This document shows positions 1-64,000 of a DNA stretch of 64,000 bases, piece after piece. Made by a program: the position numbers and the translations under genes. Numbering within the stretch: position 1 is the first letter of the stretch; every line of letters begins with the position of its first letter. Origin of the DNA: Candidatus Bathyarchaeota archaeon (GTDB lineage: Archaea > Thermoproteota > Bathyarchaeia > TCS64); the NCBI GenBank assembly GCA_016783455.1, contig JADHWN010000011.1:1-64000 (forward strand). Direction: 5' to 3'. The notes under the pieces are model-generated. The model was not told the origin of the DNA and did not search any database. It saw only the letters and a program-made list of their open reading frames with translations.

Positions 1-97
1 TGTTTAGCTCAGATTAAAATAAGCGAGATTTATTTATATTCTATCTAGTTTTTGCTAAATAAATCATGAAAATGTTAAAATAAGCACTGTTTAGAAT

Positions 98-610
98 TTA
101 ATTTGACTTATATGCGTAACGAGCTAAACACGTACAATTATCCTTAGTCCATACGGTTATGTTATTTTGTTCTGCAAGGCGAGATGCGCCAGTAGTCAGT
201 TCTGAATTAGATGCAAAATATCCTTTTCTGATTTTTAATTCGTATAATTTTTGAATGAAATCTCTGATGAGAGACTGACCTACTGGTGATGATAAATTCT
301 TACATTCAACCGCAATTGTACTAGCCCCTTTCTCAGCTAATACATCTATTTCGTTTATTGTACCTGATTCGCCTTTCAATCTTTGACGTCTACTTGTTTT
401 ATAGCCCTTTGCTTGGAATATTTCTTCTACAACTTGTTCAAAACGCTCACCAAGATTATAGATGGAAAAAGAATCTTTCTTTTCTTCTTGAACACTGCTA
501 ATTTCATCATTAAATTTTTCTTCCATTTTAAATCCGCATTCTGGGCAAAATTTGAAATCCTGTGAAGAAAGGCTTTCACCGCATTCTGGACAAAATTTCA
601 CCATATTCAT
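98..610 (-). CDS. Zinc-ribbon plus Mrr-like restriction endonuclease-fold protein
   Basis: 170 aa. A zinc ribbon (two CPECG knuckles, residues 7-26) precedes a linker and a PD-(D/E)xK nuclease domain. D89 and the E102-x-K104 pair (ECKN) fit the Mrr_cat/type IV restriction endonuclease core, and a Gln follows in the next helix. The family cuts foreign or modified DNA, so a defence role is likely but not shown. The gene and its flanks are much more AT-rich than the rest of the window, which suggests recent acquisition. It sits outside the first tRNA-like remnant of the island. The start uses the first of two Met codons, MNM. Confidence 0.72.
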   Translation of the reverse strand: MNMVKFCPECGESLSSQDFKFCPECGFKMEEKFNDEISSVQEEKKDSFSIYNLGERFEQVVEEIFQAKGYKTSRRQRLKGESGTINEIDVLAEKGASTIAVECKNLSSPVGQSLIRDFIQKLYELKIRKGYFASNSELTTGASRLAEQNNITVWTKDNCTCLARYAYKSN

Positions 611-700
611 TCAGGGTTTTATTTTCGTTAAAACGTTTATGAATGAAGAAATCTCAATTCATTCAAGTTTGAATGGATAACGCGCCGCGTGTATGGTGTA

Positions 701-754
701 CTTTGAACTCTCGTCAGTTTACACATGATGAATAGATTCGAACCCTCGTCAGAG
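701..754 (-). repeat. Two short tRNA-Gln T-arm-like remnants
   Basis: Positions 734-754 match the 3' half of the intact tRNA-Gln near 4478-4498 at 18 of 21 bases, over the T-loop and T-stem. Positions 701-717 hold a second, weaker copy of the same motif. They lie where the AT-rich DNA changes to GC-rich DNA. I read them as scars of integration at a tRNA-Gln gene. Confidence 0.5.
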
Positions 755-770
755 AACTAAAAGCCCCCTA

Positions 771-1163
771 TCAGCGTTCAGTGGTTGGGAACATCTTGAG
801 CCCCACCTCCTCCAGACCCTTGAAATGCCTCACGCTGAAGGTAAAGAGAAGCGCCCCACGGTTGATGGCTATCGCCGCGATCATGGCGTCCGTCCTCCGG
901 GCAGCCCGCCCATCAGCCTCAGACCTCAACTCGATCATCGCCGAGGTCTGCGCGTCCCTCTTATCATAGGGAAGCGCGGGGAGGAGGAGCACGTCCTTGA
1001 CGGGCTTGGCGTACTTCTCGAGGCCATAGAGGATCTCATGGAGGTTGATGGAGGTCGTCGCAATGTCCTCCCCGCTCCCTATGATGGCCTCCAGGGACGC
1101 CTCCCCCCTTTCCGAGTCCCTGTCGAATATCTCGATGAGGACGTCGGTGTCCAGGATGATCAT
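771..1163 (-). CDS. vapC: PIN-domain toxin, VapC family
   Basis: 130 aa. Typical VapC layout: an N-terminal strand with D5 (LDTD), E43 in a following helix, and D92 near the C-terminus (RRTDAMIAA). The usual fourth acidic position, in the TFSVRHF strand, is serine. PIN toxins are Mg-dependent ribonucleases that cleave tRNA, rRNA or mRNA. The start codon overlaps the stop of the upstream antitoxin by 4 bp (ATGA), so the pair is translationally coupled. Length and motifs support an intact toxin; the RNA target is unknown. Confidence 0.88.
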   Translation of the reverse strand: MIILDTDVLIEIFDRDSERGEASLEAIIGSGEDIATTSINLHEILYGLEKYAKPVKDVLLLPALPYDKRDAQTSAMIELRSEADGRAARRTDAMIAAIAINRGALLFTFSVRHFKGLEEVGLKMFPTTER

Positions 1164-1372
1164 GCTCTGCGCTCAGCCCTCAACGTGGACAGCTCCTCCA
1201 GCATCCGCCCCTTATCCCTGAACACGACGCAGCCCCTCAACCCCCTCAGCGTCTCCAACGGACTCGGCCCATCAGCCAGCCGGTCGAAGAGCTCGCTGAA
1301 GCTCTCGCCCTCCCGCTTGACCGTGAGGAGCTTCTTGTAGACCTCGTCCCTGATCGTCAACGTCTTGGTCAT
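1160..1372 (-). CDS. vapB: Antitoxin VapB, DUF217/UPF0330 family
   Basis: 70 aa from the ATG at 1372; in-frame codons further upstream lack family similarity. It begins MTKTLTIRDEVY, typical of the archaeal DUF217 VapB family: a short DNA-binding strand and helices followed by a toxin-binding tail. It would neutralise the PIN toxin encoded immediately downstream and repress their shared promoter. The two genes overlap by 4 bp. Together they form the first toxin-antitoxin module of the island, bounded by tRNA-like remnants at 734-754 and 1495-1530. Confidence 0.85.
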   Translation of the reverse strand: MTKTLTIRDEVYKKLLTVKREGESFSELFDRLADGPSPLETLRGLRGCVVFRDKGRMLEELSTLRAERRA

Positions 1373-1494
1373 GACACCCAGAGAGGATGTGTTTAAACAT
1401 ACATATAAACATAATCGGGAGACCCTTATCCCCACCCACAGACACGCCCCCGAACCCTTATCCCCTGCCAGCCGCATTAGCCCCAGGACTGTTT

Positions 1495-1530
1495 GCCCGG
1501 GCGAGATTTGGACTCACGTCGGAGGGTTCC
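1495..1530 (-). pseudogene. 3' fragment of a tRNA-Gln gene
   Basis: This resembles the last 35 or so bases of the tRNA at 3829-3904: acceptor 3' strand, T-stem and part of the variable/anticodon region. The T-loop is altered, there is no CCA, and the 5' half of a tRNA is absent. It is best explained as an attachment-site remnant that closes the vapBC module running from 2397 down to 1582. Confidence 0.65.
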
Positions 1531-1581
1531 TGCGTCGTCCACCCTTGGTTGACCTGAAGCTGGACACGTGATCTGAAGATG

Positions 1582-2073
1582 TTATCTTAATCCTTTTTCA
1601 AGGAAGTCGTGATACCGCTCAACAACCTCTCTAGGGAACGGATTCACCAGGGTGATCTCTCTTACCTTATGGAGCTCCTCATCGAGGGAGAACACGACCA
1701 TTGACCTGAGGCTTCTGGCCAGGGAGACGAGGTACCCGTCCCATGACTCAATGAGATAGGTCGAGGCGTAATCCAGAGCGTCCCAGGCCGTCTGAGGTGA
1801 GACGTGGCCGTAGAGGGCGGGTGACCCCGTTCTCAGGATGCCGCCCAGTATCTTCTTCACCGTCATCCTGGGGACCCGTAGGTATCGGGTGGCGACGTGG
1901 TAGGCTCCGATGATCGCGGTGACGGGTATCGCCGCCTTCTTCCTCTGGGTGAGGACGTCCGCGAGGAACACCGTGCTGTGCTCCTTCAGGGGGTTCTCGA
2001 AGCACGTGGGAACGATTATGCCGACGTCGACGACCCCGTCAGGATAGGCCGAGTTTTCTCCGGGCGTACTCAC
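1582..2073 (-). CDS. PIN-domain protein, probable VapC-type toxin
   Basis: 163 aa, longer than a minimal VapC. An N-terminal acidic strand (VVDVGIIVP, D16), a later SWDGYL aspartate (D112) and a VVFSLDEEL strand (D131) fit a PIN fold. The usual second-helix glutamate is not clear, so catalysis is less certain than for the first VapC. It overlaps the AbrB-type antitoxin by 35 bp, because no good start codon lies closer to the PIN core. It is probably a ribonuclease toxin of a second toxin-antitoxin module. Confidence 0.75.
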   Translation of the reverse strand: MSTPGENSAYPDGVVDVGIIVPTCFENPLKEHSTVFLADVLTQRKKAAIPVTAIIGAYHVATRYLRVPRMTVKKILGGILRTGSPALYGHVSPQTAWDALDYASTYLIESWDGYLVSLARSLRSMVVFSLDEELHKVREITLVNPFPREVVERYHDFLEKGLR

Positions 2074-2314
2074 CGCTCATCCACTTCCAGCTCTCGTCGG
2101 TTTCCTCGGTGAATGCCTCGGCCCCGAGGCTCTTCGTGAGGTCTTCCCACTCCCGGACATTCTTCTTGACGTCGTTGGAGACGGGTTCGATGATGACCCG
2201 GGAGCCGTCCAGCCTTATGGTTACCTCCCCCCCTCCCTTGAGGCCCAGAGCCTCCCGGATGTGCGATGGTAGGACCAGCCTGCCCTGTTTATCGATGGAC
2301 GTAGCGTTTTCCAT
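2039..2314 (-). CDS. AbrB/SpoVT-type antitoxin
   Basis: 91 aa from the ATG at 2314, which has a GGTGG ribosome-binding sequence 5 bases upstream. An alternative ATG at 2326 adds four residues. The N-terminus (TSIDKQGRLVLP, then a REALGL helix) is the swapped-hairpin AbrB DNA-binding fold. The acidic C-terminal tail probably wraps the PIN protein. Its upstream side abuts the degenerate tRNA-Gln copy at 2397-2469, so promoter and antitoxin sit just beyond a tRNA 3' end. Confidence 0.85.
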   Translation of the reverse strand: MENATSIDKQGRLVLPSHIREALGLKGGGEVTIRLDGSRVIIEPVSNDVKKNVREWEDLTKSLGAEAFTEETDESWKWMSGEYARRKLGLS

Positions 2315-2396
2315 ATATTCCACCATATGGTATGAATCATGCCATAGATAAAAGGGTTGAGAATTCTGATTCATTAATGTGCGGATGTACTGTAAG

Positions 2397-2469
2397 TAGC
2401 CCGGGCGAGATTCAAACTCCCGTCTGAGGCTCCAGAGGCCCCCACACTTTACCGTTAGACGACCAGACT
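2397..2469 (-). pseudogene. Degenerate tRNA-Gln(CTG) copy
   Basis: 73 bases fold mostly as tRNA-Gln with anticodon CTG, close to the intact copy at 4468-4540. Defects: two G-U pairs in the acceptor stem, a G-G mismatch at T-stem 50-64, T-loop base C56 changed to T, and no encoded CCA (the intact copies have it). Loss of C56, which pairs with G19, argues against function. It borders the AbrB/PIN module on the upstream side. Confidence 0.7.
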
Positions 2470-2634
2470 CCAACAAACACACACCCCAACTCCCTAGAAT
2501 AACACAGATAATTGAACCTAAAAATCCGTTTTAAGCGGTAGTATTTATCTCAGAAAAACCTTAATTCTCGGCAATGACCGAATCGCAGAAAGGGCAGCAC
2601 GGGATAGATGATATTCTTGTTCGAATTTTTCGGT

Positions 2635-3056
2635 TTATAGAATGGTCTTCACCATCGACAGGAACTCTTCAGCTCTTCGCAGACTATGTTTGGCTTCCCT
2701 CTCGCTGCTTCGGGTCTCCAACCCGTAGAGGGCCTCATGCCTATCCACCCGAGCGGTATTCAGCGTGTTGATCAGGGCCTCGCTCATCCGTCCCGTCTTG
2801 ACGTACCTCTCCCTCAGGTACTCGATGAGGCAGACGCGGCTCCTCTCCACGATCCCGTCCCTGAAAAGCACGCCCCTCGCAGCGTGGAACATTGCCGTGT
2901 AAGCCAAGATCACCGTTGCGTCTGGGAGACCGGCTCTCAGGGCCTTCTCAGCCTCTTCGAGCTTGCCTCTGATACCTCCATCGACCTCCCACTCCTTCGG
3001 GGATCAGGCCTATCCTCCCGGAGGAGCCTCCTCTCGAAGCACTCCCTGACGTTCAC
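2635..3056 (-). pseudogene. HEPN-domain protein, frameshifted
   Basis: Two reading frames together give one HEPN protein of about 140 aa. The first frame starts at a GTG (3056) overlapping the nucleotidyltransferase stop by 4 bp, and contains VNVRECFERRLLRED. The second carries the rest, including AYTAMFHAARG and the RVDRHEALYG motif. The switch lies in a G run at 2999-3002; one extra base there restores the frame. HEPN proteins of this type are RNase toxins paired with MNT nucleotidyltransferases. Either the toxin is dead or the homopolymer is a sequencing error. Confidence 0.75.
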
Positions 3057-3604
3057 TTTGAAACCACCGGAAGGGTCCCGTGTAACACGATCCCGTCCAC
3101 CAGCACTCTCTCGTAAAACGCCCCGTCTTCCTCGGCCTTCTCCTCCCACTCCTGGGGATCGAATACCATTGTGTTGATCCTTCTGCCCAGCATGCCCTCG
3201 AATCGCGTCAGGTCCGTCTTCTCCGCTCTCCTTCCCACTATAAGCATGTCCACGTCGCTCTCCGGGCCGTCCTCGCCCCGGGCGCAGCTCCCGTAGAGGA
3301 CGACAGATGAGCCCGCGTACGCCTCGCCCATGAAGTCCGTAAGCGGCCTGGCCTTGAACAGGAACAGGGCCGTCTTCATGAGCCTGAAGCTGTCGTTCTC
3401 CACGTCGGCTCTGAAGAGGGCGAGGTTGGCCTTCCTCTCCTTGGCGAGGAACCCGTTGGCCTCGTAGAAGTCGAGGAACCTCTTGGCGGTGCTGGGGCTG
3501 ACACCGGCGATCTCAGCTGCCTCCCTGAGGTGGAACTCGCGGTAGGGGTCGTCGAAGAAGACGGCGAGCACTCGGAACCCGGGATACTCAAACGGGTTAT
3601 TCAT
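3053..3604 (-). CDS. Winged-helix plus MNT-type nucleotidyltransferase, antitoxin of HEPN/MNT pair
   Basis: 183 aa. Residues 1-65 form a winged helix (LREAAEIAGVSPSTAKRFL). Residues about 90-183 are a minimal nucleotidyltransferase with GSCARGEDGPESDVDMLIV, matching GSxARGxxxxxSDxDLLV with both catalytic carboxylates. Family knowledge: MNT antitoxins of HEPN toxins transfer nucleotides onto the toxin. The HEPN gene follows directly with a 4-bp overlap. The fused winged helix probably autoregulates the operon. Confidence 0.85.
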   Translation of the reverse strand: MNNPFEYPGFRVLAVFFDDPYREFHLREAAEIAGVSPSTAKRFLDFYEANGFLAKERKANLALFRADVENDSFRLMKTALFLFKARPLTDFMGEAYAGSSVVLYGSCARGEDGPESDVDMLIVGRRAEKTDLTRFEGMLGRRINTMVFDPQEWEEKAEEDGAFYERVLVDGIVLHGTLPVVSK

Positions 3605-3828
3605 CGAACAGTCGTTCTATACATCGAACAGTCGTTCTTATAAACGTTCACCCTTCAGAACTGGGGTCAACCCCTAATGGAGATGGGAAGAAGCACTAGA
3701 CGAAAATACGCATGGAAGCTATGACGGTGTCAGACATCATTCAAGAAACCTAAACCTCGAAGGGAGCCGGCCTGGAGAGCAAGACGGGGAAAAGAAATAA
3801 AAAAATGCCCATGTTCATTAAATTTGGA

Positions 3829-3904
3829 TGGTAACCTGGGCGAGATTCGAGCTCGCGTCGGAGGGTCCAAAGCCCTCTAACCCTGTCCGCTAGACGACCG
3901 GGCT
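3829..3904 (-). tRNA. tRNA-Gln (anticodon TTG), slightly irregular
   Basis: Acceptor AGCCCGG pairs with CCAGGTT except for one C-A mismatch (5-68) and one G-U. The D-arm and anticodon stem GAGGG/CCCTC with a CTTTGGA loop give anticodon TTG. The T-stem GCGAG/CTCGC is perfect, but T-loop position 54 is C instead of T. Discriminator A and an encoded CCA (3829-3831) are present. It may be the functional CAA decoder, or an altered copy after integration events. Confidence 0.75.
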
Positions 3905-4464
3905 CCAACAACCATACACACCCCGACCCCCCTAAAAACACATCAGACCCCACACCCCAACCCAGAGCCAACCACCACAAGGAAAAAACATAGGGGGGGG
4001 TCACACATCGGAACCTGAAACAACCGCCCCACAAAGAAAGCAACCCAAAAAACGCTCCACCCCGATCCGATTCCAAGAAAAAACACAGGCAATTCCGAGA
4101 AAAACCCAAAGCCGATCAAGGCACACCCACACAACACATAGGGGGGAGGGGGGGTCACACATCAGAACCCGAACAAACCCCCCCACAACGAAAGGAACCC
4201 CAAAACGCCCCCGATCACCATCGATTCATACCAAAAGGGGCACTAATGCATACCCAAAACACCGCCCCAACACAAGGAAAAAACCCCTCACCCCAGCAGC
4301 CAGCCACAACCCCCCCACAACCCACAAGCCCAACACCCAAGCAAAACAGTAGCTGAACAGCACCCAGACAGAACCAAATAGAACAAAAAAACCACAAAAC
4401 ACCCCAAAAACAACCCCCCTAAAAGAGGGAAGAAGGGACCCAACACATCCGCACCCCAGAAGAA
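3905..4464. repeat. Strand-skewed non-coding stretch with long direct repeats
   Basis: The top strand is almost only C and A, with very few T and few G outside G runs. Two copies of an approximately 90-base unit lie at about 3988-4075 and 4137-4227 (period near 149). Each starts ACATAGGGGGG, then TCACACATC and GAACC. A shorter shared block CACAAGGAAAAAAC occurs at 3976 and 4270. I see no credible gene: open frames here are low-complexity and run through the tRNA. It lies between the two best tRNA-Gln copies. Confidence 0.6.
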
Positions 4465-4540
4465 TGGTAGCCCGGGAGAGATTCGAACTCCCGTCTGAGG
4501 CTCCAGAGGCCCCCATCCTTGACCGCTAGACGACCGGGCT
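4465..4540 (-). tRNA. tRNA-Gln (anticodon CTG)
   Basis: Clean cloverleaf: acceptor AGCCCGG/CCGGGCT, anticodon stem GGGGC/GCCTC with loop CTCTGGA (anticodon CTG), T-stem GGGAG/CTCTC with canonical loop TTCGAAT, discriminator A and an encoded CCA at 4465-4467. This is the best preserved of the tRNA-Gln copies in the island and is probably the functional gene from which the partial copies derive. Confidence 0.92.
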
Positions 4541-4575
4541 AACCCACCAAACACAACAAAACAAACAATATAAGT

Positions 4576-5685
4576 CTAACCCAGCCCCGCTACCAGCCCC
4601 CGCCGCACACCCCGGACCCGCGCCACCAACCCACGCGCCCCCTCCACCAGCCCCTCAACCGCCCCCTCATCCAGCCCCCTCAACCCGAAGACATCCAGAG
4701 CACTCTCATACACCTCACGCCCACCCCCCAGACCACCCAACGCCCTGAACAGACAAGTATAATCAAACCGATCCCCCACCTTCGCCGAGGCCACCCAACC
4801 AAACCCCTCCAGCAACGGAAGCAGACGCCCCCGCAGATACGCGACCGCCCCCACCGGGTCACACCCCCCCAGCATCTCCCCCGAACGCCCCAACGCAAGC
4901 CCCAGCATCAACGGATCGGCGGAGTACCCCAGCTCAACCCTCAGCCGCTCATGGAGACCACCCAGCACATAGCTATTCTCCCCCAGGAAACGCAGCACCC
5001 GCCCCCACACCTCCTCGAAGCACCCCCTGACCTCGCTGGCCCCCTCCCCGTCTACACCCCCGTACCGCCCCACCTCCAAAAAGCCCCTGTAGACATCGAG
5101 CAACCCAAACATCTCACAGGCCCGCCGCAGGTCCCAGACAGAGGAATCGAGCCCCGGCGAGAACCCCGCCAAATCGACGAGAACGAGACCCGCAGAGGCC
5201 GCGCCCATCTCGGCGAAGACACAAGCAGTCTCAAAATCACCCCGGCTCAACGCCGAGTTGATCCTGCTCAGGTATATCTCCGCAGCGGACAGGTACCCCT
5301 CGACCCTCATCTCAACCCTCCCAGGGCTCCGATAGCTCACCTCCAGGAAGCCCTGAGCCCTTCGCAGCATACCCCCAGGATCGTGCATGATCATCGCCCC
5401 ATGCACCTTATGATCCACCTCAGGGCTCACCACCTCCCCCACCCAGCTCAGGGGCACCCTGTCCACGTCCATGACGAGCCCCCGGTACTCCCGAAGCTCC
5501 CGGCACTCGTAGTCACGACCAGACCAGTCCACCACAAGGACATCAATGCCGCTCGACCCGGAAGCCTCGTACCCCACCCAGCCCCCGAAGAGCCCCACGG
5601 ACGCCACCGATTCATCCCTGCCCAGCTCATCGACGAAGGAGTTGATGATCGAGCGGAACTCCCTAGCAGAAACGGTCACGCCCAC
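4576..5685 (-). CDS. Degenerate nucleotidyltransferase-like protein with helical C-terminal region
   Basis: 369 aa, GTG start. Residues 25-75 resemble a nucleotidyltransferase core: GLFGGWVGYEASGSSGIDV aligns with the GSxARGxxxxxSDxD motif. However, the serine of GS is Gly and the first catalytic aspartate is Gly46; only D48 and a later DVD remain. Residues 130-369 are helical without a recognised domain, possibly HEPN-like. Composition is odd: the coding strand is very rich in G and T, giving many Gly, Val, Leu and Arg. The same skew continues into the repeat region downstream. Function unknown; activity as a transferase is doubtful. Confidence 0.6.
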   Translation of the reverse strand: MGVTVSAREFRSIINSFVDELGRDESVASVGLFGGWVGYEASGSSGIDVLVVDWSGRDYECRELREYRGLVMDVDRVPLSWVGEVVSPEVDHKVHGAMIMHDPGGMLRRAQGFLEVSYRSPGRVEMRVEGYLSAAEIYLSRINSALSRGDFETACVFAEMGAASAGLVLVDLAGFSPGLDSSVWDLRRACEMFGLLDVYRGFLEVGRYGGVDGEGASEVRGCFEEVWGRVLRFLGENSYVLGGLHERLRVELGYSADPLMLGLALGRSGEMLGGCDPVGAVAYLRGRLLPLLEGFGWVASAKVGDRFDYTCLFRALGGLGGGREVYESALDVFGLRGLDEGAVEGLVEGARGLVARVRGVRRGLVAGLG

Positions 5686-5701
5686 AACCTAACAAACACT
5701 C

Positions 5702-5746
5702 AGCCCCCCAGGGGCTTTATCTTTTATCCTAACCCCCTGGATCCAG
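5702..5746 (-). promoter_or_regulatory. Promoter region of the 4576-5685 gene
   Basis: On the minus strand an A/T-rich GATAAAAGATAAAG block (5719-5732) is a plausible TATA element about 35-45 bases before the GTG start. It is flanked by a perfect 10-bp palindrome CTGGATCCAG (5737-5746) and a hairpin AGCCCC-CCA-GGGGCT (5702-5716). The palindrome could be an operator. This is inference from position only. Confidence 0.35.
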
Positions 5747-5860
5747 CGGTGTAATGCCCGACACAACTATAAAGAGAGGGATATCAGGAATAGATATTCT
5801 ATTTCCACGTTCATCTCTATATACCTCGACCCTTCCTCTATAGACTATATTGGTTTGATG

Positions 5861-5878
5861 CGAAAAGCTTAAATATAA
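5861..5878 (+). promoter_or_regulatory. BRE/TATA promoter of the stand-alone tfb gene
   Basis: CGAAAAG followed by CTTAAATATA is a textbook archaeal BRE plus TATA box. Transcription would begin near 5900, leaving a leader of about 80 bases before the ATG at 5984. Confidence 0.6.
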
Positions 5879-5983
5879 CATCCGGAAAGATTGGCTGTGC
5901 TCCAAGTGATCAGATAATTCCGAAATAGTTTATGAAGAAGATTCTGAGATGGAATATAACTCGCGTATATATTGAGGGAGAAC

Positions 5984-6910
5984 ATGTCAAGAAGAAGAGA
6001 GAAGCTCCTGAATGAGAACGTCTGCTCGGAGTGCGGGGGCAGCACCCTTATTCATGACGATGAGTCGGGCGAGGTCATCTGCGGGAGCTGCGGTCTCGTC
6101 ATCACGGAGTCCGTTATCAACAAGGGCCCCGAGTGGAGGGCCTTCACCCAGAGCGAGAAGGAGTCAAGGAGCCGTGTCGGCGTCCCCCTCTCATTCGCAG
6201 TCCACGACAAGGGCCTAACCACCATGATAGGCCGGGTCGGCAGGGACGCCTTCGGGCGCAAGATCCCCCTGAACACGAAGCTTCAGATGCTCCGCCTGCG
6301 AAAGTGGCAGATAAGGTCGAGGGTTCACTCCTCGGTGGACCGGAACCTCGCCCAGGCCATGGCAGAACTTGACAGGCTCACCGACAAGCTCCACATCCCG
6401 CCGCCCATCAAGGAGAAGGCGGCCGTAATCTACCGCAAGGCCCTCGACAAGGGACTTGTCCGGGGAAGATCCATCTCGGCCATTGCCGCAGCCTCCCTGT
6501 ACGCCGCGTGCAGGATCACCCAGACACCGAGGACCCTCCGGGAGCTTGCCCAGCACAGCCCCATCGACAAGAAGGACATCGCCCGATGCTACAGACTCCT
6601 ACTGAGGGAGCTGAGCCTCCAGATGCCCATCCCAGCAGCCCAGCTCAGGGTCCCCAAGATCGCCTCAAAGGTGAGAGTCGGCGAGAGGACCCAGCAGAAA
6701 GCAGTGGAGATCCTCAGAGAGGCGGAGAGGCTCAAGACGACGGCCGGTAAGGACCCCATGGGTTTGGCCGCCGCAGCGCTCTACATCGCCTGCGTCATGA
6801 ACGACGAGAAGCGCACGCAGAAGATGATAGCCGACGCAGCAGGGGTGACGGAGGTCACCATACGCAACCGCTACAAGGGCCTCAAGGAAGCCCTTAATCT
6901 GGAGATATAG
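5984..6910 (+). CDS. tfb: Transcription initiation factor B (TFB), copy 1
   Basis: 308 aa from the ATG at 5984, preceded by a GAGGGAG ribosome-binding site. An in-frame TTG at 5972 would overlap that site and is less likely. The N-terminal zinc ribbon has CSECGG and CGSCG pairs, followed by the B-finger (GPEWRAF) and linker. Two cyclin repeats follow, ending in the recognition helix TEVTIRNRYK. TFB recruits RNA polymerase to TBP-bound promoters and contacts the BRE. Unlike the second copy at 16347 it stands alone and lacks ribosomal or RNP neighbours, so it may serve a subset of promoters. Confidence 0.95.
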   Translation: MSRRREKLLNENVCSECGGSTLIHDDESGEVICGSCGLVITESVINKGPEWRAFTQSEKESRSRVGVPLSFAVHDKGLTTMIGRVGRDAFGRKIPLNTKLQMLRLRKWQIRSRVHSSVDRNLAQAMAELDRLTDKLHIPPPIKEKAAVIYRKALDKGLVRGRSISAIAAASLYAACRITQTPRTLRELAQHSPIDKKDIARCYRLLLRELSLQMPIPAAQLRVPKIASKVRVGERTQQKAVEILREAERLKTTAGKDPMGLAAAALYIACVMNDEKRTQKMIADAAGVTEVTIRNRYKGLKEALNLEI

Positions 6911-6923
6911 CCTACTTCTAAGC

Positions 6924-6933
6924 ACATATATAC
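6924..6933 (+). promoter_or_regulatory. TATA box of the DUF373 gene
   Basis: ACATATATAC lies 32-41 bases before the ATG at 6965, so the expected start site is about 10 bases upstream of the gene. This also shows that the gene is not simply cotranscribed with tfb. Confidence 0.5.
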
Positions 6934-6964
6934 CCCTCCCACCTTTTTGGAGATGGATTAACTA

Positions 6965-8110
6965 ATGTCAGAGCCGGGGGGAGTCGAACCCAGGACACTG
7001 ATCCTCTGTATCGACGGGGACAATGACATTGGTAAGAAGGGCGGAGTAGATACTCCTGTTCTCAACAGGGCGGCCAATATTGAAGCGGCTACATCCTTAG
7101 CTTTAGCCGATCCCGAGGAAGCAGACGCCAACGCAATGTTCGGCGCTGTCAAGCTGTACGATCAACTCACCGAGAAGTACCCAGACGAGATCTATCAGAT
7201 AGCCACGATCTCCGGTACGGCTATGGGTGGCATAGAAGCCGATAGGAACATTGTGAAGGAGCTTGAATCGATCCTGAAGTCCTTCAAGGCGACAGGCGTC
7301 ATCTTAGTTACTGATGGATACTCCGATGAGTCGATCATACCCCTAATCCAGTCCAGGGTTCCAATAACCTCCGTCCAGCATGTGGTGGTCAAGCACAGTG
7401 AGCGTATCGAGGAGACATGGGCGGTCATATTCAGATACATGAGGATGCTAATCGAGGACCCCTACTATTCCAGGGTCAGCCTAGGGGTCCCAGGGTTAAT
7501 GCTTGTCATCCTCGGGGTCCTCACAGTGTTCGGCCAGCTCCAGAACGCTGGAACCGTCCTAGCTTTCGTGATGGGTCTGGTCCTGCTTGTCAAGGGCTTC
7601 GGGCTTGACGAGAGACTGGCCTTGGCGCGGCTAAGATTACCCCCCATTGAACGCCAGCTCCTACTCGCCACGGCCTTCGTAGGCGTGATGGTCTCCCTGG
7701 TAGGGATAAGCCAGGGCCTGGTCAATATATGGACGATCGTGGAAGGTCCAGCGCCTGCTCCCTGGCAAGACTCCTCATGGTGGGTAGAGCGTTCATCGAA
7801 GATCATCGCAGGATTCGTCTTAGGATCTATCAATTACATCACGATGGGCGTCGCAGTCGCCCTAACAGGAGGCATCGCGTCCCACTACATGCAGAGAGAT
7901 CCTAAGATTATGCAGAACGTTGTGGGGCTGATAGTAACTTTCTGGATATGGCGTATAGCGATCGAGTTGGCCAACGTACTAATCGAACCCGAGAAGACCC
8001 CCGCCCTGAACTCCCCACTCGTCTTCATGATCGTGGGAGGTATGCTGACGACGATACTCTCTGTGTTCGTCATCTATGGAGCCTACAAGGACCGGCTACC
8101 TTTCAAATAA
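6965..8110 (+). CDS. DUF373 family membrane protein
   Basis: 381 aa. The soluble N-terminal half begins with LILCIDGDNDIGKK, the conserved opening of the archaeal DUF373 family, and includes a GVILVTDGYSDE strand with a nucleotide- or metal-binding look. The C-terminal half (about residue 170 onward) has roughly five or six hydrophobic segments. The family is widespread in archaea and has no established function. A GGAG sequence precedes the ATG. The uppS gene follows after 83 bp with its own TATA-like element near 8150. Confidence 0.85.
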   Translation: MSEPGGVEPRTLILCIDGDNDIGKKGGVDTPVLNRAANIEAATSLALADPEEADANAMFGAVKLYDQLTEKYPDEIYQIATISGTAMGGIEADRNIVKELESILKSFKATGVILVTDGYSDESIIPLIQSRVPITSVQHVVVKHSERIEETWAVIFRYMRMLIEDPYYSRVSLGVPGLMLVILGVLTVFGQLQNAGTVLAFVMGLVLLVKGFGLDERLALARLRLPPIERQLLLATAFVGVMVSLVGISQGLVNIWTIVEGPAPAPWQDSSWWVERSSKIIAGFVLGSINYITMGVAVALTGGIASHYMQRDPKIMQNVVGLIVTFWIWRIAIELANVLIEPEKTPALNSPLVFMIVGGMLTTILSVFVIYGAYKDRLPFK

Positions 8111-8193
8111 GGGGAATGTACTATTCTCCATAAGAAATCAACACTAAAGGCTTATACTGGTCTTCACCTCGACTAAAGGAAAGTGATCACAAC

Positions 8194-8976
8194 ATGCTGC
8201 GAGGCCTTCTTTCCGCTCTGGGCGTCTACAAGCTCTACGGGGCTTGGCTTCGCATGCAGATCGACAGTGAGAGTCTTCCTAGGCACATAGGCGTCATCAT
8301 AGACGGAAACAGGCGCTGGGCCTCAGCTCACAACATGATCCCGTGGGAGGGTCACAGGGAGGGCGCTGAGAAGGTGAAGAACTTCCTGGAGTGGGCCCTC
8401 GACCTTGGGATATCGACTGTCACCTTCTACGCCTTCTCCACGGAGAACTTCAAGCGCTCGGAGGAGGAGGTCGAGGAACTCATGAAGCTCTACGAGGAGA
8501 ACCTACGGGAGATCCTACACTCCGACGTCATCCACAAATACAGGGTTAAGATCGCGGCCATCGGGAGGTTGAATCTACTTCCTGAGACGATTCAGGAACT
8601 GATATCGGAGGTAGAGGAGAGCACGAAAGACTACAGCGACTTCTACCTCAACGTCGCTCTGGCCTATGGTGGGAGGGCAGAGATCGTGGACGCGACGAGG
8701 GAGATCGCAGTAAAGGTTCAGAAGGGAGAGCTCGCCCCCGAGATGATCGACGAGGCGACGATCGAGGAACACCTCTACACCTCCCACCTCCCCCAGCAGG
8801 AGCTGGATATCGTCATGAGGACCTCAGGTGAGTCCAGGATAAGCAACTTCCTGATCTGGCAGTCCGCCTACAGCGAGCTATTCTTCGTCGACGTCTACTG
8901 GCCAGACTTCAGGGAGATCGACTTGGAGAGAGCGATCAGGGCCTACCAGTATAGGAAGAGAAGATATGGGAAATGA
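8194..8976 (+). CDS. uppS: Cis-polyprenyl diphosphate synthase (UppS family)
   Basis: 260 aa, family length. HIGVIIDGNRRWA carries the catalytic aspartate (D37) that binds Mg-diphosphate. FYAFSTENFKR, RTSGESRISNFLIWQ and SELFFVDVYWPDF are the remaining conserved blocks. The enzyme extends a short isoprenyl diphosphate with isopentenyl diphosphate to the long cis-polyprenyl (dolichyl-type) carrier used for glycosylation. A near-perfect archaeal ribosome-binding site, AAGTGATC, lies 6 bases before the ATG. It converges on the M24 peptidase gene with a gap of 2 bp. Confidence 0.95.
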   Translation: MLRGLLSALGVYKLYGAWLRMQIDSESLPRHIGVIIDGNRRWASAHNMIPWEGHREGAEKVKNFLEWALDLGISTVTFYAFSTENFKRSEEEVEELMKLYEENLREILHSDVIHKYRVKIAAIGRLNLLPETIQELISEVEESTKDYSDFYLNVALAYGGRAEIVDATREIAVKVQKGELAPEMIDEATIEEHLYTSHLPQQELDIVMRTSGESRISNFLIWQSAYSELFFVDVYWPDFREIDLERAIRAYQYRKRRYGK

Positions 8977-8978
8977 GG

Positions 8979-10049
8979 TCAGACGCGCATGGCGTCCAGA
9001 TCCTTCGGCGTCTTGGTCAGACACACGGGGTCAGAAGAGGTTACCAGAACCGTGTCCTCTATCCTGACGCCGCCATATCCTGGGATATAGATGCCCGGTT
9101 CGTTCGTCACGACGTTCCCGATTTCCAGGATATCCTTGCTCGACTTACCGAGGGACGGCCCCTCATGGACCTCCAGCCCGACGCCGTGCCCTAGGCCATG
9201 GATGAAGTACTCCCCGTACTGGGCCTCGCCGATTACCCTCTCAGCTTCAGCGTGGACCTCTGTTCCAGGCACTCCTTCCCGTATCTTCTGTAGGGCGCTG
9301 AGATTGGCGCTGAGAACCGTCTCATATATCTCGGCCTGCTTCTCCGTGGGAGGACCGACAATGAAGGTGCGTGTTATATCGGTCTTATACTCCTTGTAGC
9401 CCGCGCCCATATCTATCGTGACGAACTCCCCCTCCTTGATCTTCCGATCTGTGACGCCCCCATGCGGGTAGGCCGACCGGGGACCGGATACAACGATGAA
9501 GGGGAACGCTAGGGCGTCCGCACCCTCCTTCCTCATGGCGTAGGCGGCCTCGGCCGCGACCTCATTCTCCCTGATGCCTACCCTGAGGCAGTCCTTGATG
9601 GCGTCCATCCCGAGGTCAGCGAGCTCTGCCGCGCGCCTCATGAGCCTGATCTCGTCCTCGTCCTTTACCATCCGCATGTTCCTGACGATCTCTGGCGCAG
9701 CCTTCAATTCGACATCAGGTATCTTCTGCTTGAGGTCGTTGTACATATTGAGTGAAATCTCGTCGAACCCGACAGTCTTAGGATTCGCCCCGCTCAACTC
9801 CCCAACCATGAGATCGATTACCTCCTTTCTTGTATACGGCTTCACGCCACAGCCCTTCGCCTGATCTTGGGCGCATGTTAGGTTTAGCCTCCCAACGAGA
9901 AGTGTTGGCTCTTCTTTTGGGGTGACGATTAATCGACCGCCACTGATGGACCCCGTGAAGTAGTAGACGTTCGGACTCATAGTAACAACGTATGCGTCTA
10001 CGCCAGAGTCTTCAATCTGCTTAGACAATCTGTCTATCCTCGGTTCCAT
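8979..10049 (-). CDS. Xaa-Pro aminopeptidase / prolidase family (M24)
   Basis: 356 aa from the ATG at 10049; a GTG at 10064 is an alternative start. The N-terminal creatinase-like domain is followed by the pita-bread catalytic domain with all five metal ligands: two Asp in TIDMGAGYKEYKTD, His in HGLGHGVGLEVHEGP, Glu in TNEPGIYI and Glu in GGVRIED. It probably removes N-terminal residues before proline or splits Xaa-Pro dipeptides, using two divalent metals in the cytoplasm. Prolidase and aminopeptidase activity cannot be told apart by reading. Confidence 0.92.
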   Translation of the reverse strand: MEPRIDRLSKQIEDSGVDAYVVTMSPNVYYFTGSISGGRLIVTPKEEPTLLVGRLNLTCAQDQAKGCGVKPYTRKEVIDLMVGELSGANPKTVGFDEISLNMYNDLKQKIPDVELKAAPEIVRNMRMVKDEDEIRLMRRAAELADLGMDAIKDCLRVGIRENEVAAEAAYAMRKEGADALAFPFIVVSGPRSAYPHGGVTDRKIKEGEFVTIDMGAGYKEYKTDITRTFIVGPPTEKQAEIYETVLSANLSALQKIREGVPGTEVHAEAERVIGEAQYGEYFIHGLGHGVGLEVHEGPSLGKSSKDILEIGNVVTNEPGIYIPGYGGVRIEDTVLVTSSDPVCLTKTPKDLDAMRV

Positions 10050-10178
10050 GGAAGAGCATCTCACCTGAGTTTGTTTTAAGGTTTCACCATCCCCTCATAC
10101 GCTGCGTCAAAGCGTCGTACCCTCCATACGACCCCCATAGCACGCCATAATTCGCGTGTAATACTCCATAATACTGAC

Positions 10179-10199
10179 CTCGCGACGCGTTTTCGCGAG
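10179..10199. other. Stem-loop in the 10050-10315 intergenic region
   Basis: CTCGCG and CGCGAG form a 6-bp stem around a 9-base loop. It lies upstream of smc and of the divergent M24 gene. A TATA-like TTGTTTAAAGG follows at about 10206-10216 and would start smc transcription near 10240. No gene is visible in this 266-base gap. Confidence 0.35.
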
Positions 10200-10315
10200 C
10201 GCTAGTCTTGAATTGTTTAAAGGAATAATGCAATTTGCATAGCGCCGGCTCCATCAGGTTTAGCTGCCTTCAGGAATGACCGGTAGGGCACATCATAGAA
10301 GGAGAAATGACGTAA

Positions 10316-13300
10316 ATGGTCTATATCAGTAGGATCGTAGTCAGGAACTTCAAGATGTTCAGCGGGGAGGTTAAGCTGAACTTCGGTCAGGGGTTCAACG
10401 TCATCACCGGCCCAAACGGGAGCGGCAAGAGCAACCTCATCGACGCCGTGCAGTTTGTTTTCGGGGAGTTGGGCTCCAAGAGGATGAGGGTACCCGACCT
10501 CTCAGGTCTTATATTCGATGGAGCGGGGGAGAATAACACCAAGCCCCAATTCGCCCAGGTCAACATCTACTTCAACAACAATGACCGGGGTCTCGCTATC
10601 GACAGGAAGACCGTGAGCGTAGGTAGGAGGGTCGACACGCAGGGGAAGAGCAAGTACTTCCTAAACGGCAAGAGGACGTCCCGCCGGCGCTTACTCGACC
10701 TTCTGGTCATGGCCGGCATCAGCCCTGGCGGTTACAACATCGTTCTACAGGGAATGGCCACTCGACTCAGCGACCTCACTCCGGTTGAGCGCATGTCCGC
10801 CCTCGAGGACATCGTCGGCATCTCTGAGTACGATGAGAAGAAGGCTGAGGCCAAAGGACGTCTATCTGAGGCTGAGCGGAAGATCGAGATCGCCTCAGCT
10901 AAGAGCGACGAAGTGAGGAAGCGGGTCAACGAGCTCGAGCGTCAGAGGAATGACGCGCTCCGACACAACCTCCTCGTGAGGTACGAGAGCAAGCTTGAGG
11001 CGATCAAGCAATCGGCCCAGATAAGTCAGTTGGAGTCCAATATTGAGGAAATCCGGAGGCAGATCTCCGAGAACGAGTCTGAAGTCGCCAAGCTGGAGAA
11101 GGAGAAAGAGGACCTCGGGAAAGAGAGGGAGGAGGCGAGGGACCGCCTGGAGGAGTTCACCAACGAGGCCTCGGAGAAGGGCAACACACGCCTGCCGATC
11201 CTGAAATCCGACATCGTCGAGAAGAAATCTTTGCAGAACTCCCTTAGCGCCAGGATACGGGGGCTGGACTCCCAGAAGGCCTCACTTGAGAGGGCGATTC
11301 TGGACAAGCTTGCAGAGATCGAACGCTCTAAGACCGAGATAACCGAGAGACGAGTCGAGCTGAGGGAGCTCACGAAGCAACAGAGGGATGTCGAAAGGCA
11401 GATTGAGAGGAAGGGAACTCAGCTTCAGTCGTTGATCGAGAAGGTCATAGATCTCAAGGAGACCGCTGAGGGAAACCAGAAACGGGTCGAGAAGCTGACA
11501 GAGGACCTCGTCCCCATGCAGGAGAGCCTCAGCGGTTTGGAGATCGGGATCAACAGGCATCAGGTCAACGCCAACTCTCTTGAGTCCAAGATCCAGGAGC
11601 TGGAGAAGAAGAAGCAGGACTCCTCCAACACCATGGAGGCCTTGGCGAACAAGATAGAGGAGCTGGAGGGGCTCAAGGTCGACGAGGCTCGAAAGTTGGA
11701 GGACATGGTCGAGACAATCGACGATCAGGTCCAGCGCCAGAGGAGCATCCGGGGGACCATCGAGGGAGCCAACAAGCTCGCGAAGAATGCGGAGCAGACC
11801 ATAACAGAGTTCACCGCAAAGAGGGACCTATGGAAGAACGTCGTTACAGAGGAGAAGGCCCTCGAGCGGATCCGGGAAATGGGGGAGGCAGGAGCCCTCG
11901 AGGGATATCACGGCCCACTCCGGCAGCTCATCAAGATAGACCTCAAGTACCAGAGAGCCGCGCAGACATCTGCGGATAACTGGATCAATGCGGTCGTTGT
12001 AGAGGACGTTAAGACCGCTATTGAGTGCATGGAGGGGCTGAAGAAGAACAAGCTGGGCATGACCCGGTTCATCCCCCTCAAGGACATCAACCCCCCTGAA
12101 CCCCTGAAGGACATGAAAGCCTCAGGCGTTGAGGGATACCTCCCCAAACTGATTAGGTGCGACAAGGAGTACGAGCCAGCCCTCTACCTCATCTGGGGAG
12201 ACACATATGTGACCAGTGACAGGAAGACGGCCATCGACTTAGCCAAGAAGGGTTACCGCACAGTCACCCTGGCGGGCGATCTCTTCGAGCCCAAGGGAGG
12301 GCTCGTCGGCGGGCACTGGCGCCGCCCCCCTGATTTCGCTAAGCTCATCCCCACGGAGAAGTCGATCGATGAGCTCTCAACGACGATAAAGTCACTCCGA
12401 ACAAGCCTCTCCACAAAGATGGCTGACCTGAGGAAATCAGGCGGAAATCTCAGGACGTTCACTGGCTTCATCGACGACTTCAACAAGAACATCGATGGCG
12501 TCGACGGTCAGATGCTGGAGACCCAGGAGAGTATCAAGCGTCTCGAGAGGGGCATCACTACGATCGATGAGAGCATCGGGAAGCGCTCAGAGGAGAGGGA
12601 GCAGGAGTTGGCTCTCGCTACGACTCTCCTGGAGAGGAAGGATAGGACCCTTGAGGAGATCGAGAGGGCTAAGAAGGAGATAGCTAACCTAAAGGCGCTC
12701 TCCCCCTCGGACATCTCAGGTCTGGAGGTCACACGCAACACTATTGATAGTGAGATAGCCGACCTACGAGAGCAGAAGGCTCAACTACAGTCGGAGATCC
12801 AAGTCCAGACGAGCCTCATCGAAAAAGTGCTGGAGATGAGGACCTCCGACACGAAGGACCAGATAACGAGATGGAAAGAGGATATCAAGTCCTTCGAAAA
12901 GGAGCGCGTCGAGACCCAGAAGCAACTGGCGGCAGAGCAGAAGGCGGTTGAGGAGCTTCAGAAGGTCCTCAATAGCGTGGTCTCCGAGGTCGAGGCGACG
13001 AGCCGTGTGCTCGAGACTCATCGTGGCTCTGTGCGGAGGTCCGAGCAGCAGATCGAGCGGCTGGACCGAAGGCAGGTAGCATTCGAAAGGAGGAAGATGG
13101 AGCTCAACCTCGAGGTGGAGAAGCACAAGCTCCAAGCCCAGCAGAGGTTCGAGGAGCTTGCCCGGCTAGGCTTCAGCGAAAAGGCCCACACCGAAGAGAT
13201 TGACATCACCAAAGTGGAGTACCTGCTCCAGAGGATAAGGAGGGAGAAGTCATCCCTCGGAGCCATCAACCAGCTCGCTATAGAGCACTACGAGTCCGTG

Positions 13301-13861
13301 GTCGTCAACTACAAGTACCTCAGCGTGAGGATAAATGGGCTCGAGGAGGAGAGGGCGTCCATCCTCAAGTTCATCGACGAGGTGGAGCAGGAGAAGACCG
13401 AGCACTTCATGACCGCCTTCAACGCGGTCTGCGAGAACTTCTCTGCACTATTCGCAAAGATAACCGGCGGAGGTGACGGTCGCCTAGAGCTGCAGAAGCC
13501 GGAGAGTCCCTTCTCAGGCGGCGTAGACCTCTACGTCCAGTTCCCGGGGAAGCCCATGAGGCTCGTCAGCGGGGCCAGCGGAGGGGAACGCTCGGTGTCA
13601 GCCATCTCATATCTGCTCGCCATCCAGAGGTTCCTTAAGGCCCCCTTCTATCTCTTCGACGAGATAGACGCCCACCTAGATGACTTCAACACCGCCAGGC
13701 TCGCGGACGTACTGAAGGAGAACGCCCAAGACGCCCAGTTCCTCATGGTTAGCCTGAAGGACGTTATGGTTCACAACGCCGACAAGATCTACGGCGTCTT
13801 CGCCCAGAACGGACGCAGCAAAGTCCTGGCCCTACCGATGAAAGTGGAGGTAGCCGTCTAG
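10316..13861 (+). CDS. smc: Chromosome segregation protein SMC
   Basis: 1181 aa. N-terminal ATPase half with Walker A (GPNGSGKSN, residues 33-41). A long coiled coil runs from about 170 to 510, the hinge lies at about 520-650 (GALEGYHGPL onward), and a second coiled coil reaches about 1010. The C-terminal ATPase half has signature LVSGASGGERS and Walker B FYLFDEIDAHLDD. It condenses and segregates the chromosome as a dimer closed by ScpA. A GGAG site sits before the ATG. The stop codon shares a base with the scpA start, so the three genes form a tight operon. Confidence 0.97.
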   Translation: MVYISRIVVRNFKMFSGEVKLNFGQGFNVITGPNGSGKSNLIDAVQFVFGELGSKRMRVPDLSGLIFDGAGENNTKPQFAQVNIYFNNNDRGLAIDRKTVSVGRRVDTQGKSKYFLNGKRTSRRRLLDLLVMAGISPGGYNIVLQGMATRLSDLTPVERMSALEDIVGISEYDEKKAEAKGRLSEAERKIEIASAKSDEVRKRVNELERQRNDALRHNLLVRYESKLEAIKQSAQISQLESNIEEIRRQISENESEVAKLEKEKEDLGKEREEARDRLEEFTNEASEKGNTRLPILKSDIVEKKSLQNSLSARIRGLDSQKASLERAILDKLAEIERSKTEITERRVELRELTKQQRDVERQIERKGTQLQSLIEKVIDLKETAEGNQKRVEKLTEDLVPMQESLSGLEIGINRHQVNANSLESKIQELEKKKQDSSNTMEALANKIEELEGLKVDEARKLEDMVETIDDQVQRQRSIRGTIEGANKLAKNAEQTITEFTAKRDLWKNVVTEEKALERIREMGEAGALEGYHGPLRQLIKIDLKYQRAAQTSADNWINAVVVEDVKTAIECMEGLKKNKLGMTRFIPLKDINPPEPLKDMKASGVEGYLPKLIRCDKEYEPALYLIWGDTYVTSDRKTAIDLAKKGYRTVTLAGDLFEPKGGLVGGHWRRPPDFAKLIPTEKSIDELSTTIKSLRTSLSTKMADLRKSGGNLRTFTGFIDDFNKNIDGVDGQMLETQESIKRLERGITTIDESIGKRSEEREQELALATTLLERKDRTLEEIERAKKEIANLKALSPSDISGLEVTRNTIDSEIADLREQKAQLQSEIQVQTSLIEKVLEMRTSDTKDQITRWKEDIKSFEKERVETQKQLAAEQKAVEELQKVLNSVVSEVEATSRVLETHRGSVRRSEQQIERLDRRQVAFERRKMELNLEVEKHKLQAQQRFEELARLGFSEKAHTEEIDITKVEYLLQRIRREKSSLGAINQLAIEHYESVVVNYKYLSVRINGLEEERASILKFIDEVEQEKTEHFMTAFNAVCENFSALFAKITGGGDGRLELQKPESPFSGGVDLYVQFPGKPMRLVSGASGGERSVSAISYLLAIQRFLKAPFYLFDEIDAHLDDFNTARLADVLKENAQDAQFLMVSLKDVMVHNADKIYGVFAQNGRSKVLALPMKVEVAV

Positions 13862-14520
13862 TGCCGAAGGAGAAGCCCTACTACCTGAGGGATCCGTGGA
13901 GTATCCTGTTCAAGGACACTAAGATAGACAAGACCTCCCCCTGGAGCATCGACCTTGTCTACATCCTCTCGACCCTCCTGGAGGAGATGAACCGGGTCGG
14001 GATCGACTTCAGGATAGCGGGCACTGCGATCAGCTCCTCGGTGTTGATCTACCAGAAGAAGGCGGAGCTACTCCTAAAGATGGAGGAGCCCCCGAAGCCT
14101 CCATCGGATAAGCTCGATGTCTACGTGCCGCCTCCCCTGAACCTGCCTTTCAGGTTCGAGTTCACGACCACTTCGGTCACCGACCTCATAACAGCCCTTG
14201 AGAAAGCCCTCACAGAGGAGAGGCGCAGTCTCGCTCCTAAGTTGCCCGTGCTCCCGACTCCAATCCCCGATTTCCTTGACATGGAAGAGTACCTCCTGGA
14301 GATCGAGGAACACTCGGAGACCCTTTTCGGCAGGATCGTGGACATGGGCGGCGGACCCCTCAGCTTCTTCGACCTATTGGGGGAGAGGAGCTTCTTGGAG
14401 GTCGTCAGGGTGTTCATGATGCTCCTGTTCCTGGGTCAGAGTAGACGAGTTGAGCTATACCAGGATGAGGAGGAGATCGATATCATAGTCAAGATTAGGG
14501 AGAATGAAGAAGATGAGTAA
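13861..14520 (+). CDS. scpA: Segregation and condensation protein A (kleisin)
   Basis: 219 aa, GTG start sharing one base with the smc stop (TAGTG). The N-terminal helical region (DLVYILSTLLEEMNRVGIDFR) and C-terminal winged-helix region (LLGERSFLEVVRVFMMLLFLGQ) are the two SMC-binding ends of the kleisin. The acidic proline-rich middle is the usual linker that binds ScpB. It overlaps scpB by 17 bp. It bridges the SMC heads and regulates their ATPase. Confidence 0.9.
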   Translation: MPKEKPYYLRDPWSILFKDTKIDKTSPWSIDLVYILSTLLEEMNRVGIDFRIAGTAISSSVLIYQKKAELLLKMEEPPKPPSDKLDVYVPPPLNLPFRFEFTTTSVTDLITALEKALTEERRSLAPKLPVLPTPIPDFLDMEEYLLEIEEHSETLFGRIVDMGGGPLSFFDLLGERSFLEVVRVFMMLLFLGQSRRVELYQDEEEIDIIVKIRENEEDE

Positions 14521-15145
14521 TCCTAGACTTTTGGAACGTCTATCCATGCTAGAGGCAGCCCTCTACTCAGCGGGGAGACCTGTGGGAATGGAGAACCTAA
14601 AGGCCGTTGTCCGGACGAAGTCCGATAAGGTAATGCTGAGCATGATACGGGAGCTGGACGTACGTTACAAGTCGAGGCGCAGCGCCCTGGAAGTCAAGGC
14701 GCTACCGGGGAACCGTGCGGTGATGCGGCTCAAGCCCGAGTTCGACGCCACTGTGAAGAGGTTCACAAACAGGCCTCTGCTGACCTCAGGGCCTCTGAGG
14801 ACCCTGTCCTATATCGCCTATCATCAGCCCGTGGAGCAGGTCAAGGTTGTCGAGGACAGGGGGAGCCACATCTACAGCCACCTGAGGCGGATGGAGGAGA
14901 TGGGCCTCATCACCAGGGAGAGGATCAACGGCAGGGGCTACGTGATAGAGACTACCGCATACTTCTCGGAGTACTTCGGCTTCGGACACGATCCCATGAA
15001 GTCCAAGATCCAGCTTAGGCAGATGTTCGACGAGTTGAAGATAGACAAGCTGGACAACGGGAACATTGAGGAGACGACATCGGACGTCCTCGCAGACGCC
15101 TTCTCTGATAGCCCCCTATCTGACTCGTTAGACGGCTTCATGTAG
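14504..15145 (+). CDS. scpB: Segregation and condensation protein B
   Basis: 213 aa. Two winged-helix domains typical of ScpB: residues 8-75 (LSMLEAALYSAGRPV) and 90-160 (LRTLSYIAYHQPVEQVKVV, then RMEEMGLITRE). An extra acidic tail of about 50 residues follows. It binds the ScpA linker as a dimer. It starts inside the end of scpA, so translation is coupled. A hairpin with a T-rich tail follows the stop codon. Confidence 0.93.
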   Translation: MKKMSNPRLLERLSMLEAALYSAGRPVGMENLKAVVRTKSDKVMLSMIRELDVRYKSRRSALEVKALPGNRAVMRLKPEFDATVKRFTNRPLLTSGPLRTLSYIAYHQPVEQVKVVEDRGSHIYSHLRRMEEMGLITRERINGRGYVIETTAYFSEYFGFGHDPMKSKIQLRQMFDELKIDKLDNGNIEETTSDVLADAFSDSPLSDSLDGFM

Positions 15146-15172
15146 GGAAGTAATAATTCCCTTTCCATTTTT
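15145..15172 (+). terminator. Probable terminator of smc-scpA-scpB
   Basis: GGGAA/TTCCC form a short stem right after the scpB stop, followed by a T-rich tail (CTTTCCATTTTTC). Archaeal termination mainly needs the T-tract, which is present. Confidence 0.45.
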
Positions 15173-15272
15173 CTGAGAACTTTTGATGTTGCTAATACCA
15201 TACTTTTTTATTTCTCAATCTGACTAAAGGCTACAGAAAGTAGGAGAAAATCGCTGAGAATAGGGTGATATC

Positions 15273-15659
15273 ATGGCCTGGCACAGCAATATGATGAAAA
15301 AGAAGAAAACTGGGGGAAGAAAGTGGGCCTATAGGGCGAAGAGGCTCCATGAGATGGGGGCCCACCCGGTTGAGACGATGCTCGGTGAGACGGAGAGGAA
15401 GATAGCGTCAGGGCGAAGTGGCCTCGAGAAGACCAAGCTCGTTTCTACAAACTACGTGAACGTCTCCGATCCCTCGACGGGCATGACCGAGCGGCTTGAA
15501 GTGCTGGACGTGGTAAGCAACCCCGCGAACGTCGACTACAACAGGCGAGGCGTCATCACCAAGGGTGTCATCATCAGGACCGAGAAGGGCCTTGCCAAGA
15601 TTGTCTCCCGACCCGGGCAGCACGGCGTCCTGAACGCTGTCGTCTACGAGAGCGACTGA
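15273..15659 (+). CDS. rps8e: 30S ribosomal protein S8e
   Basis: 128 aa. The N-terminus MAWHSNMMKKKKTGGRKWAY and the ANVDYNRRGVITKGVIIRTE block are typical of archaeal/eukaryotic S8e. It binds 16S rRNA in the small subunit. GGGTGATATC directly precedes the ATG, and a TATA-like TTTTTAT lies at about 15205. The SRP19 gene follows in the same direction from its own likely promoter. Confidence 0.95.
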   Translation: MAWHSNMMKKKKTGGRKWAYRAKRLHEMGAHPVETMLGETERKIASGRSGLEKTKLVSTNYVNVSDPSTGMTERLEVLDVVSNPANVDYNRRGVITKGVIIRTEKGLAKIVSRPGQHGVLNAVVYESD

Positions 15660-15674
15660 GCGAGTAACAGAACA

Positions 15675-15684
15675 TCTTATATCA
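15675..15684 (+). promoter_or_regulatory. TATA box of srp19
   Basis: TCTTATATCA lies about 35-44 bases before the ATG at 15719, giving a leader of roughly 10-15 bases that includes the GGTGGGGATC ribosome-binding site. Confidence 0.45.
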
Positions 15685-15718
15685 TCACTGTTTCTCCTAC
15701 TGGAAGGTGGGGATCCGC

Positions 15719-16009
15719 ATGAGGAAGAAGGGTAAACTAATCTTCTGGCCTGCATACTTCGACTCAGAGTTCTCATGGACCGAGGGACGACGTGTCCCGA
15801 AAAAACTCGCGTTGAGAGGCGTGAAGGCTGACGAGGTCCTCAAGGCTGCTGAAGACCTTGACCTCAGCCCTCTGTTGGAGCCTGGGGCCGCACATCCCAA
15901 GAGACCCTGGCTTAGGTCAGGTCTGATCCTCGTGGACAAGACAGGGACGAAATCTGAGCTATTAAAAGAGACGGCTCAGAGAATCCGAGTGAATAGATCC
16001 CGGAGATGA
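15719..16009 (+). CDS. srp19: Signal recognition particle 19 kDa protein
   Basis: 96 aa from the ATG at 15719. The GTG at 15707 lies within the ribosome-binding sequence (GGTGGGGATC) and is rejected. LIFWPAYFDSEFSWTEGRRVP is the hallmark N-terminus of SRP19, and WLRSGLILVDK the later RNA-binding strand. SRP19 binds helices 6 and 8 of 7S RNA and lets SRP54 join the particle for membrane targeting. The 7S RNA gene is not in this window. It is followed by gar1 and tfb, a gene order seen in other archaea. Confidence 0.92.
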   Translation: MRKKGKLIFWPAYFDSEFSWTEGRRVPKKLALRGVKADEVLKAAEDLDLSPLLEPGAAHPKRPWLRSGLILVDKTGTKSELLKETAQRIRVNRSRR

Positions 16010-16087
16010 CCTGTCACCGAATAAAACCTACAAAGAGTTATAAGGGGGATTTCTTTCCAATACTTAGTTTATTATCAAGGGGGTTCT

Positions 16088-16342
16088 ATGGAATCAAGAT
16101 TAAGGTTGGGTGCAGTTTTTCATATCTCTCGAAGCAGCGGCAACCTGATCCTTGATTCCTCGGGTGAAGCAAGAATCGGCGAGACAGTACAAGACGCCAA
16201 GGGGAAGAAGATAGGGATTGTTTTCGACGTCTTCGGACCGACTGCCAGCCCATTTATCGCCATTAAACCCAGCATAGAGACCCCCGAGAGGCTTCTCGGT
16301 AAAGCCCTATACGTCAGGAATAGGAGAAGGAAGGGTACGTAA
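16088..16342 (+). CDS. gar1: H/ACA RNP component Gar1
   Basis: 84 aa. A small beta-barrel protein: LGAVFHISRSSGNLIL, a KGKKIGIVFDVFGP strand and a basic tail. This is the archaeal Gar1 core. It binds Cbf5 in the H/ACA guide RNP that makes pseudouridine in rRNA. The start is ATG with an AAGGGGG site. The second tfb starts 4 bases after its stop codon, the usual archaeal gar1-tfb pair, so both are made from one mRNA. Confidence 0.9.
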   Translation: MESRLRLGAVFHISRSSGNLILDSSGEARIGETVQDAKGKKIGIVFDVFGPTASPFIAIKPSIETPERLLGKALYVRNRRRKGT

Positions 16343-16346
16343 CTTG

Positions 16347-17264
16347 ATGAAAAGTGAAAAGATCACAAAGTGTCCCGAATGCGGCAACGCTGACCTCATC
16401 CGGGACTACGAGGCCGGAGAACTCGTCTGCGAGGGCTGCGGCATGGTCATCTCGTCCACCCTCTTCGACCATGGGCCCGAATGGCGGGCCTTCGACGAGG
16501 AGCAGAGGGAGAAGCGAACAAGGGTCGGAGCGCCCCTGACGTGGACAATCCACGACAAAGGCCTGTCGACGATAATCGACTGGCACGACAGGGACGTCTA
16601 CGGCCGGAAGCTCAAGCCGGACCAGAAGGCGAGGGTCTACAGACTCAGGAAGTGGCACCGCAGGTCCAAGGTCTCAGGCGCCACGGAAAGGAACCTGGCC
16701 TTCGCGCTCTCCGAGCTTACCAAGGTCGCCTACAAGCTCAACCTTCCTAAAAACGTCCTTGAGACTGCCTCCGTCATCTACAGGAAGGTCGTCCGGAAGC
16801 GACTCATCCGTGGCCGGTCCATCCAGGGCGTTGCGGCCGCTTCCATATACATGGCTTGCCGCCAGTGCAACATCATACGCACTCTCGAGGAGGTGGCAGC
16901 CGCTGCACACATCTCCAAGAAGGAGGGGGGTAGGAACTACCGCTTCCTCCTTCGGAAGCTCGAAACCCGTGTTCCCCCTGTCGACCCCACAAGCTACATC
17001 TCCAAGTTCGTCAACCAGCTAACCCTCTCCGGTGAGACCGAGAGCATCGCCATGCAGATCCTTGGACAGGCCATGGAGCTGAGGCTGACGAGTGGCAGGG
17101 GTCCAGCTGGAATTGCGGCTGCCGCTACTTACATCGCGAGCCTGCTGACCGACGAGAGGAGGACTCAGGGTGAGATCGCCAAGGGTGCCCACGTCACCGA
17201 GGTCACCATCAGGAACAGGTACAAGGAGCTGACCCAGAAGCTCAACATAGAGCTCGACATGTGA
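16347..17264 (+). CDS. tfb: Transcription initiation factor B (TFB), copy 2
   Basis: 305 aa from the ATG at 16347; the TTG immediately before is unlikely. Zinc ribbon CPECGN and CEGCG, B-finger GPEWRAFDEEQ, linker HDKGLSTIIDW, then two cyclin repeats ending TEVTIRNRYKEL. Cotranscribed with gar1 behind SRP19, the position of the housekeeping TFB in many archaea. It differs from copy 1 in the linker (DWHDRD against GRVGRD) and in many surface positions, so the two factors may select different promoters. Confidence 0.96.
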   Translation: MKSEKITKCPECGNADLIRDYEAGELVCEGCGMVISSTLFDHGPEWRAFDEEQREKRTRVGAPLTWTIHDKGLSTIIDWHDRDVYGRKLKPDQKARVYRLRKWHRRSKVSGATERNLAFALSELTKVAYKLNLPKNVLETASVIYRKVVRKRLIRGRSIQGVAAASIYMACRQCNIIRTLEEVAAAAHISKKEGGRNYRFLLRKLETRVPPVDPTSYISKFVNQLTLSGETESIAMQILGQAMELRLTSGRGPAGIAAAATYIASLLTDERRTQGEIAKGAHVTEVTIRNRYKELTQKLNIELDM

Positions 17265-17347
17265 AAACAAGCGAGCTTACTAAATCTGGAATTACCACCC
17301 TTTTCTCTCGAAATTCTCTACGTACGATAGAGTGATAATAGGGCTGT

Positions 17348-18418
17348 TTATCTCTCCCTCTTGCCCTCGATGAAGTCCTCCACCCATCTCCTTGCGATAT
17401 CGTCGCTGATCTGGGTCGGAGGGTGCTTGAAAGCGTAAGAGGAGATGCTCGTCAGGGGGCCTGAGATCTCCCTGTCGAGGGCCAGCTTCACGGCCCGGAT
17501 GACGTCAATGACGACGCCACCGCTGTTGGGGGAGTCGTTCACCACGAGCTTTGCGTCCAGGGTAATGGGGAGGTTCCCGAATCCGTGGCCGTTGACCCGG
17601 ATGTAGCATATCTTGTGGTCCTCGAGGAAGGGGACGTAATCGGAGGGGCCGATGCGCGTGGGCACCTCGTAGGGGATGAGGCTTGTGACGGCTTTGGTCT
17701 TGCTGATCCGCTTCGTCTGCAGCCTGTTCTCGACTGTCATGTTGAGGAAGTCGGTGTTGCCCCCGATGTTCAGCTGGTATGTGGAGTCGATGTGGACGCC
17801 CCTCTCGTAGAAGAGCTCTGCCATAGCCCTGTGGAGTATTGTGGCGCCGACTTGGCTCTTGATGTCGTCCCCCGCGACTGGTAAGCCTTTATCGGTGAAC
17901 TTAGCCGCCTCGTCTGGAACCGACGCGATGAACTCGGGAATGCAGTTGACGAAGGCGCAGCTTGCGTCCAGTGAGGCTTGGGCGTAGAGCTTGGTGCCCT
18001 CGGCGCTCCCCACAGGGAGGTAGTTGATGAGGATCTCCGCCTCGCTCTCCTTCAGAACCTCAGCGACGTCCACGGGTTCCAGATCCTTATTCACATGGAA
18101 TGCATCGTACATATGGGGCGCCACGCCGTCTGAGATCGGTCCCGGGAGCACCTTAACCCCCGTCGATGGGACATCAGCGTACTTTGCGCATAGGTTTGGC
18201 TCCTCAAAGATGGCCTCCGAGACATCCTTCCCTATCTTCAGGTCGTTGACATCGAAGGCCGCCACGAACTCGATGTCCCTAATGAAGTATCCTCCAAAGT
18301 CCACATGCATGAGGCCGGGTATCTCGCCCCCCATCTGGTCACGGTAGTACTCCACCCCCTGGATGAGTGCTGAGGCACAGCTCCCCAATCCGGCTATAGC
18401 GACGCGTATCTTCCCCAC
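17348..18418 (-). CDS. ino1: Myo-inositol-1-phosphate synthase
   Basis: 356 aa. N-terminal Rossmann motif VAIAGLGSCASAL, then INYLPVGSAEGTK, PVAGDDIKSQVGAT and the catalytic region LNIGGNTDFLNM. It converts glucose 6-phosphate to inositol 1-phosphate with bound NAD. In archaea the product feeds inositol phospholipids (archaetidylinositol) or compatible solutes. The length matches the short prokaryotic/archaeal form. Transcribed alone. Confidence 0.95.
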   Translation of the reverse strand: MGKIRVAIAGLGSCASALIQGVEYYRDQMGGEIPGLMHVDFGGYFIRDIEFVAAFDVNDLKIGKDVSEAIFEEPNLCAKYADVPSTGVKVLPGPISDGVAPHMYDAFHVNKDLEPVDVAEVLKESEAEILINYLPVGSAEGTKLYAQASLDASCAFVNCIPEFIASVPDEAAKFTDKGLPVAGDDIKSQVGATILHRAMAELFYERGVHIDSTYQLNIGGNTDFLNMTVENRLQTKRISKTKAVTSLIPYEVPTRIGPSDYVPFLEDHKICYIRVNGHGFGNLPITLDAKLVVNDSPNSGGVVIDVIRAVKLALDREISGPLTSISSYAFKHPPTQISDDIARRWVEDFIEGKRER

Positions 18419-18538
18419 GTTGATCCCTTCGTTGAACGCTCAGAAAGGGTACACGCACATAATTAAAACTGCCTCAGGTGGAGAGCCGTTGGGGGGGGCG
18501 GTATCCCTTTAAATTCGGCGTTCCCTCAACAGGAAGTA

Positions 18539-19141
18539 ATGGCAGGAGAGAGCTCAAACCCGATGTCAGCGAGAGACGTAGCTCTCTATGTCATCGGTTA
18601 TGCAGCGATAGCGTGGGGCTTCACTTATGTCCCCTCGGAGTGGCTGGAGCAGATAACGGCTGTAGCGTGCTCGAATGCGCTATCGTTTCTGGGGTTCCTC
18701 TCTGAGTGGGGTATCAGTGGTGGAGATGCTTTCCTGACCCTCATCGGGGAGGCGGGTCCGGTGACCGTGACGATAATCCGTGAGTGCACGGCCATCAACG
18801 TCTTCGGGGTCGTATCCAGCCTAGTCATCCCCCTAAGGAAGGGACGCATCCAGAGGAAGATCTACAGCCTCGTGTTCTCGGGGATATTCCTATTCGCACT
18901 CAACGTGTCTAGGATTATGCTGACCGTTCTCTTGACGGGCTTCAATGTCCCGCCGTTCTCGTGGTTTTTCATCAACCCTACAGTGGAGACTTACCATTAT
19001 CCCATCAGCTTCCTGTACGGTGTGATAGGCGTGGCACTGCTCGTGCTTATGATAAATGAGTGGATCCTCCCGGAGCTGGGAGACTCCCTTCTGGACCTGT
19101 CAGCGACTGTGGGCAAGTCGCTGAAGTCTAGGGTGAAGTGA
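18539..19141 (+). CDS. Archaeosortase/exosortase family protein
   Basis: 200 aa polytopic membrane protein with about five hydrophobic segments. The family's catalytic residues are in order: Cys83 in RECTAINVFG, Arg125 in LNVSRIML, and His153 in ETYHYPISFLYG. Archaeosortases cut C-terminal sorting signals (such as PGF-CTERM) and attach lipid. No protein with a recognisable sorting tail is in this window, so the substrate is unknown. Start ATG with an AGGAAGTA site. Its neighbours do not suggest a dedicated substrate operon. Confidence 0.88.
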   Translation: MAGESSNPMSARDVALYVIGYAAIAWGFTYVPSEWLEQITAVACSNALSFLGFLSEWGISGGDAFLTLIGEAGPVTVTIIRECTAINVFGVVSSLVIPLRKGRIQRKIYSLVFSGIFLFALNVSRIMLTVLLTGFNVPPFSWFFINPTVETYHYPISFLYGVIGVALLVLMINEWILPELGDSLLDLSATVGKSLKSRVK

Positions 19142-19150
19142 GCGTTAAGG

Positions 19151-20539
19151 TCACTCCATGTAGGGAACCATCTTGTGCCAGTTCTTCCTCTGCTCGGGGT
19201 TCTCCTCGAAAAATCTCTCGATGATCTCCTCAACCCTCTCCTGGCCCTTCAGTAGGGCTTCAGCTGTGTCGATGGTTGTCAGTGCGCCATCACGCTTCAG
19301 GATTCTTCCGTCGACGATGACGGTGTCTATGTCGCTGGATGTACCGTAGAGGACGATGCTTGTCAGTGGGTCCTTCGTGGGCGTCAGGAACGGGTTCATC
19401 ATGTCGATCATGATTATGTCCGCGCGCTTCCCCTCCTCGAGGGATCCAACTTTATCGTCGATGCCCAGGACCTCCGCGCCCCTTCTCGTCGCTAGCTCCA
19501 GAAGATCGTAGAAGCTAGGCCTCCTCGTCAACCTGTTACCTGCCCGCATCCCTATTGAGCCTCCAACTGCTCTCGCCCTGGCTCCCTGTCCGGTTATGTT
19601 CTCCCTGAGAAGCTGGAGCATGTCGTGGAAGTAGTCGTCAGTCCCGAGGCCGACTGGGATGCCGAGGTCCATCCAGCGCGTGAGGGGATTCCTAACCGAG
19701 CGGCAGTGGAGAATACCCATCCCCGACTCTGCGATCATCTGCGTATCCTTCTCAGTGGCGTAGGTGCAGTGAGCGCCCGTGAGCTTCTCGTCGAGGATGC
19801 CAAGGTCGTGGAGGTGCTGGGGCGGCGTCTTCCCATAGAGCCTCTCCACCTGCTGGACCTCCCTCCAGCTCTGGGAGAGATGGGTCGTCACCTTGAGCCC
19901 ATGCTCCTCCGCGTACCCCTTGCATTTCAGGTAGGTCTCTGGTTCCGCAAGATCTGCCGCCTTGGGGGCCATGATGGTGGTTATCAGGCCGTTATTCCCT
20001 CCCTCCCAGTTCCTGTGGAGGTCCACGGCCCGCTTATAGGCAGCCTCGCTCTTCTCGGGGAGGTACTCGTAGACCCCCCCTTTGAGCCTGTTCAGGTCGA
20101 CCTCCTCAATGTCCGCCCCCATGATCATCCTGTTCCCCGCCTCCTCCACGGCCTTCGCAAACCCGTCAGGATAGGTGTAGATCAACATCGCGGTCGTTGA
20201 GCCACCTTGGATGAACTCCGCACAGGAGGCAAGTCCCAGCCACTCCATGTCCTCGGGTCGACGGTAGCCCTCGAGGGGGAGGTTGACACTGTAGAAGTCC
20301 CCGATGAGCTCGTAGACTCCGCGGAAGTACTGCTGCAGGTGGGTGTGGACGTTCACGAACCCGGGCATCACAACCTGGTTCCTGGCGTCCATGGTGTACT
20401 CGGGGCTCCGAGGGGCCTCGACATCTTTCCCTATGCTGACGATCTTGCCGTCATCGATGTACAGGTCTCCCGATTTGTAGACTTTTCGGTCCCTGTCCAT
20501 TGTCGCTATGAAACCATCTTTTATCAGGATATCTCCCAT
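19151..20539 (-). CDS. Amidohydrolase family protein (nucleoside/aminohydrolase deaminase type)
   Basis: 462 aa. The composite beta-sandwich plus TIM-barrel layout of the SsnA/MtaD/TrzN branch. Metal ligands: HTH in VNVHTHLQQ, His in VTTHLSQSW, His in GAHCTYATE and Asp in GLGTDDYFHD. The C-terminal KVGSLEEGKRADIIMID is typical. Likely a zinc-dependent deaminase or chlorohydrolase-fold enzyme; methylthioadenosine/S-adenosylhomocysteine deaminase is one candidate, but the substrate cannot be read. Converges on the archaeosortase gene. Confidence 0.85.
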   Translation of the reverse strand: MGDILIKDGFIATMDRDRKVYKSGDLYIDDGKIVSIGKDVEAPRSPEYTMDARNQVVMPGFVNVHTHLQQYFRGVYELIGDFYSVNLPLEGYRRPEDMEWLGLASCAEFIQGGSTTAMLIYTYPDGFAKAVEEAGNRMIMGADIEEVDLNRLKGGVYEYLPEKSEAAYKRAVDLHRNWEGGNNGLITTIMAPKAADLAEPETYLKCKGYAEEHGLKVTTHLSQSWREVQQVERLYGKTPPQHLHDLGILDEKLTGAHCTYATEKDTQMIAESGMGILHCRSVRNPLTRWMDLGIPVGLGTDDYFHDMLQLLRENITGQGARARAVGGSIGMRAGNRLTRRPSFYDLLELATRRGAEVLGIDDKVGSLEEGKRADIIMIDMMNPFLTPTKDPLTSIVLYGTSSDIDTVIVDGRILKRDGALTTIDTAEALLKGQERVEEIIERFFEENPEQRKNWHKMVPYME

Positions 20540-20629
20540 CGCAGATACCTGGTCTTCAATCTGTTTCCTGTTATATAATAGAATTAAGAGCGAGACCGTG
20601 CTTGATCTGATATCTTCGTTAAGTTCCCG

Positions 20630-22660
20630 TCACCTGGGGAGGCTGATAGTGAAGGTCGTTCCCTTTCCCTCTGTGCTCTCCACGCTTATTGAGCCCCCTT
20701 GGCACTCTACCAGCTTCTTGCATATGGAGAGCCCGAAGCCCATCCCCTTCGCCTTCGTGGTGAAGAGGGGCGTCCATATCAGTTCAAGGACGTTTTCTGG
20801 GATGCCTTTTCCTGTGTCTGATATTAACATCGTCTTTTTTGCCCCTTCTTCGCGGCATTCGATGCGGATCCTTCCACCTGAAGGCATTGTGTCAACTGCG
20901 TTTGTCAACATGTTTATGAGGACTCTTTTCATCATCTGGGGATCGACCTCTGCCTCCATCCTCCCTAGTTTCGTTTGGTCAATGACGATGTTCTCAGGAA
21001 TCTCAATGGACTCCAGGGCATCACCCACAATTCCCCTAAGATTCATTCTGAAGAGCTCTGGCTGAATCTTCTTTGAGTAGTCCAGGAGGTCGTTAACGAT
21101 CTTGTTGGAGTACTCGACGTTTCTCTCTATGATATCCAGCATCTTGTCGGCGTCCAAGTCGTTTGTTGAGGCGTACTTCTTCTTCAGGAAGTAGGTCGCG
21201 CCAATGATCCCCGTGAGAGGATTCCTTAGGTCGTGGCCTACCATGGCCGCCAGCTCTCCGATGGCCGCCATCCTCTCGGCCTCCTGGAGCTCACTGGTCC
21301 TCTTTTCGACAAGATACTCCAATCGTTCTGTATGTTCCCTTAGCTCCTTCTCCATCCGCTTTCGCTCAGCCATACTCCTAACGAAGGATAGTGAAGCCGG
21401 CTGCCCCTCGTACTCTATCAGGGACACGAAGGTCTCTACGTCGAGCGTGGAACCGTCATGCCTGAGGATCCTGAACTCGTAGCGTCTGTCTATATCTTCG
21501 CCTCTCTGCCTGCTTAGTGCCCGCTCCCTGATCATGTCCCTATCCTCGGGGGCGACGAACTCCATGGCTTCTCTCCCGATAAAGTTAGAAGGGTCCTTGA
21601 GTCCATGTAGCTCCGCCATCTGTCTGTTCGCGTAGACTATCCTTGTGCCGACGATGACGGTCACCGCGTCCATGGACTCCTCTAGGAGGGTTCTGAACTT
21701 TGCCTCAGATTCACGCAGCTTCTTCATCTTTTTGAGGCGGCTTATAGCCGAGGCGACGTGGTCGGCGAAGGTATCGAGGAGCCTAATGTCCTGTGGCGTG
21801 AAGGCGTCAACTTCCTCGCTCTCGAGGTTGATTACTGCCTCAACCTCTCCATCGATGATAACGGGAACTACAAGCTCTGAGAGGCTTGTCGTCTCTCCGT
21901 TGATGTATGCCGGGAGATAATCCCTATCTTTACGTGTGTCTCGGACAAGCTGGGGCTCTCGTGTCCGAAAGGCTCTGACGGTCACCCCTAGGCCGTCAAC
22001 AGGCAGGTCCTTGTTGTTGTCGATGTTGATCCCCTTTATTGATATTGGCCGTACCATTCCGTCTTCGATGATACTGAAATCTCCCCGGGGGAAGCCCAAG
22101 ACCCCTCCAGTGATCTTCAGTGTTGTGTCCGCGATCTCCTGAAGAGAACTGACGAATACGAGCTCATGGGCGTGTCTGTGGAGGGCTTCGAGTCGTTTCT
22201 CATATGTAACCCGCTCAGTGGCATCCCTAATGATGCCTTCGTAGCCTCGGGCTCTTCCTATCTTGTCCCTGAAGGTGCCCAGAGAAGCGACTATCCAGCG
22301 CTCTGAGCCATCGGGTCTCCTGAACAGCACCAACTTGTCTCGCAACTCACCCGTGTCCATGACTTCCGCAAGGACTGCCGTAATCTCTTTGTTTGGTATA
22401 CGGTCTTGGAGGACTTGAATACCTCCTTCGAGGAGCTCTTTGGTATCTAATCCCAAGATCTCGGTGAAGGCCGGGTTGAATATTATGAAGTTACCCTTGA
22501 GGTCGATCTGGAATAGGCCGTCCCTGACAGAGTTGAAGAGCTCCTTGTATCTCCTCTCGAGTTTTTTTGTGCCCCTTTCAATGAGGGACTCTATCTCATC
22601 GGCGCGTGACTGAGCCTCGGGGACCCCACTGTCTACTACACCCAGCCTCAAGCTTCTCAT
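20630..22660 (-). CDS. PAS/GAF sensor histidine kinase
   Basis: 676 aa with no membrane segments. Domains: a short coil (15-40), PAS/PAC (about 40-155), GAF (about 170-310), second PAS/PAC (about 320-440), coil, HisKA (about 465-535; VGHDLRNPL holds the phosphoryl-accepting His), and HATPase (about 565-676; N box NMLTNAVDTMP, G1 DTGKGIP, G2 GMGFGLSICKK). It is a cytoplasmic sensor that may detect a small ligand or redox cue through GAF. No response regulator is nearby, so its partner must be elsewhere. Confidence 0.93.
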   Translation of the reverse strand: MRSLRLGVVDSGVPEAQSRADEIESLIERGTKKLERRYKELFNSVRDGLFQIDLKGNFIIFNPAFTEILGLDTKELLEGGIQVLQDRIPNKEITAVLAEVMDTGELRDKLVLFRRPDGSERWIVASLGTFRDKIGRARGYEGIIRDATERVTYEKRLEALHRHAHELVFVSSLQEIADTTLKITGGVLGFPRGDFSIIEDGMVRPISIKGINIDNNKDLPVDGLGVTVRAFRTREPQLVRDTRKDRDYLPAYINGETTSLSELVVPVIIDGEVEAVINLESEEVDAFTPQDIRLLDTFADHVASAISRLKKMKKLRESEAKFRTLLEESMDAVTVIVGTRIVYANRQMAELHGLKDPSNFIGREAMEFVAPEDRDMIRERALSRQRGEDIDRRYEFRILRHDGSTLDVETFVSLIEYEGQPASLSFVRSMAERKRMEKELREHTERLEYLVEKRTSELQEAERMAAIGELAAMVGHDLRNPLTGIIGATYFLKKKYASTNDLDADKMLDIIERNVEYSNKIVNDLLDYSKKIQPELFRMNLRGIVGDALESIEIPENIVIDQTKLGRMEAEVDPQMMKRVLINMLTNAVDTMPSGGRIRIECREEGAKKTMLISDTGKGIPENVLELIWTPLFTTKAKGMGFGLSICKKLVECQGGSISVESTEGKGTTFTISLPR

Positions 22661-22796
22661 CTCAAGAGTTATTTATCGTCGTGCGGCCCGTGGACTCCCC
22701 GAAACCTCTGCCCTTGTCGAAGATTCACGAATCTAAGCTATTTTTAAATGAATTATTATAGAATTTTGAATCTATAACATCTAGGCGGAATCTATA

Positions 22797-23789
22797 TCAC
22801 GCGTTCTTGGGCCCTTGCTCCCGTAGGCCGTCTATCAGCTGGCAGGCCCTGCAGACTGTACCCGTCGTGGGCTCCCCGCATTTGGAGCAGGTCCCCATCA
22901 TCGTTGTTTCCCCCCTCTCCGGGGTGAGCTTTATGGCGGTCCTGTAGACCGTGAACATTGTGCCAGGTCGCGTAATCTCCATCCTGTTGAGGAACCCCCT
23001 GACGTCGTTCCGCATCGCCTCTCCGGTGTAGGGGCAGGGGAGCTCCTGGAACCTGAAGCCCTCCAGGTACGCGTAGAGGGCGGACTCCCTCTCAGGGACC
23101 TCGCAGTAGGGTTTTATCCTCCTCACGAAACCCGGGAGGTCGCTCCCCCCGGGGTTGACCCTGGAGAGGCTGTTGACGTCTCCCCGGAGCACGTTGAGGA
23201 GGGCCGTCTGGGCCATGTCGTCCAGAGTGTGGCCAGTCGCGAGCCTGTCCGCTTCCACTCTCATCGCCGCCTCGTTCAACGCCCGCCTCCTGAGGACGCC
23301 GCAGTAGGTGCACGCCCCGAGCTCCCTGGTGCTGGCTGCGATCTCGTCCATGGTCACCCCGAACAGCTCCTTGAACGAGATGACGAGGTGCTCCACGCCG
23401 AGGTCTCCGCAGGCCTCCGTGGCGATGGAGATCGCTTCGTCCCTGTACCCCCTCACCCCTTCGTCGATGGAGACCGCTATGATCTCGGCCTTCGGGTAGC
23501 TCCTCTCGATCTCCGCCAGTATGTGGAGGAGGCCCAAGCTGTCCTTGCCCCCCGAGACTCCCACGGCGACCCTGCTGTCATGCTCCAGCATCTCAAATCT
23601 GGCGATGGTCCTCTCCACCCTCTCCTTGAGGGACCTCTTGAAGCAGGTGGGGCATAGCCTCTCCCCGCTGTAGGGCCTGAAGTAGATGGAGTCGCGTTTG
23701 GCGCACTTTGTGCATACAGGGGATGTCTCGGTCAAGTCTGTCGATCGAACTCTGGTGGAGCCTGATATAAGTCCTACCCGTGGGCTCAT
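22797..23789 (-). CDS. tRNA 2-thiolation enzyme, TtuA/Ncs6 (CTU1) family
   Basis: 330 aa. The N-terminal zinc ribbon (CTKCAKR, CPTCFK) is followed by the ATP-pyrophosphatase PP-loop SGGKDSLG, ACTYCGVLRRRAL, RLATGHTLDDMAQT, and a C-terminal zinc ribbon (CSKCGEP, CRACQ). The Cys pair in CTYCG plus a later Cys probably hold a 4Fe-4S cluster, as in TtuA. It adenylates a tRNA uridine and inserts sulfur. It overlaps the upstream sulfur-carrier gene by 4 bp, which fits carrier-to-enzyme sulfur delivery. U34 or U54 as target cannot be decided from sequence. Confidence 0.9.
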   Translation of the reverse strand: MSPRVGLISGSTRVRSTDLTETSPVCTKCAKRDSIYFRPYSGERLCPTCFKRSLKERVERTIARFEMLEHDSRVAVGVSGGKDSLGLLHILAEIERSYPKAEIIAVSIDEGVRGYRDEAISIATEACGDLGVEHLVISFKELFGVTMDEIAASTRELGACTYCGVLRRRALNEAAMRVEADRLATGHTLDDMAQTALLNVLRGDVNSLSRVNPGGSDLPGFVRRIKPYCEVPERESALYAYLEGFRFQELPCPYTGEAMRNDVRGFLNRMEITRPGTMFTVYRTAIKLTPERGETTMMGTCSKCGEPTTGTVCRACQLIDGLREQGPKNA

Positions 23790-24082
23790 CCGCCGTGGGT
23801 CACGGATAGGAGGACCAGTCTGTCACCGTCCCTCAGGGGCGTCTCCAAGCCAAGCAGGTTGCCGACCTCGACCCCGTTCAGCAGGATGAGGGTGTTGGTG
23901 ACTGGGCTGAGCGTGTACGGGTCGAGGAGTGCACTGTCGAGGTCTCCCTCATGGGCCTCAAGGATTCTGTGGATGGCGTCCGAGACTATCGCGTTCTGGT
24001 TCAGTGTGATCTCCTGCTCCTCGCTGCCAGAGGCCTCCTTCAGGGGGCCCATCATCCTTGCCGTGACCCGTATCGAAGCCAT
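23786..24082 (-). CDS. Ubiquitin-like sulfur carrier (TtuB/SAMP/MoaD type)
   Basis: 98 aa from the ATG at 24082. A beta-grasp protein ending ...VLLSVTHGG; the C-terminal diglycine is the site of adenylation and thiocarboxylation. LILLNGVEV and TPLRDGDRLVLL are the conserved MoaD/ThiS strands. Translation is coupled to the downstream TtuA/Ncs6-type gene by an ATGA overlap, so it most likely delivers sulfur for tRNA thiolation. Archaeal relatives also modify proteins. The start is a few bases from the transcription start predicted by the shared TATA box. Confidence 0.88.
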   Translation of the reverse strand: MASIRVTARMMGPLKEASGSEEQEITLNQNAIVSDAIHRILEAHEGDLDSALLDPYTLSPVTNTLILLNGVEVGNLLGLETPLRDGDRLVLLSVTHGG

Positions 24083-24110
24083 GCTCAGTCTCCTCTCCTC
24101 GCCTTCGCAA

Positions 24111-24120
24111 CCTATAAATC
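24111..24120. promoter_or_regulatory. Single TATA element serving two divergent sulfur-carrier genes
   Basis: CCTATAAATC reads as a TATA box on both strands (CTATAAA / TTTATAG). It is about 27-30 bases upstream of both gene starts: ATG 24082 on minus, and TTG 24141/ATG 24150 on plus. No other TATA-like sequence lies in the 67-base gap, so one box may be used in both directions. Confidence 0.45.
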
Positions 24121-24149
24121 CCCTGCATCGGGGAGTAGATTTGAGCCTG

Positions 24150-24434
24150 ATGAGGGTAGAGGTCAAGTACTACGCCATGATCAGGGAGGCGACGGGGAGA
24201 CGGGTGGAGACCCTTGAGGTCCCCGAGGGCTCCTCAGTGGACGACCTGCTGGGCCTCCTCGTCGGGATGTACAAAGAGGGCCTCTCTAATTTTATCTACG
24301 ACGAGGAGAAGAGGGTCCGGGATTACCTCTCGTTCATGCTGAATGGTCTCAACGTCTACAGCTTGAAGGGGATGAGCACACCTCTTCGAGACGGCGACGT
24401 CTTCGCCATCCTGCCCCCTGTGGGGGGCGGCTGA
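24150..24434 (+). CDS. MoaD-type small sulfur carrier
   Basis: 94 aa from the ATG at 24150; a leaderless TTG at 24141 is an alternative. MRVEVKYYAMIREATGRR is the typical MoaD opening (RYFAxLRExxG), FMLNGLNVYS and TPLRDGDVFAILPPVGGG the last strands with a terminal Gly-Gly. It could be the molybdopterin synthase small subunit or a second SAMP. No molybdopterin genes are close by. It is divergent from the tRNA-thiolation carrier, which suggests paired expression. Confidence 0.85.
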   Translation: MRVEVKYYAMIREATGRRVETLEVPEGSSVDDLLGLLVGMYKEGLSNFIYDEEKRVRDYLSFMLNGLNVYSLKGMSTPLRDGDVFAILPPVGGG

Positions 24435-24471
24435 GAAAGGGTGGAGTAGGCGAGGCTCCCCTCTAGTTCCT

Positions 24472-25353
24472 TCAGACGCTCTTATCGATCTCCACTTCTC
24501 CGTCCGAGGAGATGACGGCCTTCGCATGCCTCAGCGCCCAGCAGCTAATTACAACGCCGACTGGGAGGGAGGCCGGGTGCCTTGCCGCCATCTCGACGTG
24601 GAGGTCCAGAGCGGTTGGGCCCTCCCCGAGCCCCATGGCGCCTATACCGAGCTCGTTCACCTTCTCGAGGAGCTCCGACTCGATCGCAGCCACCTTTGGG
24701 TCCTCGCTCCTGATCCTGAAGGGCTTCAGCAGGGCCTCCTTGGCCAGTTTCATGCATATGTCCTCGCCGCCACCGATGCCGACCCCCACGAAGTAGGGCG
24801 GGCATCCCAGGGAGCCAGCGTTGGAGAGGGCCTCTATGACGAACTGTTTCACTCCCTTCATGCCCAGGCCTGGCTTGAGCATCCTGTGGGCAGCGATGTT
24901 GGTGCTCCCTCCACCCTTGGGCATGGCGATAAGCTCCAGGTCGTCCCCTTCGACGAGGTCGAAGTAGATTATGGGGACGTGGCCGTTGAGCCCGACGTTG
25001 TCCCTGGTGTTACCCTTGAACATGTCGACGGCGTTGGGCCTGAGGGGCACCTCCTCCGTGGCGCGCCTCGTGGCCTTGACGAGTATCTCCTTGACCTCGG
25101 ATCTGAGGGGGAACCCGTCTCCCACCTTCACCATGAAGGCGACGATACCCGTGTCTTGGCACATGGGCTTGGAGCCTTCCCTTGCGATGTCGACGTTCTC
25201 AAGGATGTTGGTGAGCTGAGCTTTGCCCACCGCTCCCTCCGTCTCCTCCATCGCCTCATCTATGACTTCGACGTACTCCGTCGGGAGCTCCGTGACGGCT
25301 ATCCTGAGGAGCTCGACGGCCGTGTCCTCCAATATCCTACCTATTTCCGTCAT
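24472..25353 (-). CDS. Fumarate hydratase class I, alpha subunit
   Basis: 293 aa from the ATG at 25353. Cluster cysteines in PMCQDTGI, SLGCPPYFVG and ISCWALRHAK; GGGSTNIAAHRML and KGNTRDNVGLNGHVPI are family blocks. With the beta subunit (2 bp upstream) it forms the oxygen-sensitive 4Fe-4S hydratase that interconverts malate and fumarate. L(+)-tartrate dehydratase has the same architecture, but the divergent fumarate-reductase and malic-enzyme genes favour fumarase. Confidence 0.9.
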   Translation of the reverse strand: MTEIGRILEDTAVELLRIAVTELPTEYVEVIDEAMEETEGAVGKAQLTNILENVDIAREGSKPMCQDTGIVAFMVKVGDGFPLRSEVKEILVKATRRATEEVPLRPNAVDMFKGNTRDNVGLNGHVPIIYFDLVEGDDLELIAMPKGGGSTNIAAHRMLKPGLGMKGVKQFVIEALSNAGSLGCPPYFVGVGIGGGEDICMKLAKEALLKPFRIRSEDPKVAAIESELLEKVNELGIGAMGLGEGPTALDLHVEMAARHPASLPVGVVISCWALRHAKAVISSDGEVEIDKSV

Positions 25354-25355
25354 CT

Positions 25356-25955
25356 TCAGCCCTCCATCTCGGCCATTATCTTCTCCATCCTGGCCGTGAC
25401 CAGCTCCTTGACGTCCTGGGTCATGTTGTTCCCGTGGGTGTCTATGGTGACTATCATGGGGCCGAAGTCCTCGACGTCGTAGACCCAGAGGCACTCGGGC
25501 ATTCCCAGCTCCTCGAGCCAGTGGACCTCCCGGACCTTCTTGATGCCCCGGGCGGCGAGGAGGGCCGCTCCCCCGGTGAAGGCCCCGTAGACGCATCCGT
25601 ACTCCTGGCAGGCCTTGGAGGTCCTGTCGCCCATTCCTCCCTTCCCGATGATTATGGCGGGGTGGAAAGTCTCGATGAAGTTGTCCTGGAATATCTCCAT
25701 CCTGGCCGATGTGGTGGGGCCGGCGGCGATGACAGTCCACTCTCCGTCTACCTTCTTCATGATGGGGCCGCAGTGGAACACCCCGACGCCCTTGAAGTCG
25801 ACGGGGGTCTTCTCTCCCTTCTCGTGGAGCTCCAGGGCCTTGAGGTGGGCCTCGTCCCTGGCTGTGATGACCGTGCCCGTTATGTAGACGAGGTCTCCCA
25901 TCTTGAGCTTGCGGATCTCGTCCTCGGGCACCGGGGTCTTGAGGTGGTAATCCAT
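25356..25955 (-). CDS. Fumarate hydratase class I, beta subunit
   Basis: 199 aa from the ATG at 25955; a TTG at 25985 would add ten residues. MGDLVYITGTVITARDEAH, GPTTSARMEIFQ and AIIGKGGMGDRTSKACQEYG are the substrate-binding signatures of the FumA C-terminal domain. First gene of the two-gene fum operon, divergent from hdrC with 104 bp between them. Confidence 0.9.
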   Translation of the reverse strand: MDYHLKTPVPEDEIRKLKMGDLVYITGTVITARDEAHLKALELHEKGEKTPVDFKGVGVFHCGPIMKKVDGEWTVIAAGPTTSARMEIFQDNFIETFHPAIIIGKGGMGDRTSKACQEYGCVYGAFTGGAALLAARGIKKVREVHWLEELGMPECLWVYDVEDFGPMIVTIDTHGNNMTQDVKELVTARMEKIMAEMEG

Positions 25956-25982
25956 CTGTGATCTTAAAGACTCACCCTGTAC

Positions 25983-26037
25983 CAATTTAAGTCATTTCAG
26001 AGCCCGGGAGGCACCTCTCTTAGATAAAAGATAAAAT
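25983..26037. promoter_or_regulatory. Divergent promoters of fumarase and the Hdr/fumarate reductase operon
   Basis: On the minus strand TTAAATTGG (25983-25991) lies about 28-36 bases before the fumarase start. On the plus strand AGATAAAAGATAAAAT (26022-26037) lies about 25-38 bases before the hdrC ATG. The head-to-head arrangement would allow one regulator to control both C4-acid operons. Confidence 0.45.
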
Positions 26038-26059
26038 CTACCGATACTACCCCTATGAG

Positions 26060-26479
26060 ATGTCAAACGGGACGTCCGAGCTCTACTTCACATTCAGACC
26101 GGAGAACGCCGCCTTAAAGGCTAAGATCGAGGAGCTGAGCGGGGAGAACATAGACCTATGCTTCCAGTGCGGCGCCTGCAGCTCTAGCTGCCCCCTCACC
26201 AGCGAGATGGACCTCCTGCCCTCCACGGTGATACGCTACGCCCAGCTTGGTATGGAGGAGGTACTGGGGTCGAAGACGCCCTGGATATGCATAACATGCT
26301 TCAACTGCGAGATCCGATGCCCAAGGGGCATAGACATAGCCAACGTGATGGAGGCCATCCGGGAGATGGTGCTGAGGACCAAGTACGACAAGTTCACACT
26401 GGACGAGCTCACGCCGGAGGAGCTGAGGGAGCTCCCCCAGATAGCCCTCATAAGCAACCAGAGGAAGCTGACCGCCTGA
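26060..26479 (+). CDS. hdrC: HdrC-like 4Fe-4S protein
   Basis: 139 aa. Two complete 4Fe-4S motifs: C34, C37, C40, C44 (CFQCGACSSSCP) and C77, C80, C83, C87 (CITCFNCEIRCPRG). This is the heterodisulfide reductase subunit C layout, soluble and without a membrane segment. It passes electrons between HdrA-type flavoprotein and the HdrB catalytic subunit. First gene of a six-gene cluster; hdrB follows 9 bases downstream with a GAGGTG site. Confidence 0.92.
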   Translation: MSNGTSELYFTFRPENAALKAKIEELSGENIDLCFQCGACSSSCPLTSEMDLLPSTVIRYAQLGMEEVLGSKTPWICITCFNCEIRCPRGIDIANVMEAIREMVLRTKYDKFTLDELTPEELRELPQIALISNQRKLTA

Positions 26480-26488
26480 GGTGGAAAG

Positions 26489-27373
26489 ATGAGACTGGCA
26501 TACTACCCCGGATGCACGATGAAGACGGACGCCAAGAACTTCGATGAGTCCACCTACTCCGCTGCTGAGGCGCTGGGCATTGAGCTCCTCGAGCCGACTA
26601 GGTGGAACTGCTGTGGGACAGTCCACGCCCTCGCGAAGGACAACGTCATGAACTACCTTGCGCCCATCCGAAACCTCATCAGGGTGGAACAGATGAACGA
26701 GGCGGAACTAGTCGACGACAAGAGGGTCGTAACCCAGTGCGCCATGTGCTATAACACCCTCAAGAGGGCCAACGCGGACGCCAAGGCCGACCCTGATAAG
26801 ATGGGGAAGATCAGGGACTTCATGGAGAAGGAGCCCAACTATCAGGGAAGCGTCAACGTCGTCCACATGCTTGAGTTAATCAAGGGGCTTGGCTGGGACG
26901 AGGTCAAGTCGAAGGTGGTTAAACCCCTCGACGGTCTCAAGGTCTTCCCGTACTATGGATGCCTCCTTCTCCGCCCTAGGGAGTACGGCATCGATGATCC
27001 CGACCATCCCACTGTCATGGAGGACCTTTTTGAGGCTCTGGGGGCTGAGGTCGTCGATAATCCGTACAAGGCCAAGTGCTGCGGGGCCTACCACGCGGTC
27101 CATCTGAAGGAGGTGGCTGCTGACCTGTCCTACAGGATACTTAGGCAAGCGCAGGAAGCCGGTGCGGATATAATTGTCACTGCGTGTCCCCTCTGCCAGT
27201 TCAACCTGGGGGACCGCCAGAATGAGATCAAGAAACATCAGAGGGAATTCGAGGGGATACCCGTGGTCTATTACACTCAATTAATGGCCCTCGCCTTCGG
27301 CAAGGAGGGGACGGGCTTCGAGCAGAACATACCGGACCCGGTTCCGGTTCTGGAGGAGAAAGGTCTACTTTAG
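26489..27373 (+). CDS. hdrB: HdrB-like catalytic subunit with two CCG domains
   Basis: 294 aa. Both cysteine-rich CCG motifs are complete: C9, C41-C42, C84-x2-C87 and C158, C197-C198, C233-x2-C236. In HdrB these bind two non-cubane [4Fe-4S] clusters that cleave the CoM-S-S-CoB disulfide; TfrB of methanogens has the same domain. The disulfide used here is unknown, since nothing in the window shows methanogenesis. Positioned between hdrC and the ferredoxin-like subunit. Confidence 0.93.
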   Translation: MRLAYYPGCTMKTDAKNFDESTYSAAEALGIELLEPTRWNCCGTVHALAKDNVMNYLAPIRNLIRVEQMNEAELVDDKRVVTQCAMCYNTLKRANADAKADPDKMGKIRDFMEKEPNYQGSVNVVHMLELIKGLGWDEVKSKVVKPLDGLKVFPYYGCLLLRPREYGIDDPDHPTVMEDLFEALGAEVVDNPYKAKCCGAYHAVHLKEVAADLSYRILRQAQEAGADIIVTACPLCQFNLGDRQNEIKKHQREFEGIPVVYYTQLMALAFGKEGTGFEQNIPDPVPVLEEKGLL

Positions 27374-27384
27374 GAGGAAATCAG

Positions 27385-28071
27385 ATGGGAGAAAACGAGT
27401 CCGAGATGGTAACGATCCACGTGATGGGGAAGAAGCACGAAGTGCCCGCCGACCTCACCATAATGAAGGCGATGGAGTACGCCGGTCACCAGTTCCGAAG
27501 GGGCGCCGGCTGCAGAGGCGGATACTGCGGCGCCTGCGCCGCCATGTACAGGGTGAAGGGGAGCTACAAGCTCGAGGGGGCACTGGCCTGCCAGAAGATA
27601 GTCGAGGACGGCATGTACATCGCTCAGATACCCTTCAGCCCAGCCGAGAAGATAACCTACGACCTGTCAGAGCTGAAGCCCGATGCCAACACCTTCCTCG
27701 AGTACTACCCCGAGATATCGAGGTGCCTCAGCTGCAACACGTGCACCAAGGCCTGCCCCCAGGACATCGAGGTCATGGACTATGTCCAGGCCTCCCTCAG
27801 GGGAGACGTAGAGGGGGCCGCCAGGCTCAGCTTCGACTGCATCGGCTGCGGGCTCTGTGCGGTGAGATGTCCCGCGGAGATCGTGCCATACAACGTGGGG
27901 CAGCTCGCAAGGAGGCTTAACAGCCGGTACGTGATAGGCCCGACGGAGCATGTCCTAAAGCGTGTGGGGGAGGTTGAGGCAGGGGAGTTCGACGCCGATA
28001 TCGACGAGCTAAAGAGGTCAGATAGGAAAACGCTTCAGAAGCGTTACGAAAGCAGGGAGGTGAAGCTGTGA
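27385..28071 (+). CDS. Fumarate reductase/TfrB-type iron-sulfur subunit
   Basis: 228 aa. An N-terminal plant-type [2Fe-2S] domain (C43, C48, C51, C69; CRGGYCGAC) is followed by two 4Fe-4S motifs (C114, C117, C120, C124 and C152, C155, C158, C162). Methanogen TfrB combines such a ferredoxin part with an HdrB-like CCG part; here the CCG part is the separate hdrB gene upstream. SdhB/FrdB normally has 2Fe-2S, 4Fe-4S and 3Fe-4S, whereas all ligands here suit 4Fe-4S. It overlaps the flavoprotein gene by 4 bp (GTGA). Start ATG with GGAGG. Confidence 0.9.
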   Translation: MGENESEMVTIHVMGKKHEVPADLTIMKAMEYAGHQFRRGAGCRGGYCGACAAMYRVKGSYKLEGALACQKIVEDGMYIAQIPFSPAEKITYDLSELKPDANTFLEYYPEISRCLSCNTCTKACPQDIEVMDYVQASLRGDVEGAARLSFDCIGCGLCAVRCPAEIVPYNVGQLARRLNSRYVIGPTEHVLKRVGEVEAGEFDADIDELKRSDRKTLQKRYESREVKL

Positions 28072-29708
28072 GCGGCTACCCCGAATACATGCAGGGCTTA
28101 CTCAAGCTGGTGGAGGAGACTAGACCTGATCGGGTTGGGAAGGCCCTCAGGGCGATGAACGCAGAGGAGAAAGAGCAGATCCTCCGAGACTGGCACCCCG
28201 ACTACAAGATGGACCAGAAACGGAAGCTAAAGATAGGCTCCAGCGCCGGGGAGCTCATGCCCCACGAGGTGGCCGACACCCTGGAAGCCCACCCCGTCAT
28301 TAAGCCCGGGGACATCGACCTTTCAAACGTCGTCTATGACGTGGACGTACTGGTCATAGGGGCCGGGGGAGCGGGCCTCAGCGCCTCCCTCACCGCTATC
28401 GAGCATGGCGTCGCCCCAGACAATGTGTTGATGATCCAGAAGCTCAGGCTGGGGGACGCTAACTCCAAGATGAGCCAGGGTGGGATTCAGGCAGCCGACG
28501 CTCCCGATGACAACCCCACAATCCACTACCTAGACGTCATCGGAGGGGGTCACTACGCCAACAAGCCCGACCTCGTGGAAGCGATGGTCAAGGAGGGGCC
28601 CGACGTCATCAAGTGGCACGAGGAGCTGGGTGTCACGTACGATAAGCTAGAGGACGGGACAATGCAGCTGGCCCCCGGAGGGGGGACTAGTAGGAAGAGG
28701 ATGCATAGCTGCAAGGACTACACCGGCCTCGAGATCACGAGGGTGCTCGTCGACGAGTTCATCAACAAGGAGATCTCCTACGTGGAGTTCACCTCGGCCG
28801 TGGAGCTCGTCATGGACGACAAGGGGCAGGTCGCCGGGGCGGTGCTCTGGGATATGGACCACGACGACTACACGGTCGCACGGGCCAAGTCGACGATACT
28901 CGCTACGGGAGGCTTCGGGAGGCTCCATATACAGGGCTTCGAGACCACCAACCACTATGGCGCAACCAACGATGGCGTGGTTATGGCCTACCACGTCGGA
29001 GCGAACCTCAGAGACTTAGACTCCACACAGTTCCACCCCACTGGAGCGGCATACCCCGCGCAGATAGTCGGGCAGCTATGCACCGAGAAGCTCCGGGCCC
29101 GCGGCGCTCAGCCCCTGAACAATGACGGGGTGCTCTTCGTCTACCCACTGGAGACAAGGGACGTCGAGGCCTCCGCCCTCATCAGGGAGTGCTACGGGAG
29201 GGAGAAGGGGATCGTCACGCCCACCGGGATGCGGGGGGTCTGGCTCGACACGCCCCTCATCGACGTCATCAACGGCGAGGGAACCATCGAGAGGGAGTTC
29301 GCCGCCATGTTCCGGACGTTCAACAAGTTCGGTATCGACATCCGCGAGGAGCCCATGCTAGTCTACCCGACGCTCCACTACCAGAACGGGGGCGTAGAGA
29401 TAAACGTGCAGTGCGAGACCAACGTCCCCGGGCTCTACGCGGCAGGCGAGGTCTGCGGAGGAATCCACGGCAAGAACAGGCTCATGGGCAACAGCCAGTT
29501 AGACCTATACGTCTTCGGACGGAGGGCCGGCAGGTTCTCCGCGGAGCGAGCCAAGACGGCGACCCTGGGCGATCTTACACTGGACCACTTGGACGTTTAC
29601 GAGAAGATGCTGGCTGATGCGGGGGTCGTGACGGACAGGAAGGCCCCGACCCTGCTCCCGGAGTACAGGGGAAAGAGGACCCTGGAACATCAGCTGAAGA
29701 TGCTTTGA
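28068..29708 (+). CDS. Fumarate reductase/succinate dehydrogenase-type flavoprotein (TfrA-like)
   Basis: 546 aa, GTG start. FAD-binding VIGAGGAGLSAS (about 97-108), SKMSQGGIQAA, active-site DSTQFHPTGA, TEKLRARGAQ, LHYQNGGVEIN and VPGLYAAGEVCGGIHGKNR mark the fumarate reductase/SdhA/TfrA family. Unusually, about 90 residues precede the FAD motif; relatives normally begin close to it. No membrane anchor (SdhC/D) is present, so the enzyme should be soluble, as is methanogen thiol:fumarate reductase. L-aspartate oxidase is the main alternative, but the operon argues against it. Confidence 0.9.
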   Translation: MSGYPEYMQGLLKLVEETRPDRVGKALRAMNAEEKEQILRDWHPDYKMDQKRKLKIGSSAGELMPHEVADTLEAHPVIKPGDIDLSNVVYDVDVLVIGAGGAGLSASLTAIEHGVAPDNVLMIQKLRLGDANSKMSQGGIQAADAPDDNPTIHYLDVIGGGHYANKPDLVEAMVKEGPDVIKWHEELGVTYDKLEDGTMQLAPGGGTSRKRMHSCKDYTGLEITRVLVDEFINKEISYVEFTSAVELVMDDKGQVAGAVLWDMDHDDYTVARAKSTILATGGFGRLHIQGFETTNHYGATNDGVVMAYHVGANLRDLDSTQFHPTGAAYPAQIVGQLCTEKLRARGAQPLNNDGVLFVYPLETRDVEASALIRECYGREKGIVTPTGMRGVWLDTPLIDVINGEGTIEREFAAMFRTFNKFGIDIREEPMLVYPTLHYQNGGVEINVQCETNVPGLYAAGEVCGGIHGKNRLMGNSQLDLYVFGRRAGRFSAERAKTATLGDLTLDHLDVYEKMLADAGVVTDRKAPTLLPEYRGKRTLEHQLKML

Positions 29709-29721
29709 CGAGTGAGACTCA

Positions 29722-32082
29722 ATGAGCGAGGACCTTAGAATCGGCGTCTGGGTGTGCGAGTGCGGGGGAAACATAAGCGACGTAGTGGAGGTGCCGAGCG
29801 TCGCCGATCAGCTGGAACCTGAAGTAGCGTACGTCCACAGGGAGCGCTATCTCTGCTCCAGCCCCTCGGTGGAGGCCATAAAGGCCGCCGTTGAGGAGCA
29901 TAAACTCGACAGAGTCGTCCTCGCATGCTGCACTCCCAATATGCATACTGAGACCTTCAGGAGCAACCTTGAGCAGGCAGGCATCAACTCGGCTCTTCTG
30001 GAGATAGTGAACGTCCGTGAGCAGTGCAGCTGGGTCCACAAAGAGGATCACGAAGGCGCCACACTCAAGACCCTGGACCTCATCAGGGGCGCGATTGCCC
30101 GGATCAAGGAGTCATCCCCCCTGGAGTCCAAGGTGATGGAGGTCTCGCCCGAGGTCCTCGTCATCGGTGCAGGAGTTGCCGGCATCACGACCAGCCTCAG
30201 GCTCGCGGAGTTCGGGATGAAGGTTCACCTCGTGGAGAAGCGCCCCAGCATCGGTGGCCACATGATCCAGTACCCTAAGGTCTTCCCTACTCTCGACTGC
30301 AGCCAGTGCATCCTGACCCCGAAGATGGCGAGTATCAACCAGAGCCGGAACATCGACCTCCTCACCTACGCGGAGATAAAGGAGGTCTCCGGGGTCCCGG
30401 GGGACTTCGACGTCAAGGTCTGGCTCAAGCCCCGGGGGGTCGACGTGGAGGCGTGCATAGGATGCGGCGACTGCACCCGGGTCTGCCCCATCTCGGTTCC
30501 CAGCGAGTTCAACGAGGGGCTCTCCCCGAGGAAGGCCGCCTACATACCGTTCCCCCAGGCGGTGCCCAGCGTCGCCACCATCGACATGGACCACTGCATC
30601 AAGTGTAACAGCTGCGTCAACGCCTGCCCGCCGAAGTGCATCAACCTCGACGACCCCGGGAAAGAGGTAGAGCTCAACGTGGGAGCGATTGTCCTAGCCA
30701 CTGGCTTCGAGCTCTATGACATCGGGAGCCTCGCCCAGTACGGTTATGGCAAGTACCAGAATGTGGTCACCAGCCTCGAGATGGAGCGCATCCTCGACGT
30801 CAACGGCCCCACTGGTAGCATGATTATCAATCCCAAGACCGGGGAGACCGCGAAGAGCGTATCCTTCGTCCTGTGCGCAGGCTCCAGGGACACCGAGGTC
30901 GGGAAGGCCCACTGCAGCCGGGTCTGCTGCCTCTACGCCCTTAAGCAGGCACAGCTCATCCGGGACAGGGGCATCGACGTCTGGATACACTACATCGACA
31001 TCAGGGCGCCCGGCCGCAGGTATGAGGAGTTCTACGCGGCCACCCAGGACAAAGGGGTCATGTTCGTCAAAGGGAAGGTCACTGAGATCGTCCCCGAGGG
31101 CGACAGGGTCCTCGTCAGGGGTGAGGACATGATGATCAACAGGATGGTGGAGAACCCCGCCGATCTGGTGGTGCTCTGCCCCCCCATAGTCACCACCGAG
31201 GAGACGTTGAAGCTGGCTGAGATGCTCCGGGTGCCCGTGGACGAGGACCAGTTCGTCCTTGAGCGCCACCCCAAGCTTGACCCCCTGGCCACCAAGAGGG
31301 ACGGGGTCTTCGCAGCCGGGGCAGTCATCGGCCCCAAGGACATCCAGTCCACCACTGCGGAGGCAGAGGGCGCCGCCATGAAGGTCGTCAACTTTCTCTC
31401 AGGCGAGAGGATGATAGAGCCCAACAAGGCCTACCTCGCACACTCCGACCTCTGCGACGGCTGCGGAGAATGCGTCGACGTCTGCCCCGAGAACGCCATC
31501 AGGCTTGTCGGCGGGAAGCCCGTGATCAACGAGATTATGTGCAGCGGCTGCGGGGCCTGCATCCCGGCTTGCCCCCAGAACGCCTTAGACCAGCAGGGGC
31601 TGACGGACGCCCAGCTCAAGGCCCAGATAAGGGGTCTCCTGGAGTCCTCCACAGCCGAGGTCAAGATACTCGCCTTCGTGGAGAGGGCGGTTGCCTACAC
31701 GGCTGTGGACCTCGCTGGACTGGCAAGGTTGAGCTACCCGAGCAGTATCCGTATCATACCTCTGCCCTCCCTCGCCAGGCTGAAGCTGGAACACCTGCTC
31801 CACGCATTCGCATACGGCGCAGACGGGATCATGCTCCTGGAGGCTCCGGAGCACGAGGGACCCTACGGCTCTGCCCATGTCGTCTCGGAGGAGAGGGCCG
31901 ATGACTACAAATGGGAGCTCGAGGACTACGACGTCGACAGCGTCCGCCTCTGGTTCAGCCGTGTCTACGTCCCCGATTGGAGGAAGCTGGAGCTGGTCTT
32001 CAACACGTTCCACAACATGATCGAGGACGAGGGCCCCGTGGAGGACGAGGTCCGAGAAGTATTGAAAGAGAAGTTAGGATAA
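29722..32082 (+). CDS. hdrA: HdrA with fused, cysteine-less MvhD-like domain
   Basis: 786 aa. The N-terminal CECGGNISDVV and REQCSWVHKE region is followed by an FAD/thioredoxin-reductase-like core (VIGAGVAGITTSLRLAE near 147). Four ferredoxin motifs are seen (CIGCGDCTRVCP, CIKCNSCVNACP, CDGCGECVDVCP, CSGCGACIPACP). HdrA is the flavin-based bifurcating subunit. Residues about 645-786 align with MvhD/FlpD (AVDLAGLARLSYPSSIRII; HAFAYGADGIML), but all [2Fe-2S] cysteines are gone. No hydrogenase or formate dehydrogenase gene accompanies it. Confidence 0.93.
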   Translation: MSEDLRIGVWVCECGGNISDVVEVPSVADQLEPEVAYVHRERYLCSSPSVEAIKAAVEEHKLDRVVLACCTPNMHTETFRSNLEQAGINSALLEIVNVREQCSWVHKEDHEGATLKTLDLIRGAIARIKESSPLESKVMEVSPEVLVIGAGVAGITTSLRLAEFGMKVHLVEKRPSIGGHMIQYPKVFPTLDCSQCILTPKMASINQSRNIDLLTYAEIKEVSGVPGDFDVKVWLKPRGVDVEACIGCGDCTRVCPISVPSEFNEGLSPRKAAYIPFPQAVPSVATIDMDHCIKCNSCVNACPPKCINLDDPGKEVELNVGAIVLATGFELYDIGSLAQYGYGKYQNVVTSLEMERILDVNGPTGSMIINPKTGETAKSVSFVLCAGSRDTEVGKAHCSRVCCLYALKQAQLIRDRGIDVWIHYIDIRAPGRRYEEFYAATQDKGVMFVKGKVTEIVPEGDRVLVRGEDMMINRMVENPADLVVLCPPIVTTEETLKLAEMLRVPVDEDQFVLERHPKLDPLATKRDGVFAAGAVIGPKDIQSTTAEAEGAAMKVVNFLSGERMIEPNKAYLAHSDLCDGCGECVDVCPENAIRLVGGKPVINEIMCSGCGACIPACPQNALDQQGLTDAQLKAQIRGLLESSTAEVKILAFVERAVAYTAVDLAGLARLSYPSSIRIIPLPSLARLKLEHLLHAFAYGADGIMLLEAPEHEGPYGSAHVVSEERADDYKWELEDYDVDSVRLWFSRVYVPDWRKLELVFNTFHNMIEDEGPVEDEVREVLKEKLG

Positions 32083-32152
32083 GCCGACTTATTTCACTAC
32101 GATCTCTCAAGATCTGCTCCCCCTGTCATGACGGGGCCATCAGGAGGCTTAA

Positions 32153-33538
32153 TTGTTATATATGCCACCCATGCAAGTTATTAGATGGATTTTGAGCGAG
32201 AAAGTCGATACTGATGAACTCTTAGCCAAGGCCTCAAAGTGGAGCAAGATAGGGCCCCCTTACCACGCGTTCTACAGGGGGAAGGTGGAGGTGATGCCCA
32301 AATGCGCGATACGCAGCCTCCAGGACTTCTCCATCTGGTACACGCCCGGGGTAGCCCAGGCCTGCCGTGAGATAGAGGCGGACCACGAGAAGGCCTTCGA
32401 GCAGACCAGCAAGTGGAACTATGTTGCGGTGGTCTCCGACGGGACCCGAGTCCTGGGCCTAGGGGATATCGGCGGCCAGGCAGGGATGCCGGTAATGGAG
32501 GGGAAGGCCCTCATCTTCAAGTACCTCGGCGGTGTGGACGCGTTCCCCATCTGCCTCGCGACCAAGGACCCGGAGGAGGTGATCCAGGCCGTCAAGTGGA
32601 TCGAGCCCAGCTTCGGAGGGATCAATCTTGAGGACTTCTCCAAGCCCAAGTGCTTCTACATATTGGACCGCCTCAGGAAGGAGATGCCCATACCCGTCTG
32701 GCACGACGACCAGCAGGGGACCGCCGCCGTCATCCTCGCCGGGGTCATCAACGCCCTCAAGCTTGTGGGGAAGAAGATGGACGAGGCGCAGTTCGCGATC
32801 GTCGGCAGCGGCTCAGCCAACACTAGGACCTATTACGTCCTCGAGGCAGCCGGCGTGAACCCGAAGAACGTCATCATGGTCGACAGCACGGGGATAATCG
32901 CCCAGAGCCGCGAGGAGCTTGAGGGCACGTACAAGTGGGATCTGGCCCTCAAGACGAACGCTGAAGGCAGGACGGGAGGAATCAAGGAGGCCCTGGAAGG
33001 GAGCGACATATGTATCGCCGCCTCGAAGCCAGGACCTGGCACTATAAAACCAGAGGAGGTCTCCGGAATGGCCGACGACGCGATCCTGTTCGCCTGCGCC
33101 AACCCTGTGCCCGAGATCTGGCCCTGGGAGGCGAAGGAGGCAGGGGTGAAGGTGATGGCCACCGGTCGCTCCGACTTCCCGAACCAGGTGAACAACAGCT
33201 TAGTGTTCCCCGCTATCTTCAGGGGGGCCCTCGACGTGCGGGCGAAGACCATCACCGACGAGATGTGCATCGCGTCGGCCCAGGAGCTCGCCAAGTACGC
33301 TGAGGACAAGGGACTCACGGATGAGTACATCATCCCCTCAATGAGCGAGTGGGAGATATACCCCCGCCAAGCCGTCGCCGTAGGTCTGAAAGCCGTTGAG
33401 CAGGGGATCGCTAGGAGGAAGCTGAGCAGGCAGGAGCTCTACGAGCACGCTGAGTATATCATCAAGAGGACCCAGGACATCGTGGCGCTGCTGATGAAGC
33501 AGGGGTACATCGCCGCGCCTCCTCCCGAGCCTACATAG
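32153..33538 (+). CDS. NAD(P)-dependent malic enzyme
   Basis: About 450-461 aa. WYTPGVAQACREIE, VSDGTRVLGLGDIGGQAGMPVMEGKA, the metal/catalytic VWHDDQQGTAAV and ACANPVPEIWPWEA are diagnostic. It oxidatively decarboxylates malate to pyruvate. The start is uncertain: an AGGAGG site 5 bases before TTG 32153 favours that codon, and ATG 32162 is next. It follows hdrA by 70 bp; an imperfect palindrome around GTCATGAC lies in the gap, so it may be partly separate from the upstream operon. With fumarase it connects pyruvate to the fumarate module. Confidence 0.93.
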   Translation: MLYMPPMQVIRWILSEKVDTDELLAKASKWSKIGPPYHAFYRGKVEVMPKCAIRSLQDFSIWYTPGVAQACREIEADHEKAFEQTSKWNYVAVVSDGTRVLGLGDIGGQAGMPVMEGKALIFKYLGGVDAFPICLATKDPEEVIQAVKWIEPSFGGINLEDFSKPKCFYILDRLRKEMPIPVWHDDQQGTAAVILAGVINALKLVGKKMDEAQFAIVGSGSANTRTYYVLEAAGVNPKNVIMVDSTGIIAQSREELEGTYKWDLALKTNAEGRTGGIKEALEGSDICIAASKPGPGTIKPEEVSGMADDAILFACANPVPEIWPWEAKEAGVKVMATGRSDFPNQVNNSLVFPAIFRGALDVRAKTITDEMCIASAQELAKYAEDKGLTDEYIIPSMSEWEIYPRQAVAVGLKAVEQGIARRKLSRQELYEHAEYIIKRTQDIVALLMKQGYIAAPPPEPT

Positions 33539-33595
33539 GCATCACGTCCCCGCACCAATCTTTTTATCTTCCCCTCATCAGATTGCTTGGTAGAT

Positions 33596-33817
33596 ATGCC
33601 CAACTACTGCACGGAGTGTGGCGGGAGTCTCGTCTGGGACAGGAAGCTCAGGATGTACAGCTGCAAGAGCTGCGGCATGACCTTCACGGAGGCCCAGCTC
33701 TCAGCAGCAAAGGACCGCAAATTCGACCGAGAAGACGACGAGGACGGTCAGCGTAGGAGACGGCACAGCGAGTACCTCGACTGGTGGACTAGCAGCAAGG
33801 AAAAAAAGCGTGAGTGA
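33596..33817 (+). CDS. Small zinc-ribbon protein
   Basis: 73 aa from the ATG at 33596. One zinc ribbon (CTECGG and CKSCGM) is followed by a highly charged, basic-acidic tail. A T-rich TATA-like element about 30 bases upstream suggests a leaderless transcript. Such proteins occur widely in archaea without assigned function; RNA or protein binding is possible but unproven. Confidence 0.65.
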   Translation: MPNYCTECGGSLVWDRKLRMYSCKSCGMTFTEAQLSAAKDRKFDREDDEDGQRRRRHSEYLDWWTSSKEKKRE

Positions 33818-33979
33818 AGGAGAGAACCCTCAACCTCAGATGGACGACCCCGCGAAACCCCCGGAACAACCCCACTCGTAACGATAAATCTCAGGGAAAT
33901 CATACACTTCTCAAAACTTTAACGCTTAATAACCAATACTACCATAGTACACGTGTAAAAATTAATTCTAGGTGCTGAC

Positions 33980-34633
33980 ATGGTTTTTCCTGTTGAGAGC
34001 GAGGATAGGGCACTCCGTAATCTGCTTATGATGTGCCAGGACCACGCGAGGCTGGTCGTCGAGATCTACCGCAAGGTCCTGATGATGATCGATAAACTTG
34101 TGAAAGGCGACAACTCGGACATGAATGTGCTCCTCGCCGATGTGGAGAAGTTACAGCTGGAATCATTGGAGATCAAGAGGAACATTGCGAAGGAACTCCA
34201 CGAGACGGGCAACCTCCTCTTCAACCGTGAGGACCTCTACCGCCTCATAAGCAAGGCAGGCGAGGTGATAGACCTCATCGAGTCCACAGGTGTCCGTCTC
34301 AGCGTCATCGGGGAGAGGAACTGGAAGATCCCCTCCCACATCGGTGTGGGCCTCGTGGAGATGGCCGACGCCGCCTTCGACATCCTCATCAAGCTCAGGG
34401 AGAGTCTCATCAGCCTAGGCTTCAACTCGCAACGCTCAGTCGAGCTGACAAGCGAGGTAGAAGAGGGAGAGCGGAAGGTGGACTCCATCCACAGAAAACT
34501 GGACATTGACATCGTCACCAGCAAGGCGGAGCTACCCCTCATACTCATCATAAGGGACGTCGCCACGAAGCTGGAGGAGATGGTGGACACCGCAGCTGAC
34601 GAGGCGGACCTCATCAGGATTCTCGCACTCTAG
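33980..34633 (+). CDS. DUF47/PhoU-like protein
   Basis: 217 aa, all helical, with the PhoU/DUF47 pattern (RLVVEIYRKVLMMIDKL, VEEGERKVDSIHRKLD). Members often accompany phosphate (Pit) transporters and bind metal; no transporter is adjacent here. It precedes endA by 11 bp, so the two are probably cotranscribed. Confidence 0.75.
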   Translation: MVFPVESEDRALRNLLMMCQDHARLVVEIYRKVLMMIDKLVKGDNSDMNVLLADVEKLQLESLEIKRNIAKELHETGNLLFNREDLYRLISKAGEVIDLIESTGVRLSVIGERNWKIPSHIGVGLVEMADAAFDILIKLRESLISLGFNSQRSVELTSEVEEGERKVDSIHRKLDIDIVTSKAELPLILIIRDVATKLEEMVDTAADEADLIRILAL

Positions 34634-34644
34634 GGCTGGACGAA

Positions 34645-35199
34645 GTGGACGAGACAACTATAGCCGTCGAGGCCCTCGCGGACAATAGGCTTATCGTCTG
34701 GAACCCCTCAGAGGCCAGGAGGCTCTACAATAACGGGTTCTACGGGAAACCCCTGGGCATACCCAAGCCCCGGGAGGACTTCGAGGCACCCCTCGTTCTC
34801 GACCCCATCGAAGGCCTCTACCTGCTGGAGAAGGGACTCATCCAGGTGGTCTCAGGGCCCGACAAGACAGAGATGACCCTCGACGAGTTGAGGGAGACGA
34901 CACTGGCCATCCTCGAAAGGCTGGACATGAAATACGCCGTCTACCGCAACCTGAGGGAGAGGGGGTACGTCGTAACCCCTGGCATCAAATATGGATGCGA
35001 CTTCGCAGTCTATGAGCATGGCCCGGGCGTCGACCATGCCCCCTTCATCGTCCAGGTGAAGAGCTCCGGGGACGGGCTGACCGCCCCGGAGATAGTCGAG
35101 GCCGGGAGGCTCGCGACCACCGTCAGGAAGACGTTCCTCATCGCCCTGGTCGACGGCGAGGACATCAGGTTCCTGAGCTTCAAGTGGTGGAAGCCCTAA
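34645..35199 (+). CDS. endA: tRNA-splicing endonuclease EndA
   Basis: 184 aa, GTG start. C-terminal catalytic domain with the triad Tyr116 (KYGCDFAVYE), His131 (GVDHAPF) and Lys162 (VRKTFLIA). It cuts the bulge-helix-bulge motif at tRNA and rRNA intron borders. At this length it fits the alpha-type subunit that assembles as a homotetramer, or with a partner beta subunit elsewhere in the genome. Confidence 0.93.
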   Translation: MDETTIAVEALADNRLIVWNPSEARRLYNNGFYGKPLGIPKPREDFEAPLVLDPIEGLYLLEKGLIQVVSGPDKTEMTLDELRETTLAILERLDMKYAVYRNLRERGYVVTPGIKYGCDFAVYEHGPGVDHAPFIVQVKSSGDGLTAPEIVEAGRLATTVRKTFLIALVDGEDIRFLSFKWWKP

Positions 35200-35216
35200 G
35201 TCACGCTTAACCTACG

Positions 35217-35594
35217 CTAGGTCAGAGTCGGCAGCCTCAGGATATAGACGGTGACTCCAGAGGCCACAAGAAACATGGCTCCTCTGAAAATGAGCTGATC
35301 CACGAAGAAGAACGCTGAGATGGAGATTGCTGCCCACATGAGGCCGAGGGCCCGGATCTTGGTATCCCGTTTCAAGCCTCTCCCCGCTTGATAGTTTTCA
35401 ATGGTCTCTCCAAATAGTTCGCTACGTAGTATCCATGCATGCATCCTCTTGGAGCTCCTTAGATAGCATGCAGCCGCCAGTATCACGAACGGTGTCGTAG
35501 GCAGCACAGGCAGAAAGAGGCCAATAGCGCCCAGGACAAGGGCCAAGGTCCCAATGACAAGATAGATGACCCGTTTCACTTGACTAGTGAACAT
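35217..35594 (-). CDS. DUF454 family membrane protein
   Basis: 125 aa from the ATG at 35594 (GGAGGTATTG-type upstream site). Hydrophobic segments at about 8-28, 30-48 and 80-118. LPVLPTTPFVILAAACYLRSSKR is the YbaN/DUF454 signature (quoted segment from residues about 28-50 in two blocks: LPTTPF and CYLRSSKR). Inner-membrane family of unknown function. Confidence 0.82.
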   Translation of the reverse strand: MFTSQVKRVIYLVIGTLALVLGAIGLFLPVLPTTPFVILAAACYLRSSKRMHAWILRSELFGETIENYQAGRGLKRDTKIRALGLMWAAISISAFFFVDQLIFRGAMFLVASGVTVYILRLPTLT

Positions 35595-35947
35595 GCCTCC
35601 CAATACCTCCCGCTCTCGTTATGATGAAGTGCGTCTTTTAAACCTGACCACGCAAGTATCGTGACCTCGTAATTCCTCAGCCAAGTGATTGAGACTCATG
35701 ATCTTAATGCTCAAACCTGTAAAGCCGATTGATCCCCACACGTGAAGACAACAAGATGGTGAAGTATGCTTCCGAGCCATTCGAAAAAGGTTTTTCAGAG
35801 CCCGGTCGATGATGGGTTTTCTGTGATGATGGCTGCCCTGCAGGTCAACGTTCACTCATATCTGTTTGTAGCATGTATTCTGAAACCACATTTTCTCCAC
35901 TTTTGGAAGACTTTCCCAATATCGGATGTCCGTGTCAAAAAAGGGTA

Positions 35948-36027
35948 AATATTATTCCTTTATCCCAATTAATGGGAAATAGTTCCTAAATTCTTCAGAG
36001 AAGCTTTATATCTGAATATTATTCCTT
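35948..36027 (+). promoter_or_regulatory. Promoter and direct repeats upstream of a winged-helix gene
   Basis: AATATTATTCCTT occurs at 35948-35960 and again at about 36015-36027, on either side of a TATA box CTTTATAT (36004-36011). CCCAATTAATGGG lies between them at about 35964-35976. The repeats are candidate operators for autoregulation by the 36053 regulator. The rest of the 35595-36052 gap shows no credible gene. Confidence 0.4.
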
Positions 36028-36052
36028 AATAACTTGGATTAAGGTGAATCGT

Positions 36053-36307
36053 ATGAGGAGAAACGACCTGGACATCTGCGCCGATATACTGAACGTCGCA
36101 CAGAGCGGAGCTAGGAAGACCCAGATAGTCTATCAGGCCAACCTGAACTTCAAGATCGTGAAGAGGTACCTGGAGAGGCTGACCAACGGTGGAATGCTGG
36201 ACTCCGAGGAGAGCAGGTTCTATACTACTGAGAAGGGGGTCGACTTCATAGAGAACTACAGGGCCCTAATCTCCCCCATGAAGGCATTGGAGATGGCCCA
36301 AGTATGA
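36053..36307 (+). CDS. Winged-helix transcriptional regulator
   Basis: 84 aa from the ATG at 36053, with GGTGA 6 bases before it. Compact archaeal winged helix: ICADILNVAQSGARKTQIVYQANLN (helices 1-2, in two blocks IVYQANLN and DILNVAQ), KRYLERLTNGGML recognition region and a FYTTEKGVDFI wing. Related to the regulator at 40430-40720. It overlaps a 25-residue membrane peptide gene by 4 bp. Possibly represses its own promoter through the flanking direct repeats. Confidence 0.82.
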   Translation: MRRNDLDICADILNVAQSGARKTQIVYQANLNFKIVKRYLERLTNGGMLDSEESRFYTTEKGVDFIENYRALISPMKALEMAQV

Positions 36308-36381
36308 TCTGGCTATTCAGCGCCATACTCTTGATTGCCACACTGGCGACGGGCCTGTCCCTACGCCGGAGCAGGTATTAG
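36304..36381 (+). CDS. 25-residue single-span membrane peptide
   Basis: Begins ATGATC, sharing ATGA with the stop of the winged-helix gene, so translation would be coupled. The product (MIWLFSAILLIATLATG, then LSLRRSRY) is one hydrophobic span with a basic tail, as in known small membrane regulators. Too short for statistical support; the exact start-stop overlap and clean membrane pattern are the evidence. It might tether or modulate the regulator. Confidence 0.45.
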   Translation: MIWLFSAILLIATLATGLSLRRSRY

Positions 36382-36689
36382 ACCACGGATCGTTTTCACC
36401 GGTTACTAATATTTCATCCTTCGGTGGAGTTTGCATATGAAATGCGCGCGCCTCCGAGCCCAGGCACTCCTAAATGGACCTACCGGATATGGTCGCCCCA
36501 GAGAGACGGACATGGCTGCTCCTCCCCCTCACGATCATCCATCCGTTTTCCGTGGGTAGGTTACGTAGGAACAATGGGTGCCGTAGCGTTAGTCGAACAA
36601 GTAGACGAAAAGTAGTTACAAGCGCGAGATCTGATAGGGCGGTTTCTACTCGTAGCTGGAAATCCCTTTAAACGAGGAGGTCGTTTCTA
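36382..36689. other. Intergenic region without a supported gene
   Basis: 308 bases. Short open frames on the plus strand (from 36424 and 36474) have no family resemblance and overlap each other. A GAGGAGG site near its end serves the GTG start at 36690. No tRNA or repeat of note. Confidence 0.4.
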
Positions 36690-37304
36690 GTGAATTGGTG
36701 CGAGATGATTCATCGCTTCGGGAACAGGATAGACGAGCTCGAGGGAGTCGTCAGGGAGATCGCTATTGACATCACGACGGGGACCTTCGTGGAGAGGCTC
36801 TCCCCCGAGGAGCTCTGGGAGAAGACCAATGAGCGGGTCTCCCTCGTCTCCGACCTCATCGACGAGCTCAAGGAGTACCTCTTCATCCTGAAGCCCGAGA
36901 GCGTACCCACCTTCCAGAGGCACGTCACCGGCATCCACGAGCGCCTCGACGTCTTCCAGGAGACGCTGAAGATGGACGCAGACGACGAGCACAGGAGCCA
37001 GGTCTCCATAGACGAGCTGAGGCAGGCCCTCGTCAAGATCTCCGACTTCATCAGCCTCTGCCGTGAGACAGGGGAGAACCCCTCCGAGGTCATAAACGAG
37101 ATTCTCACCCTGAAGGAGAACCAGGCCACTGACGCCCTTCCAGTGACCCAGGACAAGATGGGTCCCCTAGGGGACCTGCTGAAGGGAGCCCAAGCCTTGC
37201 ATGGGAAGCTCGAAGGGCTCTATGCTGAGATGGGATACCAGCTAGAGGCCCTCAAGAAGGAGTACGACGAGCTCTACTTCAGTCTCAAGAGGAAAGAGGA
37301 GTAG
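36690..37304 (+). CDS. Helical/coiled-coil protein of unknown function
   Basis: 204 aa, GTG start 8 bases after GGAGGT. Almost entirely alpha-helical and acidic (RIDELEGVVREIAIDI; DELRQALVKISDFISLC; YQLEALKKEYDELYFSLK). I do not recognise a family. It converges on rfcL with a 4-base gap. Codon use resembles its neighbours, so it is probably a real resident gene. Confidence 0.65.
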   Translation: MNWCEMIHRFGNRIDELEGVVREIAIDITTGTFVERLSPEELWEKTNERVSLVSDLIDELKEYLFILKPESVPTFQRHVTGIHERLDVFQETLKMDADDEHRSQVSIDELRQALVKISDFISLCRETGENPSEVINEILTLKENQATDALPVTQDKMGPLGDLLKGAQALHGKLEGLYAEMGYQLEALKKEYDELYFSLKRKEE

Positions 37305-37308
37305 GCCC

Positions 37309-38736
37309 TCAGCTCTTCAGCCATTTGGACTGCTTGTCGTCCAGATCCAGCCAGCCCGTGATCTCGTCGGCCATCCCGGGGTCCCCGTCGACCATGACCT
37401 TGACGAGGGGGATGACCTCGGCCACCGCCTCCTTCGAGGAGATGTGGCACCTCTCGGCCACCTTCGCGGCGACCTCGTTCCTCCTCCTCCGGCTCTGATA
37501 CGTCCTACGGTATCTCCAGACGAGCTGGGGGGGCCTGAAGTAGGGTATCAGCCAGGCGTTGCCTCCCCGGACCCACTGGGCTCCGACCTCCCTGAGCCCG
37601 TTGTTCACAGTGCGCCAGTCGTTCCCTAGGTACTTGACGGGCTTGACCTCGATGCCCTCCCTGCTCTCCGTCACCGTGAAGGCCCCCGGGGGGAATCCGA
37701 GGGTCGCCGTCTTCTCCCTGACCTGGCTGAGGAGGCCGGTCCCAGTCGAGTAGAGCTTGGAGAGGGCGACTCCCCCCGTCATCTCGTTGAACATGTACTT
37801 GAGGAGGCGGTAGGCCTGGGTCCTCTGCGCCCTGGTCTGGTGGATATCCGCCCTGGAGAGGGCCTCCATCCCCCTGACGAGATCCCTGGGGCTGTCCAGT
37901 ACCACGGGGAGGTTCTCGTATATCCAGTCGAAGAGGGTGTCATAGTCGATGTGGGCTGAGGAGATGACACTACGGGCCTCCTTCAGGCTCTTCGCTGAGA
38001 ACATCTTGTTGAGGGCGTCAGGGGTGTAGTCCTTTCTGTCCCGCTCCCCTAGCCCCCCGATGTCTTGGATGGTGACTCTCTCCTTGCCTCGGGAGACAGT
38101 CTCGAGGTCGTTGAGTGTGGACCTGAGATCCCCCTGGGATCTGTCCGCGAGGTGCTCCAGGACCTCCAAGTCCACGGCGATGCCCAGCTCCGCTGCGCAC
38201 TCCCGGAGCCTACGCACCATGGCACCGAAGGGGACGGGTGAGAATTCGATGAGAGTAGAGAGGTCGACGAGGGGCCTGAACTTGTCCTGCCACTTCTCCC
38301 CGGGGGATGTGGCGATGAGGACGATGGGTATCATCGTCTCCTTGATGATGTCCCTGATGGATGTTATGCCCCCCCGGTCCTGCTGTCCGCTCACCCCCTC
38401 CAACTCGTCGAAGAGGATCATGCGGCGCTTACCCGTGATCGTGACGGTCTGGAAAGAGGCCCTCCCCACAAGCTCCTCTAGACGCTTCTTCGTCCTGAAG
38501 TCGCTGGCGTTGACCTCTAGGAGGTCGAGGTTCAGGTCGTTGGCGAGGGCGACGACGCAGGAGGTCTTCCCCACGCCCGGGGGGCCGTGGAGGAATGCAG
38601 CGCGCTCCTTGGGGATCCCCTTCTCCCACGACCTGACCCAGGTCCTAAACTGGCTCAGCGCCCTCTCGTTGCCCACGACCTCGGCCTGGCAGCTAGGCCT
38701 GAACCTGTGGGTCCAGGGCTGGTTCTCAGCGGTCAT
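37309..38736 (-). CDS. rfcL: Replication factor C large subunit
   Basis: 475 aa. AAA+ ATPase: Walker A HGPPGVGKTS, Walker B MILFDELEGV, sensor 1 IATSPGEKW, sensor 2 region GDLRSTLNDLE, then a collar domain and a basic C-terminal tail. It loads the PCNA sliding clamp together with RfcS, whose gene is directly upstream and overlaps by 4 bp. A canonical C-terminal PCNA-binding box is not obvious; the protein ends DDKQSKWLKS. Confidence 0.95.
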   Translation of the reverse strand: MTAENQPWTHRFRPSCQAEVVGNERALSQFRTWVRSWEKGIPKERAAFLHGPPGVGKTSCVVALANDLNLDLLEVNASDFRTKKRLEELVGRASFQTVTITGKRRMILFDELEGVSGQQDRGGITSIRDIIKETMIPIVLIATSPGEKWQDKFRPLVDLSTLIEFSPVPFGAMVRRLRECAAELGIAVDLEVLEHLADRSQGDLRSTLNDLETVSRGKERVTIQDIGGLGERDRKDYTPDALNKMFSAKSLKEARSVISSAHIDYDTLFDWIYENLPVVLDSPRDLVRGMEALSRADIHQTRAQRTQAYRLLKYMFNEMTGGVALSKLYSTGTGLLSQVREKTATLGFPPGAFTVTESREGIEVKPVKYLGNDWRTVNNGLREVGAQWVRGGNAWLIPYFRPPQLVWRYRRTYQSRRRRNEVAAKVAERCHISSKEAVAEVIPLVKVMVDGDPGMADEITGWLDLDDKQSKWLKS

Positions 38737-39704
38737 CCGTTTATCTCTTCCCCGATGATGACGAGCTTCGCTACGAGGGTGCTCAGCTGTATTTCGGCTC
38801 GCGCGCCCTGTGTGAGGCGGTAGTCGATCTCGCCGATTGTGTCTGAGAGCCTGACCTTATACCTCTCTGGGATATTGAGCCTGAGCACCTCCGAGTAGAT
38901 GAGGCGTATGATGTCATCGGCGGCAAGCCCTTCGTCTATGAGGAGGCCTCGGAGGACCTCGCGGGCTTCCATGAATTGCCCCTTGAGCCCCAGGTTGATG
39001 AGCTCGCGGACCCTGCCGGGGCTCACCCTGCCCAGGACGCTGTAGATGGTCACGTCATCAATCTCCCCGCTCTGGGTCGCTGCAGCGGCCTGGAGGAGGT
39101 TGGTGGCCTTCCTGAGATCCCCCGTCGAGGCCTCGTAGATGGCCTCAAGCCCCTCCGGTAGGAGGTTGAGCTTCTCGTTGTCGGCGATATGCTTGATCCA
39201 TCCCTTGGCGTCCTCCTCGCCGAGAGGGCCAAAGCGGAAGACGCTGCAGCGGCTCTGGATGGGCTCGATGATGTTCTCAGAGTAGTTGCCGATGAGGACG
39301 AAGCGGCATGTACGGGTGTAGATCTCCATGGTGCGGCGGAGGGCATGCTGGGCTGCGGAGGTTAGGCTGTCGGCCTCGTCCATGATGAGTATCTTGAATT
39401 GGACCTCGCTCGCGATGGCGGCGGTGCGGGCGAAGTTCTTCACCTTCTCCCTGATGACGTTGATGCCCCTCTCGTCGCTGGCGTTGAGCTCTAGGGTGTA
39501 GTTCTGGTACGCCGGGCCGTAGAGGTCCCTGGCCAATGCGAGGATGCTCGTCGTCTTACCCGTGCCGGCGGGGCCCACGAAGAGGAGGTGGGGGAGGTTC
39601 CTGTCCTTGACGAAGCTCTTGAGCCTGGAGACGATCTCCGTCTGGTTCCACATCTCGTCAAGTGCCTTGGGGCGATACTTCTCCGCCCACATGCCGCTGC
39701 TCAT
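38733..39704 (-). CDS. rfcS: Replication factor C small subunit
   Basis: 323 aa. The RFC box WAEKYRPKALDEM, Walker A GPAGTGKTT, Walker B ILIMDEADSLT, the SRC motif (IQSRCSVFRF) and GDLRKATNLLQ are all present; full family length. It forms the clamp-loader pentamer with RfcL. First gene of the rfcS-rfcL pair. Confidence 0.97.
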   Translation of the reverse strand: MSSGMWAEKYRPKALDEMWNQTEIVSRLKSFVKDRNLPHLLFVGPAGTGKTTSILALARDLYGPAYQNYTLELNASDERGINVIREKVKNFARTAAIASEVQFKILIMDEADSLTSAAQHALRRTMEIYTRTCRFVLIGNYSENIIEPIQSRCSVFRFGPLGEEDAKGWIKHIADNEKLNLLPEGLEAIYEASTGDLRKATNLLQAAAATQSGEIDDVTIYSVLGRVSPGRVRELINLGLKGQFMEAREVLRGLLIDEGLAADDIIRLIYSEVLRLNIPERYKVRLSDTIGEIDYRLTQGARAEIQLSTLVAKLVIIGEEING

Positions 39705-39792
39705 AATTTGTCCCTCCTATACAGGTATTCCACCGTTTTAAACTTTGAACTATTGGCGGAGCAATTAAAACACATGCAGTGAGCCATCGGTC

Positions 39793-40272
39793 TCAGACCC
39801 AGCCTACTCTCTCCGCATCCCATTCTCTTAGCATTCGTGCAAGTTCGCCTATGTGGTGAGCGTTGTGTCGCAGCAAGTAGAGAAGCTTCACATGTACATT
39901 GGGCAGCCACTCTTTGAAACCGTCGTTCCTCTCCAAGTCGCTATCGTCCTTAGTGTCAAAGAATTCGCTAATCTCCCCCTCAAGCCTTCCCTGATATTCG
40001 AGTAGGACAGCCTTGCTTGGATAGTATTTCTCGGGGTCGTCGGCCTTGTATTTGGGATCCCCGTACAATCTTCCCCATCCCATTCCCTCCGGCGTGTCTC
40101 TGAAGTAGAACTCCTGGGTGGCTATGATGTGGTAGACGGTGTCTGAGAAGGTCCAGTCATTGTAGGTCCTGTTCCAGAATCCTTCCGGTACTTTATCAAT
40201 CGTTTGACGGAGCATGTTCCAGCTGCTCTTGAACTGAGACAGCAACGCCTCACAAGCGGTCCTTGTTACCAT
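39793..40272 (-). CDS. DinB-like four-helix protein
   Basis: 159 aa. DinB/YfiT-type bundle with the likely metal triad: His in DTVYHIIATQEFYF and two His in LLRHNAHHIGEL. Family members are metal-dependent thiol transferases or hydrolases, mostly unassigned. Monocistronic; no partner gene indicates the substrate. Confidence 0.75.
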   Translation of the reverse strand: MVTRTACEALLSQFKSSWNMLRQTIDKVPEGFWNRTYNDWTFSDTVYHIIATQEFYFRDTPEGMGWGRLYGDPKYKADDPEKYYPSKAVLLEYQGRLEGEISEFFDTKDDSDLERNDGFKEWLPNVHVKLLYLLRHNAHHIGELARMLREWDAERVGWV

Positions 40273-40429
40273 GATTCAGCATAGGTTGAAGATGATATAA
40301 CGGTTTAGAGCTTAGAATGGATATCTGTACCGCCCCTTATGCTCCCTCTGTCCTTTTTTCAATATATGTCTAGAGTCTAATAGCTACTGCTAGAGCTGAA
40401 GACTTAAAAAGAAAACAAAAAAGGGAAAT

Positions 40430-40720
40430 TTATGCCTGCGAATAGACATCCTCGATTGGCAGCAGTTTCCTCGCGTCGTCAAAGTATCTCAGCACGGCAA
40501 CGCCTTTGTCGGTGATCACATACCTCCGCCTCGAACGCCCGCTCCCGTCCCCCGACTCCTCGGAGATGAGCCCCTGCTCCAGCAGCTGGCCTAGCACCCT
40601 CTGAGTCGGCTTCCAAGACAGGTTCGCAGCGTACATTATGCGGGTCGGCTTGTCCACGCCGTCCCGCACGGCCGACAGTATGCTCAACCGGATCTCTAAC
40701 CTTGACCTTCTAGGAGACAT
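40430..40720 (-). CDS. Winged-helix transcriptional regulator
   Basis: 96 aa from the ATG at 40720. LSILSAVRDGVDKPTRIMYAANLS region (blocks LSILSAVRDG and RIMYAANLSW), QRVLGQLLEQGLISEE and the RRYVITDKGVAVLRYF wing match the compact archaeal winged-helix family of the gene at 36053. It lies 48 bp downstream of the pilin-like gene in the same direction, so it may regulate pilin expression. Confidence 0.82.
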   Translation of the reverse strand: MSPRRSRLEIRLSILSAVRDGVDKPTRIMYAANLSWKPTQRVLGQLLEQGLISEESGDGSGRSRRRYVITDKGVAVLRYFDDARKLLPIEDVYSQA

Positions 40721-40768
40721 CACAGCCACACTCCAGCACAGCAGCCAAAGGAGCTTACGCCCCTGAGC

Positions 40769-41311
40769 CTACTGCGTGGTCGCCGACTCCACGTTCACTT
40801 CAGTGATGTAGTTGGCGTTGTTCGTGTAGACGGAGATGCTTATCGCGGTGCCGATGTCATCGAGCTGGACGTTGTCAGGATCCTGGATGTACACAAGCAG
40901 CTCACAACCACTCTGCAGCGGAACATCACCCGACACAACGGAGTAGTTATATGTCTGCCAGGTGAATCCGCCGGTCATATCCGTGTAGTTGCAGACTGTG
41001 AAGTCCTCTGTTACGCTTGTGCCAGCTGGCACGCGGTAGATGAAGACGTCCGCCCATTCCTCCTCGACGCCTCTGACGGAGATCTTGTCGATGAGTACGT
41101 CCTTCCCGCCCAGGTTCTGCAGCTTGAAGGCGCCGATGGCGCCGGTGCCGTTCACCCAGATGTGAGGCTTGCTTAGGGCTATCTGCTCGTTCTCTGTCCT
41201 GGTCATTGTGATGTTGGTTGCGTAGTATGTTGCGACGGCTGCGAGTAGCACGGCTACGACGAGTAGTATGAGTGTTGACACGACTTCGCCTAGTGCTTTT
41301 CTATTCCTCAT
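40769..41311 (-). CDS. Archaeal type IV pilin-like secreted protein
   Basis: 180 aa. Short basic N-terminus (MRNRKALGE) directly before a hydrophobic helix (VVSTLILLVVAVLLAAVATYY), the class III signal layout cleaved by an archaeal prepilin peptidase near the Ala-Leu-Gly. The mature part is beta-rich, with two cysteines (VCNYTD, SGCELL) that could form a disulfide and several N-glycosylation sequons. No pilus ATPase or platform gene is nearby. Confidence 0.75.
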   Translation of the reverse strand: MRNRKALGEVVSTLILLVVAVLLAAVATYYATNITMTRTENEQIALSKPHIWVNGTGAIGAFKLQNLGGKDVLIDKISVRGVEEEWADVFIYRVPAGTSVTEDFTVCNYTDMTGGFTWQTYNYSVVSGDVPLQSGCELLVYIQDPDNVQLDDIGTAISISVYTNNANYITEVNVESATTQ

Positions 41312-41626
41312 TTTCTAACCACCTTTTAGGTTACCCGTACCAAGTGGACCCTGTATCTGGATATGTTCGTTTGTGTGTAGCTGAAATCTACAGCAAGGAT
41401 ACGTTACGGAGATAAGGATTACCATAACGTACGTCGATTTTGATCATTTTCGACGCCTTTCTGTGAACCGTCTGCACAATTTAACCAAAATATAGCCGTT
41501 ATTCCTATCGCGAAAGTGTCGTTTATCGTTGATGTTCTTTCATTCTGAGAGGAAAACGTCGTCTCTTAACCATCTGTACGGGGATAAAGGATTAATAATG
41601 AAACCTTAACCTATTGTAGGATTTAC
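41312..41626. other. Divergent intergenic region of the pilin and CoA transferase genes
   Basis: 315 bases, relatively AT-rich. An A/T-rich block near 41585-41600 (GGATTAATAATG) is a possible TATA element for the CoA transferase. No gene, tRNA or repeat is visible. Confidence 0.35.
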
Positions 41627-42793
41627 ATGGCTAAGATACTTGAAGATATCAGGATTCTAGACTTCACCCATGTCTGGTTCGGTCCGTACTGCACGATGAT
41701 GCTGGCGGAGCTGGGCGCGGAGGTCATCAAGGTGGAGCCCCCTTGGGGGACCATCGGGCGCCTCGGCCCAGGTGCACTGTTCAAGCAGGTGAGCACCACC
41801 TTCTACGCCTTGAACCTCAACAAGAAGGACATCTCGGTCGACCTGAAGAGCGAGGAGGGGAAGTCTATAATCAAGGAGCTGATAAAGCAGTCAGATGTCG
41901 TCGTCCAGAACTTCGTCCCTGGGACTCTGGAGCGGTTAGGCTTCAGCTACGAAGTCCAGAAGGAGCTCAACCCCAAGATCATATACGCGGCCCTCTCGGG
42001 ATTCGGTCAATCCGGCCCGTACAGCAAGTACGCATCCTATGCAGTCATCGCCGAGGCTATGAGCGGTCACACGTTCAGCAACGCAAGGAGCATACGGGGC
42101 GATGGCCCCCCCTCATCACTGGCAGGCGCAATCGGCGATATTGGTCCAGCCACATTCGCTGCCTTCGCAATCACGGCTGCTATACGTCACAGAGATAGGA
42201 CCGGCGAGGGACAGATGGTGGACATCAACCAAACGGACACCATGATCGCCTTCAACACATGTAGCTCGGTAGGCCACGCCCTCTGGACGGATAGCGGCCA
42301 GACACCGCCTGAGAGGAGGAGGAGCGACGACCCCACACGCATCGGCGGCATGTATAAGGTCAGCGACGGCTGGGTGCAGCTGATGGGTGCCAGGGCGAAG
42401 GCCCTCGAGAGCCTGAAGGAGGCCCTCGGGGTCGAGGAGCTCACCAACGACATGCTGAAGGGGCACATCGAGAAGATGACCCGCCGCGAGGCGTTCAAGT
42501 TCCTGGGTGACATGGGCTTCCCGTCGGCTCCGGTGTACGAGGCCCATGAGGCCATGGACGACCCCCACCTCCTGGACCGAGGTATGTGGGTCAAGGTGTC
42601 CCAACCAGCCGTGGGCGAGTACAGGGTGCCCAACTTCCCTGCGAAGTTCTACAAGACCCCAGGCGAGGTCGTCTCAGGCGCCCCCATGCTGGGGCAGCAC
42701 ACCGAGGAGGTCCTGACGACGATGCTAGGCTATACCACGGAGCAGGTCAAGGCCCTGGAGAAAGAGGGCAAGGTCGTCTGCTGGAGAGAGTAA
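41627..42793 (+). CDS. Type III CoA transferase (CaiB/BaiF family), copy 1
   Basis: 388 aa. FTHVWFGPYCTMMLAELGAEVIKVE (blocks THVWFGPYCT and GAEVIKVEPPWG), LNLNKKDISVDLK and ALSGFGQSGPY are diagnostic. The acyl-CoA-forming aspartate is in GQMVDINQTDT. It moves CoA between carboxylic acids. A paralogue of the same length and very similar N-terminus is encoded at 49285-50472, so they may form a heteromer. Substrates unknown. A hairpin/T-tract terminator overlaps the stop codon. Confidence 0.93.
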   Translation: MAKILEDIRILDFTHVWFGPYCTMMLAELGAEVIKVEPPWGTIGRLGPGALFKQVSTTFYALNLNKKDISVDLKSEEGKSIIKELIKQSDVVVQNFVPGTLERLGFSYEVQKELNPKIIYAALSGFGQSGPYSKYASYAVIAEAMSGHTFSNARSIRGDGPPSSLAGAIGDIGPATFAAFAITAAIRHRDRTGEGQMVDINQTDTMIAFNTCSSVGHALWTDSGQTPPERRRSDDPTRIGGMYKVSDGWVQLMGARAKALESLKEALGVEELTNDMLKGHIEKMTRREAFKFLGDMGFPSAPVYEAHEAMDDPHLLDRGMWVKVSQPAVGEYRVPNFPAKFYKTPGEVVSGAPMLGQHTEEVLTTMLGYTTEQVKALEKEGKVVCWRE

Positions 42794-42814
42794 CTCTCCC
42801 CAATCCTTTTTTCT
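42783..42814 (+). terminator. Hairpin plus T-tract terminator
   Basis: GGAGAG/CTCTCC stem spanning the CoA transferase stop codon, followed by CAATCCTTTTTTCT. Confidence 0.6.
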
Positions 42815-42912
42815 TGTATTCATCGAGTCTAGTGTACACTTTGAGTGATAAATTATCAAGAAAATGAAGAGAGAATATCCCGTTTTTCTCTCATAAGAAT
42901 TTTGAAGTGGTT

Positions 42913-43257
42913 TTAGGTTATCCTCGCACCATTGGGGATCTCGTGGTCGGTCGTTAGGAGCGCTAGCTTTCCATCGATCTCAGCTGCCAGGAGCATGCCG
43001 TAGGACCACTGGCCGAAGATCTTGGCTGGCTTCATGTTCAGGACCACGGCTATCACCTTCCCCGCGAGGTCGTCGGCCGTGTACCAGTCTACGAGGCCTG
43101 TGACTATCTGGCGTAGCTCCCCTCCTATGTCTACCTGCAGCTTGTAGAGCTTGTCGGAGCCAGGGACCTTCTCCACCTCGGCCACGGTTCCTATTCTTAT
43201 GTCGAGCTTCTTGAACTCCTTCATCGTGATTACGTCGCTCAAACAGGACACCTTCAC
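42913..43257 (-). CDS. tRNA-binding OB-fold protein (CsaA/EMAP-II/MetRS-beta type)
   Basis: 114 aa. FKKLDIRIGTVAEVEKVPGSDKLYKLQVDIG (blocks LDIRIGTVAEVE and DKLYKLQVDIG), RQIVTGL and MKPAKIFGQWSYGMLLAA are the tRNA-binding domain. It may be the separate dimerisation/tRNA-binding subunit of methionyl-tRNA synthetase or a CsaA-like protein. Start ambiguous: GTG 43257 fits a leaderless transcript from a TATA near 43283; ATG 43224 fits the family length. Confidence 0.85.
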   Translation of the reverse strand: MKVSCLSDVITMKEFKKLDIRIGTVAEVEKVPGSDKLYKLQVDIGGELRQIVTGLVDWYTADDLAGKVIAVVLNMKPAKIFGQWSYGMLLAAEIDGKLALLTTDHEIPNGARIT

Positions 43258-43325
43258 CTTATACGAAACTGAACCCTAATAAATTAAATGTCGGGATAAT
43301 CAGAGACCGCTTCCTCAGGGAATGC

Positions 43326-44504
43326 TCAAGACTCCCTCAGGAACCTTGCGGCTATCAGTGCATACATTTTCGATACAGGAGGCAGCCAATCCAAGGGCAC
43401 GTACTCGTTCTTCTGATGCGCTCCCCCCCTTTCTGGTCCGAGATGTAGGCACGGTATGCCCCCTTCCCCGGCGAATATGTTTGCATCGGTTATCCCCGAT
43501 GCGTACTCGTACAACGGCTCTCTTCTCATGATCTCTCTGTAGGTCTTGTCGAACACCTGCAGGATGAGGTCGCTCTTCTCCATGACATAGGCCTCGTATC
43601 TCGGTGGTTTGGTCTTCACCTCGACATTGGCCTCTAGGTCCAGAGAGTCCACAAGCCTCTCCATATCCTTGATGGCGGTCTCCACCGTCTCACCCGGCAC
43701 CAGCAGCCTGTTGACCTCGAAGCGGCAGCTGGCTGGCACGACCACCGAGTAGACCTCGTAGCCCCCCTCTATCTTGAGGGTTGAGTAGTTCCCCTTACCG
43801 AAGTCCGGGTGGTCCTTGAACTCGAGCCTGTCAAGGTTCGCGATGATCGCGCTGGCCTCCTCAACGGAGTTCACCCCGAGGTGGGGCCTGAACCCGTGAG
43901 CCGCCTTGCCGTGGACGTAGATGTCGTAGAGGATCTTCCCCGTTATGCCCAGGGGGATGGGCTTAGTCTCGTTCCCCGGGTATGGCTCAGCCAGTATGAT
44001 GGCATTGACGTCTGCGAGGTCGGTCTTCAGCAGTGCCTTTGCGCCCATCCCGTAGGCTTCCTCGTCGATGACCCCTGAGAAGGACAGCTCTCCCTTGAGG
44101 CTGAAATCGGACTCGACTATCGCTTTGAGAGCATTTATCGTGCACGCTATGCCGGCCTTCATGTCGCAGGATCCAAGGCCGTGCATCTTCCCCTCTTTCG
44201 TCACTGGTGTGAATGGGTCCGTGTCCCATCCCTCGACGACGGGGACCGTGTCCGTGTGCCCGTTGAAGTTGAGCCTCCTCCCCGGCCCCTCCCCCTTCAG
44301 CCTGGCGTAGACGTTGGGCCTCCCCGGCTCCACCTCGTCCATCTCGCACTCGAATCCTAGGGATTCCAGCTCTGCCCTGATGTACTCGGCCAGCTCTCCC
44401 TCCTGGCCCACCACCGAGTTTATGCGGATCATGTCCTCGAGGAGCCTTATCGTGTAGGAGTCGTCCAGCCTTGAGAGAACCTCTTCTGTCATCTTGATTT
44501 GCAT
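43326..44504 (-). CDS. M20 family peptidase/deacylase (ArgE/DapE type)
   Basis: 392 aa. Two-zinc centre: NGHTDTVP (His, with catalytic Asp), GSCDMKAG (bridging Asp), VIDEEAYG (general base and ligand Glu) and HLGPERGGAHQKNEYV near the end. The lid domain is intact. It probably deacylates amino-acid derivatives or splits small peptides; acetylornithine and succinyl-diaminopimelate substrates cannot be separated by reading. Downstream of lig by 30 bp on the same strand. Confidence 0.9.
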   Translation of the reverse strand: MQIKMTEEVLSRLDDSYTIRLLEDMIRINSVVGQEGELAEYIRAELESLGFECEMDEVEPGRPNVYARLKGEGPGRRLNFNGHTDTVPVVEGWDTDPFTPVTKEGKMHGLGSCDMKAGIACTINALKAIVESDFSLKGELSFSGVIDEEAYGMGAKALLKTDLADVNAIILAEPYPGNETKPIPLGITGKILYDIYVHGKAAHGFRPHLGVNSVEEASAIIANLDRLEFKDHPDFGKGNYSTLKIEGGYEVYSVVVPASCRFEVNRLLVPGETVETAIKDMERLVDSLDLEANVEVKTKPPRYEAYVMEKSDLILQVFDKTYREIMRREPLYEYASGITDANIFAGEGGIPCLHLGPERGGAHQKNEYVPLDWLPPVSKMYALIAARFLRES

Positions 44505-44534
44505 AAGATATGGTGGGAGGATAAAATAGTTGCT

Positions 44535-46286
44535 TTACACGGTCTTGGTCTGGGCGTTGTACATGTCCACGACCTCGGTGACCTGTGTAGCCTCCTCGGG
44601 AGACTTATCGTCCCTCCACCTGATGAAGCGGGGGAACCTGACCGCCAACCCCGAGTCCTTCCTCAGCTTCCCGTAGGCGGCCGTGTGTATGGGGCTCAGG
44701 GTAAGCTCGTCCCCCAGGACCTCCATCACCACCCCGGGGCTGAACCAGACCTCGGCCTCCATCAGGGAGTCGACCCGGGGATGTTTCCCTTCGTGCTGAT
44801 GCTCCCTGAGCATCTCTGGTATCTTGGCCAGGTTCTCGTCAGTGAAGCCGGTTCCCACCTTGCAGATGGTCCTGTACGTGTCCTCTTCTGGGTCGTAGAC
44901 GGCCCCCAGCAGGGCCCCGTAGTTTCCTGCTCTCCGCCCTCTCCCATAGAAGGCGCCGACTATCACCAGGTCCACGGGGTCCACCATCTTGCTCTGGTAG
45001 CTGGCCTTCAGCTTCACCCAGAGCCAGGAGCGTCCGCCAGCCCTGTAGATGGAGTCGTCTGCGACGGACTTGACCAGCAGGCCCTCCGTGCCGTCCGTTA
45101 TGGCCTCCTCAAAGAAGTCGTCCAGCTGGGAGGCCTCTGAGATGGGTTTCGCCCTGACGAGCTTGAAGCGCTCTGTCTCCTCCACGATCTCCCCGAGGCG
45201 TCTTCTGCGCTCCGTGTAGGGTCGGAGGGTGAGGTCCTCCCCGTCGGCGTATAGGCACTCGAAGAGGTAGACCGCCACGGGGAGTTTCTCCATCATCTCC
45301 TCGATGCCGTACTTTCTCCGCCGCTGCATCAGCGTCTGGAAGGGCTTCATCTCCCCTGTTTCAGCGTCAACGGCGACACCTTCGCCCTCCACGATGGCCT
45401 CATCGGCTTTCACTTGCTCGATCATCATCTGTACTGCGTCGGGGTACATGCGGGTGATGTTCTCCATCCTCCGGGAGAAGATCTCTACGTGCTCCCCTTT
45501 CTTGTGGATCTGGAACCTCTCCCCGTCGAGCTTGTACTCCGCGGAGCATTCTCCCAGCTTCTCGATGACCTCCTCCGAGGTGGAGAGGCGCTGGGCGGAC
45601 ATCATCCTGATGGGCTTGCCCACTATGATCTCGGCGTTCTCCAGTCTCTTCAGCCCTCCATCCGCCAGAGTCCTGCCCACATACCCCAGGTCGCTCGTCA
45701 GGTTGTACGCCCTCTCCAGGACGGGTCTGTTCTTGGCCGAGCCCGTGTAGGCCAGTGCGAGGGAGTCCAGCATAGTCATATCTCCGATGCCAAGCCTGAG
45801 GGCTCCCACGACCATCCTGGCTAGGTAGCGGGCTCCGAGGGGCGAGGAGTTGACCATCAGCCTCACTAGGCGGTCTATCTTCCTTCCAGCGCTGCCCTTC
45901 CCCGATTCCTTGGCGATCTGGTCGAGGGTGCCGTAGACATCGGAGACGGAGAGCCGTTTCCCCCCGAGCCTGCCCAGCCTCTTGCCCTTGAGGGCGTCCT
46001 CGGCTGTGAGGCCTATGTCCCCCTTCTCGGCTAACAGCGCCTCGACCTCCGACTTGCTCAGCCCGGTGGCCTTCACTATGGTCGTAATGACCATCTTCTC
46101 AGCCATCCCTATCTCCGGTTCGCCGGTCCAGTCCGGGTGTATCTTCCCCTGTGTGAGGTAGATGACCAGCTCGATCTCATCGGGGCTGGCCTCCTTCAGC
46201 AGGGCGGCCAGGATGTCAGTCATCTCCAGCCTCTTTGTCGTCGCTTCAAGTTTCTCGTAGGTGGTGACGAGAGTATCGTAGAGCAT
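44535..46286 (-). CDS. lig: ATP-dependent DNA ligase
   Basis: 583 aa. An N-terminal DNA-binding domain (about 1-215) is followed by the adenylation domain with lysine motif I AEYKLDGERFQIH, motif III CLYADGEDLTLRPY, motif IV GTEGLLVKS and motif V WVKLKASY. The OB-fold domain ends with a LRKDSGLAVRFPRFIRWRDD block (LAVRFPRFIRWRDDK). It seals nicks in replication and repair, partnering PCNA. A TATA box 28-38 bases before the ATG predicts a leaderless mRNA. Confidence 0.96.
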   Translation of the reverse strand: MLYDTLVTTYEKLEATTKRLEMTDILAALLKEASPDEIELVIYLTQGKIHPDWTGEPEIGMAEKMVITTIVKATGLSKSEVEALLAEKGDIGLTAEDALKGKRLGRLGGKRLSVSDVYGTLDQIAKESGKGSAGRKIDRLVRLMVNSSPLGARYLARMVVGALRLGIGDMTMLDSLALAYTGSAKNRPVLERAYNLTSDLGYVGRTLADGGLKRLENAEIIVGKPIRMMSAQRLSTSEEVIEKLGECSAEYKLDGERFQIHKKGEHVEIFSRRMENITRMYPDAVQMMIEQVKADEAIVEGEGVAVDAETGEMKPFQTLMQRRRKYGIEEMMEKLPVAVYLFECLYADGEDLTLRPYTERRRRLGEIVEETERFKLVRAKPISEASQLDDFFEEAITDGTEGLLVKSVADDSIYRAGGRSWLWVKLKASYQSKMVDPVDLVIVGAFYGRGRRAGNYGALLGAVYDPEEDTYRTICKVGTGFTDENLAKIPEMLREHQHEGKHPRVDSLMEAEVWFSPGVVMEVLGDELTLSPIHTAAYGKLRKDSGLAVRFPRFIRWRDDKSPEEATQVTEVVDMYNAQTKTV

Positions 46287-46314
46287 CGGTACCAGAGAAC
46301 CAGAAGGGGATTGT

Positions 46315-46324
46315 GGATATATTC
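46315..46324 (-). promoter_or_regulatory. TATA box of lig
   Basis: Minus-strand AATATATCC about 28-38 bases before the ATG at 46286; transcription should begin at or next to the start codon. Confidence 0.45.
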
Positions 46325-46336
46325 TTTACCAAAGCT

Positions 46337-47113
46337 CTAAACAGTGTAGATGTCGGCAGATTTCTCCCCGATGTTGATGGTCTCCATGAGAGCATCTATG
46401 AGGCAGTACTCCCCGACCCTGTCGATTATCATCTCGAAGATGTATCGAGTGCCTTTCTCCCGCTCGATCTTGGTGAGGAGGCTGGGGGGGAAGATGTCGT
46501 TCTGCATGAAGTTCCAGATGAAGTCGAGCCTCGGGAACCTGTGGTGCCTCAGGACGACGTAGGACCTGTAGTGGGTAAGCAGATCCGCGTACTGGATCGC
46601 CCACAGGCCTGCGAGCTCTTCGTCTGTCCTTATGCAGTCGTCGTCGGATCGTTCCCTAATGATCTCCATGCTTACATCGAGTTTGTCCTTATGGTCGTCT
46701 AGCATGTGCTCCTTGGTGGCTTTGATGATGTGGTCGCCCCCCGCGTAGTCGTCGGCGTGGATGACCTCGTGCACTGAGGTGTAGTAGGTCATGGTGTGGG
46801 GGACCTCAGGCAAGTCGAGGGGGCTGTCGCAGAAGGGCAGTTCATCGTCGAGGGTGATTGTCGCTGGAGGGGCGAAGTCGCCGTAGAGGGTGTGGTACTT
46901 TCCCTCTCTCTCCTTGCGCAATGGGGCCGCTTGGAATGTCCCTCGATTGAGAATGCTTCTTGTGGCTGCGAGGTTGAGGCAGATGGGCAGTTGAAGCTTC
47001 ATCTGGGCGTCGTCTATCAGCCCGATGGACTCGAAGACGAGCTCCCGCACGTCCCTTGAGTTCAGCCTCCTCCGCCCTATCAACTCATATCTAAATCTGT
47101 TGTGAACCTTCAC
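46337..47113 (-). CDS. Putative HExxH metalloprotein of unknown family
   Basis: 258 aa, GTG start. SVHEVIHADDYAGGDH contains an HExxH zinc-binding motif in a predicted helix, with further His/Asp/Glu in the next 30 residues. The C-terminal half is rich in aromatic and charged helices (FIWNFMQNDIFPP; YIFEMIIDRVGEYC). I recognise no family. A protease or other zinc hydrolase is possible. It lies upstream of lig on the same strand, but lig has its own promoter. Confidence 0.6.
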   Translation of the reverse strand: MKVHNRFRYELIGRRRLNSRDVRELVFESIGLIDDAQMKLQLPICLNLAATRSILNRGTFQAAPLRKEREGKYHTLYGDFAPPATITLDDELPFCDSPLDLPEVPHTMTYYTSVHEVIHADDYAGGDHIIKATKEHMLDDHKDKLDVSMEIIRERSDDDCIRTDEELAGLWAIQYADLLTHYRSYVVLRHHRFPRLDFIWNFMQNDIFPPSLLTKIEREKGTRYIFEMIIDRVGEYCLIDALMETINIGEKSADIYTV

Positions 47114-47188
47114 TTTTAAGGAAAGTGGTGTAAAGGTATCTACTACGATCTAACCACGACGTTATTTGAAATGTAGAATAGGGTTGTT

Positions 47189-47809
47189 TTAGCTAAATGA
47201 GCCCCGGACGTACTGCGTGAACCCTTGGTTGCCGAGCATCGTCGCCAGCAGGATGCCCATCACCACCATCTCGATGACTGCCTTCACGAGGACCTGCACT
47301 GTGAGCGCGGCCACCCAGAAGATGGAGTTAGGGATGAACAACGGGAAGAGGTACATGAAGATGAGGTAGGTCACTATCCCCTCTGGGATGTAGGAGACGA
47401 CCGTCGAGACCACCATCATACTCCGTTTACCGTCAACCCCGAGCCTCTTCATCAGGAAACCCGCCGTGATGCCCGTCAGGGCTTTACCCACTGGCAGCCC
47501 GAATCCCGTGATGAAGTTCCCCTGGGAGAACCCGAACTCGAACGCTGCCACCAAGCTCCCGATCAGTGCCGTGAGTCCCCCCACCACCGGTCCCCCGAAG
47601 AGGGCCGCTATGAAGGTTGAGAGGTGGGACAGGTCGAGGGCCAGGGAGAAGCTCGTCGGCCCGAGGGGTATGGCGGGCACCAGGGGTGCCAGCTTTATCG
47701 AGATGAAGGATAGGACGTTTCCGAGGGCGGCCATCAACGCGATGAAGGTCAACCTCTTGGAGCTGAACAGATCGCTCATGGGCTTCTGGTCTACTCCGAG
47801 CCTACCCAT
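47189..47809 (-). CDS. ECF transporter substrate-binding (S) component-like protein
   Basis: 206 aa from the ATG at 47809, which sits where a TATA box at 47838-47843 predicts the mRNA start. An alternative ATG lies at 47779. Six hydrophobic segments, with the typical ALMAALGNVLSFISIKL opening and Gly-rich GGPVVGGLTALIGSLVA loops of S components. It would bind a vitamin or precursor and use shared ATPase/T units encoded elsewhere. The substrate is not identifiable. Confidence 0.75.
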   Translation of the reverse strand: MGRLGVDQKPMSDLFSSKRLTFIALMAALGNVLSFISIKLAPLVPAIPLGPTSFSLALDLSHLSTFIAALFGGPVVGGLTALIGSLVAAFEFGFSQGNFITGFGLPVGKALTGITAGFLMKRLGVDGKRSMMVVSTVVSYIPEGIVTYLIFMYLFPLFIPNSIFWVAALTVQVLVKAVIEMVVMGILLATMLGNQGFTQYVRGSFS

Positions 47810-47837
47810 ATCAAGGTTGCTACAAAAATATTGGTAG

Positions 47838-47843
47838 ATATAA
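47838..47843 (-). promoter_or_regulatory. TATA box of the ECF S-component gene
   Basis: Minus-strand GGTTATATCT; 27 bases to the ATG at 47809, giving a near-leaderless mRNA and supporting that start. Confidence 0.45.
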
Positions 47844-47859
47844 CCCTGTCCCACTGTGG

Positions 47860-49185
47860 TCAGGGCATACCTCTCAAGCTGCGCTTGAAGTAGTCCTCGA
47901 TCTCCTTCTTCTGCTTGTCAGGTATCTCCTTCTCGAAGGGGAAGGCCGCGGCCTCGGCGACGTACCTCGTCAGGTACTCCTCGATGAACCTTCCTTGGTT
48001 GTGAAGCGCCCTCGGGTTGAGCCAGCTGATGTCGTCTTCGATGCTGTGCATGAATGTGTTGCTGGGGGTGCCCCTGGAGAATGAGACGCTCGGGATGCCG
48101 ACCGCCGACAGGGAGGTCCCATCGGAGGAGTAGACCCCCTCGTTTACGGTGAACACCGTCCCCGTCTCCTTGGATAGCAGCATAATCGAAGCCTTCAGCT
48201 CAGGTGGGCCAAGGGTTCTGGATGAGTTGGTGCCTAGGAAGCCTCCGTGCACGTCGAGGTTCACGCAGAGCACTGTCCTGTCGAGCTCAGTCTGGTCCTC
48301 GTCCTCGTTCTCCTTCTTCGCCTCCTCTGAGGCCTTCCTCAGCTTGGTGGCGTAGTCCCTGCTCCCAAGGAGTCCGACCTCCTCGCAGCCCCATGCCGCG
48401 AACTTCATGGTCCTCTTCGTGCCCTTCTCCTTGAAGACCCTGGCGAGCTCCATGGTTATGGCCGTGCCACCCGCGTTGTCGCCTGCTCCTGAGACCTCGA
48501 GGACGGTGTCGTAGTGGCCTCCGACCACGATTATCTCTTCAGGTCTCTCGTAGCCCTCTATCTCGGCTATCACGTTCTGGGAGTTGACTGTCTTCGACTC
48601 GGTCTCAGCGACGACGTGGACCCTGCTGGCCCCCGATTGGACCAGCTTGCGGCCGTCCATGAACGCGATCCTGAGGGCCGGCAGCTCTCCGTACTTCTCC
48701 TTGACGAGGTGGCTTCCCCAGAGATTCTTCGCCAGGACCCTGGGAGAGCTCTCGATGAAGATCATGGCTAGGGGCTTGAACTTGGATAGCAGACGGTACG
48801 ATTTCTTCCTGTCCTTGGGGCGTCCGGAGGTCATGATGATCTTGCCCTCGATATCCGGTGTGAGGTACTCCTCGTCGTACGTCTCGAGGTAGACGAGGTC
48901 TCCGGTCACCCCTTCTGGACCGGTGCTGCCGAATAGGGGCATCACCTCGCAGGGAATCTCACCCATCTTCGGCTCCAGGACTTCGAGCTTCTGGGAGACT
49001 ACTCTCCCCGTGGTGACCTCGAACTCCTCTATAGATGTCTTGAGCCCGAGCGCCTTGAACTCGGAGGCGATCCAGTCGGCGGCCTTCTTCTCGGCCTCGC
49101 TCCCGCTGGGTCTGGTGCCGATGTCGACTGCCAGCTTCTCGATGTACTTGAAAGCTTTCTCTCCGTCGAACAGTAATTTTGTCAT
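47860..49185 (-). CDS. M28 family metallopeptidase with PA-like insert
   Basis: 441 aa. The two-zinc M28 site is complete: GGHYDTV (His, Asp), GAGDNAGGT (bridging Asp), WGCEEVGLLGS (catalytic Glu pair), VNLDVHGG (Asp) and FMHSIEDD (His). Residues about 80-200 form an inserted protease-associated-like domain. There is no signal peptide, so it is probably a cytoplasmic aminopeptidase. Monocistronic. Confidence 0.92.
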   Translation of the reverse strand: MTKLLFDGEKAFKYIEKLAVDIGTRPSGSEAEKKAADWIASEFKALGLKTSIEEFEVTTGRVVSQKLEVLEPKMGEIPCEVMPLFGSTGPEGVTGDLVYLETYDEEYLTPDIEGKIIMTSGRPKDRKKSYRLLSKFKPLAMIFIESSPRVLAKNLWGSHLVKEKYGELPALRIAFMDGRKLVQSGASRVHVVAETESKTVNSQNVIAEIEGYERPEEIIVVGGHYDTVLEVSGAGDNAGGTAITMELARVFKEKGTKRTMKFAAWGCEEVGLLGSRDYATKLRKASEEAKKENEDEDQTELDRTVLCVNLDVHGGFLGTNSSRTLGPPELKASIMLLSKETGTVFTVNEGVYSSDGTSLSAVGIPSVSFSRGTPSNTFMHSIEDDISWLNPRALHNQGRFIEEYLTRYVAEAAAFPFEKEIPDKQKKEIEDYFKRSLRGMP

Positions 49186-49284
49186 ATGATTCTCGACATA
49201 AGTAGTCCTATACGATATAAAATGTTAATCAGGTATCTGAAGGTCTGAATGAAAAGAGGAATTTGAAAAATTTATGTTGGGAGT

Positions 49285-50472
49285 TTAGACTCCCTCTGCC
49301 ATTACGCCTTTCTTCTTGAGTTCGTCGTACTGCTCCTCGGTGTAGCCGAGGTACTCCATGACGACCTGCTTGTTGTGCTCCCCGAGGAGGGGGGCATGTG
49401 ACGTCACCTTGCCTGGTGACTCGGACATCTTCACGGGGAAGTTGACGGCCTCGTACTTGCCCATCTTGGGGTGCTCGATCTCGACGAACATGTCCCTGGC
49501 CCGTACGTGGGGGTCCTTGGTGGCTTCGCTTGCCCAGTAGACTGGTGCAACGGGTAGCCCTACGTCCGAGAAGAACTTGACCGCCTCGTCGCGGGTCATG
49601 GTCTTGACGTGCTCCTTGACGGCGTCCTGCTCGAGCTCCTCGACGCCCATGACCTCCTTGAGCTTCTCCATGCCCTTTGGCCTCCAGCCCGCGAGGTGGA
49701 TATGGCCGTCACTCACCTCGAGTATGCCGCTGATCCTCATCATCCCGCCCCCGCCCTGCTGCTGCTTGCGCCTCTCCTCCTGCTCCGCCCGCCTCTCCAG
49801 CTCGTCCTTACCCGTCACGAGGTAGTTAGTAATGCCGGTCTGATAGGCGACCATGCAGTCGGTCTGGGCGACGTCGATCATCTGTCCCTTTCCGGTCTTG
49901 TCACGGTACCTGATGGCTCCTACGATGCACATGGCTGCCATAGTGCCGGGCGCGAGGTCACCGAAGGCACCTGTCATGCTCAAAGGTGGGCCCTCTGGGT
50001 CCACGTTCATCCCCTGGTTCTTGGCGAATCCAGCCATAGCCTCAGCGATGACCGCATATGAGGCCCAGGTTGCGTAGGGTCCCGTCTGGCCGAAGCCTGA
50101 GAGAGCCGCGTATATTATCTTGGGGTTGACCTCCTTCAGCACGTCGTAGCCTAATCCCATCCGCTCCATCGTGCCAGGAGCGAAGTTCTGGACCACGACG
50201 TCAGCCTTCTTCACAAGCTCCTTGAAGATCTTGAGCCCCTCGGGGTTCTTCAGATCGATGGCGATAGCCTTCTTGTTGAGGTTCAGGTGGTGGAATGTCG
50301 CGCTTGCACCACCGTAGAGGGTGCCCTGCTGCGGGATCCTGCCCAGTCCACCCCACGGCGGCTCCACCTTTATGACCTCGGCGCCCATCTCGGCCAGCAT
50401 CATCGTGGACCAAGGGCCGAACCAGACGTGGGTCATGTCAAGGACTTTAATGTCTTCGAGTATGCTCTTCAT
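49285..50472 (-). CDS. Type III CoA transferase (CaiB/BaiF family), copy 2
   Basis: 395 aa. MTHVWFGPWSTMMLAEMGAE, LNLNKKAIAIDLK, ALSGFGQTGPY and GQMIDVAQTD (catalytic Asp) align with copy 1 along the whole length. A distinguishing insert near residue 245 is Gln/Gly-rich (RRKQQQGGGGMMR). The two are not in one operon, but their similarity suggests either a heteromeric enzyme or related substrates. Acid substrates unknown. Confidence 0.93.
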   Translation of the reverse strand: MKSILEDIKVLDMTHVWFGPWSTMMLAEMGAEVIKVEPPWGGLGRIPQQGTLYGGASATFHHLNLNKKAIAIDLKNPEGLKIFKELVKKADVVVQNFAPGTMERMGLGYDVLKEVNPKIIYAALSGFGQTGPYATWASYAVIAEAMAGFAKNQGMNVDPEGPPLSMTGAFGDLAPGTMAAMCIVGAIRYRDKTGKGQMIDVAQTDCMVAYQTGITNYLVTGKDELERRAEQEERRKQQQGGGGMMRISGILEVSDGHIHLAGWRPKGMEKLKEVMGVEELEQDAVKEHVKTMTRDEAVKFFSDVGLPVAPVYWASEATKDPHVRARDMFVEIEHPKMGKYEAVNFPVKMSESPGKVTSHAPLLGEHNKQVVMEYLGYTEEQYDELKKKGVMAEGV

Positions 50473-50680
50473 TTTGTTATCCTCTTAATTATCCTCCTGA
50501 AGTAAAGATGGATATTCATATAGTTTTCCTTTTGACTCTAAACTTGGGCCACTCCTGTGTGAATATGAGGTCGACGTGAGAAAGCCAGGCTGCTACGGAA
50601 AAGACTTAAAAATCTCCTATCTGATTAATGGGGCTAGGTGGAGAATTAAGATAAACCACCTAAAAATGGAATGAAATGTG

Positions 50681-52166
50681 ATGAGAGAGGATTATAAAAA
50701 GGCGCCTTAGCCTTTTACAGGAACTTGTTTCTCTAGGAATAGACCCTTACCCACCCGACGTTGAGTCCAATCACTCCGTGAGGGAGATACTCAGGAGTGC
50801 AGACGCTGGCACAATCATTGAGGGGGAAGTAGCTACCATTGGCAGGGTCATGGCCATCAGAAGGCATGGAGGGATGACCTTCGTTGACATACATGACGAC
50901 GATCTAAGACTTCAGTGCCAGTTCAGGTTGGACGGCATCGGCGAAGAAGGGTACAATTTCCTTAGGAGATATGTCGAGAGGGGAGACTTCCTGGGGGTCG
51001 CCGGGAGCCTGTTCTACACGAAGATGGGCGAGCTCACACTCCAAGCTGAACGCATGTCCCTTCTCTCCAAGGCTCTATACGACCTGCCGGGAAGCTGGTA
51101 CGGACTGAGCAACGTTGAGACGCGTTACAGGCAGAGGTATCTAGATCTCCTCCTCAACCCGGATGTAAGGGACCTTTTCAGGATCCGGAGTAGGATCATC
51201 TCGGGTGTGAGGGCGTTCATGGAGGCGCGAGGCTTCCTTGAGGTCGAGACGCCCCTGATCCAGGAGTCCTACGGTGGAGCCACGGCAAGGCCCTTCACCA
51301 CACGCGTTAACTACCTGGATGAGACGAGGTACCTCCAGATCTCCCCTGAGCTCTACCTCAAGAGGCTGACGATCGGCGGCTACAACCGGGTATACACGAT
51401 ATGCAAGAACTTTCGTAACGAAGAGATCGATGTCACCCACAACCCCGAGTTCACGATGATGGAGTGCTACCAGGCATACGCCGACTACAACGACATCATG
51501 GAGCTCACAGAGGGCCTGATTTCGACTCTGGCAAGGGATATTCACGGCTCCACGGTGGTGAGGTACAACGGGGCTAGAATTGACCTGACCCCCCCTTGGA
51601 AGAGAGTGACTATGTACGATGCCCTGAAGGAGATAGCTGGGATTGATGTCAACAACCTCGACGATGTTGAGGTTGAGGAGATCCTCCAGGACTGCGACCC
51701 GGACAACTATCGCAAGCTCATGGGCAGGAGAGGGTACAATAGGGGGCTCTTCATAGCCCAGCTCTTCGACCATTTCTGTCAGAGCAGCCTGATTCAACCC
51801 ATGTTCGTCATCGACTACCCGAAGGAGACGGTGCCCCTGTGCAAGAATCACCGGGAGGACCCTGATCTCATCGAGAGGTTCGAGCTCTTCATCAACGGCA
51901 TGGAGATGGCGAACGCTTACACTGAGCTCAACGATCCGGTGCTTCAGCAAAGGCTCTTCCAGGAGGAGATGAGCAGGGCGAGGGGAGGAGACGCAGACGC
52001 CCACCCGTATGATGAGGACTTCCTGGAGGCCCTGCGATACGGGATGCCGCCGACCGGGGGTCTAGGCGTAGGCATAGATAGGCTCGTGATGCTGCTGACG
52101 GATAACACGAGCATCAAGGAGACGATCCTTTTCCCGATGATGAGGCACAGGGACAACGGACAATAA
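50681..52166 (+). CDS. lysS: Lysyl-tRNA synthetase, class II, with apparent N-terminal +1 frameshift
   Basis: The main frame from GTG 50778 encodes 462 aa: the OB-fold, motif 1 (FLEVETPLI), motif 2 (ICKNFRNEEID) and motif 3 (GGLGVGIDRLVM) of class II LysRS. However, family-like residues LVSLGIDPYP continue upstream in that frame without any ATG, GTG or TTG before a stop at 50682. An ATG at 50681 opens the neighbouring frame (MREDYKKAP, stop TAG at 50708). A +1 shift at CCT TAG (50705-50710) would join them into a normal N-terminus. It is either programmed shifting or an indel. Many euryarchaea use class I LysRS instead. Confidence 0.9.
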
Positions 52167-52193
52167 TAAGACCCGTCCGGTTTTCACGTTAAC

Positions 52194-52208
52194 CCCTTTT
52201 TTCTTTCT
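52194..52208 (+). terminator. T-tract terminator after lysS
   Basis: CCCCTTTTTTCTTTC about 30 bases after the stop codon; no strong hairpin. Confidence 0.4.
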
Positions 52209-52252
52209 ACCTAACAAGCTTAATCTCGTACCCTTTGAGAGTAAATGTTGAT

Positions 52253-52957
52253 ATGCTCCCTTTGGGTGACGAGAATCCAACTAGGCTGAGGCCGATAGTC
52301 ACGTGGGCTTTAATCGCCTCGTGCATCGCTGTCTTCCTCTGGCAGTCCTCGTCCGGGGCGTCTTTCTTCATTTACACTCTTCTCCAGTACGGCATCATAC
52401 CCGTGAGGGTCCTAGGGGGGAGGGGTCTCTACTCTTTCATCACCAACATATTCCTGCACGGTGGCTGGTCCCACCTACTTGGGAACATGCTCTTCCTCTG
52501 GATCTTCGGGGACAACATTGAGGACCACATCACGTGCCGGAGCAACTCCATGTTTCTGGGGCGCCTCTCGTACCTCGGGTTCTACATCGTCTGCGGGATC
52601 ACGGCCTCAGCTGTCTGGCTCCTCACCGCAACGGATTCCGCTCAACCCGCTGTGGGGGCCTCAGGCGCCATCGCGGGGGTCCTGGGCGCATATTTCGTCT
52701 TCTACCCCAAGCGTAGGATCAGGACCCTCGTCGGTCTGGGCTTCTTCGTGCGGGTCATCAAGGTCCGGGCGTACACGATGATCGGCGTCTGGTTCATCTA
52801 CCAGTTCATGATGGCCCTCTCACCTTGGGACACCGGGGTCGCATTCTGGGCCCACGTCGGGGGGTTCGTCATGGGGGTGCTGATGGCCACGCTCATTCGG
52901 CCTCGTCCTCGGGTGGTTCAGACCTATTACGCCCAAGACCTGGATGAATGGAAATGA
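52253..52957 (+). CDS. Rhomboid family intramembrane serine protease
   Basis: 234 aa from the ATG at 52253, which lies where a TATA-like AAGCTTAATC predicts a leaderless start; TTG 52235 is less likely. Six membrane spans. The catalytic serine is in AVGASGAIAG, the catalytic histidine in WAHVGGFVMG; HGGWSHLLGNMLFLWIFG carries the conserved oxyanion His/Asn region. It cleaves membrane proteins within the bilayer. Substrate unknown. Confidence 0.92.
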   Translation: MLPLGDENPTRLRPIVTWALIASCIAVFLWQSSSGASFFIYTLLQYGIIPVRVLGGRGLYSFITNIFLHGGWSHLLGNMLFLWIFGDNIEDHITCRSNSMFLGRLSYLGFYIVCGITASAVWLLTATDSAQPAVGASGAIAGVLGAYFVFYPKRRIRTLVGLGFFVRVIKVRAYTMIGVWFIYQFMMALSPWDTGVAFWAHVGGFVMGVLMATLIRPRPRVVQTYYAQDLDEWK

Positions 52958-53088
52958 CGATCTTCATCAGGGTATGTGTCTAGATCCACCTGTCACTGAA
53001 AAAGGAGAGTAAATACGATTCCTAGAAATGTGGGGGAAGCGCTGCTACTTCTTTTATCATGACATCGCGCGCGTACAACGTTAAGGAT

Positions 53089-53403
53089 TCACCCAGGGCG
53101 TTGTACGCCTCTTCGAATCCTGGCCTTACCGTCTCCTACCCGGGAGACGAACAACCAGCCCTCCTCGAAGTGCCTCTCCAGCTCCCCTATGTCAATCAGC
53201 TTGTCACGCCCCTTACCCGAGACGCCGCCGGTGGAAAAGTCGAGCTTCGAGTACTCGTTCCTGTGGAAGCCTGCCTTCGTCCGATCATAGTTGGTATCTT
53301 GGGAACAGGGGAGAATGTGGCTGAAGAGGAACTCCGGGGCCCCCTTATCAAGCCGGGAGCTGTCGGCGCAGGGGCTTCTCACCTTCAACCTCAGGCCCAC
53401 CAT
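53089..53403 (-). pseudogene. Possible remnant of an unidentified gene
   Basis: The frame holds a protein-like stretch (FHRNEYSKLDFSTGG, then RHFEEGWLFVSRVGDGKA) with no plausible full-length gene around it. Its upstream part overlaps the opposing open frame at 53291-53689. Function unknown; I cannot name a family. The 52958-53088 and 53690-53851 flanks hold nothing recognisable. Confidence 0.3.
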
Positions 53404-53689
53404 CGACGCTCTGGAGGCGAACTACGACAGGATCGTCGGAGACCTGCGGTCGGACTCGATGCCGTTTGTCGACGTGAAGGTCTGGGCCTCCGAGGCAACC
53501 TTCTATAGGGAGATGATGGAGCTCCTGAGGGTGGTCTACTCTGGGATGGACGGCTACGTCAACGGCGGCGGGGAGCTCCACGTGAGGCTTCTGAAGGACG
53601 TCGAGGTCTACGCCGTCCACGAGTTCGCCTACGTCGCAGCGGTCTCCTTGTCGATGTACAGGGTCTTTTACTTCACATCTCTGAGGTAG
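53291..53689 (+). pseudogene. Possible C-terminal gene fragment
   Basis: From about 53369 the frame looks coding (RPTIDALEANYDRIVGDL; REMMELLRVVYSGMDGY; ending FYFTSLR), but the N-terminal part is weak and overlaps a minus-strand remnant. It may be the surviving end of a decayed gene, or a small gene with a late start. No family recognised. Confidence 0.3.
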
Positions 53690-53851
53690 TATCCCCTCGG
53701 GGCGTAATCTCACTCCATGTCGTCGAAGAAGTGAAGGATCAGCGTATTTCACCGCGACGTATTGTGGTGAAGTTTAGATAAAATTATGGATTTATGGGTA
53801 ACATGTTTCTCCCGCAGGGTTTTTAATAATGTTCAGCCGATTCTCGAGAGA

Positions 53852-55282
53852 TCATTTTTGATTTCCATCGAGTTTCATGAGATCTAACATTCTTAGAACT
53901 GAGTACGCGGACCTAGTCAACCCCATGCTTCGTTTAATCGTACTGCTCCCTACGCAGTACAGGTTGTCTACAGGCGTCTCCACGTCCCCGAATCCGGAGT
54001 TTATGCTCCAGCAGGCCTTCTCGGGCACAAGCTCCTGGTAGTGCACCATTTCAACCCTCCCCTCCAGCTCGGGCATCGTCGTGAAGATGGTGTTCATAGC
54101 TCTCCTCCTCATCTCCTCAGGATCAACGTCCTTGGGGACTATGAAGGCGAAGCCCACGAGCTGCTTGCCCTTCGGGGCTAGATGGGGGTCGTAGTTCGAG
54201 GTCGGGATCAGCCATGTGTGATGGTATGAAGGATCCGTCGAGACCCACATCTCCGATCCTGGTTGGGTGAAGGTCTCGCCATCGAGACCAAGCCACACCG
54301 TCAGCGAATCTACCTGTTCGACGTTCCTCAGGTTCTCAACGTAGTCGACGGGCAAGTTGCCCCCCGTTAACCCGGGCAGGTCATGCGGGGAACCAGAGTA
54401 GATCAAGGTGCTGCATTCGTACTCGTCCCTGTCCGTCGTCACCCTCTCTACCTCCTGGGCTTTTTGCCCCCCATCCCGCACGCCCTCAACGTCGATGGAC
54501 ACCACCTCTTCGCTCAACTTGACCTCCACGTTTTTAGGGAGTGAGACGATGATGGAATCGACTATCCTCTGGATCCCGCCTCGGGGATACATCTGATCGT
54601 TGGGCCTGCCCCCTATCAGCAGGTTGTACAGTCTACCGACGTACGGTATCGAGATCGAGCTCTTCTCGTTGGCCCTGTCCAGTTTGTACTCCTTTCGGTC
54701 GAGGAACCTCGCCACGGGAGCATTCGCTGTAGATGTCCCTAGCATGAAGTAGGACAGGTAGTCTAGGAAGGCGATGGTCGTCTTCGAGAGGTTGCTGGGA
54801 ACGACCTCGTCAATCGTCACCTCTGACAGGTCCCTCCCCGCGCTGACCATGTACATGAGGTCAAAGGCCGTCTTCATCATGAGCGATCTGTCCTCGATGG
54901 GAAGGAGATCGAACGTCATCCATTCCCTGATGCTCCAGGGAAACGGCTTGCCCCCCCCATTCATCCGCACGTAGTACTTGCCGATCGGCACAAACTTCGG
55001 TACAACGTCGAAATATCTGTCCATGAGAATCTTCAGGGGCCCCGAGTCCAGGCGAGTGATGATATGGGGCCCCGTATCAACTCTGTAGCCATCAACGTCA
55101 TAAGTTCTGCAGACGCCTCCAACGTAGTTGTCTTTCTCAATTAACACAACGTTTTTCCCTTCTTTCGATAGAGCCAGCGCCGACAATAGACCGCTTATTC
55201 CGGCTCCCACTATCACGACATCGAAGTTCTTGCTCAACTGGGGTCCCTTAATCTGATTCGATATACCATAAAAAAGATCCAT
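53852..55282 (-). CDS. FAD-dependent oxidoreductase, phytoene desaturase/protoporphyrinogen oxidase type
   Basis: 476 aa from the ATG at 55282 (GAGG site); a TTG at 55312 would add ten residues. VVIVGAGISGLLSALALS (FAD), EKDNYVGGVCRT, YRVDTGPHII near the N-terminus and the C-terminal NLYCVGSSTIKRSMGL region fit the amine-oxidase/phytoene-desaturase superfamily. It probably oxidises or isomerises a hydrophobic substrate such as an isoprenoid. No carotenoid or haem genes are adjacent. The flanks are gene remnants. Confidence 0.85.
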   Translation of the reverse strand: MDLFYGISNQIKGPQLSKNFDVVIVGAGISGLLSALALSKEGKNVVLIEKDNYVGGVCRTYDVDGYRVDTGPHIITRLDSGPLKILMDRYFDVVPKFVPIGKYYVRMNGGGKPFPWSIREWMTFDLLPIEDRSLMMKTAFDLMYMVSAGRDLSEVTIDEVVPSNLSKTTIAFLDYLSYFMLGTSTANAPVARFLDRKEYKLDRANEKSSISIPYVGRLYNLLIGGRPNDQMYPRGGIQRIVDSIIVSLPKNVEVKLSEEVVSIDVEGVRDGGQKAQEVERVTTDRDEYECSTLIYSGSPHDLPGLTGGNLPVDYVENLRNVEQVDSLTVWLGLDGETFTQPGSEMWVSTDPSYHHTWLIPTSNYDPHLAPKGKQLVGFAFIVPKDVDPEEMRRRAMNTIFTTMPELEGRVEMVHYQELVPEKACWSINSGFGDVETPVDNLYCVGSSTIKRSMGLTRSAYSVLRMLDLMKLDGNQK

Positions 55283-55334
55283 TGGTAGCCTCGCAGGCGC
55301 AGTGTTTTTCAATGTATACGCGTGTTAAAGCGGG

Positions 55335-55799
55335 ATAACCTTCGCGGCTTACTACGAGGCCAACAAGGCACGATGGAACGAGCTTGTGGAGATCCACGCG
55401 AAGTCTGAGGAGTACGACCTCGAGGGCTTCATGGTGGGCATGAACAGCCTGCACCAGGCGGAGCTGGAGATTCCTCGGCGACGTCGCGGGGAAGAGCCTC
55501 CTCCACCTCCAGTGCCACTTCGGGCTGGACACCATCGGCTGGGCCCGCCTCGGGGCGAGGGCGACGGAGGTGGACTTCAGCGAGACCGCCATCGAGCTCG
55601 CCACTGAGATAGCAAAGAAGGTCGGGGCGGACGCCGAGTTCGTCTGCAGCAACGTCTACGACCTCCCCCAGGTCCACGAGGGGCGTTACGACATCGTCTT
55701 CACCAGCATCGGCGTCCTCTGCTGGCTCCAAGACATCGACGGGTGGGGAGCATCACCGCGCAATACCTGAAGCCCGGGGGGATCCTTCCTGCTCGTTAA
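55335..55799 (+). pseudogene. Decayed SAM-dependent methyltransferase
   Basis: The class I methyltransferase signature is spread over shifted frames: an N-terminal ANKARWNELVEIHAKSEEY; then, shifted, KSLLHLQCHFGLDTIGWARLG (motif I, in blocks LLHLQCHFG and IGWARLGA), FVCSNVYDLPQ and YDIVFTSIGVLCWL; then, shifted back, ITAQYLKPGG. At least two frameshifts, no start codon and a truncated C-terminus. Clearly non-functional unless several sequencing errors coincide. Confidence 0.8.
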
Positions 55800-55846
55800 G
55801 TCCCACCGCGCGCCCGATGGAGAAGTGTAAGATGAGAGATAAGGAC

Positions 55847-56194
55847 TTATTTTAGGATCTTTATCTTCGAGGGCTCGACCTGCTCCTCAAGTAGGCCGGT
55901 CAGCGAGACAGCGCGTCCCTCGATCTGGGTTATCTTCTTCCTGGCGCCGTCTGAGAAGGAGTGTGCGGCGACGGTGACGGGGTGGTCGAGTGCGCCCGAT
56001 GCGAGGACCTTCCCCGGGACGGCGACGATGTCCCCTAGCTGGGTGTGCCTGTTGATCCTGCTTAGGTTCACGGATGCCCTTCTCCTCTTGGGCTTGTCCA
56101 GCCCCTCCGCCAGGGCGGCCCAGATGTTCTGACCGCTCTTCCTCGATGCGGCCTTGAGTGCCTTTATCGTCTCCTTGAGCTGTGGATTCATCAT
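55847..56194 (-). CDS. rpl18e: 50S ribosomal protein L18e
   Basis: 115 aa. RRRASVNLSRINRHTQLGDIVAVPGKVL (blocks VNLSRINRHT and GDIVAVPGKVL) and HPVTVAAHSFSDGARKKI are diagnostic for L18e/L15-type proteins. The start overlaps the rpoD stop by ATGA. It is the last gene of the S13-S4-S11-RpoD-L18e operon; the L13 and S9 genes that usually follow in archaea are absent here. Confidence 0.95.
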   Translation of the reverse strand: MMNPQLKETIKALKAASRKSGQNIWAALAEGLDKPKRRRASVNLSRINRHTQLGDIVAVPGKVLASGALDHPVTVAAHSFSDGARKKITQIEGRAVSLTGLLEEQVEPSKIKILK

Positions 56195-57114
56195 TCCTCT
56201 GGTTCCTCCTCTTCCTCATCGGGATCCGCTGAGCCTACGCTGTAGAGCCCTCGCGCCTTCTGCATCCCCATGTCCATCTCGACTATTTCCTCGGAGGTCT
56301 CGCCCCTCTCGATCTTCCCCGCCAGCTCGGTGAGCTTCTCGGTGAGGATCCTCCCGGCCTCGATGACTATCCTCTCGGGGGGCAGGCCTCCCGTCGACTC
56401 CACGGTGAACAGGAACGTCTTGTCCTTCATTCCCTGGGTCAGGGCGGCGGGGTCCACCGGGCAAGCATTGACGCAGTCCCCGCAGAGGATGCACGCGTTT
56501 ATGTCTGCCACGCGCAGCTTCCCTCCCTCGATCTCGAGGACTTTCGTCGGGCAGGCCTCCACGCATTTCGCGCAGGCCGTGCATGTCTTCCCGTCGATCT
56601 CTATGTCGCCTATGTGCTGGTATATGGCTTCTGAGACAGGCTGCCATTTCGCGTGGGTCTTGCCTGTTCCCAGGCGGGCGTAGGCCTCGAGCCTGACGGC
56701 TTGTCCTGGGGCCAGCTTTGTTATCGGGATATCGGGGCTCACGGGGATGACCTTCGGGTCCTCGGATACGAGATCCCCTGAGGTGACCGTCCTGATCTCG
56801 TCTTCAGTCTCTACGTCCAATGTCAGTACGACTCTGCAGAGGCCGCAGCCGAGTTCGCTTTCGCACTCGCAGTTCTTGGGGAGGACGTAGCTGTCTAGGT
56901 CTGTCTTGAGGGGGATGAGCCCTATCCTGTGGGCCATGAACTCATCAGCGACCACAGACGAGTTGTCGAAGACGAAGAGGTCGTCTATTGTGAAGCACGG
57001 GACGTCGGCGATCATCGTGCGCCTGAAGGCGTTCGCGAAGGCGACGTCGACGTCCTCAAGGATGAATCTGACTGTGTCTTCCGTGAGGCTGAGAATCTCT
57101 ATCTTCAATGTCAT
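56191..57114 (-). CDS. rpoD: DNA-directed RNA polymerase subunit D with two 4Fe-4S motifs
   Basis: 307 aa. The alpha-like N-terminus (FANAFRRTMIADVPCFTIDD; FMAHRIGLIPLKTD) is split by an inserted domain with two full ferredoxin motifs: CTACAKCVEACP and CILCGDCVNACPVDP. The dimerisation part then resumes, with an acidic tail. Subunit D pairs with L to seed polymerase assembly. In other archaea the cluster domain stabilises D; here both motifs keep all ligands. Confidence 0.96.
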   Translation of the reverse strand: MTLKIEILSLTEDTVRFILEDVDVAFANAFRRTMIADVPCFTIDDLFVFDNSSVVADEFMAHRIGLIPLKTDLDSYVLPKNCECESELGCGLCRVVLTLDVETEDEIRTVTSGDLVSEDPKVIPVSPDIPITKLAPGQAVRLEAYARLGTGKTHAKWQPVSEAIYQHIGDIEIDGKTCTACAKCVEACPTKVLEIEGGKLRVADINACILCGDCVNACPVDPAALTQGMKDKTFLFTVESTGGLPPERIVIEAGRILTEKLTELAGKIERGETSEEIVEMDMGMQKARGLYSVGSADPDEEEEEPEE

Positions 57115-57126
57115 CCCTACAAGGTT

Positions 57127-57528
57127 CTAAGGTCTGCGGCCCCTTCTCCCTCCGGGCTTCCGTGTCCCGTCGTGGGGGACCGGCGTGGTCTCCTCGATCC
57201 TGCCGATCCTGAAGTTGCTCCTTGCGAGGGCCCTGATGGCTGCCTGTGCCCCGGGCCCCGGTGTCTTGGAGCCTGAGCCTCCAGGAGCTCGCACCTTGAT
57301 GTGGATGGCGTTGATGCCCCTATCCCTCGCCACGTCGGCGACGTGTTGGGCCGCCTTCATCGCTGCGTAGGGGGAGGGCTTGAGCCTGTCGGCCTTGACG
57401 AATCCTCCTCCGGATGCGAAGGCGATGGTCTCGGCTCCCGTGAGGTCGGTCATGTGGATGATCGTGTTGTTGAAGCTGCTGTAGATGTGGATGACCGCCC
57501 AACGCTCACTTTCACTCAAATTACTCAT
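57127..57528 (-). CDS. rps11: 30S ribosomal protein S11
   Basis: 133 aa. [22 protein letters not shown] (blocks [13 protein letters not shown] and TDLTGAET), [22 protein letters not shown] and the basic GRRGRRP tail are typical. Overlaps rps4 by 8 bp. Part of the small-subunit platform. Confidence 0.97.
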
Positions 57529-58063
57529 CTCCCGTTGCGCCCGCGATGGCCAGCTCCTGCCTCAGCGGGTGCTCCTTCGCGTGGTATGGGCTGGACTCGG
57601 CGTAGTCCAGCTTCTCCTCTTCGTGGATAGTTAACGTGTGTCCTGGGGCCTTCATCTTCCTGCCATCGACGGCGACGTGGCCGTGGACGATGAGCTGCCT
57701 GGACTGGAAGAGGGAACTGGCCAATCCTCGGCGGAAGATGACTGTCTGGAGCCGTCTCTCCATGAGGTCCTGGACCGCAAGCTCCAAGATGTCTTCCAGG
57801 GTACCCCTCTCGGGTACAAGGCCCTGGCTATGGAGCTTGCTTATCATCGCGCTCTCCGCGTCGGCCCTCTCAACGGGGTCCTTGGAGAGCATCTCCCTCG
57901 CCCTGCGCCTCAGGGTGCTGAGCTTGGTGCGGCTGCGCCACAGCTCCCGCTTGTTGCGGAGCCCGTAGGCGCCAATTAGCTTGAGCTCCTCCTCGAGCCT
58001 AGTTATGTCGTAGGGGCGCTTAGGAGTGTTGTAGAGCTTATGTTTCTTCTTCGGGTCTCCCAT
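57521..58063 (-). CDS. rps4: 30S ribosomal protein S4
   Basis: 180 aa. N-terminal [20 protein letters not shown] and the S4 RNA-binding fold ([17 protein letters not shown]). A primary 16S rRNA binder. Located 10 bp downstream of rps13 and overlapping rps11. Confidence 0.97.
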
Positions 58064-58073
58064 CTCATATCAC

Positions 58074-58541
58074 CTACTGCTGCCGCTGCTGCTGTACCCT
58101 GCTCCTGCTCACGCCGACGCTTCGTCCCTTGCGGGCCGTGGTCTTGGTCCTCTGTCCCCTGACCTTGAGCCCACGTGCGTGACGGTTTCCCTTCCAGCTC
58201 CTCGTCTCCTTCATGAGGTCGATGTCATCCCTGACCCTGAGGGTTAGGTCCGAGCCCAGGAGGTGGACGTCCTTCCCTGTGTCGAGGTCCTTCCTCCTGT
58301 TGAGCATCCAGTTGGGTATCCCCCCCGAGGCTGGATTGTCGAGTATCTGCTCGAGTCGCCTCACGTCGGTCTCGGATAGAGTTCCAAGTCTGAGGCTGGG
58401 GTCGAGGCCTAGCTTCTTGATCATGGTCCTGGATACCCTGATCCCTACTCCTTTGAGGTCGCATAGGGCATAGGGGAGGAGCTTGGTTCCATCTAGGTTT
58501 GACCCGTGGAGCCTGACTATATAGTTGAATTCCCTGGACAC
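58074..58541 (-). CDS. rps13: 30S ribosomal protein S13
   Basis: 155 aa. Archaeal S13 with LCDLKGVGIRVSRTM, NRRKDLDTGKDVHLLG and the RGLKVRGQRTKTTARKG basic block; it ends in an unusual Gln-rich tail (VQQQRQQ). First gene of the operon; a TATA element 35-45 bases upstream gives a short leader. Confidence 0.97.
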   Translation of the reverse strand: MSREFNYIVRLHGSNLDGTKLLPYALCDLKGVGIRVSRTMIKKLGLDPSLRLGTLSETDVRRLEQILDNPASGGIPNWMLNRRKDLDTGKDVHLLGSDLTLRVRDDIDLMKETRSWKGNRHARGLKVRGQRTKTTARKGRSVGVSRSRVQQQRQQ

Positions 58542-58575
58542 GCGGAAATCTCCCGACTCTGTAGGTCAATGTAAA

Positions 58576-58586
58576 GCATAAAAACC
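58576..58586 (-). promoter_or_regulatory. TATA box of the rps13-rps4-rps11-rpoD-rpl18e operon
   Basis: Minus-strand GGTTTTTATGC; start site expected near 58555, about 14 bases before the rps13 ATG. Confidence 0.5.
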
Positions 58587-58690
58587 TTATTAAAACATAT
58601 CGTATTCGGATGCTTCCCTTCTAGCTCCAATATGATAGATCTCTTAAGACCGATACTACCCTTGTACCCTGTGTCAAGGAGGAATGTGGT

Positions 58691-59803
58691 GTGAGCGTGA
58701 AACGGGCTGCTGTGCTAGGCTGCGGGTCTGGGGGGATGACCATGGCCGTGGACCTGGGCCTCAAGGGGTTCAAGGTGAACCTGTTCGACTTCCCGGAGTA
58801 CGATCGGAACCTGAGGGCGGTGGAGGAGCGGGGGAGCGTCGAGGCGACAGGGTATCTTGAGGGTCGCGTCGAGCCTGATGTGATCACGACTGACATGGCC
58901 GAGGCGGTGGACGGGGCTGACGCTGTGTTCACCACAATCAGGGCGTATGGCGCTGAGAGGTTCATAGGAGAGGCTGCGAGACACCTGGAGCCCGGTCAGG
59001 TGCTGCTCAACTGGTCTTCCTACCTCTCCGCGCTGAGGACCTACGAGGCGTTCAAGGATACGGCCCCCTCGGGGACCATCCTGGGGGAGGGAGCGATCCT
59101 CCCCTACTTCGTGAAGCCCGTCGAGCCGGGCGTCATGCACGTCTTCGGAGTCAAGGCCCACCTCTGGGCAGCGGCGATGCCGAGCACTGATACCTCCGCG
59201 ATGATGAAGGTCGTCAAGGAGTTCTTCCCCAACTGCGAGGCGGCGAGGAACGTCCTGGACACGAGCCTCACGAACCCGAACCTGCAGGTCCACGTCCCGC
59301 CGGCCCTCCTGAACACGGGGCTCTGGGAGACGACAGGCGGGGACCTGGAGTTCTACGGGACGCTGATGACCCCCAAGGTGGCAGCCGTCATGGACGCCGT
59401 CGACAAGGAGAGGATGGCCGTGGGGAAGGCCCTGGGCCTCGAACTCCTCCCCAAGCCCGAGGTCCTGAAGATGGAGTACGGACAGTACGGCGTCGAGGGC
59501 GAGACGATGTACGAGGTCTACAGCACCTTTGCCTCCCACAGGTCGTGGAGGCCGGGGCTGAGCCTAGACGACTTCGCCGCCAGGACGGCCTTCGGCGAGG
59601 ACCTCATGTACGGGTTCGTCTTCATCTCCACCATGGGGGACCAGCTGGGGGTCCCCACGCCAGCCATTGACACAATGGTGTGCCTGGCTCAGCTTGTGAT
59701 AGGGACGGACTACTGGGGGGAGGGCGCCACGGCTGAGACGCTTGGACTTGGGGATATGTCTGCTGCCCAGATAATCGAATATGTGACAACGGGAGAAAAA
59801 TGA
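58691..59803 (+). CDS. NAD/NADP octopine/nopaline dehydrogenase family protein
   Basis: 370 aa, GTG start about 8 bases after GGAGG. Rossmann motif VLGCGSGGMTMAVDLGLKG (split as VLGCGSGGMTMA and VDLGLKG), then a helical C-terminal opine-dehydrogenase domain with PNLQVHVPPALLN (likely catalytic His) and a YGVEGETMYEVY block. Members reduce an imine between an amino acid and a keto acid, or act on ketopantoate-like compounds. Substrate unknown; no opine operon nearby. Confidence 0.85.
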   Translation: MSVKRAAVLGCGSGGMTMAVDLGLKGFKVNLFDFPEYDRNLRAVEERGSVEATGYLEGRVEPDVITTDMAEAVDGADAVFTTIRAYGAERFIGEAARHLEPGQVLLNWSSYLSALRTYEAFKDTAPSGTILGEGAILPYFVKPVEPGVMHVFGVKAHLWAAAMPSTDTSAMMKVVKEFFPNCEAARNVLDTSLTNPNLQVHVPPALLNTGLWETTGGDLEFYGTLMTPKVAAVMDAVDKERMAVGKALGLELLPKPEVLKMEYGQYGVEGETMYEVYSTFASHRSWRPGLSLDDFAARTAFGEDLMYGFVFISTMGDQLGVPTPAIDTMVCLAQLVIGTDYWGEGATAETLGLGDMSAAQIIEYVTTGEK

Positions 59804-59817
59804 GGTATAAAGTTCAG

Positions 59818-60069
59818 CTAGCTTGAGCCCTCATCCGTACTTTCATCTAGGTCCGAGGCCGCCGGTTCAATCTCTGGTGGAGGTCTATTCATAATCAGGA
59901 GGATCTCGTGGACGACGATTGCGGCCACGAACCCAACGACCGAAGCTGGAACACCCCCCATCGTGGTATAGGCTCCCAGGAGCGTTGAAACTCCGAAGTA
60001 GATCACAAACGAGATCACGTTGATAATGATGACCTTAAGGCCGTGCTTCACGGGGAATGATGCATTCAT
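59818..60069 (-). CDS. Small two-span membrane protein
   Basis: 83 aa. Two hydrophobic segments (IIINVISFVIYFGVSTLLG; SVVGFVAAIVVHEILLI) and an acidic cytoplasmic-type tail. No family recognised. A TATA-like TTATATAATAG lies only about 5 bases before the ATG, too close to drive this start, so the promoter is unclear. It converges on the opine-dehydrogenase-family gene. Confidence 0.55.
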   Translation of the reverse strand: MNASFPVKHGLKVIIINVISFVIYFGVSTLLGAYTTMGGVPASVVGFVAAIVVHEILLIMNRPPPEIEPAASDLDESTDEGSS

Positions 60070-60203
60070 CTATTATATAATACATGAGCGGAAGGAGGGA
60101 GTACACCCTCAAAGCGTGAACCCCTCCAGATCTGAGATAGCACACAACCGTTCTCCTAATGCTACAAAACTGCAGTCCTAGGTAAGCCATGCAAGATGTA
60201 CGA

Positions 60204-60977
60204 TTACTCGTGGGGGAAGACCAGCCCAAGGGAGTAGATCAACGCCATCCCCAGGATGAACACCACGAACTGGATCAGCGACCTCCTGAAATCCCTCTCA
60301 TGCTGAAGCTCGGGCACGAGTTCGGACGCGGCAAGATACAGGAATGCACCGGCAGAGAATGCGATCAACAGGCCGCTCAACGTTTCCACGGTATCAAGGA
60401 AGAAGGTGGCGAAGACCCCACCCCCAACCACAGAGAGAGCGATCACGAAGTTTAGCGTGAGGGCCCTGACCCTGTCGAAACCAGCGTACATCAGGATCCC
60501 GTAGTCCCCCATCTCCTGGGGGAGCTCATGGAAGATCACCGCGATGGTGGCCACCAACCCAACCTGGAAGCTCACGGTGTAACTCGCCGCGATGACCATT
60601 CCGTCGATGAAATTATGGATGCCATCACCCAGCAAGTTCAGGTACGCGAAGCCCCTCGTCTCCTCCGCCTCGAACTCCTCCATATCCTCATGATGCCCGT
60701 GACCGTGATACCAGTAGATGAACCTCTCAAGGAAGTAGAACGCCAGATACCCGAACGTGATGTAGAGGTACACCACGCGCCCCTCCACCAGCTCCACCGC
60801 CTCAGGGAGGAGGTCGAACACGGCAGCACCGAAGATGGAGCCCGCTGAGAACGCAAGCAGGAAGAACAGTATGGAGTGGAGGCGCTCCTCATTAAGCGAC
60901 AGCGCGAAGATACCGCTCAGCGAGAACAGGCTCACGACGAAAGTAGCTATAATAATCGTGAAAGTCTCAGGAATCAT
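60204..60977 (-). CDS. ZIP family metal transporter
   Basis: 257 aa, eight predicted spans. The metal path residues are in HNFIDGMVIAAS (span 4) and FHELPQEMGDYGIL (span 5), the ZIP signature. A cytoplasmic loop is His-rich (YHGHGHHEDMEEFE). ZIP proteins move zinc, iron or other divalent metal into the cytoplasm. It has its own promoter and lies downstream of a P1B-2 ATPase, which exports such metals, so together they balance metal levels. Confidence 0.92.
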   Translation of the reverse strand: MIPETFTIIIATFVVSLFSLSGIFALSLNEERLHSILFFLLAFSAGSIFGAAVFDLLPEAVELVEGRVVYLYITFGYLAFYFLERFIYWYHGHGHHEDMEEFEAEETRGFAYLNLLGDGIHNFIDGMVIAASYTVSFQVGLVATIAVIFHELPQEMGDYGILMYAGFDRVRALTLNFVIALSVVGGGVFATFFLDTVETLSGLLIAFSAGAFLYLAASELVPELQHERDFRRSLIQFVVFILGMALIYSLGLVFPHE

Positions 60978-60998
60978 GGATAAAATGTGGACACCGGG

Positions 60999-61010
60999 CT
61001 ATATAATATT
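60999..61010 (-). promoter_or_regulatory. TATA box of the ZIP gene
   Basis: Minus-strand AATATTATATAGC ends about 22 bases before the ATG at 60977; transcription would begin at the start codon (leaderless). Confidence 0.5.
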
Positions 61011-61019
61011 AAACCTAAA

Positions 61020-62978
61020 TCAGGCGCCCTCATCCGCGCCGTAGGTCCGAGCCCGGATGCCCCCCAGCCTCAGCGAGTTCAGGATCACCCCGAGGCTCAA
61101 CCCCATATCCCCCACAGCCACAGCCATCCAAAGGCTCGCGAGCCCGAAGAAGGCGAGCGCGGCCACCCCCAGCTTAACCAGGATGGAGGCCGCGATGTTC
61201 TCCCTGATCCTGCCCATTGTCGCCGCGCTCAGCCTCACCAGGTAGACGATCCTCCCCAGATCATCCTCCATCAGCGCCACGTCCGCCGTCTCCAACGCCA
61301 CATCGCTCCCGATGGCTCCCATCGCAATCCCCACATCCGCAGCCGCCAAAGCAGGCGCATCATTAACCCCGTCACCGACCATAGCCACAGCCCCAAACCG
61401 CTCACGGAGCCCCTCGATGGCCGCAACCTTCTCCTCGGGAAGAAGATGAGCCGAGTAGCCGTCTAAGCCCAGCCTATCTGATATGGCCCTTGCAGTGACC
61501 TCGTTGTCCCCGGTCAGCATCTCTACGTGGACCCCCATCCCTTGCAGCTCGGAGACCACCTCCACGGCCCCCGCACGTAGCCGATCCATGAGTGCAATCG
61601 CTCCAACGGTGCAGTTATCCTGAGAGACGAGTACAACCGTCTTACCCTGCCCCTCAAGCTCGTCTACGACGCCGTTCACGACGGGGATGTCCAGCTCCTC
61701 GAACAGACGCAGGTTCCCGATGCAGCAGGTGGTGTCATCCACGCACGCCTCCACCCCCCGCCCCACGAAGGCCCTGAACTCCGTCGTCTCCTCCACCTCG
61801 ACGCCCTCGGCCTCTGCCCTCTCAAGGATCGCCCGCGCGATGGGGTGTTCCGCCTTCGCCTCCAATGCCACTGCCAGCCTCAAAACCTCCCTCTCAGGGA
61901 CGGTAAACGAGACCACATCGGTCACGCCGAGCTCTCCCCGAGTGAATGTGCCCGTTTTATCGAAGGCGAAAGCTTTGGTTCGGCTGATCTGCTCAATGAA
62001 TGTGCTGCCCTTAACGAGCACGCCATTCATGCTCGCGCTGGAGATGGCGGAGACCATGGCGACCGGAGTGGAGATGGCCAGGGCACACGGGCAGGCGACG
62101 ACGAGCATGACCAGCGACTTGTAGACCCAGACCCGGAGTGGTTGACCTAAGAGCAGCGGGGGTACAATGGCCACCAGCATGGCGAGAAGGATAACTGCAG
62201 GAGTGTAGATCCGGGCGAACCTATCCACGAAGGCCTCAGTCGGGGAGCGGCTCTCCTCGGCCTCCTCGACCATCTCAAGGATCCTCGCGAGCATGGTCTC
62301 CTCCGCGAGCTTCGTGACCTGGACGCCGACGAAGCCATCGATGTTCATGGTGCCCGCGTAGACGTCATCCCCCGCCTGCTTGGAGACCGGGGCCGACTCA
62401 CCGGTGATGGTGGCCTGGTCGACGCTGGAGGCCCCCTCGATCACCACCCCGTCCAGGGGCACGCGGTCACCGGGCCGGAGAACGAAGATGTCTCCGGGCC
62501 AGACTTCCCCCACGGGCACGACCGCCTCCCCCCCGTTCCTCCTCAGCGTCGCCACCTCGGGCTTGAGTTCCATGAGCGCCTCGATGCTGTGCCTGGCCCT
62601 GTCCGCGGCGTAGTCCTCCAGCCTCTCGGCGATATTGAACAGGAACACGACCGCCGCCCCCTCCTCAAGATGGCCGATGGCGAAGGCGCCGACGGCGGCG
62701 ATGGAGATCAACAGGTTGATGCTGATGTGAGCCCTCAGCATCCCCCTCAGGCCGATCTCAGCGATCTTGTACCCCGACAGGACCATGGTCGCCACGAGGA
62801 GGAGATCCGAGGGCAGAGACGGCCCGTATAGATATCTCAGGGCCAGACCGAGGGCAAGGATGATACCCGACACCGCGAGGGGTATCAGGCCTCCCTCTGA
62901 GTGCTCGTGGACATGAGCTCCCTTATTGTCGTGCCCATCGTCATGATCGTGTCCATGGTCGTCGTGGCTGTGGTCCAT
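61020..62978 (-). CDS. P1B-2 type heavy-metal ATPase (Zn/Cd exporter class)
   Basis: 652 aa. The N-terminus is His/Asp-rich (MDHSHDDHGHDHDDGHD) instead of a Cys-containing HMA domain. Transmembrane CPC motif VVACPCALAIS, phosphorylation site FDKTGTFT, HP motif KAEHPIARA, hinge MVGDGVNDAPAL. The last spans hold Asn, Lys (SILVKLG) and AVGDMGLSL, the N-K-DxG pattern of the zinc/cadmium/lead class. It pumps divalent metal out of the cell. Divergent from nikR. Confidence 0.94.
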   Translation of the reverse strand: MDHSHDDHGHDHDDGHDNKGAHVHEHSEGGLIPLAVSGIILALGLALRYLYGPSLPSDLLLVATMVLSGYKIAEIGLRGMLRAHISINLLISIAAVGAFAIGHLEEGAAVVFLFNIAERLEDYAADRARHSIEALMELKPEVATLRRNGGEAVVPVGEVWPGDIFVLRPGDRVPLDGVVIEGASSVDQATITGESAPVSKQAGDDVYAGTMNIDGFVGVQVTKLAEETMLARILEMVEEAEESRSPTEAFVDRFARIYTPAVILLAMLVAIVPPLLLGQPLRVWVYKSLVMLVVACPCALAISTPVAMVSAISSASMNGVLVKGSTFIEQISRTKAFAFDKTGTFTRGELGVTDVVSFTVPEREVLRLAVALEAKAEHPIARAILERAEAEGVEVEETTEFRAFVGRGVEACVDDTTCCIGNLRLFEELDIPVVNGVVDELEGQGKTVVLVSQDNCTVGAIALMDRLRAGAVEVVSELQGMGVHVEMLTGDNEVTARAISDRLGLDGYSAHLLPEEKVAAIEGLRERFGAVAMVGDGVNDAPALAAADVGIAMGAIGSDVALETADVALMEDDLGRIVYLVRLSAATMGRIRENIAASILVKLGVAALAFFGLASLWMAVAVGDMGLSLGVILNSLRLGGIRARTYGADEGA

Positions 62979-63036
62979 CTATGAACTTCCCTACCTCACT
63001 CATCGGAACGGTCCGAGAGCGGTTTATTAATCTGAT

Positions 63037-63073
63037 GCTATAAAGTGGAGGGTTATTCATAACATTTAATAAA
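63037..63073. promoter_or_regulatory. Divergent promoters and palindromic operator between the metal ATPase and nikR
   Basis: A minus-strand TATA (ACTTTATAGC, 63037-63046) faces the ATPase gene and a plus-strand TATA-like element (ACATTTAATAA, from about 63062) faces nikR. Exactly between them is GTTATTCATAAC (63052-63063), a perfect 5-bp inverted repeat with a 2-base centre. Its position is ideal for a repressor acting on both genes; NikR is the obvious candidate. Confidence 0.45.
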
Positions 63074-63099
63074 AAACCGTCATGATCTTAATAACCGAT

Positions 63100-63513
63100 A
63101 TGACAGTCATCAGTCTCTCGATGACCCCCGAGCTCCTGGACCGGCTCGACGACTTCATAGAGAGGTCCGGCTACTCCAGCCGCTCAGAGGCCATCAGGCT
63201 CGCCATCCGGGACGCCATCTCCCAGTTCGCCCTCCAGAGGCTCGAGAAAGGACAGGTAATGGCGACAGTCACCGTACAATCAGACAGGGAGCGCCACGAA
63301 CACAGCGCGAACCTCATGGCCCTCAGACACGAGTTCGACGAGAACATATTCAGCAACACCCACTTCCACCTCGGGAGAACTTACTGCATAGACGTATTCA
63401 TTATACGGGGGCCCTTGGAGGTCGTCCTCGACTTCATCCGGAAGACGAAGGCCATCCGGGGAATATCCGAGGTCAAGTTCACCATGACTCCCATCGAGGA
63501 CGACCTCGACTGA
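63100..63513 (+). CDS. nikR: Nickel-responsive regulator NikR
   Basis: 137 aa from the ATG at 63100; an ATG at 63082 would add six residues but predates the predicted mRNA start. An N-terminal ribbon-helix-helix (MTVISLSMTPELLDRL; SRSEAIRLAIRDAI) is followed by an ACT-like domain. The metal ligands are complete: His77, His88, His90 and Cys96 (THFHLGRTYC), each one position from E. coli NikR H76, H87, H89, C95. Its neighbours are an ATPase of the zinc class and a ZIP transporter, not a nickel ABC system. Confidence 0.93.
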   Translation: MTVISLSMTPELLDRLDDFIERSGYSSRSEAIRLAIRDAISQFALQRLEKGQVMATVTVQSDRERHEHSANLMALRHEFDENIFSNTHFHLGRTYCIDVFIIRGPLEVVLDFIRKTKAIRGISEVKFTMTPIEDDLD

Positions 63514-63553
63514 ATCCATGACCCACACCCCAGAAAATCAGTCATTTACAATT

Positions 63554-63607
63554 TGGAAGCCAGGGCTTGAATCGAAGGGGGTTTCTACTCCTGCTACCTG
63601 GCTTCCA
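63554..63607. repeat. Intergenic 11-bp perfect inverted repeat
   Basis: TGGAAGCCAGG (63554-63564) and CCTGGCTTCCA (63597-63607) enclose 32 bases. On the minus strand the outer 7 bp plus A resemble a tRNA acceptor, and TTCGATTCAAG resembles a T-loop, but no cloverleaf forms. It may be a small RNA hairpin, a decayed tRNA or a terminator between the convergent nikR and AsnC-like genes. Confidence 0.4.
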
Positions 63608-63715
63608 GACACAACTATCGCCCTCAAATATTTCGGCCTGATGTGACACACAGTAGCCAGTGAGAGTAACAACCTACCTACTAGAAGCTTACAAATGGGT
63701 TAGAGGTAAAGGACT

Positions 63716-63967
63716 CTACTCTCGGGTGAAGCCTTCCCCAAAGGTTATCAGGGTGATGGTGGTCTTCACGCTGTCGAGACGCCTGATCTTGTTGAACACT
63801 ATCTCCTTGACCTTCTCCATGGAATCAGCCTCTACCTGTGCAATCACGTCGTATATGCCGTACAGGGAGGAGATGTCCTTTATCCCCTCCACTTCTCTCA
63901 GCTCCGATACTACCTGAGCCTCCTGGCCCAGCTCCGTGTTAATCAGGACATATGCTCTCATTGTCAT
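63716..63967 (-). CDS. Stand-alone Lrp/AsnC ligand-binding (RAM) domain protein
   Basis: 83 aa. MRAYVLINTELGQEAQVVSEL, VEGIKDISSLYGIYDVIAQVEA and VKTTITLITF fit the alpha-beta RAM domain, without a helix-turn-helix. Such single-domain proteins bind amino acids and can modulate full-length Lrp regulators. The start is ATG at 63967 or two codons later. No partner in the window. Confidence 0.88.
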   Translation of the reverse strand: MTMRAYVLINTELGQEAQVVSELREVEGIKDISSLYGIYDVIAQVEADSMEKVKEIVFNKIRRLDSVKTTITLITFGEGFTRE

Positions 63968-64000
63968 CGCTCCGATAGTTCCTACATTTAGTTTTACAGG

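Follow-up and report, generated by a model that had tools for sequence, protein, structure and literature searches.

We found that an archaeal five-gene operon, hdrC-hdrB-FeS-flavoprotein-hdrA, probably encodes a soluble, quinone-independent fumarate reductase fed by heterodisulfide reductase (Hdr) subunits, with HdrB acting as an electron relay and with a role in malate/fumarate metabolism. The operon occupies positions 26060-32082 of the window, the 64,000-nt stretch of Candidatus Bathyarchaeota archaeon (TCS64) that we analyzed (GCA_016783455.1, contig JADHWN010000011.1, forward strand, 1-64,000). An ORF check recovered the five contiguous genes exactly as the original prediction had placed them, with intergenic distances from hdrC to hdrA of 9, 11, -4 and 13 bp and hence no gap above 13 bp and one 4-bp overlap. 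The operon and its surroundings are arranged as follows:

24472-25347, minus strand: fumarase alpha subunit (PF05681; TIGR00722 over cut-off), divergent neighbor of linked function
25356-25985, minus strand: fumarase beta subunit (PF05683; TIGR00723 over cut-off), divergent neighbor of linked function
25986-26059, no strand: intergenic region between the divergent fumarase genes and hdrC, containing TTAGATAAAAGATAAAATC, TATA-like by eye, a candidate promoter
26060-26479, plus strand: HdrC, 139 aa, with two CxxCxxCxxxCP [4Fe-4S] motifs (C34-C44 and C77-C87)
26489-27373, plus strand: HdrB, 294 aa, with two CCG domains and ten Cys for two non-cubane clusters
27385-28071, plus strand: FeS subunit, 228 aa, with a plant-type [2Fe-2S] site (C43, C48, C51, C69) and two [4Fe-4S] sites; like SdhB and the N-terminal part of TfrB, without the CCG half
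28068-29708, plus strand: FrdA/TfrA-like flavoprotein, 546 aa, with a GTG start and an 88-aa N-terminal extension, without the C-terminal SdhA domain
29722-32082, plus strand: HdrA, HdrA2-like type Ia, 786 aa, with an FAD domain and four CxxCxxCxxxCP [4Fe-4S] motifs
31666-32025, plus strand: C-terminal FlpD/MvhD domain of HdrA, residues 649-768 (PF02662, 77.7 bits)
32195-33538, plus strand: malic enzyme (PF00390 and PF03949), 112 bp downstream; the ORF can open at 32153

The gene identities originally assigned held for the Hdr and fumarate reductase domains, but the FlpD/MvhD domain at the end of HdrA had been overlooked. The fumarase and malic enzyme neighbors, absent from that first description, also belong to the picture. 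Elsewhere in the 64-kb window there was no gene for an MvhA/MvhG hydrogenase, for Flx or Kor, or for a separate MvhD, consistent with the claim that no hydrogenase accompanies the operon.

The arrangement is shared with other genomes. The eight-gene block fumAB-hdrCB-FeS-Fp-hdrA-malic enzyme (Fp, flavoprotein) is intact in eleven further loci of one Bathyarchaeia order, and among this order's loci both the gene order and the divergent position of the fumarase genes are kept at about 58-97% identity; because the gene order is conserved throughout these loci, it is not due to chance. By phylogeny, the flavoprotein falls in a family that spans many phyla of both archaea and bacteria, with the FeS gene directly upstream in 91 of 91 family cases. 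Among the 48 public loci whose upstream sequence covers 7.5 kb or more, FeS was present in all 48, HdrA in 45, HdrB and HdrC in 41 each, MvhD in 31, KorA in 25 and MvhA in 23. The family's usual company is nearly always HdrABC, often together with MvhAG hydrogenase or an NAD(P)H module plus 2-oxoglutarate synthase, and Flx-like genes were seen in six relatives. Shared occurrence in other genomes had been set beforehand as the point on which the original prediction would turn, and the recurrence of the five-gene unit supports its view of a single soluble Hdr and fumarate reductase unit. Since the FeS-flavoprotein pair, nearly always with HdrABC, recurs over many phyla, it is well supported by sequence comparison that the five genes would form one soluble Hdr-fed fumarate reductase. 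It is extremely unlikely that HdrABC and the flavoprotein/FeS pair are mere neighbors acting separately: although one locus (L025, with hdrCB-FeS-Fp) and a few short contigs have no hdrA nearby, the strict order, the 4-bp overlap, the conservation over many phyla and the repeated co-occurrence all weigh against it, as does the existence of a fused counterpart, TfrB of thiol:fumarate reductase (Tfr). The L025 locus nonetheless indicates that HdrA may not be the partner in every case.

In the flavoprotein, residues H323, T339, E340, R364, H437 and R471 correspond to H233, T245, E246, R288, H356 and R391 of E. coli FrdA, and these six fumarate/succinate active-site residues are invariant in the family alignment. 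An AF2 model (pLDDT 86) had E. coli FrdA (1kf6_A) as its top Foldseek match (E 9.7e-30). The substrate-binding and catalytic residues thus point to membership of the complex II superfamily. Other assignments were rejected. Gly204 replaces NadB Glu121, and the flavoprotein is therefore not an L-aspartate oxidase (TIGR00551, 261 versus 453 bits). An 8-methylmenaquinol:fumarate reductase (MFR, SdhABE) was set aside on equivalog scores below the cut-offs, both for the flavoprotein against SdhA (179 bits, cut-off 1100) and for HdrB against SdhE (163 bits, cut-off 500). Single-family searches of the host genome (75% complete) and relatives, on which the absences reported here rest, found no Sdh_cyt anchor in the host, in line with the earlier claim that the operon lacks a membrane anchor; this, together with Asn132 in place of the covalent-FAD His, spoke against a membrane complex II (SQR/QFR). 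Out of 32 relatives, a single one, G009, had an SdhC-type anchor; this genome carries a membrane SdhCAB and lacks a close homologue of the window's flavoprotein.

The residue at the covalent-FAD position, N132, is Asn in 95 of 95 sequences. In E. coli Frd, loss of the covalent-FAD His impairs succinate oxidation. We therefore regard it as highly improbable that the enzyme runs in the oxidizing direction, as a succinate dehydrogenase with electron confurcation together with reduced ferredoxin, within an oxidative route leading to malate and pyruvate, even though such a route could continue via fumarase and malic enzyme and Culexarchaeia have been annotated that way (PMC9723716). Moving electrons from succinate to NAD+ with the help of ferredoxin would moreover cost +33 to +49 kJ/mol at standard potentials. 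The original prediction had left room for succinate oxidation, which the non-covalent FAD and the thermodynamics disfavor.

All cluster cysteines of HdrC, HdrB and the FeS subunit were found, as had been claimed, and are invariant: the 8 of HdrC in 61 aligned sequences, those of HdrB in 72 (C9 in the 69 rows with a letter there) and the 12 of the FeS subunit in 85. HdrB and HdrC thereby have the complement of an HdrABC enzyme, the ten Cys of HdrB serving two non-cubane clusters and HdrC having the sites for two [4Fe-4S] clusters. The Hdr subunits scored under every HdrA/B/C equivalog cut-off, and the top NCBIfam scores of HdrB, for the SdhE/MFR anchor (the 163 bits given above) and HdrB (154 bits), were all under cut-off. 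The claim that the operon holds both halves of a thiol:fumarate reductase stood as far as related domains go, but the flavoprotein missed the TfrA equivalog cut-off (NF004900, 311 bits against 718), and the FeS subunit reached 40 bits against a TfrB cut-off of 385 and matched only the [2Fe-2S] half. Along the TfrB profile NF004898, the FeS subunit matched positions 19-102, HdrC 125-221 and HdrB 262-476. The fusion of counterparts of these three proteins in one TfrB chain suggests a direct relay. This sequence comparison favors a relay function of HdrB over one as a disulfide site, and the disulfide that the original prediction had assigned to HdrB as a reaction partner would, by analogy, not be needed for the electron path.

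TfrB employs an HdrB-like domain for CoM-SH and CoB-SH. This precedent, together with the presence in HdrB of all ten Cys of catalytic HdrB and the assumption made by the authors for Mnemosynella (PMC9635834), speaks for a thiol-linked enzyme as in Tfr, in which HdrB would oxidize thiols or reduce a disulfide, persulfide or protein disulfide and exchange electrons with the flavoprotein. Such an enzyme is nevertheless improbable, as the block contains no thiol partner gene and as HdrA and the hydrogenase partners of relatives make thiols unnecessary. Furthermore, neither MCR nor ComA was found in 32 genomes including the host, consistent with the predicted non-methanogen host and against a methanogen-type Tfr operating with CoM/CoB; the CoM/CoB check is incomplete as proof, however, since the same search missed ComA in the M. 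acetivorans control and other CoM routes exist.

HdrA is the predicted site of electron entry. It has the FAD domain, all four ferredoxin-type motifs and the residues K408 and E355, which correspond to the FAD-stabilizing K409/E356 and are kept in 67 of 68 and 64 of 69 aligned HdrA sequences, respectively. Its FlpD/MvhD domain, whose fold was modeled at pLDDT of about 71-96, carries E, V, S, A and G at the positions of the five [2Fe-2S] Cys. HdrA thus has the domain of HdrA2 type Ia and MvhD-linked enzymes without its [2Fe-2S] Cys, a loss that extends to the whole Bathyarchaeia order, and the known route for a mid-potential donor is therefore absent. HdrA showed no identifiable NAD(P)H site. 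MvhAG encoded elsewhere was rejected as a donor, with PF00374 matches in the host and in a single-contig relative (G002) being weak and restricted to the N-terminal part, and with no match in a second single-contig genome (G017, 76% complete). A gene on contig C79 matched NuoD/FpoD models within a membrane-complex cluster with hydrogenase-maturation genes, which together indicate a group 4 type enzyme. F420H2, suggested by analogy with M. acetivorans HdrA2, was likewise rejected: F420 biosynthesis was not found in the host, and among the 25 genomes searched from the order, CofD turned up in G008 alone. A standalone FrhB-like protein (L131), unlinked to the operon, was also weighed as a candidate donor adaptor.

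In the relatives, HdrA receives its electrons from either an MvhAGD hydrogenase or an NAD(P)H module, and the family as a whole is therefore probably bifurcating, from a donor to ferredoxin and fumarate. K408 and E355 by themselves are no proof of bifurcation. For the window, the predicted bifurcation at HdrA is plausible from sequence: the two residues are kept and relatives have Mvh or Flx-like donors. The case is weakened by the loss of the FlpD [2Fe-2S] cluster, by the lack of a donor gene next to the operon and by the failure to find F420 synthesis. In our judgment, NAD(P)H-dependent bifurcation in the window's order has slightly less than an even chance; 2 NADH + Fd + fumarate would yield about -33 to -49 kJ/mol by standard-potential arithmetic. 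More tentatively, the family may constitute a widespread unrecognized bifurcating class, in which HdrABC is served by exchangeable donors (MvhAG or a Flx-like NAD(P)H oxidoreductase) or has no donor module, soluble FrdAB is the acceptor and 2-oxoglutarate:ferredoxin oxidoreductase uses the low-potential electrons, the Bathyarchaeia form taking an NAD(P)H hydride at HdrA without [2Fe-2S] entry. The loss of the FlpD cluster in an operon without a mid-potential donor could instead reflect a non-bifurcating ferredoxin:fumarate reductase, with reduced ferredoxin delivering all its electrons through the ferredoxin-like clusters of HdrA to fumarate and FlpD being only structural. The genome encodes homologues of 2-oxoacid:ferredoxin oxidoreductase, and HdrA2B2C2 likewise accepts ferredoxin (PMC5296606); however, such an enzyme would waste about 87-103 kJ/mol by standard-potential arithmetic and K408 and E355 are still conserved, and we consider it unlikely, if worth keeping in mind.

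In the Hdr-fed fumarate reductase that we favor, electrons would enter at HdrA, move on to HdrC and then over the non-cubane clusters of HdrB, and reach the flavoprotein FAD by way of the FeS subunit; there fumarate would be reduced to succinate. HdrB would be an internal relay, resembling a CCG half of TfrB that remained unfused and was connected to HdrA instead. In the window's order a two-electron carrier, likeliest NAD(P)H, may reduce the HdrA flavin directly or via an unlinked protein. Together with fumarase and malic enzyme, the complex could support malate dismutation or a reductive branch from pyruvate to succinate. If this is true, anaerobes that have neither quinones nor a membrane complex II could exploit the large fall in energy to fumarate (+33 mV) to make reduced ferredoxin, and this ferredoxin can in turn power ion pumping or the fixation of CO2 by 2-oxoglutarate synthase. 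Fumarate would then be one of the few acceptors in flavin-based electron bifurcation. The enzyme would also account for succinate production by Bathyarchaeia, which are abundant in sediments, and the donor-less form with its cluster-less FlpD would be a natural test of HdrA electron intake.

Literature searches for a named Hdr-fumarate reductase complex gave only the proposals cited here; neither the wide Mvh/Kor-linked family nor the donor-less archaeal form appears to have been described in the works covered. For Pseudoclostridium thermosuccinogenes, a 2019 preprint by Koendjbiharie and van Kranenburg (cited in PMC7282089) proposed a Flx-Hdr-linked fumarate reductase encoded in a 'succinate operon', with fumarase, Hdr and fumarate reductase genes together and fumarate reduction coupled to ferredoxin reduction. 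Measured against this description, the window's operon would encode a variant of this enzyme without donor: Hdr, fumarate reductase and fumarase genes again lie together, but the bacterial system has a Flx NADH dehydrogenase, whereas the window has no Flx module and an HdrA with a cluster-less FlpD. The symbionts have rTCA clusters with tfrAB, korABCD and flxABCD-hdrABC, for which the authors propose that Hdr electrons go directly to fumarate reductase and 2-oxoglutarate synthase (PMC6315080, PMC11636981). Their module set is that of three relatives (L072, L083, L113); these clusters are bacterial and include Flx, whereas the window's operon has neither donor nor Kor genes. For the Moorella thermoacetica MetVF-HdrABC-MvhD complex, NADH-dependent activity has been reported, and HdrABC likewise serves, in that account, as an exchangeable hub for a reductase that does not act on a disulfide, although with methylene-THF reductase as the terminal module and with MvhD present (PMC7325909). 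The M. acetivorans HdrA2B2C2 (PMC5296606) and MvhADG-HdrABC complexes share with the window an HdrA with fused MvhD domain, full HdrB and HdrC cluster sets and the K/E bifurcation residues; the window differs in lacking the FlpD Cys and detectable F420 synthesis and in its added fumarate reductase genes. Methanogen TfrAB is similarly soluble, with a TfrA-like flavoprotein and a TfrB whose three parts match FeS, HdrC and HdrB, whereas in the window the CCG part is a separate HdrB, HdrA lies in the operon, the TfrA and TfrB cut-offs are missed and the host has no detected MCR or ComA. Complex II (Sdh/Frd) and MFR/SdhABE resemble the window's proteins in flavoprotein active site and fold, in a [2Fe-2S]-type FeS subunit and, in SdhE types, in an HdrB-like subunit; the window lacks the membrane anchor, the covalent-FAD His and the C-terminal flavoprotein domain, and both of its cubane clusters have all-Cys motifs. 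Finally, the NADH-driven FrdABCDE of Hydrogenobacter thermophilus, as Miura is said to have described it in 2008, is reportedly also soluble and made of five subunits, and by this description it differs from the window's enzyme in that its genes are scattered.

The five contiguous genes of the original prediction, hdrC-hdrB-FeS-flavoprotein-hdrA at 26060-32082 (+), lie at the coordinates it gave, with gaps of 9, 11, -4 and 13 bp, and domain searches upheld its assignments for all five ORFs. The cluster cysteines that it had described as complete were all present and invariant among the aligned sequences: two [4Fe-4S] motifs in HdrC (61 sequences), ten CCG cysteines in HdrB (72) and one [2Fe-2S] plus two [4Fe-4S] motifs in the FeS subunit (85). 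It had overlooked the divergent fumarase genes upstream of the operon, the malic enzyme gene downstream and an FlpD/MvhD domain forming the C-terminus of HdrA. The order fumAB (divergent)-hdrCB-FeS-Fp-hdrA-malic enzyme (Fp, flavoprotein) was intact in eleven further loci:

L021, L027-L032, L034-L036 and L042: loci from the host's order with the intact eight-gene block

The operon is real, conserved and functionally coherent. Elsewhere in the window, an ORF with C-rich 12/24-bp tandem repeats and no Pfam match (4576-5685, -) lies in a region of strong GC and AT skew (4-6 kb), two TFB (TFIIB) genes occur within 11 kb (5972-6910 and 16344-17264, +), a TtuA-like protein stands beside two small ThiS/MoaD-like proteins (22797-24434; identified by eye only), and RNA polymerase subunit Rpo3/D carries a 4Fe-4S dicluster domain (56191-57114, -).

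We next placed the flavoprotein in its family. Among the matches listed, its closest public record was a Candidatus Bathyarchaeota MAG (93% identical); a scan found at least 579 relatives in public genomes, and the best 80, which were kept, spread over many archaeal and bacterial phyla. The FeS gene was immediately upstream of Fp in 91/91 cases. Where at least 7.5 kb of upstream sequence was available (48 public loci), Fp had nearby genes for FeS (48), HdrB (41), HdrC (41), HdrA (45), MvhD (31), MvhA (23), KorA (25) and Flx-like proteins (6), counts that describe a family picked by flavoprotein similarity rather than a random sample. The usual cluster in other lineages is kor-hdrA-mvhD-mvhGA-hdrCB-FeS-Fp-kor, at times with sucCD, fumarase and malic enzyme. 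Judged by these clusters, the family is linked to a hydrogenase or to NAD(P)H, and the operon in the window is a pared-down member of it. In a quick flavoprotein tree, with E. coli SdhA, FrdA and NadB as outgroup, the host's order formed one clade (20 rows, SH-aLRT 100) nested among rows whose loci have Mvh or Flx modules. Very long branches to the outgroup and moderate support within the tree leave the exact position of the root uncertain. The donor-less form is likely to be derived within the family. In a Thermoplasmata locus (L078, 2687-7545), two HdrC-HdrB pairs flank an HdrA with a degenerate FlpD domain, adjoined by MvhG/MvhA and FeS-Fp, and a Bathyarchaeota MAG (L040, 10647-14408) has an HdrA ORF of ~1250 aa with extra or duplicated HdrA segments.

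The flavoprotein retains the six active-site residues of E. coli FrdA (H323, T339, E340, R364, H437, R471), invariant in 95 sequences, and has Gly204 at the NadB-specific Glu position. It lacks the C-terminal SdhA domain and bears an N-terminal extension of 88 residues; its predicted model (pLDDT 86) matched E. coli FrdA best (1kf6_A, E 9.7e-30). The covalent-FAD His position is Asn132 in 95/95 sequences. Non-covalent FAD in Frd/Sdh variants favours fumarate reduction, and this feature points to the same direction here. A membrane enzyme was present in a single relative of the set, G009, which belongs to the host's family and from which the soluble Hdr-linked flavoprotein was absent:

L142 (G009 contig 3), 8164-10989: SdhC-SdhA-SdhB, classical membrane type, SdhA with the covalent-FAD His

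The G009 flavoprotein is 31% identical to that of the window, and this single case fits functional replacement of one enzyme by the other. Three more Frd/AprA-type flavoproteins (564-625 aa), none reaching family cut-offs, are encoded on contigs 10 and 17 of the host assembly (L136, L137).

The TfrB profile covers FeS, then HdrC, then HdrB in succession, and their methanogen counterparts are therefore a single chain. This arrangement supports a putative direct contact and electron path HdrC-HdrB-FeS-Fp, and the alignment is compatible with a disulfide reaction that may occur at HdrB. Formation of a five-subunit complex that reduces fumarate, one part of the original prediction, is likely. Its other part, bifurcation at HdrA, fared less evenly: K408 and E355 are kept but the FlpD cysteines are lost. 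The two residues align with K409 and E356 of M. thermolithotrophicus HdrA (5odc_A), regarded as marks of bifurcating HdrA (PMC12054007), and occur in 67/68 and 64/69 aligned sequences, respectively. The FlpD domain retains its secondary structure in the predicted model and is 58-89% identical to the window's across the clade of the host's order and locus L049, while its five [2Fe-2S] cysteine positions read E,V,S,A,G, near-uniformly across the order. At least four of the five cysteines were present in 23/25 FlpD/MvhD domains from loci with Mvh genes and in only 8/32 from loci lacking Mvh, Flx or c16 genes, the loci not being independent; degenerate domains also occur outside the host's lineage (L063, L092, L094). 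We read this as probable joint loss of the hydrogenase and its electron entry, the FlpD [2Fe-2S] cluster, with the cluster-less domain keeping a docking or structural role.

Calculated from standard potentials (ferredoxin -420 to -500 mV, fumarate +33 mV), bifurcation to ferredoxin and fumarate yields -49 to -33 kJ/mol from NADH and -85 to -70 kJ/mol from H2. Plain transfer from ferredoxin to fumarate would yield -87 to -103 kJ/mol. Because the bifurcation residues persist, a two-electron donor at the HdrA flavin is favoured. NAD(P)H would most likely be this donor, since F420 synthesis was not found and NADH is the reported donor of the Moorella MetVF-HdrABC-MvhD complex (PMC7325909); such a carrier would reduce the HdrA flavin of the window complex. 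A ferredoxin-only supply with no bifurcation, which the lost cysteines would suit, comes close behind as an explanation. An FrhB/FpoF-like F420 beta-subunit homologue (L131:4861-5997, -) is standalone and conserved, also in relatives G002 and G017, in genomes without CofD.

In the host assembly (75% complete), the proposed check for CoM-type thiol synthesis genes, run for ComA, found none, and MCR, CofD and an SdhC-type anchor were likewise not found. Contig C79 (L132, 314-9311) encodes a membrane NuoD/FpoD-type [NiFe] complex beside hydrogenase-maturation genes; between the genes for its subunits lies one for a GltD-like NAD(P)-binding protein. On contig C71 (L135), a Nuo/Fpo-like gene cluster is adjoined by a formate dehydrogenase-N alpha subunit fragment with a signal-like N-terminus; this gene content suggests a respiratory chain.

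In the open-licence literature we found no description of Mvh-Hdr-Frd-Kor clusters as a family or of the cluster-less FlpD form. For P. thermosuccinogenes, a 2019 preprint (as cited in PMC7282089) had already proposed that Flx-Hdr bifurcation is linked to a fumarate reductase. In rTCA symbionts, tfrAB are interspersed with flx-hdr and kor genes (PMC6315080; PMC11636981), and Tfr is syntenic with an Hdr-like complex in Mnemosynella (PMC9635834), the genome of our locus L074; TfrA of Culexarchaeia has been interpreted in the oxidative direction (PMC9723716). An Hdr-coupled fumarate reductase has thus already been proposed elsewhere, and the window operon is a differing version of it.
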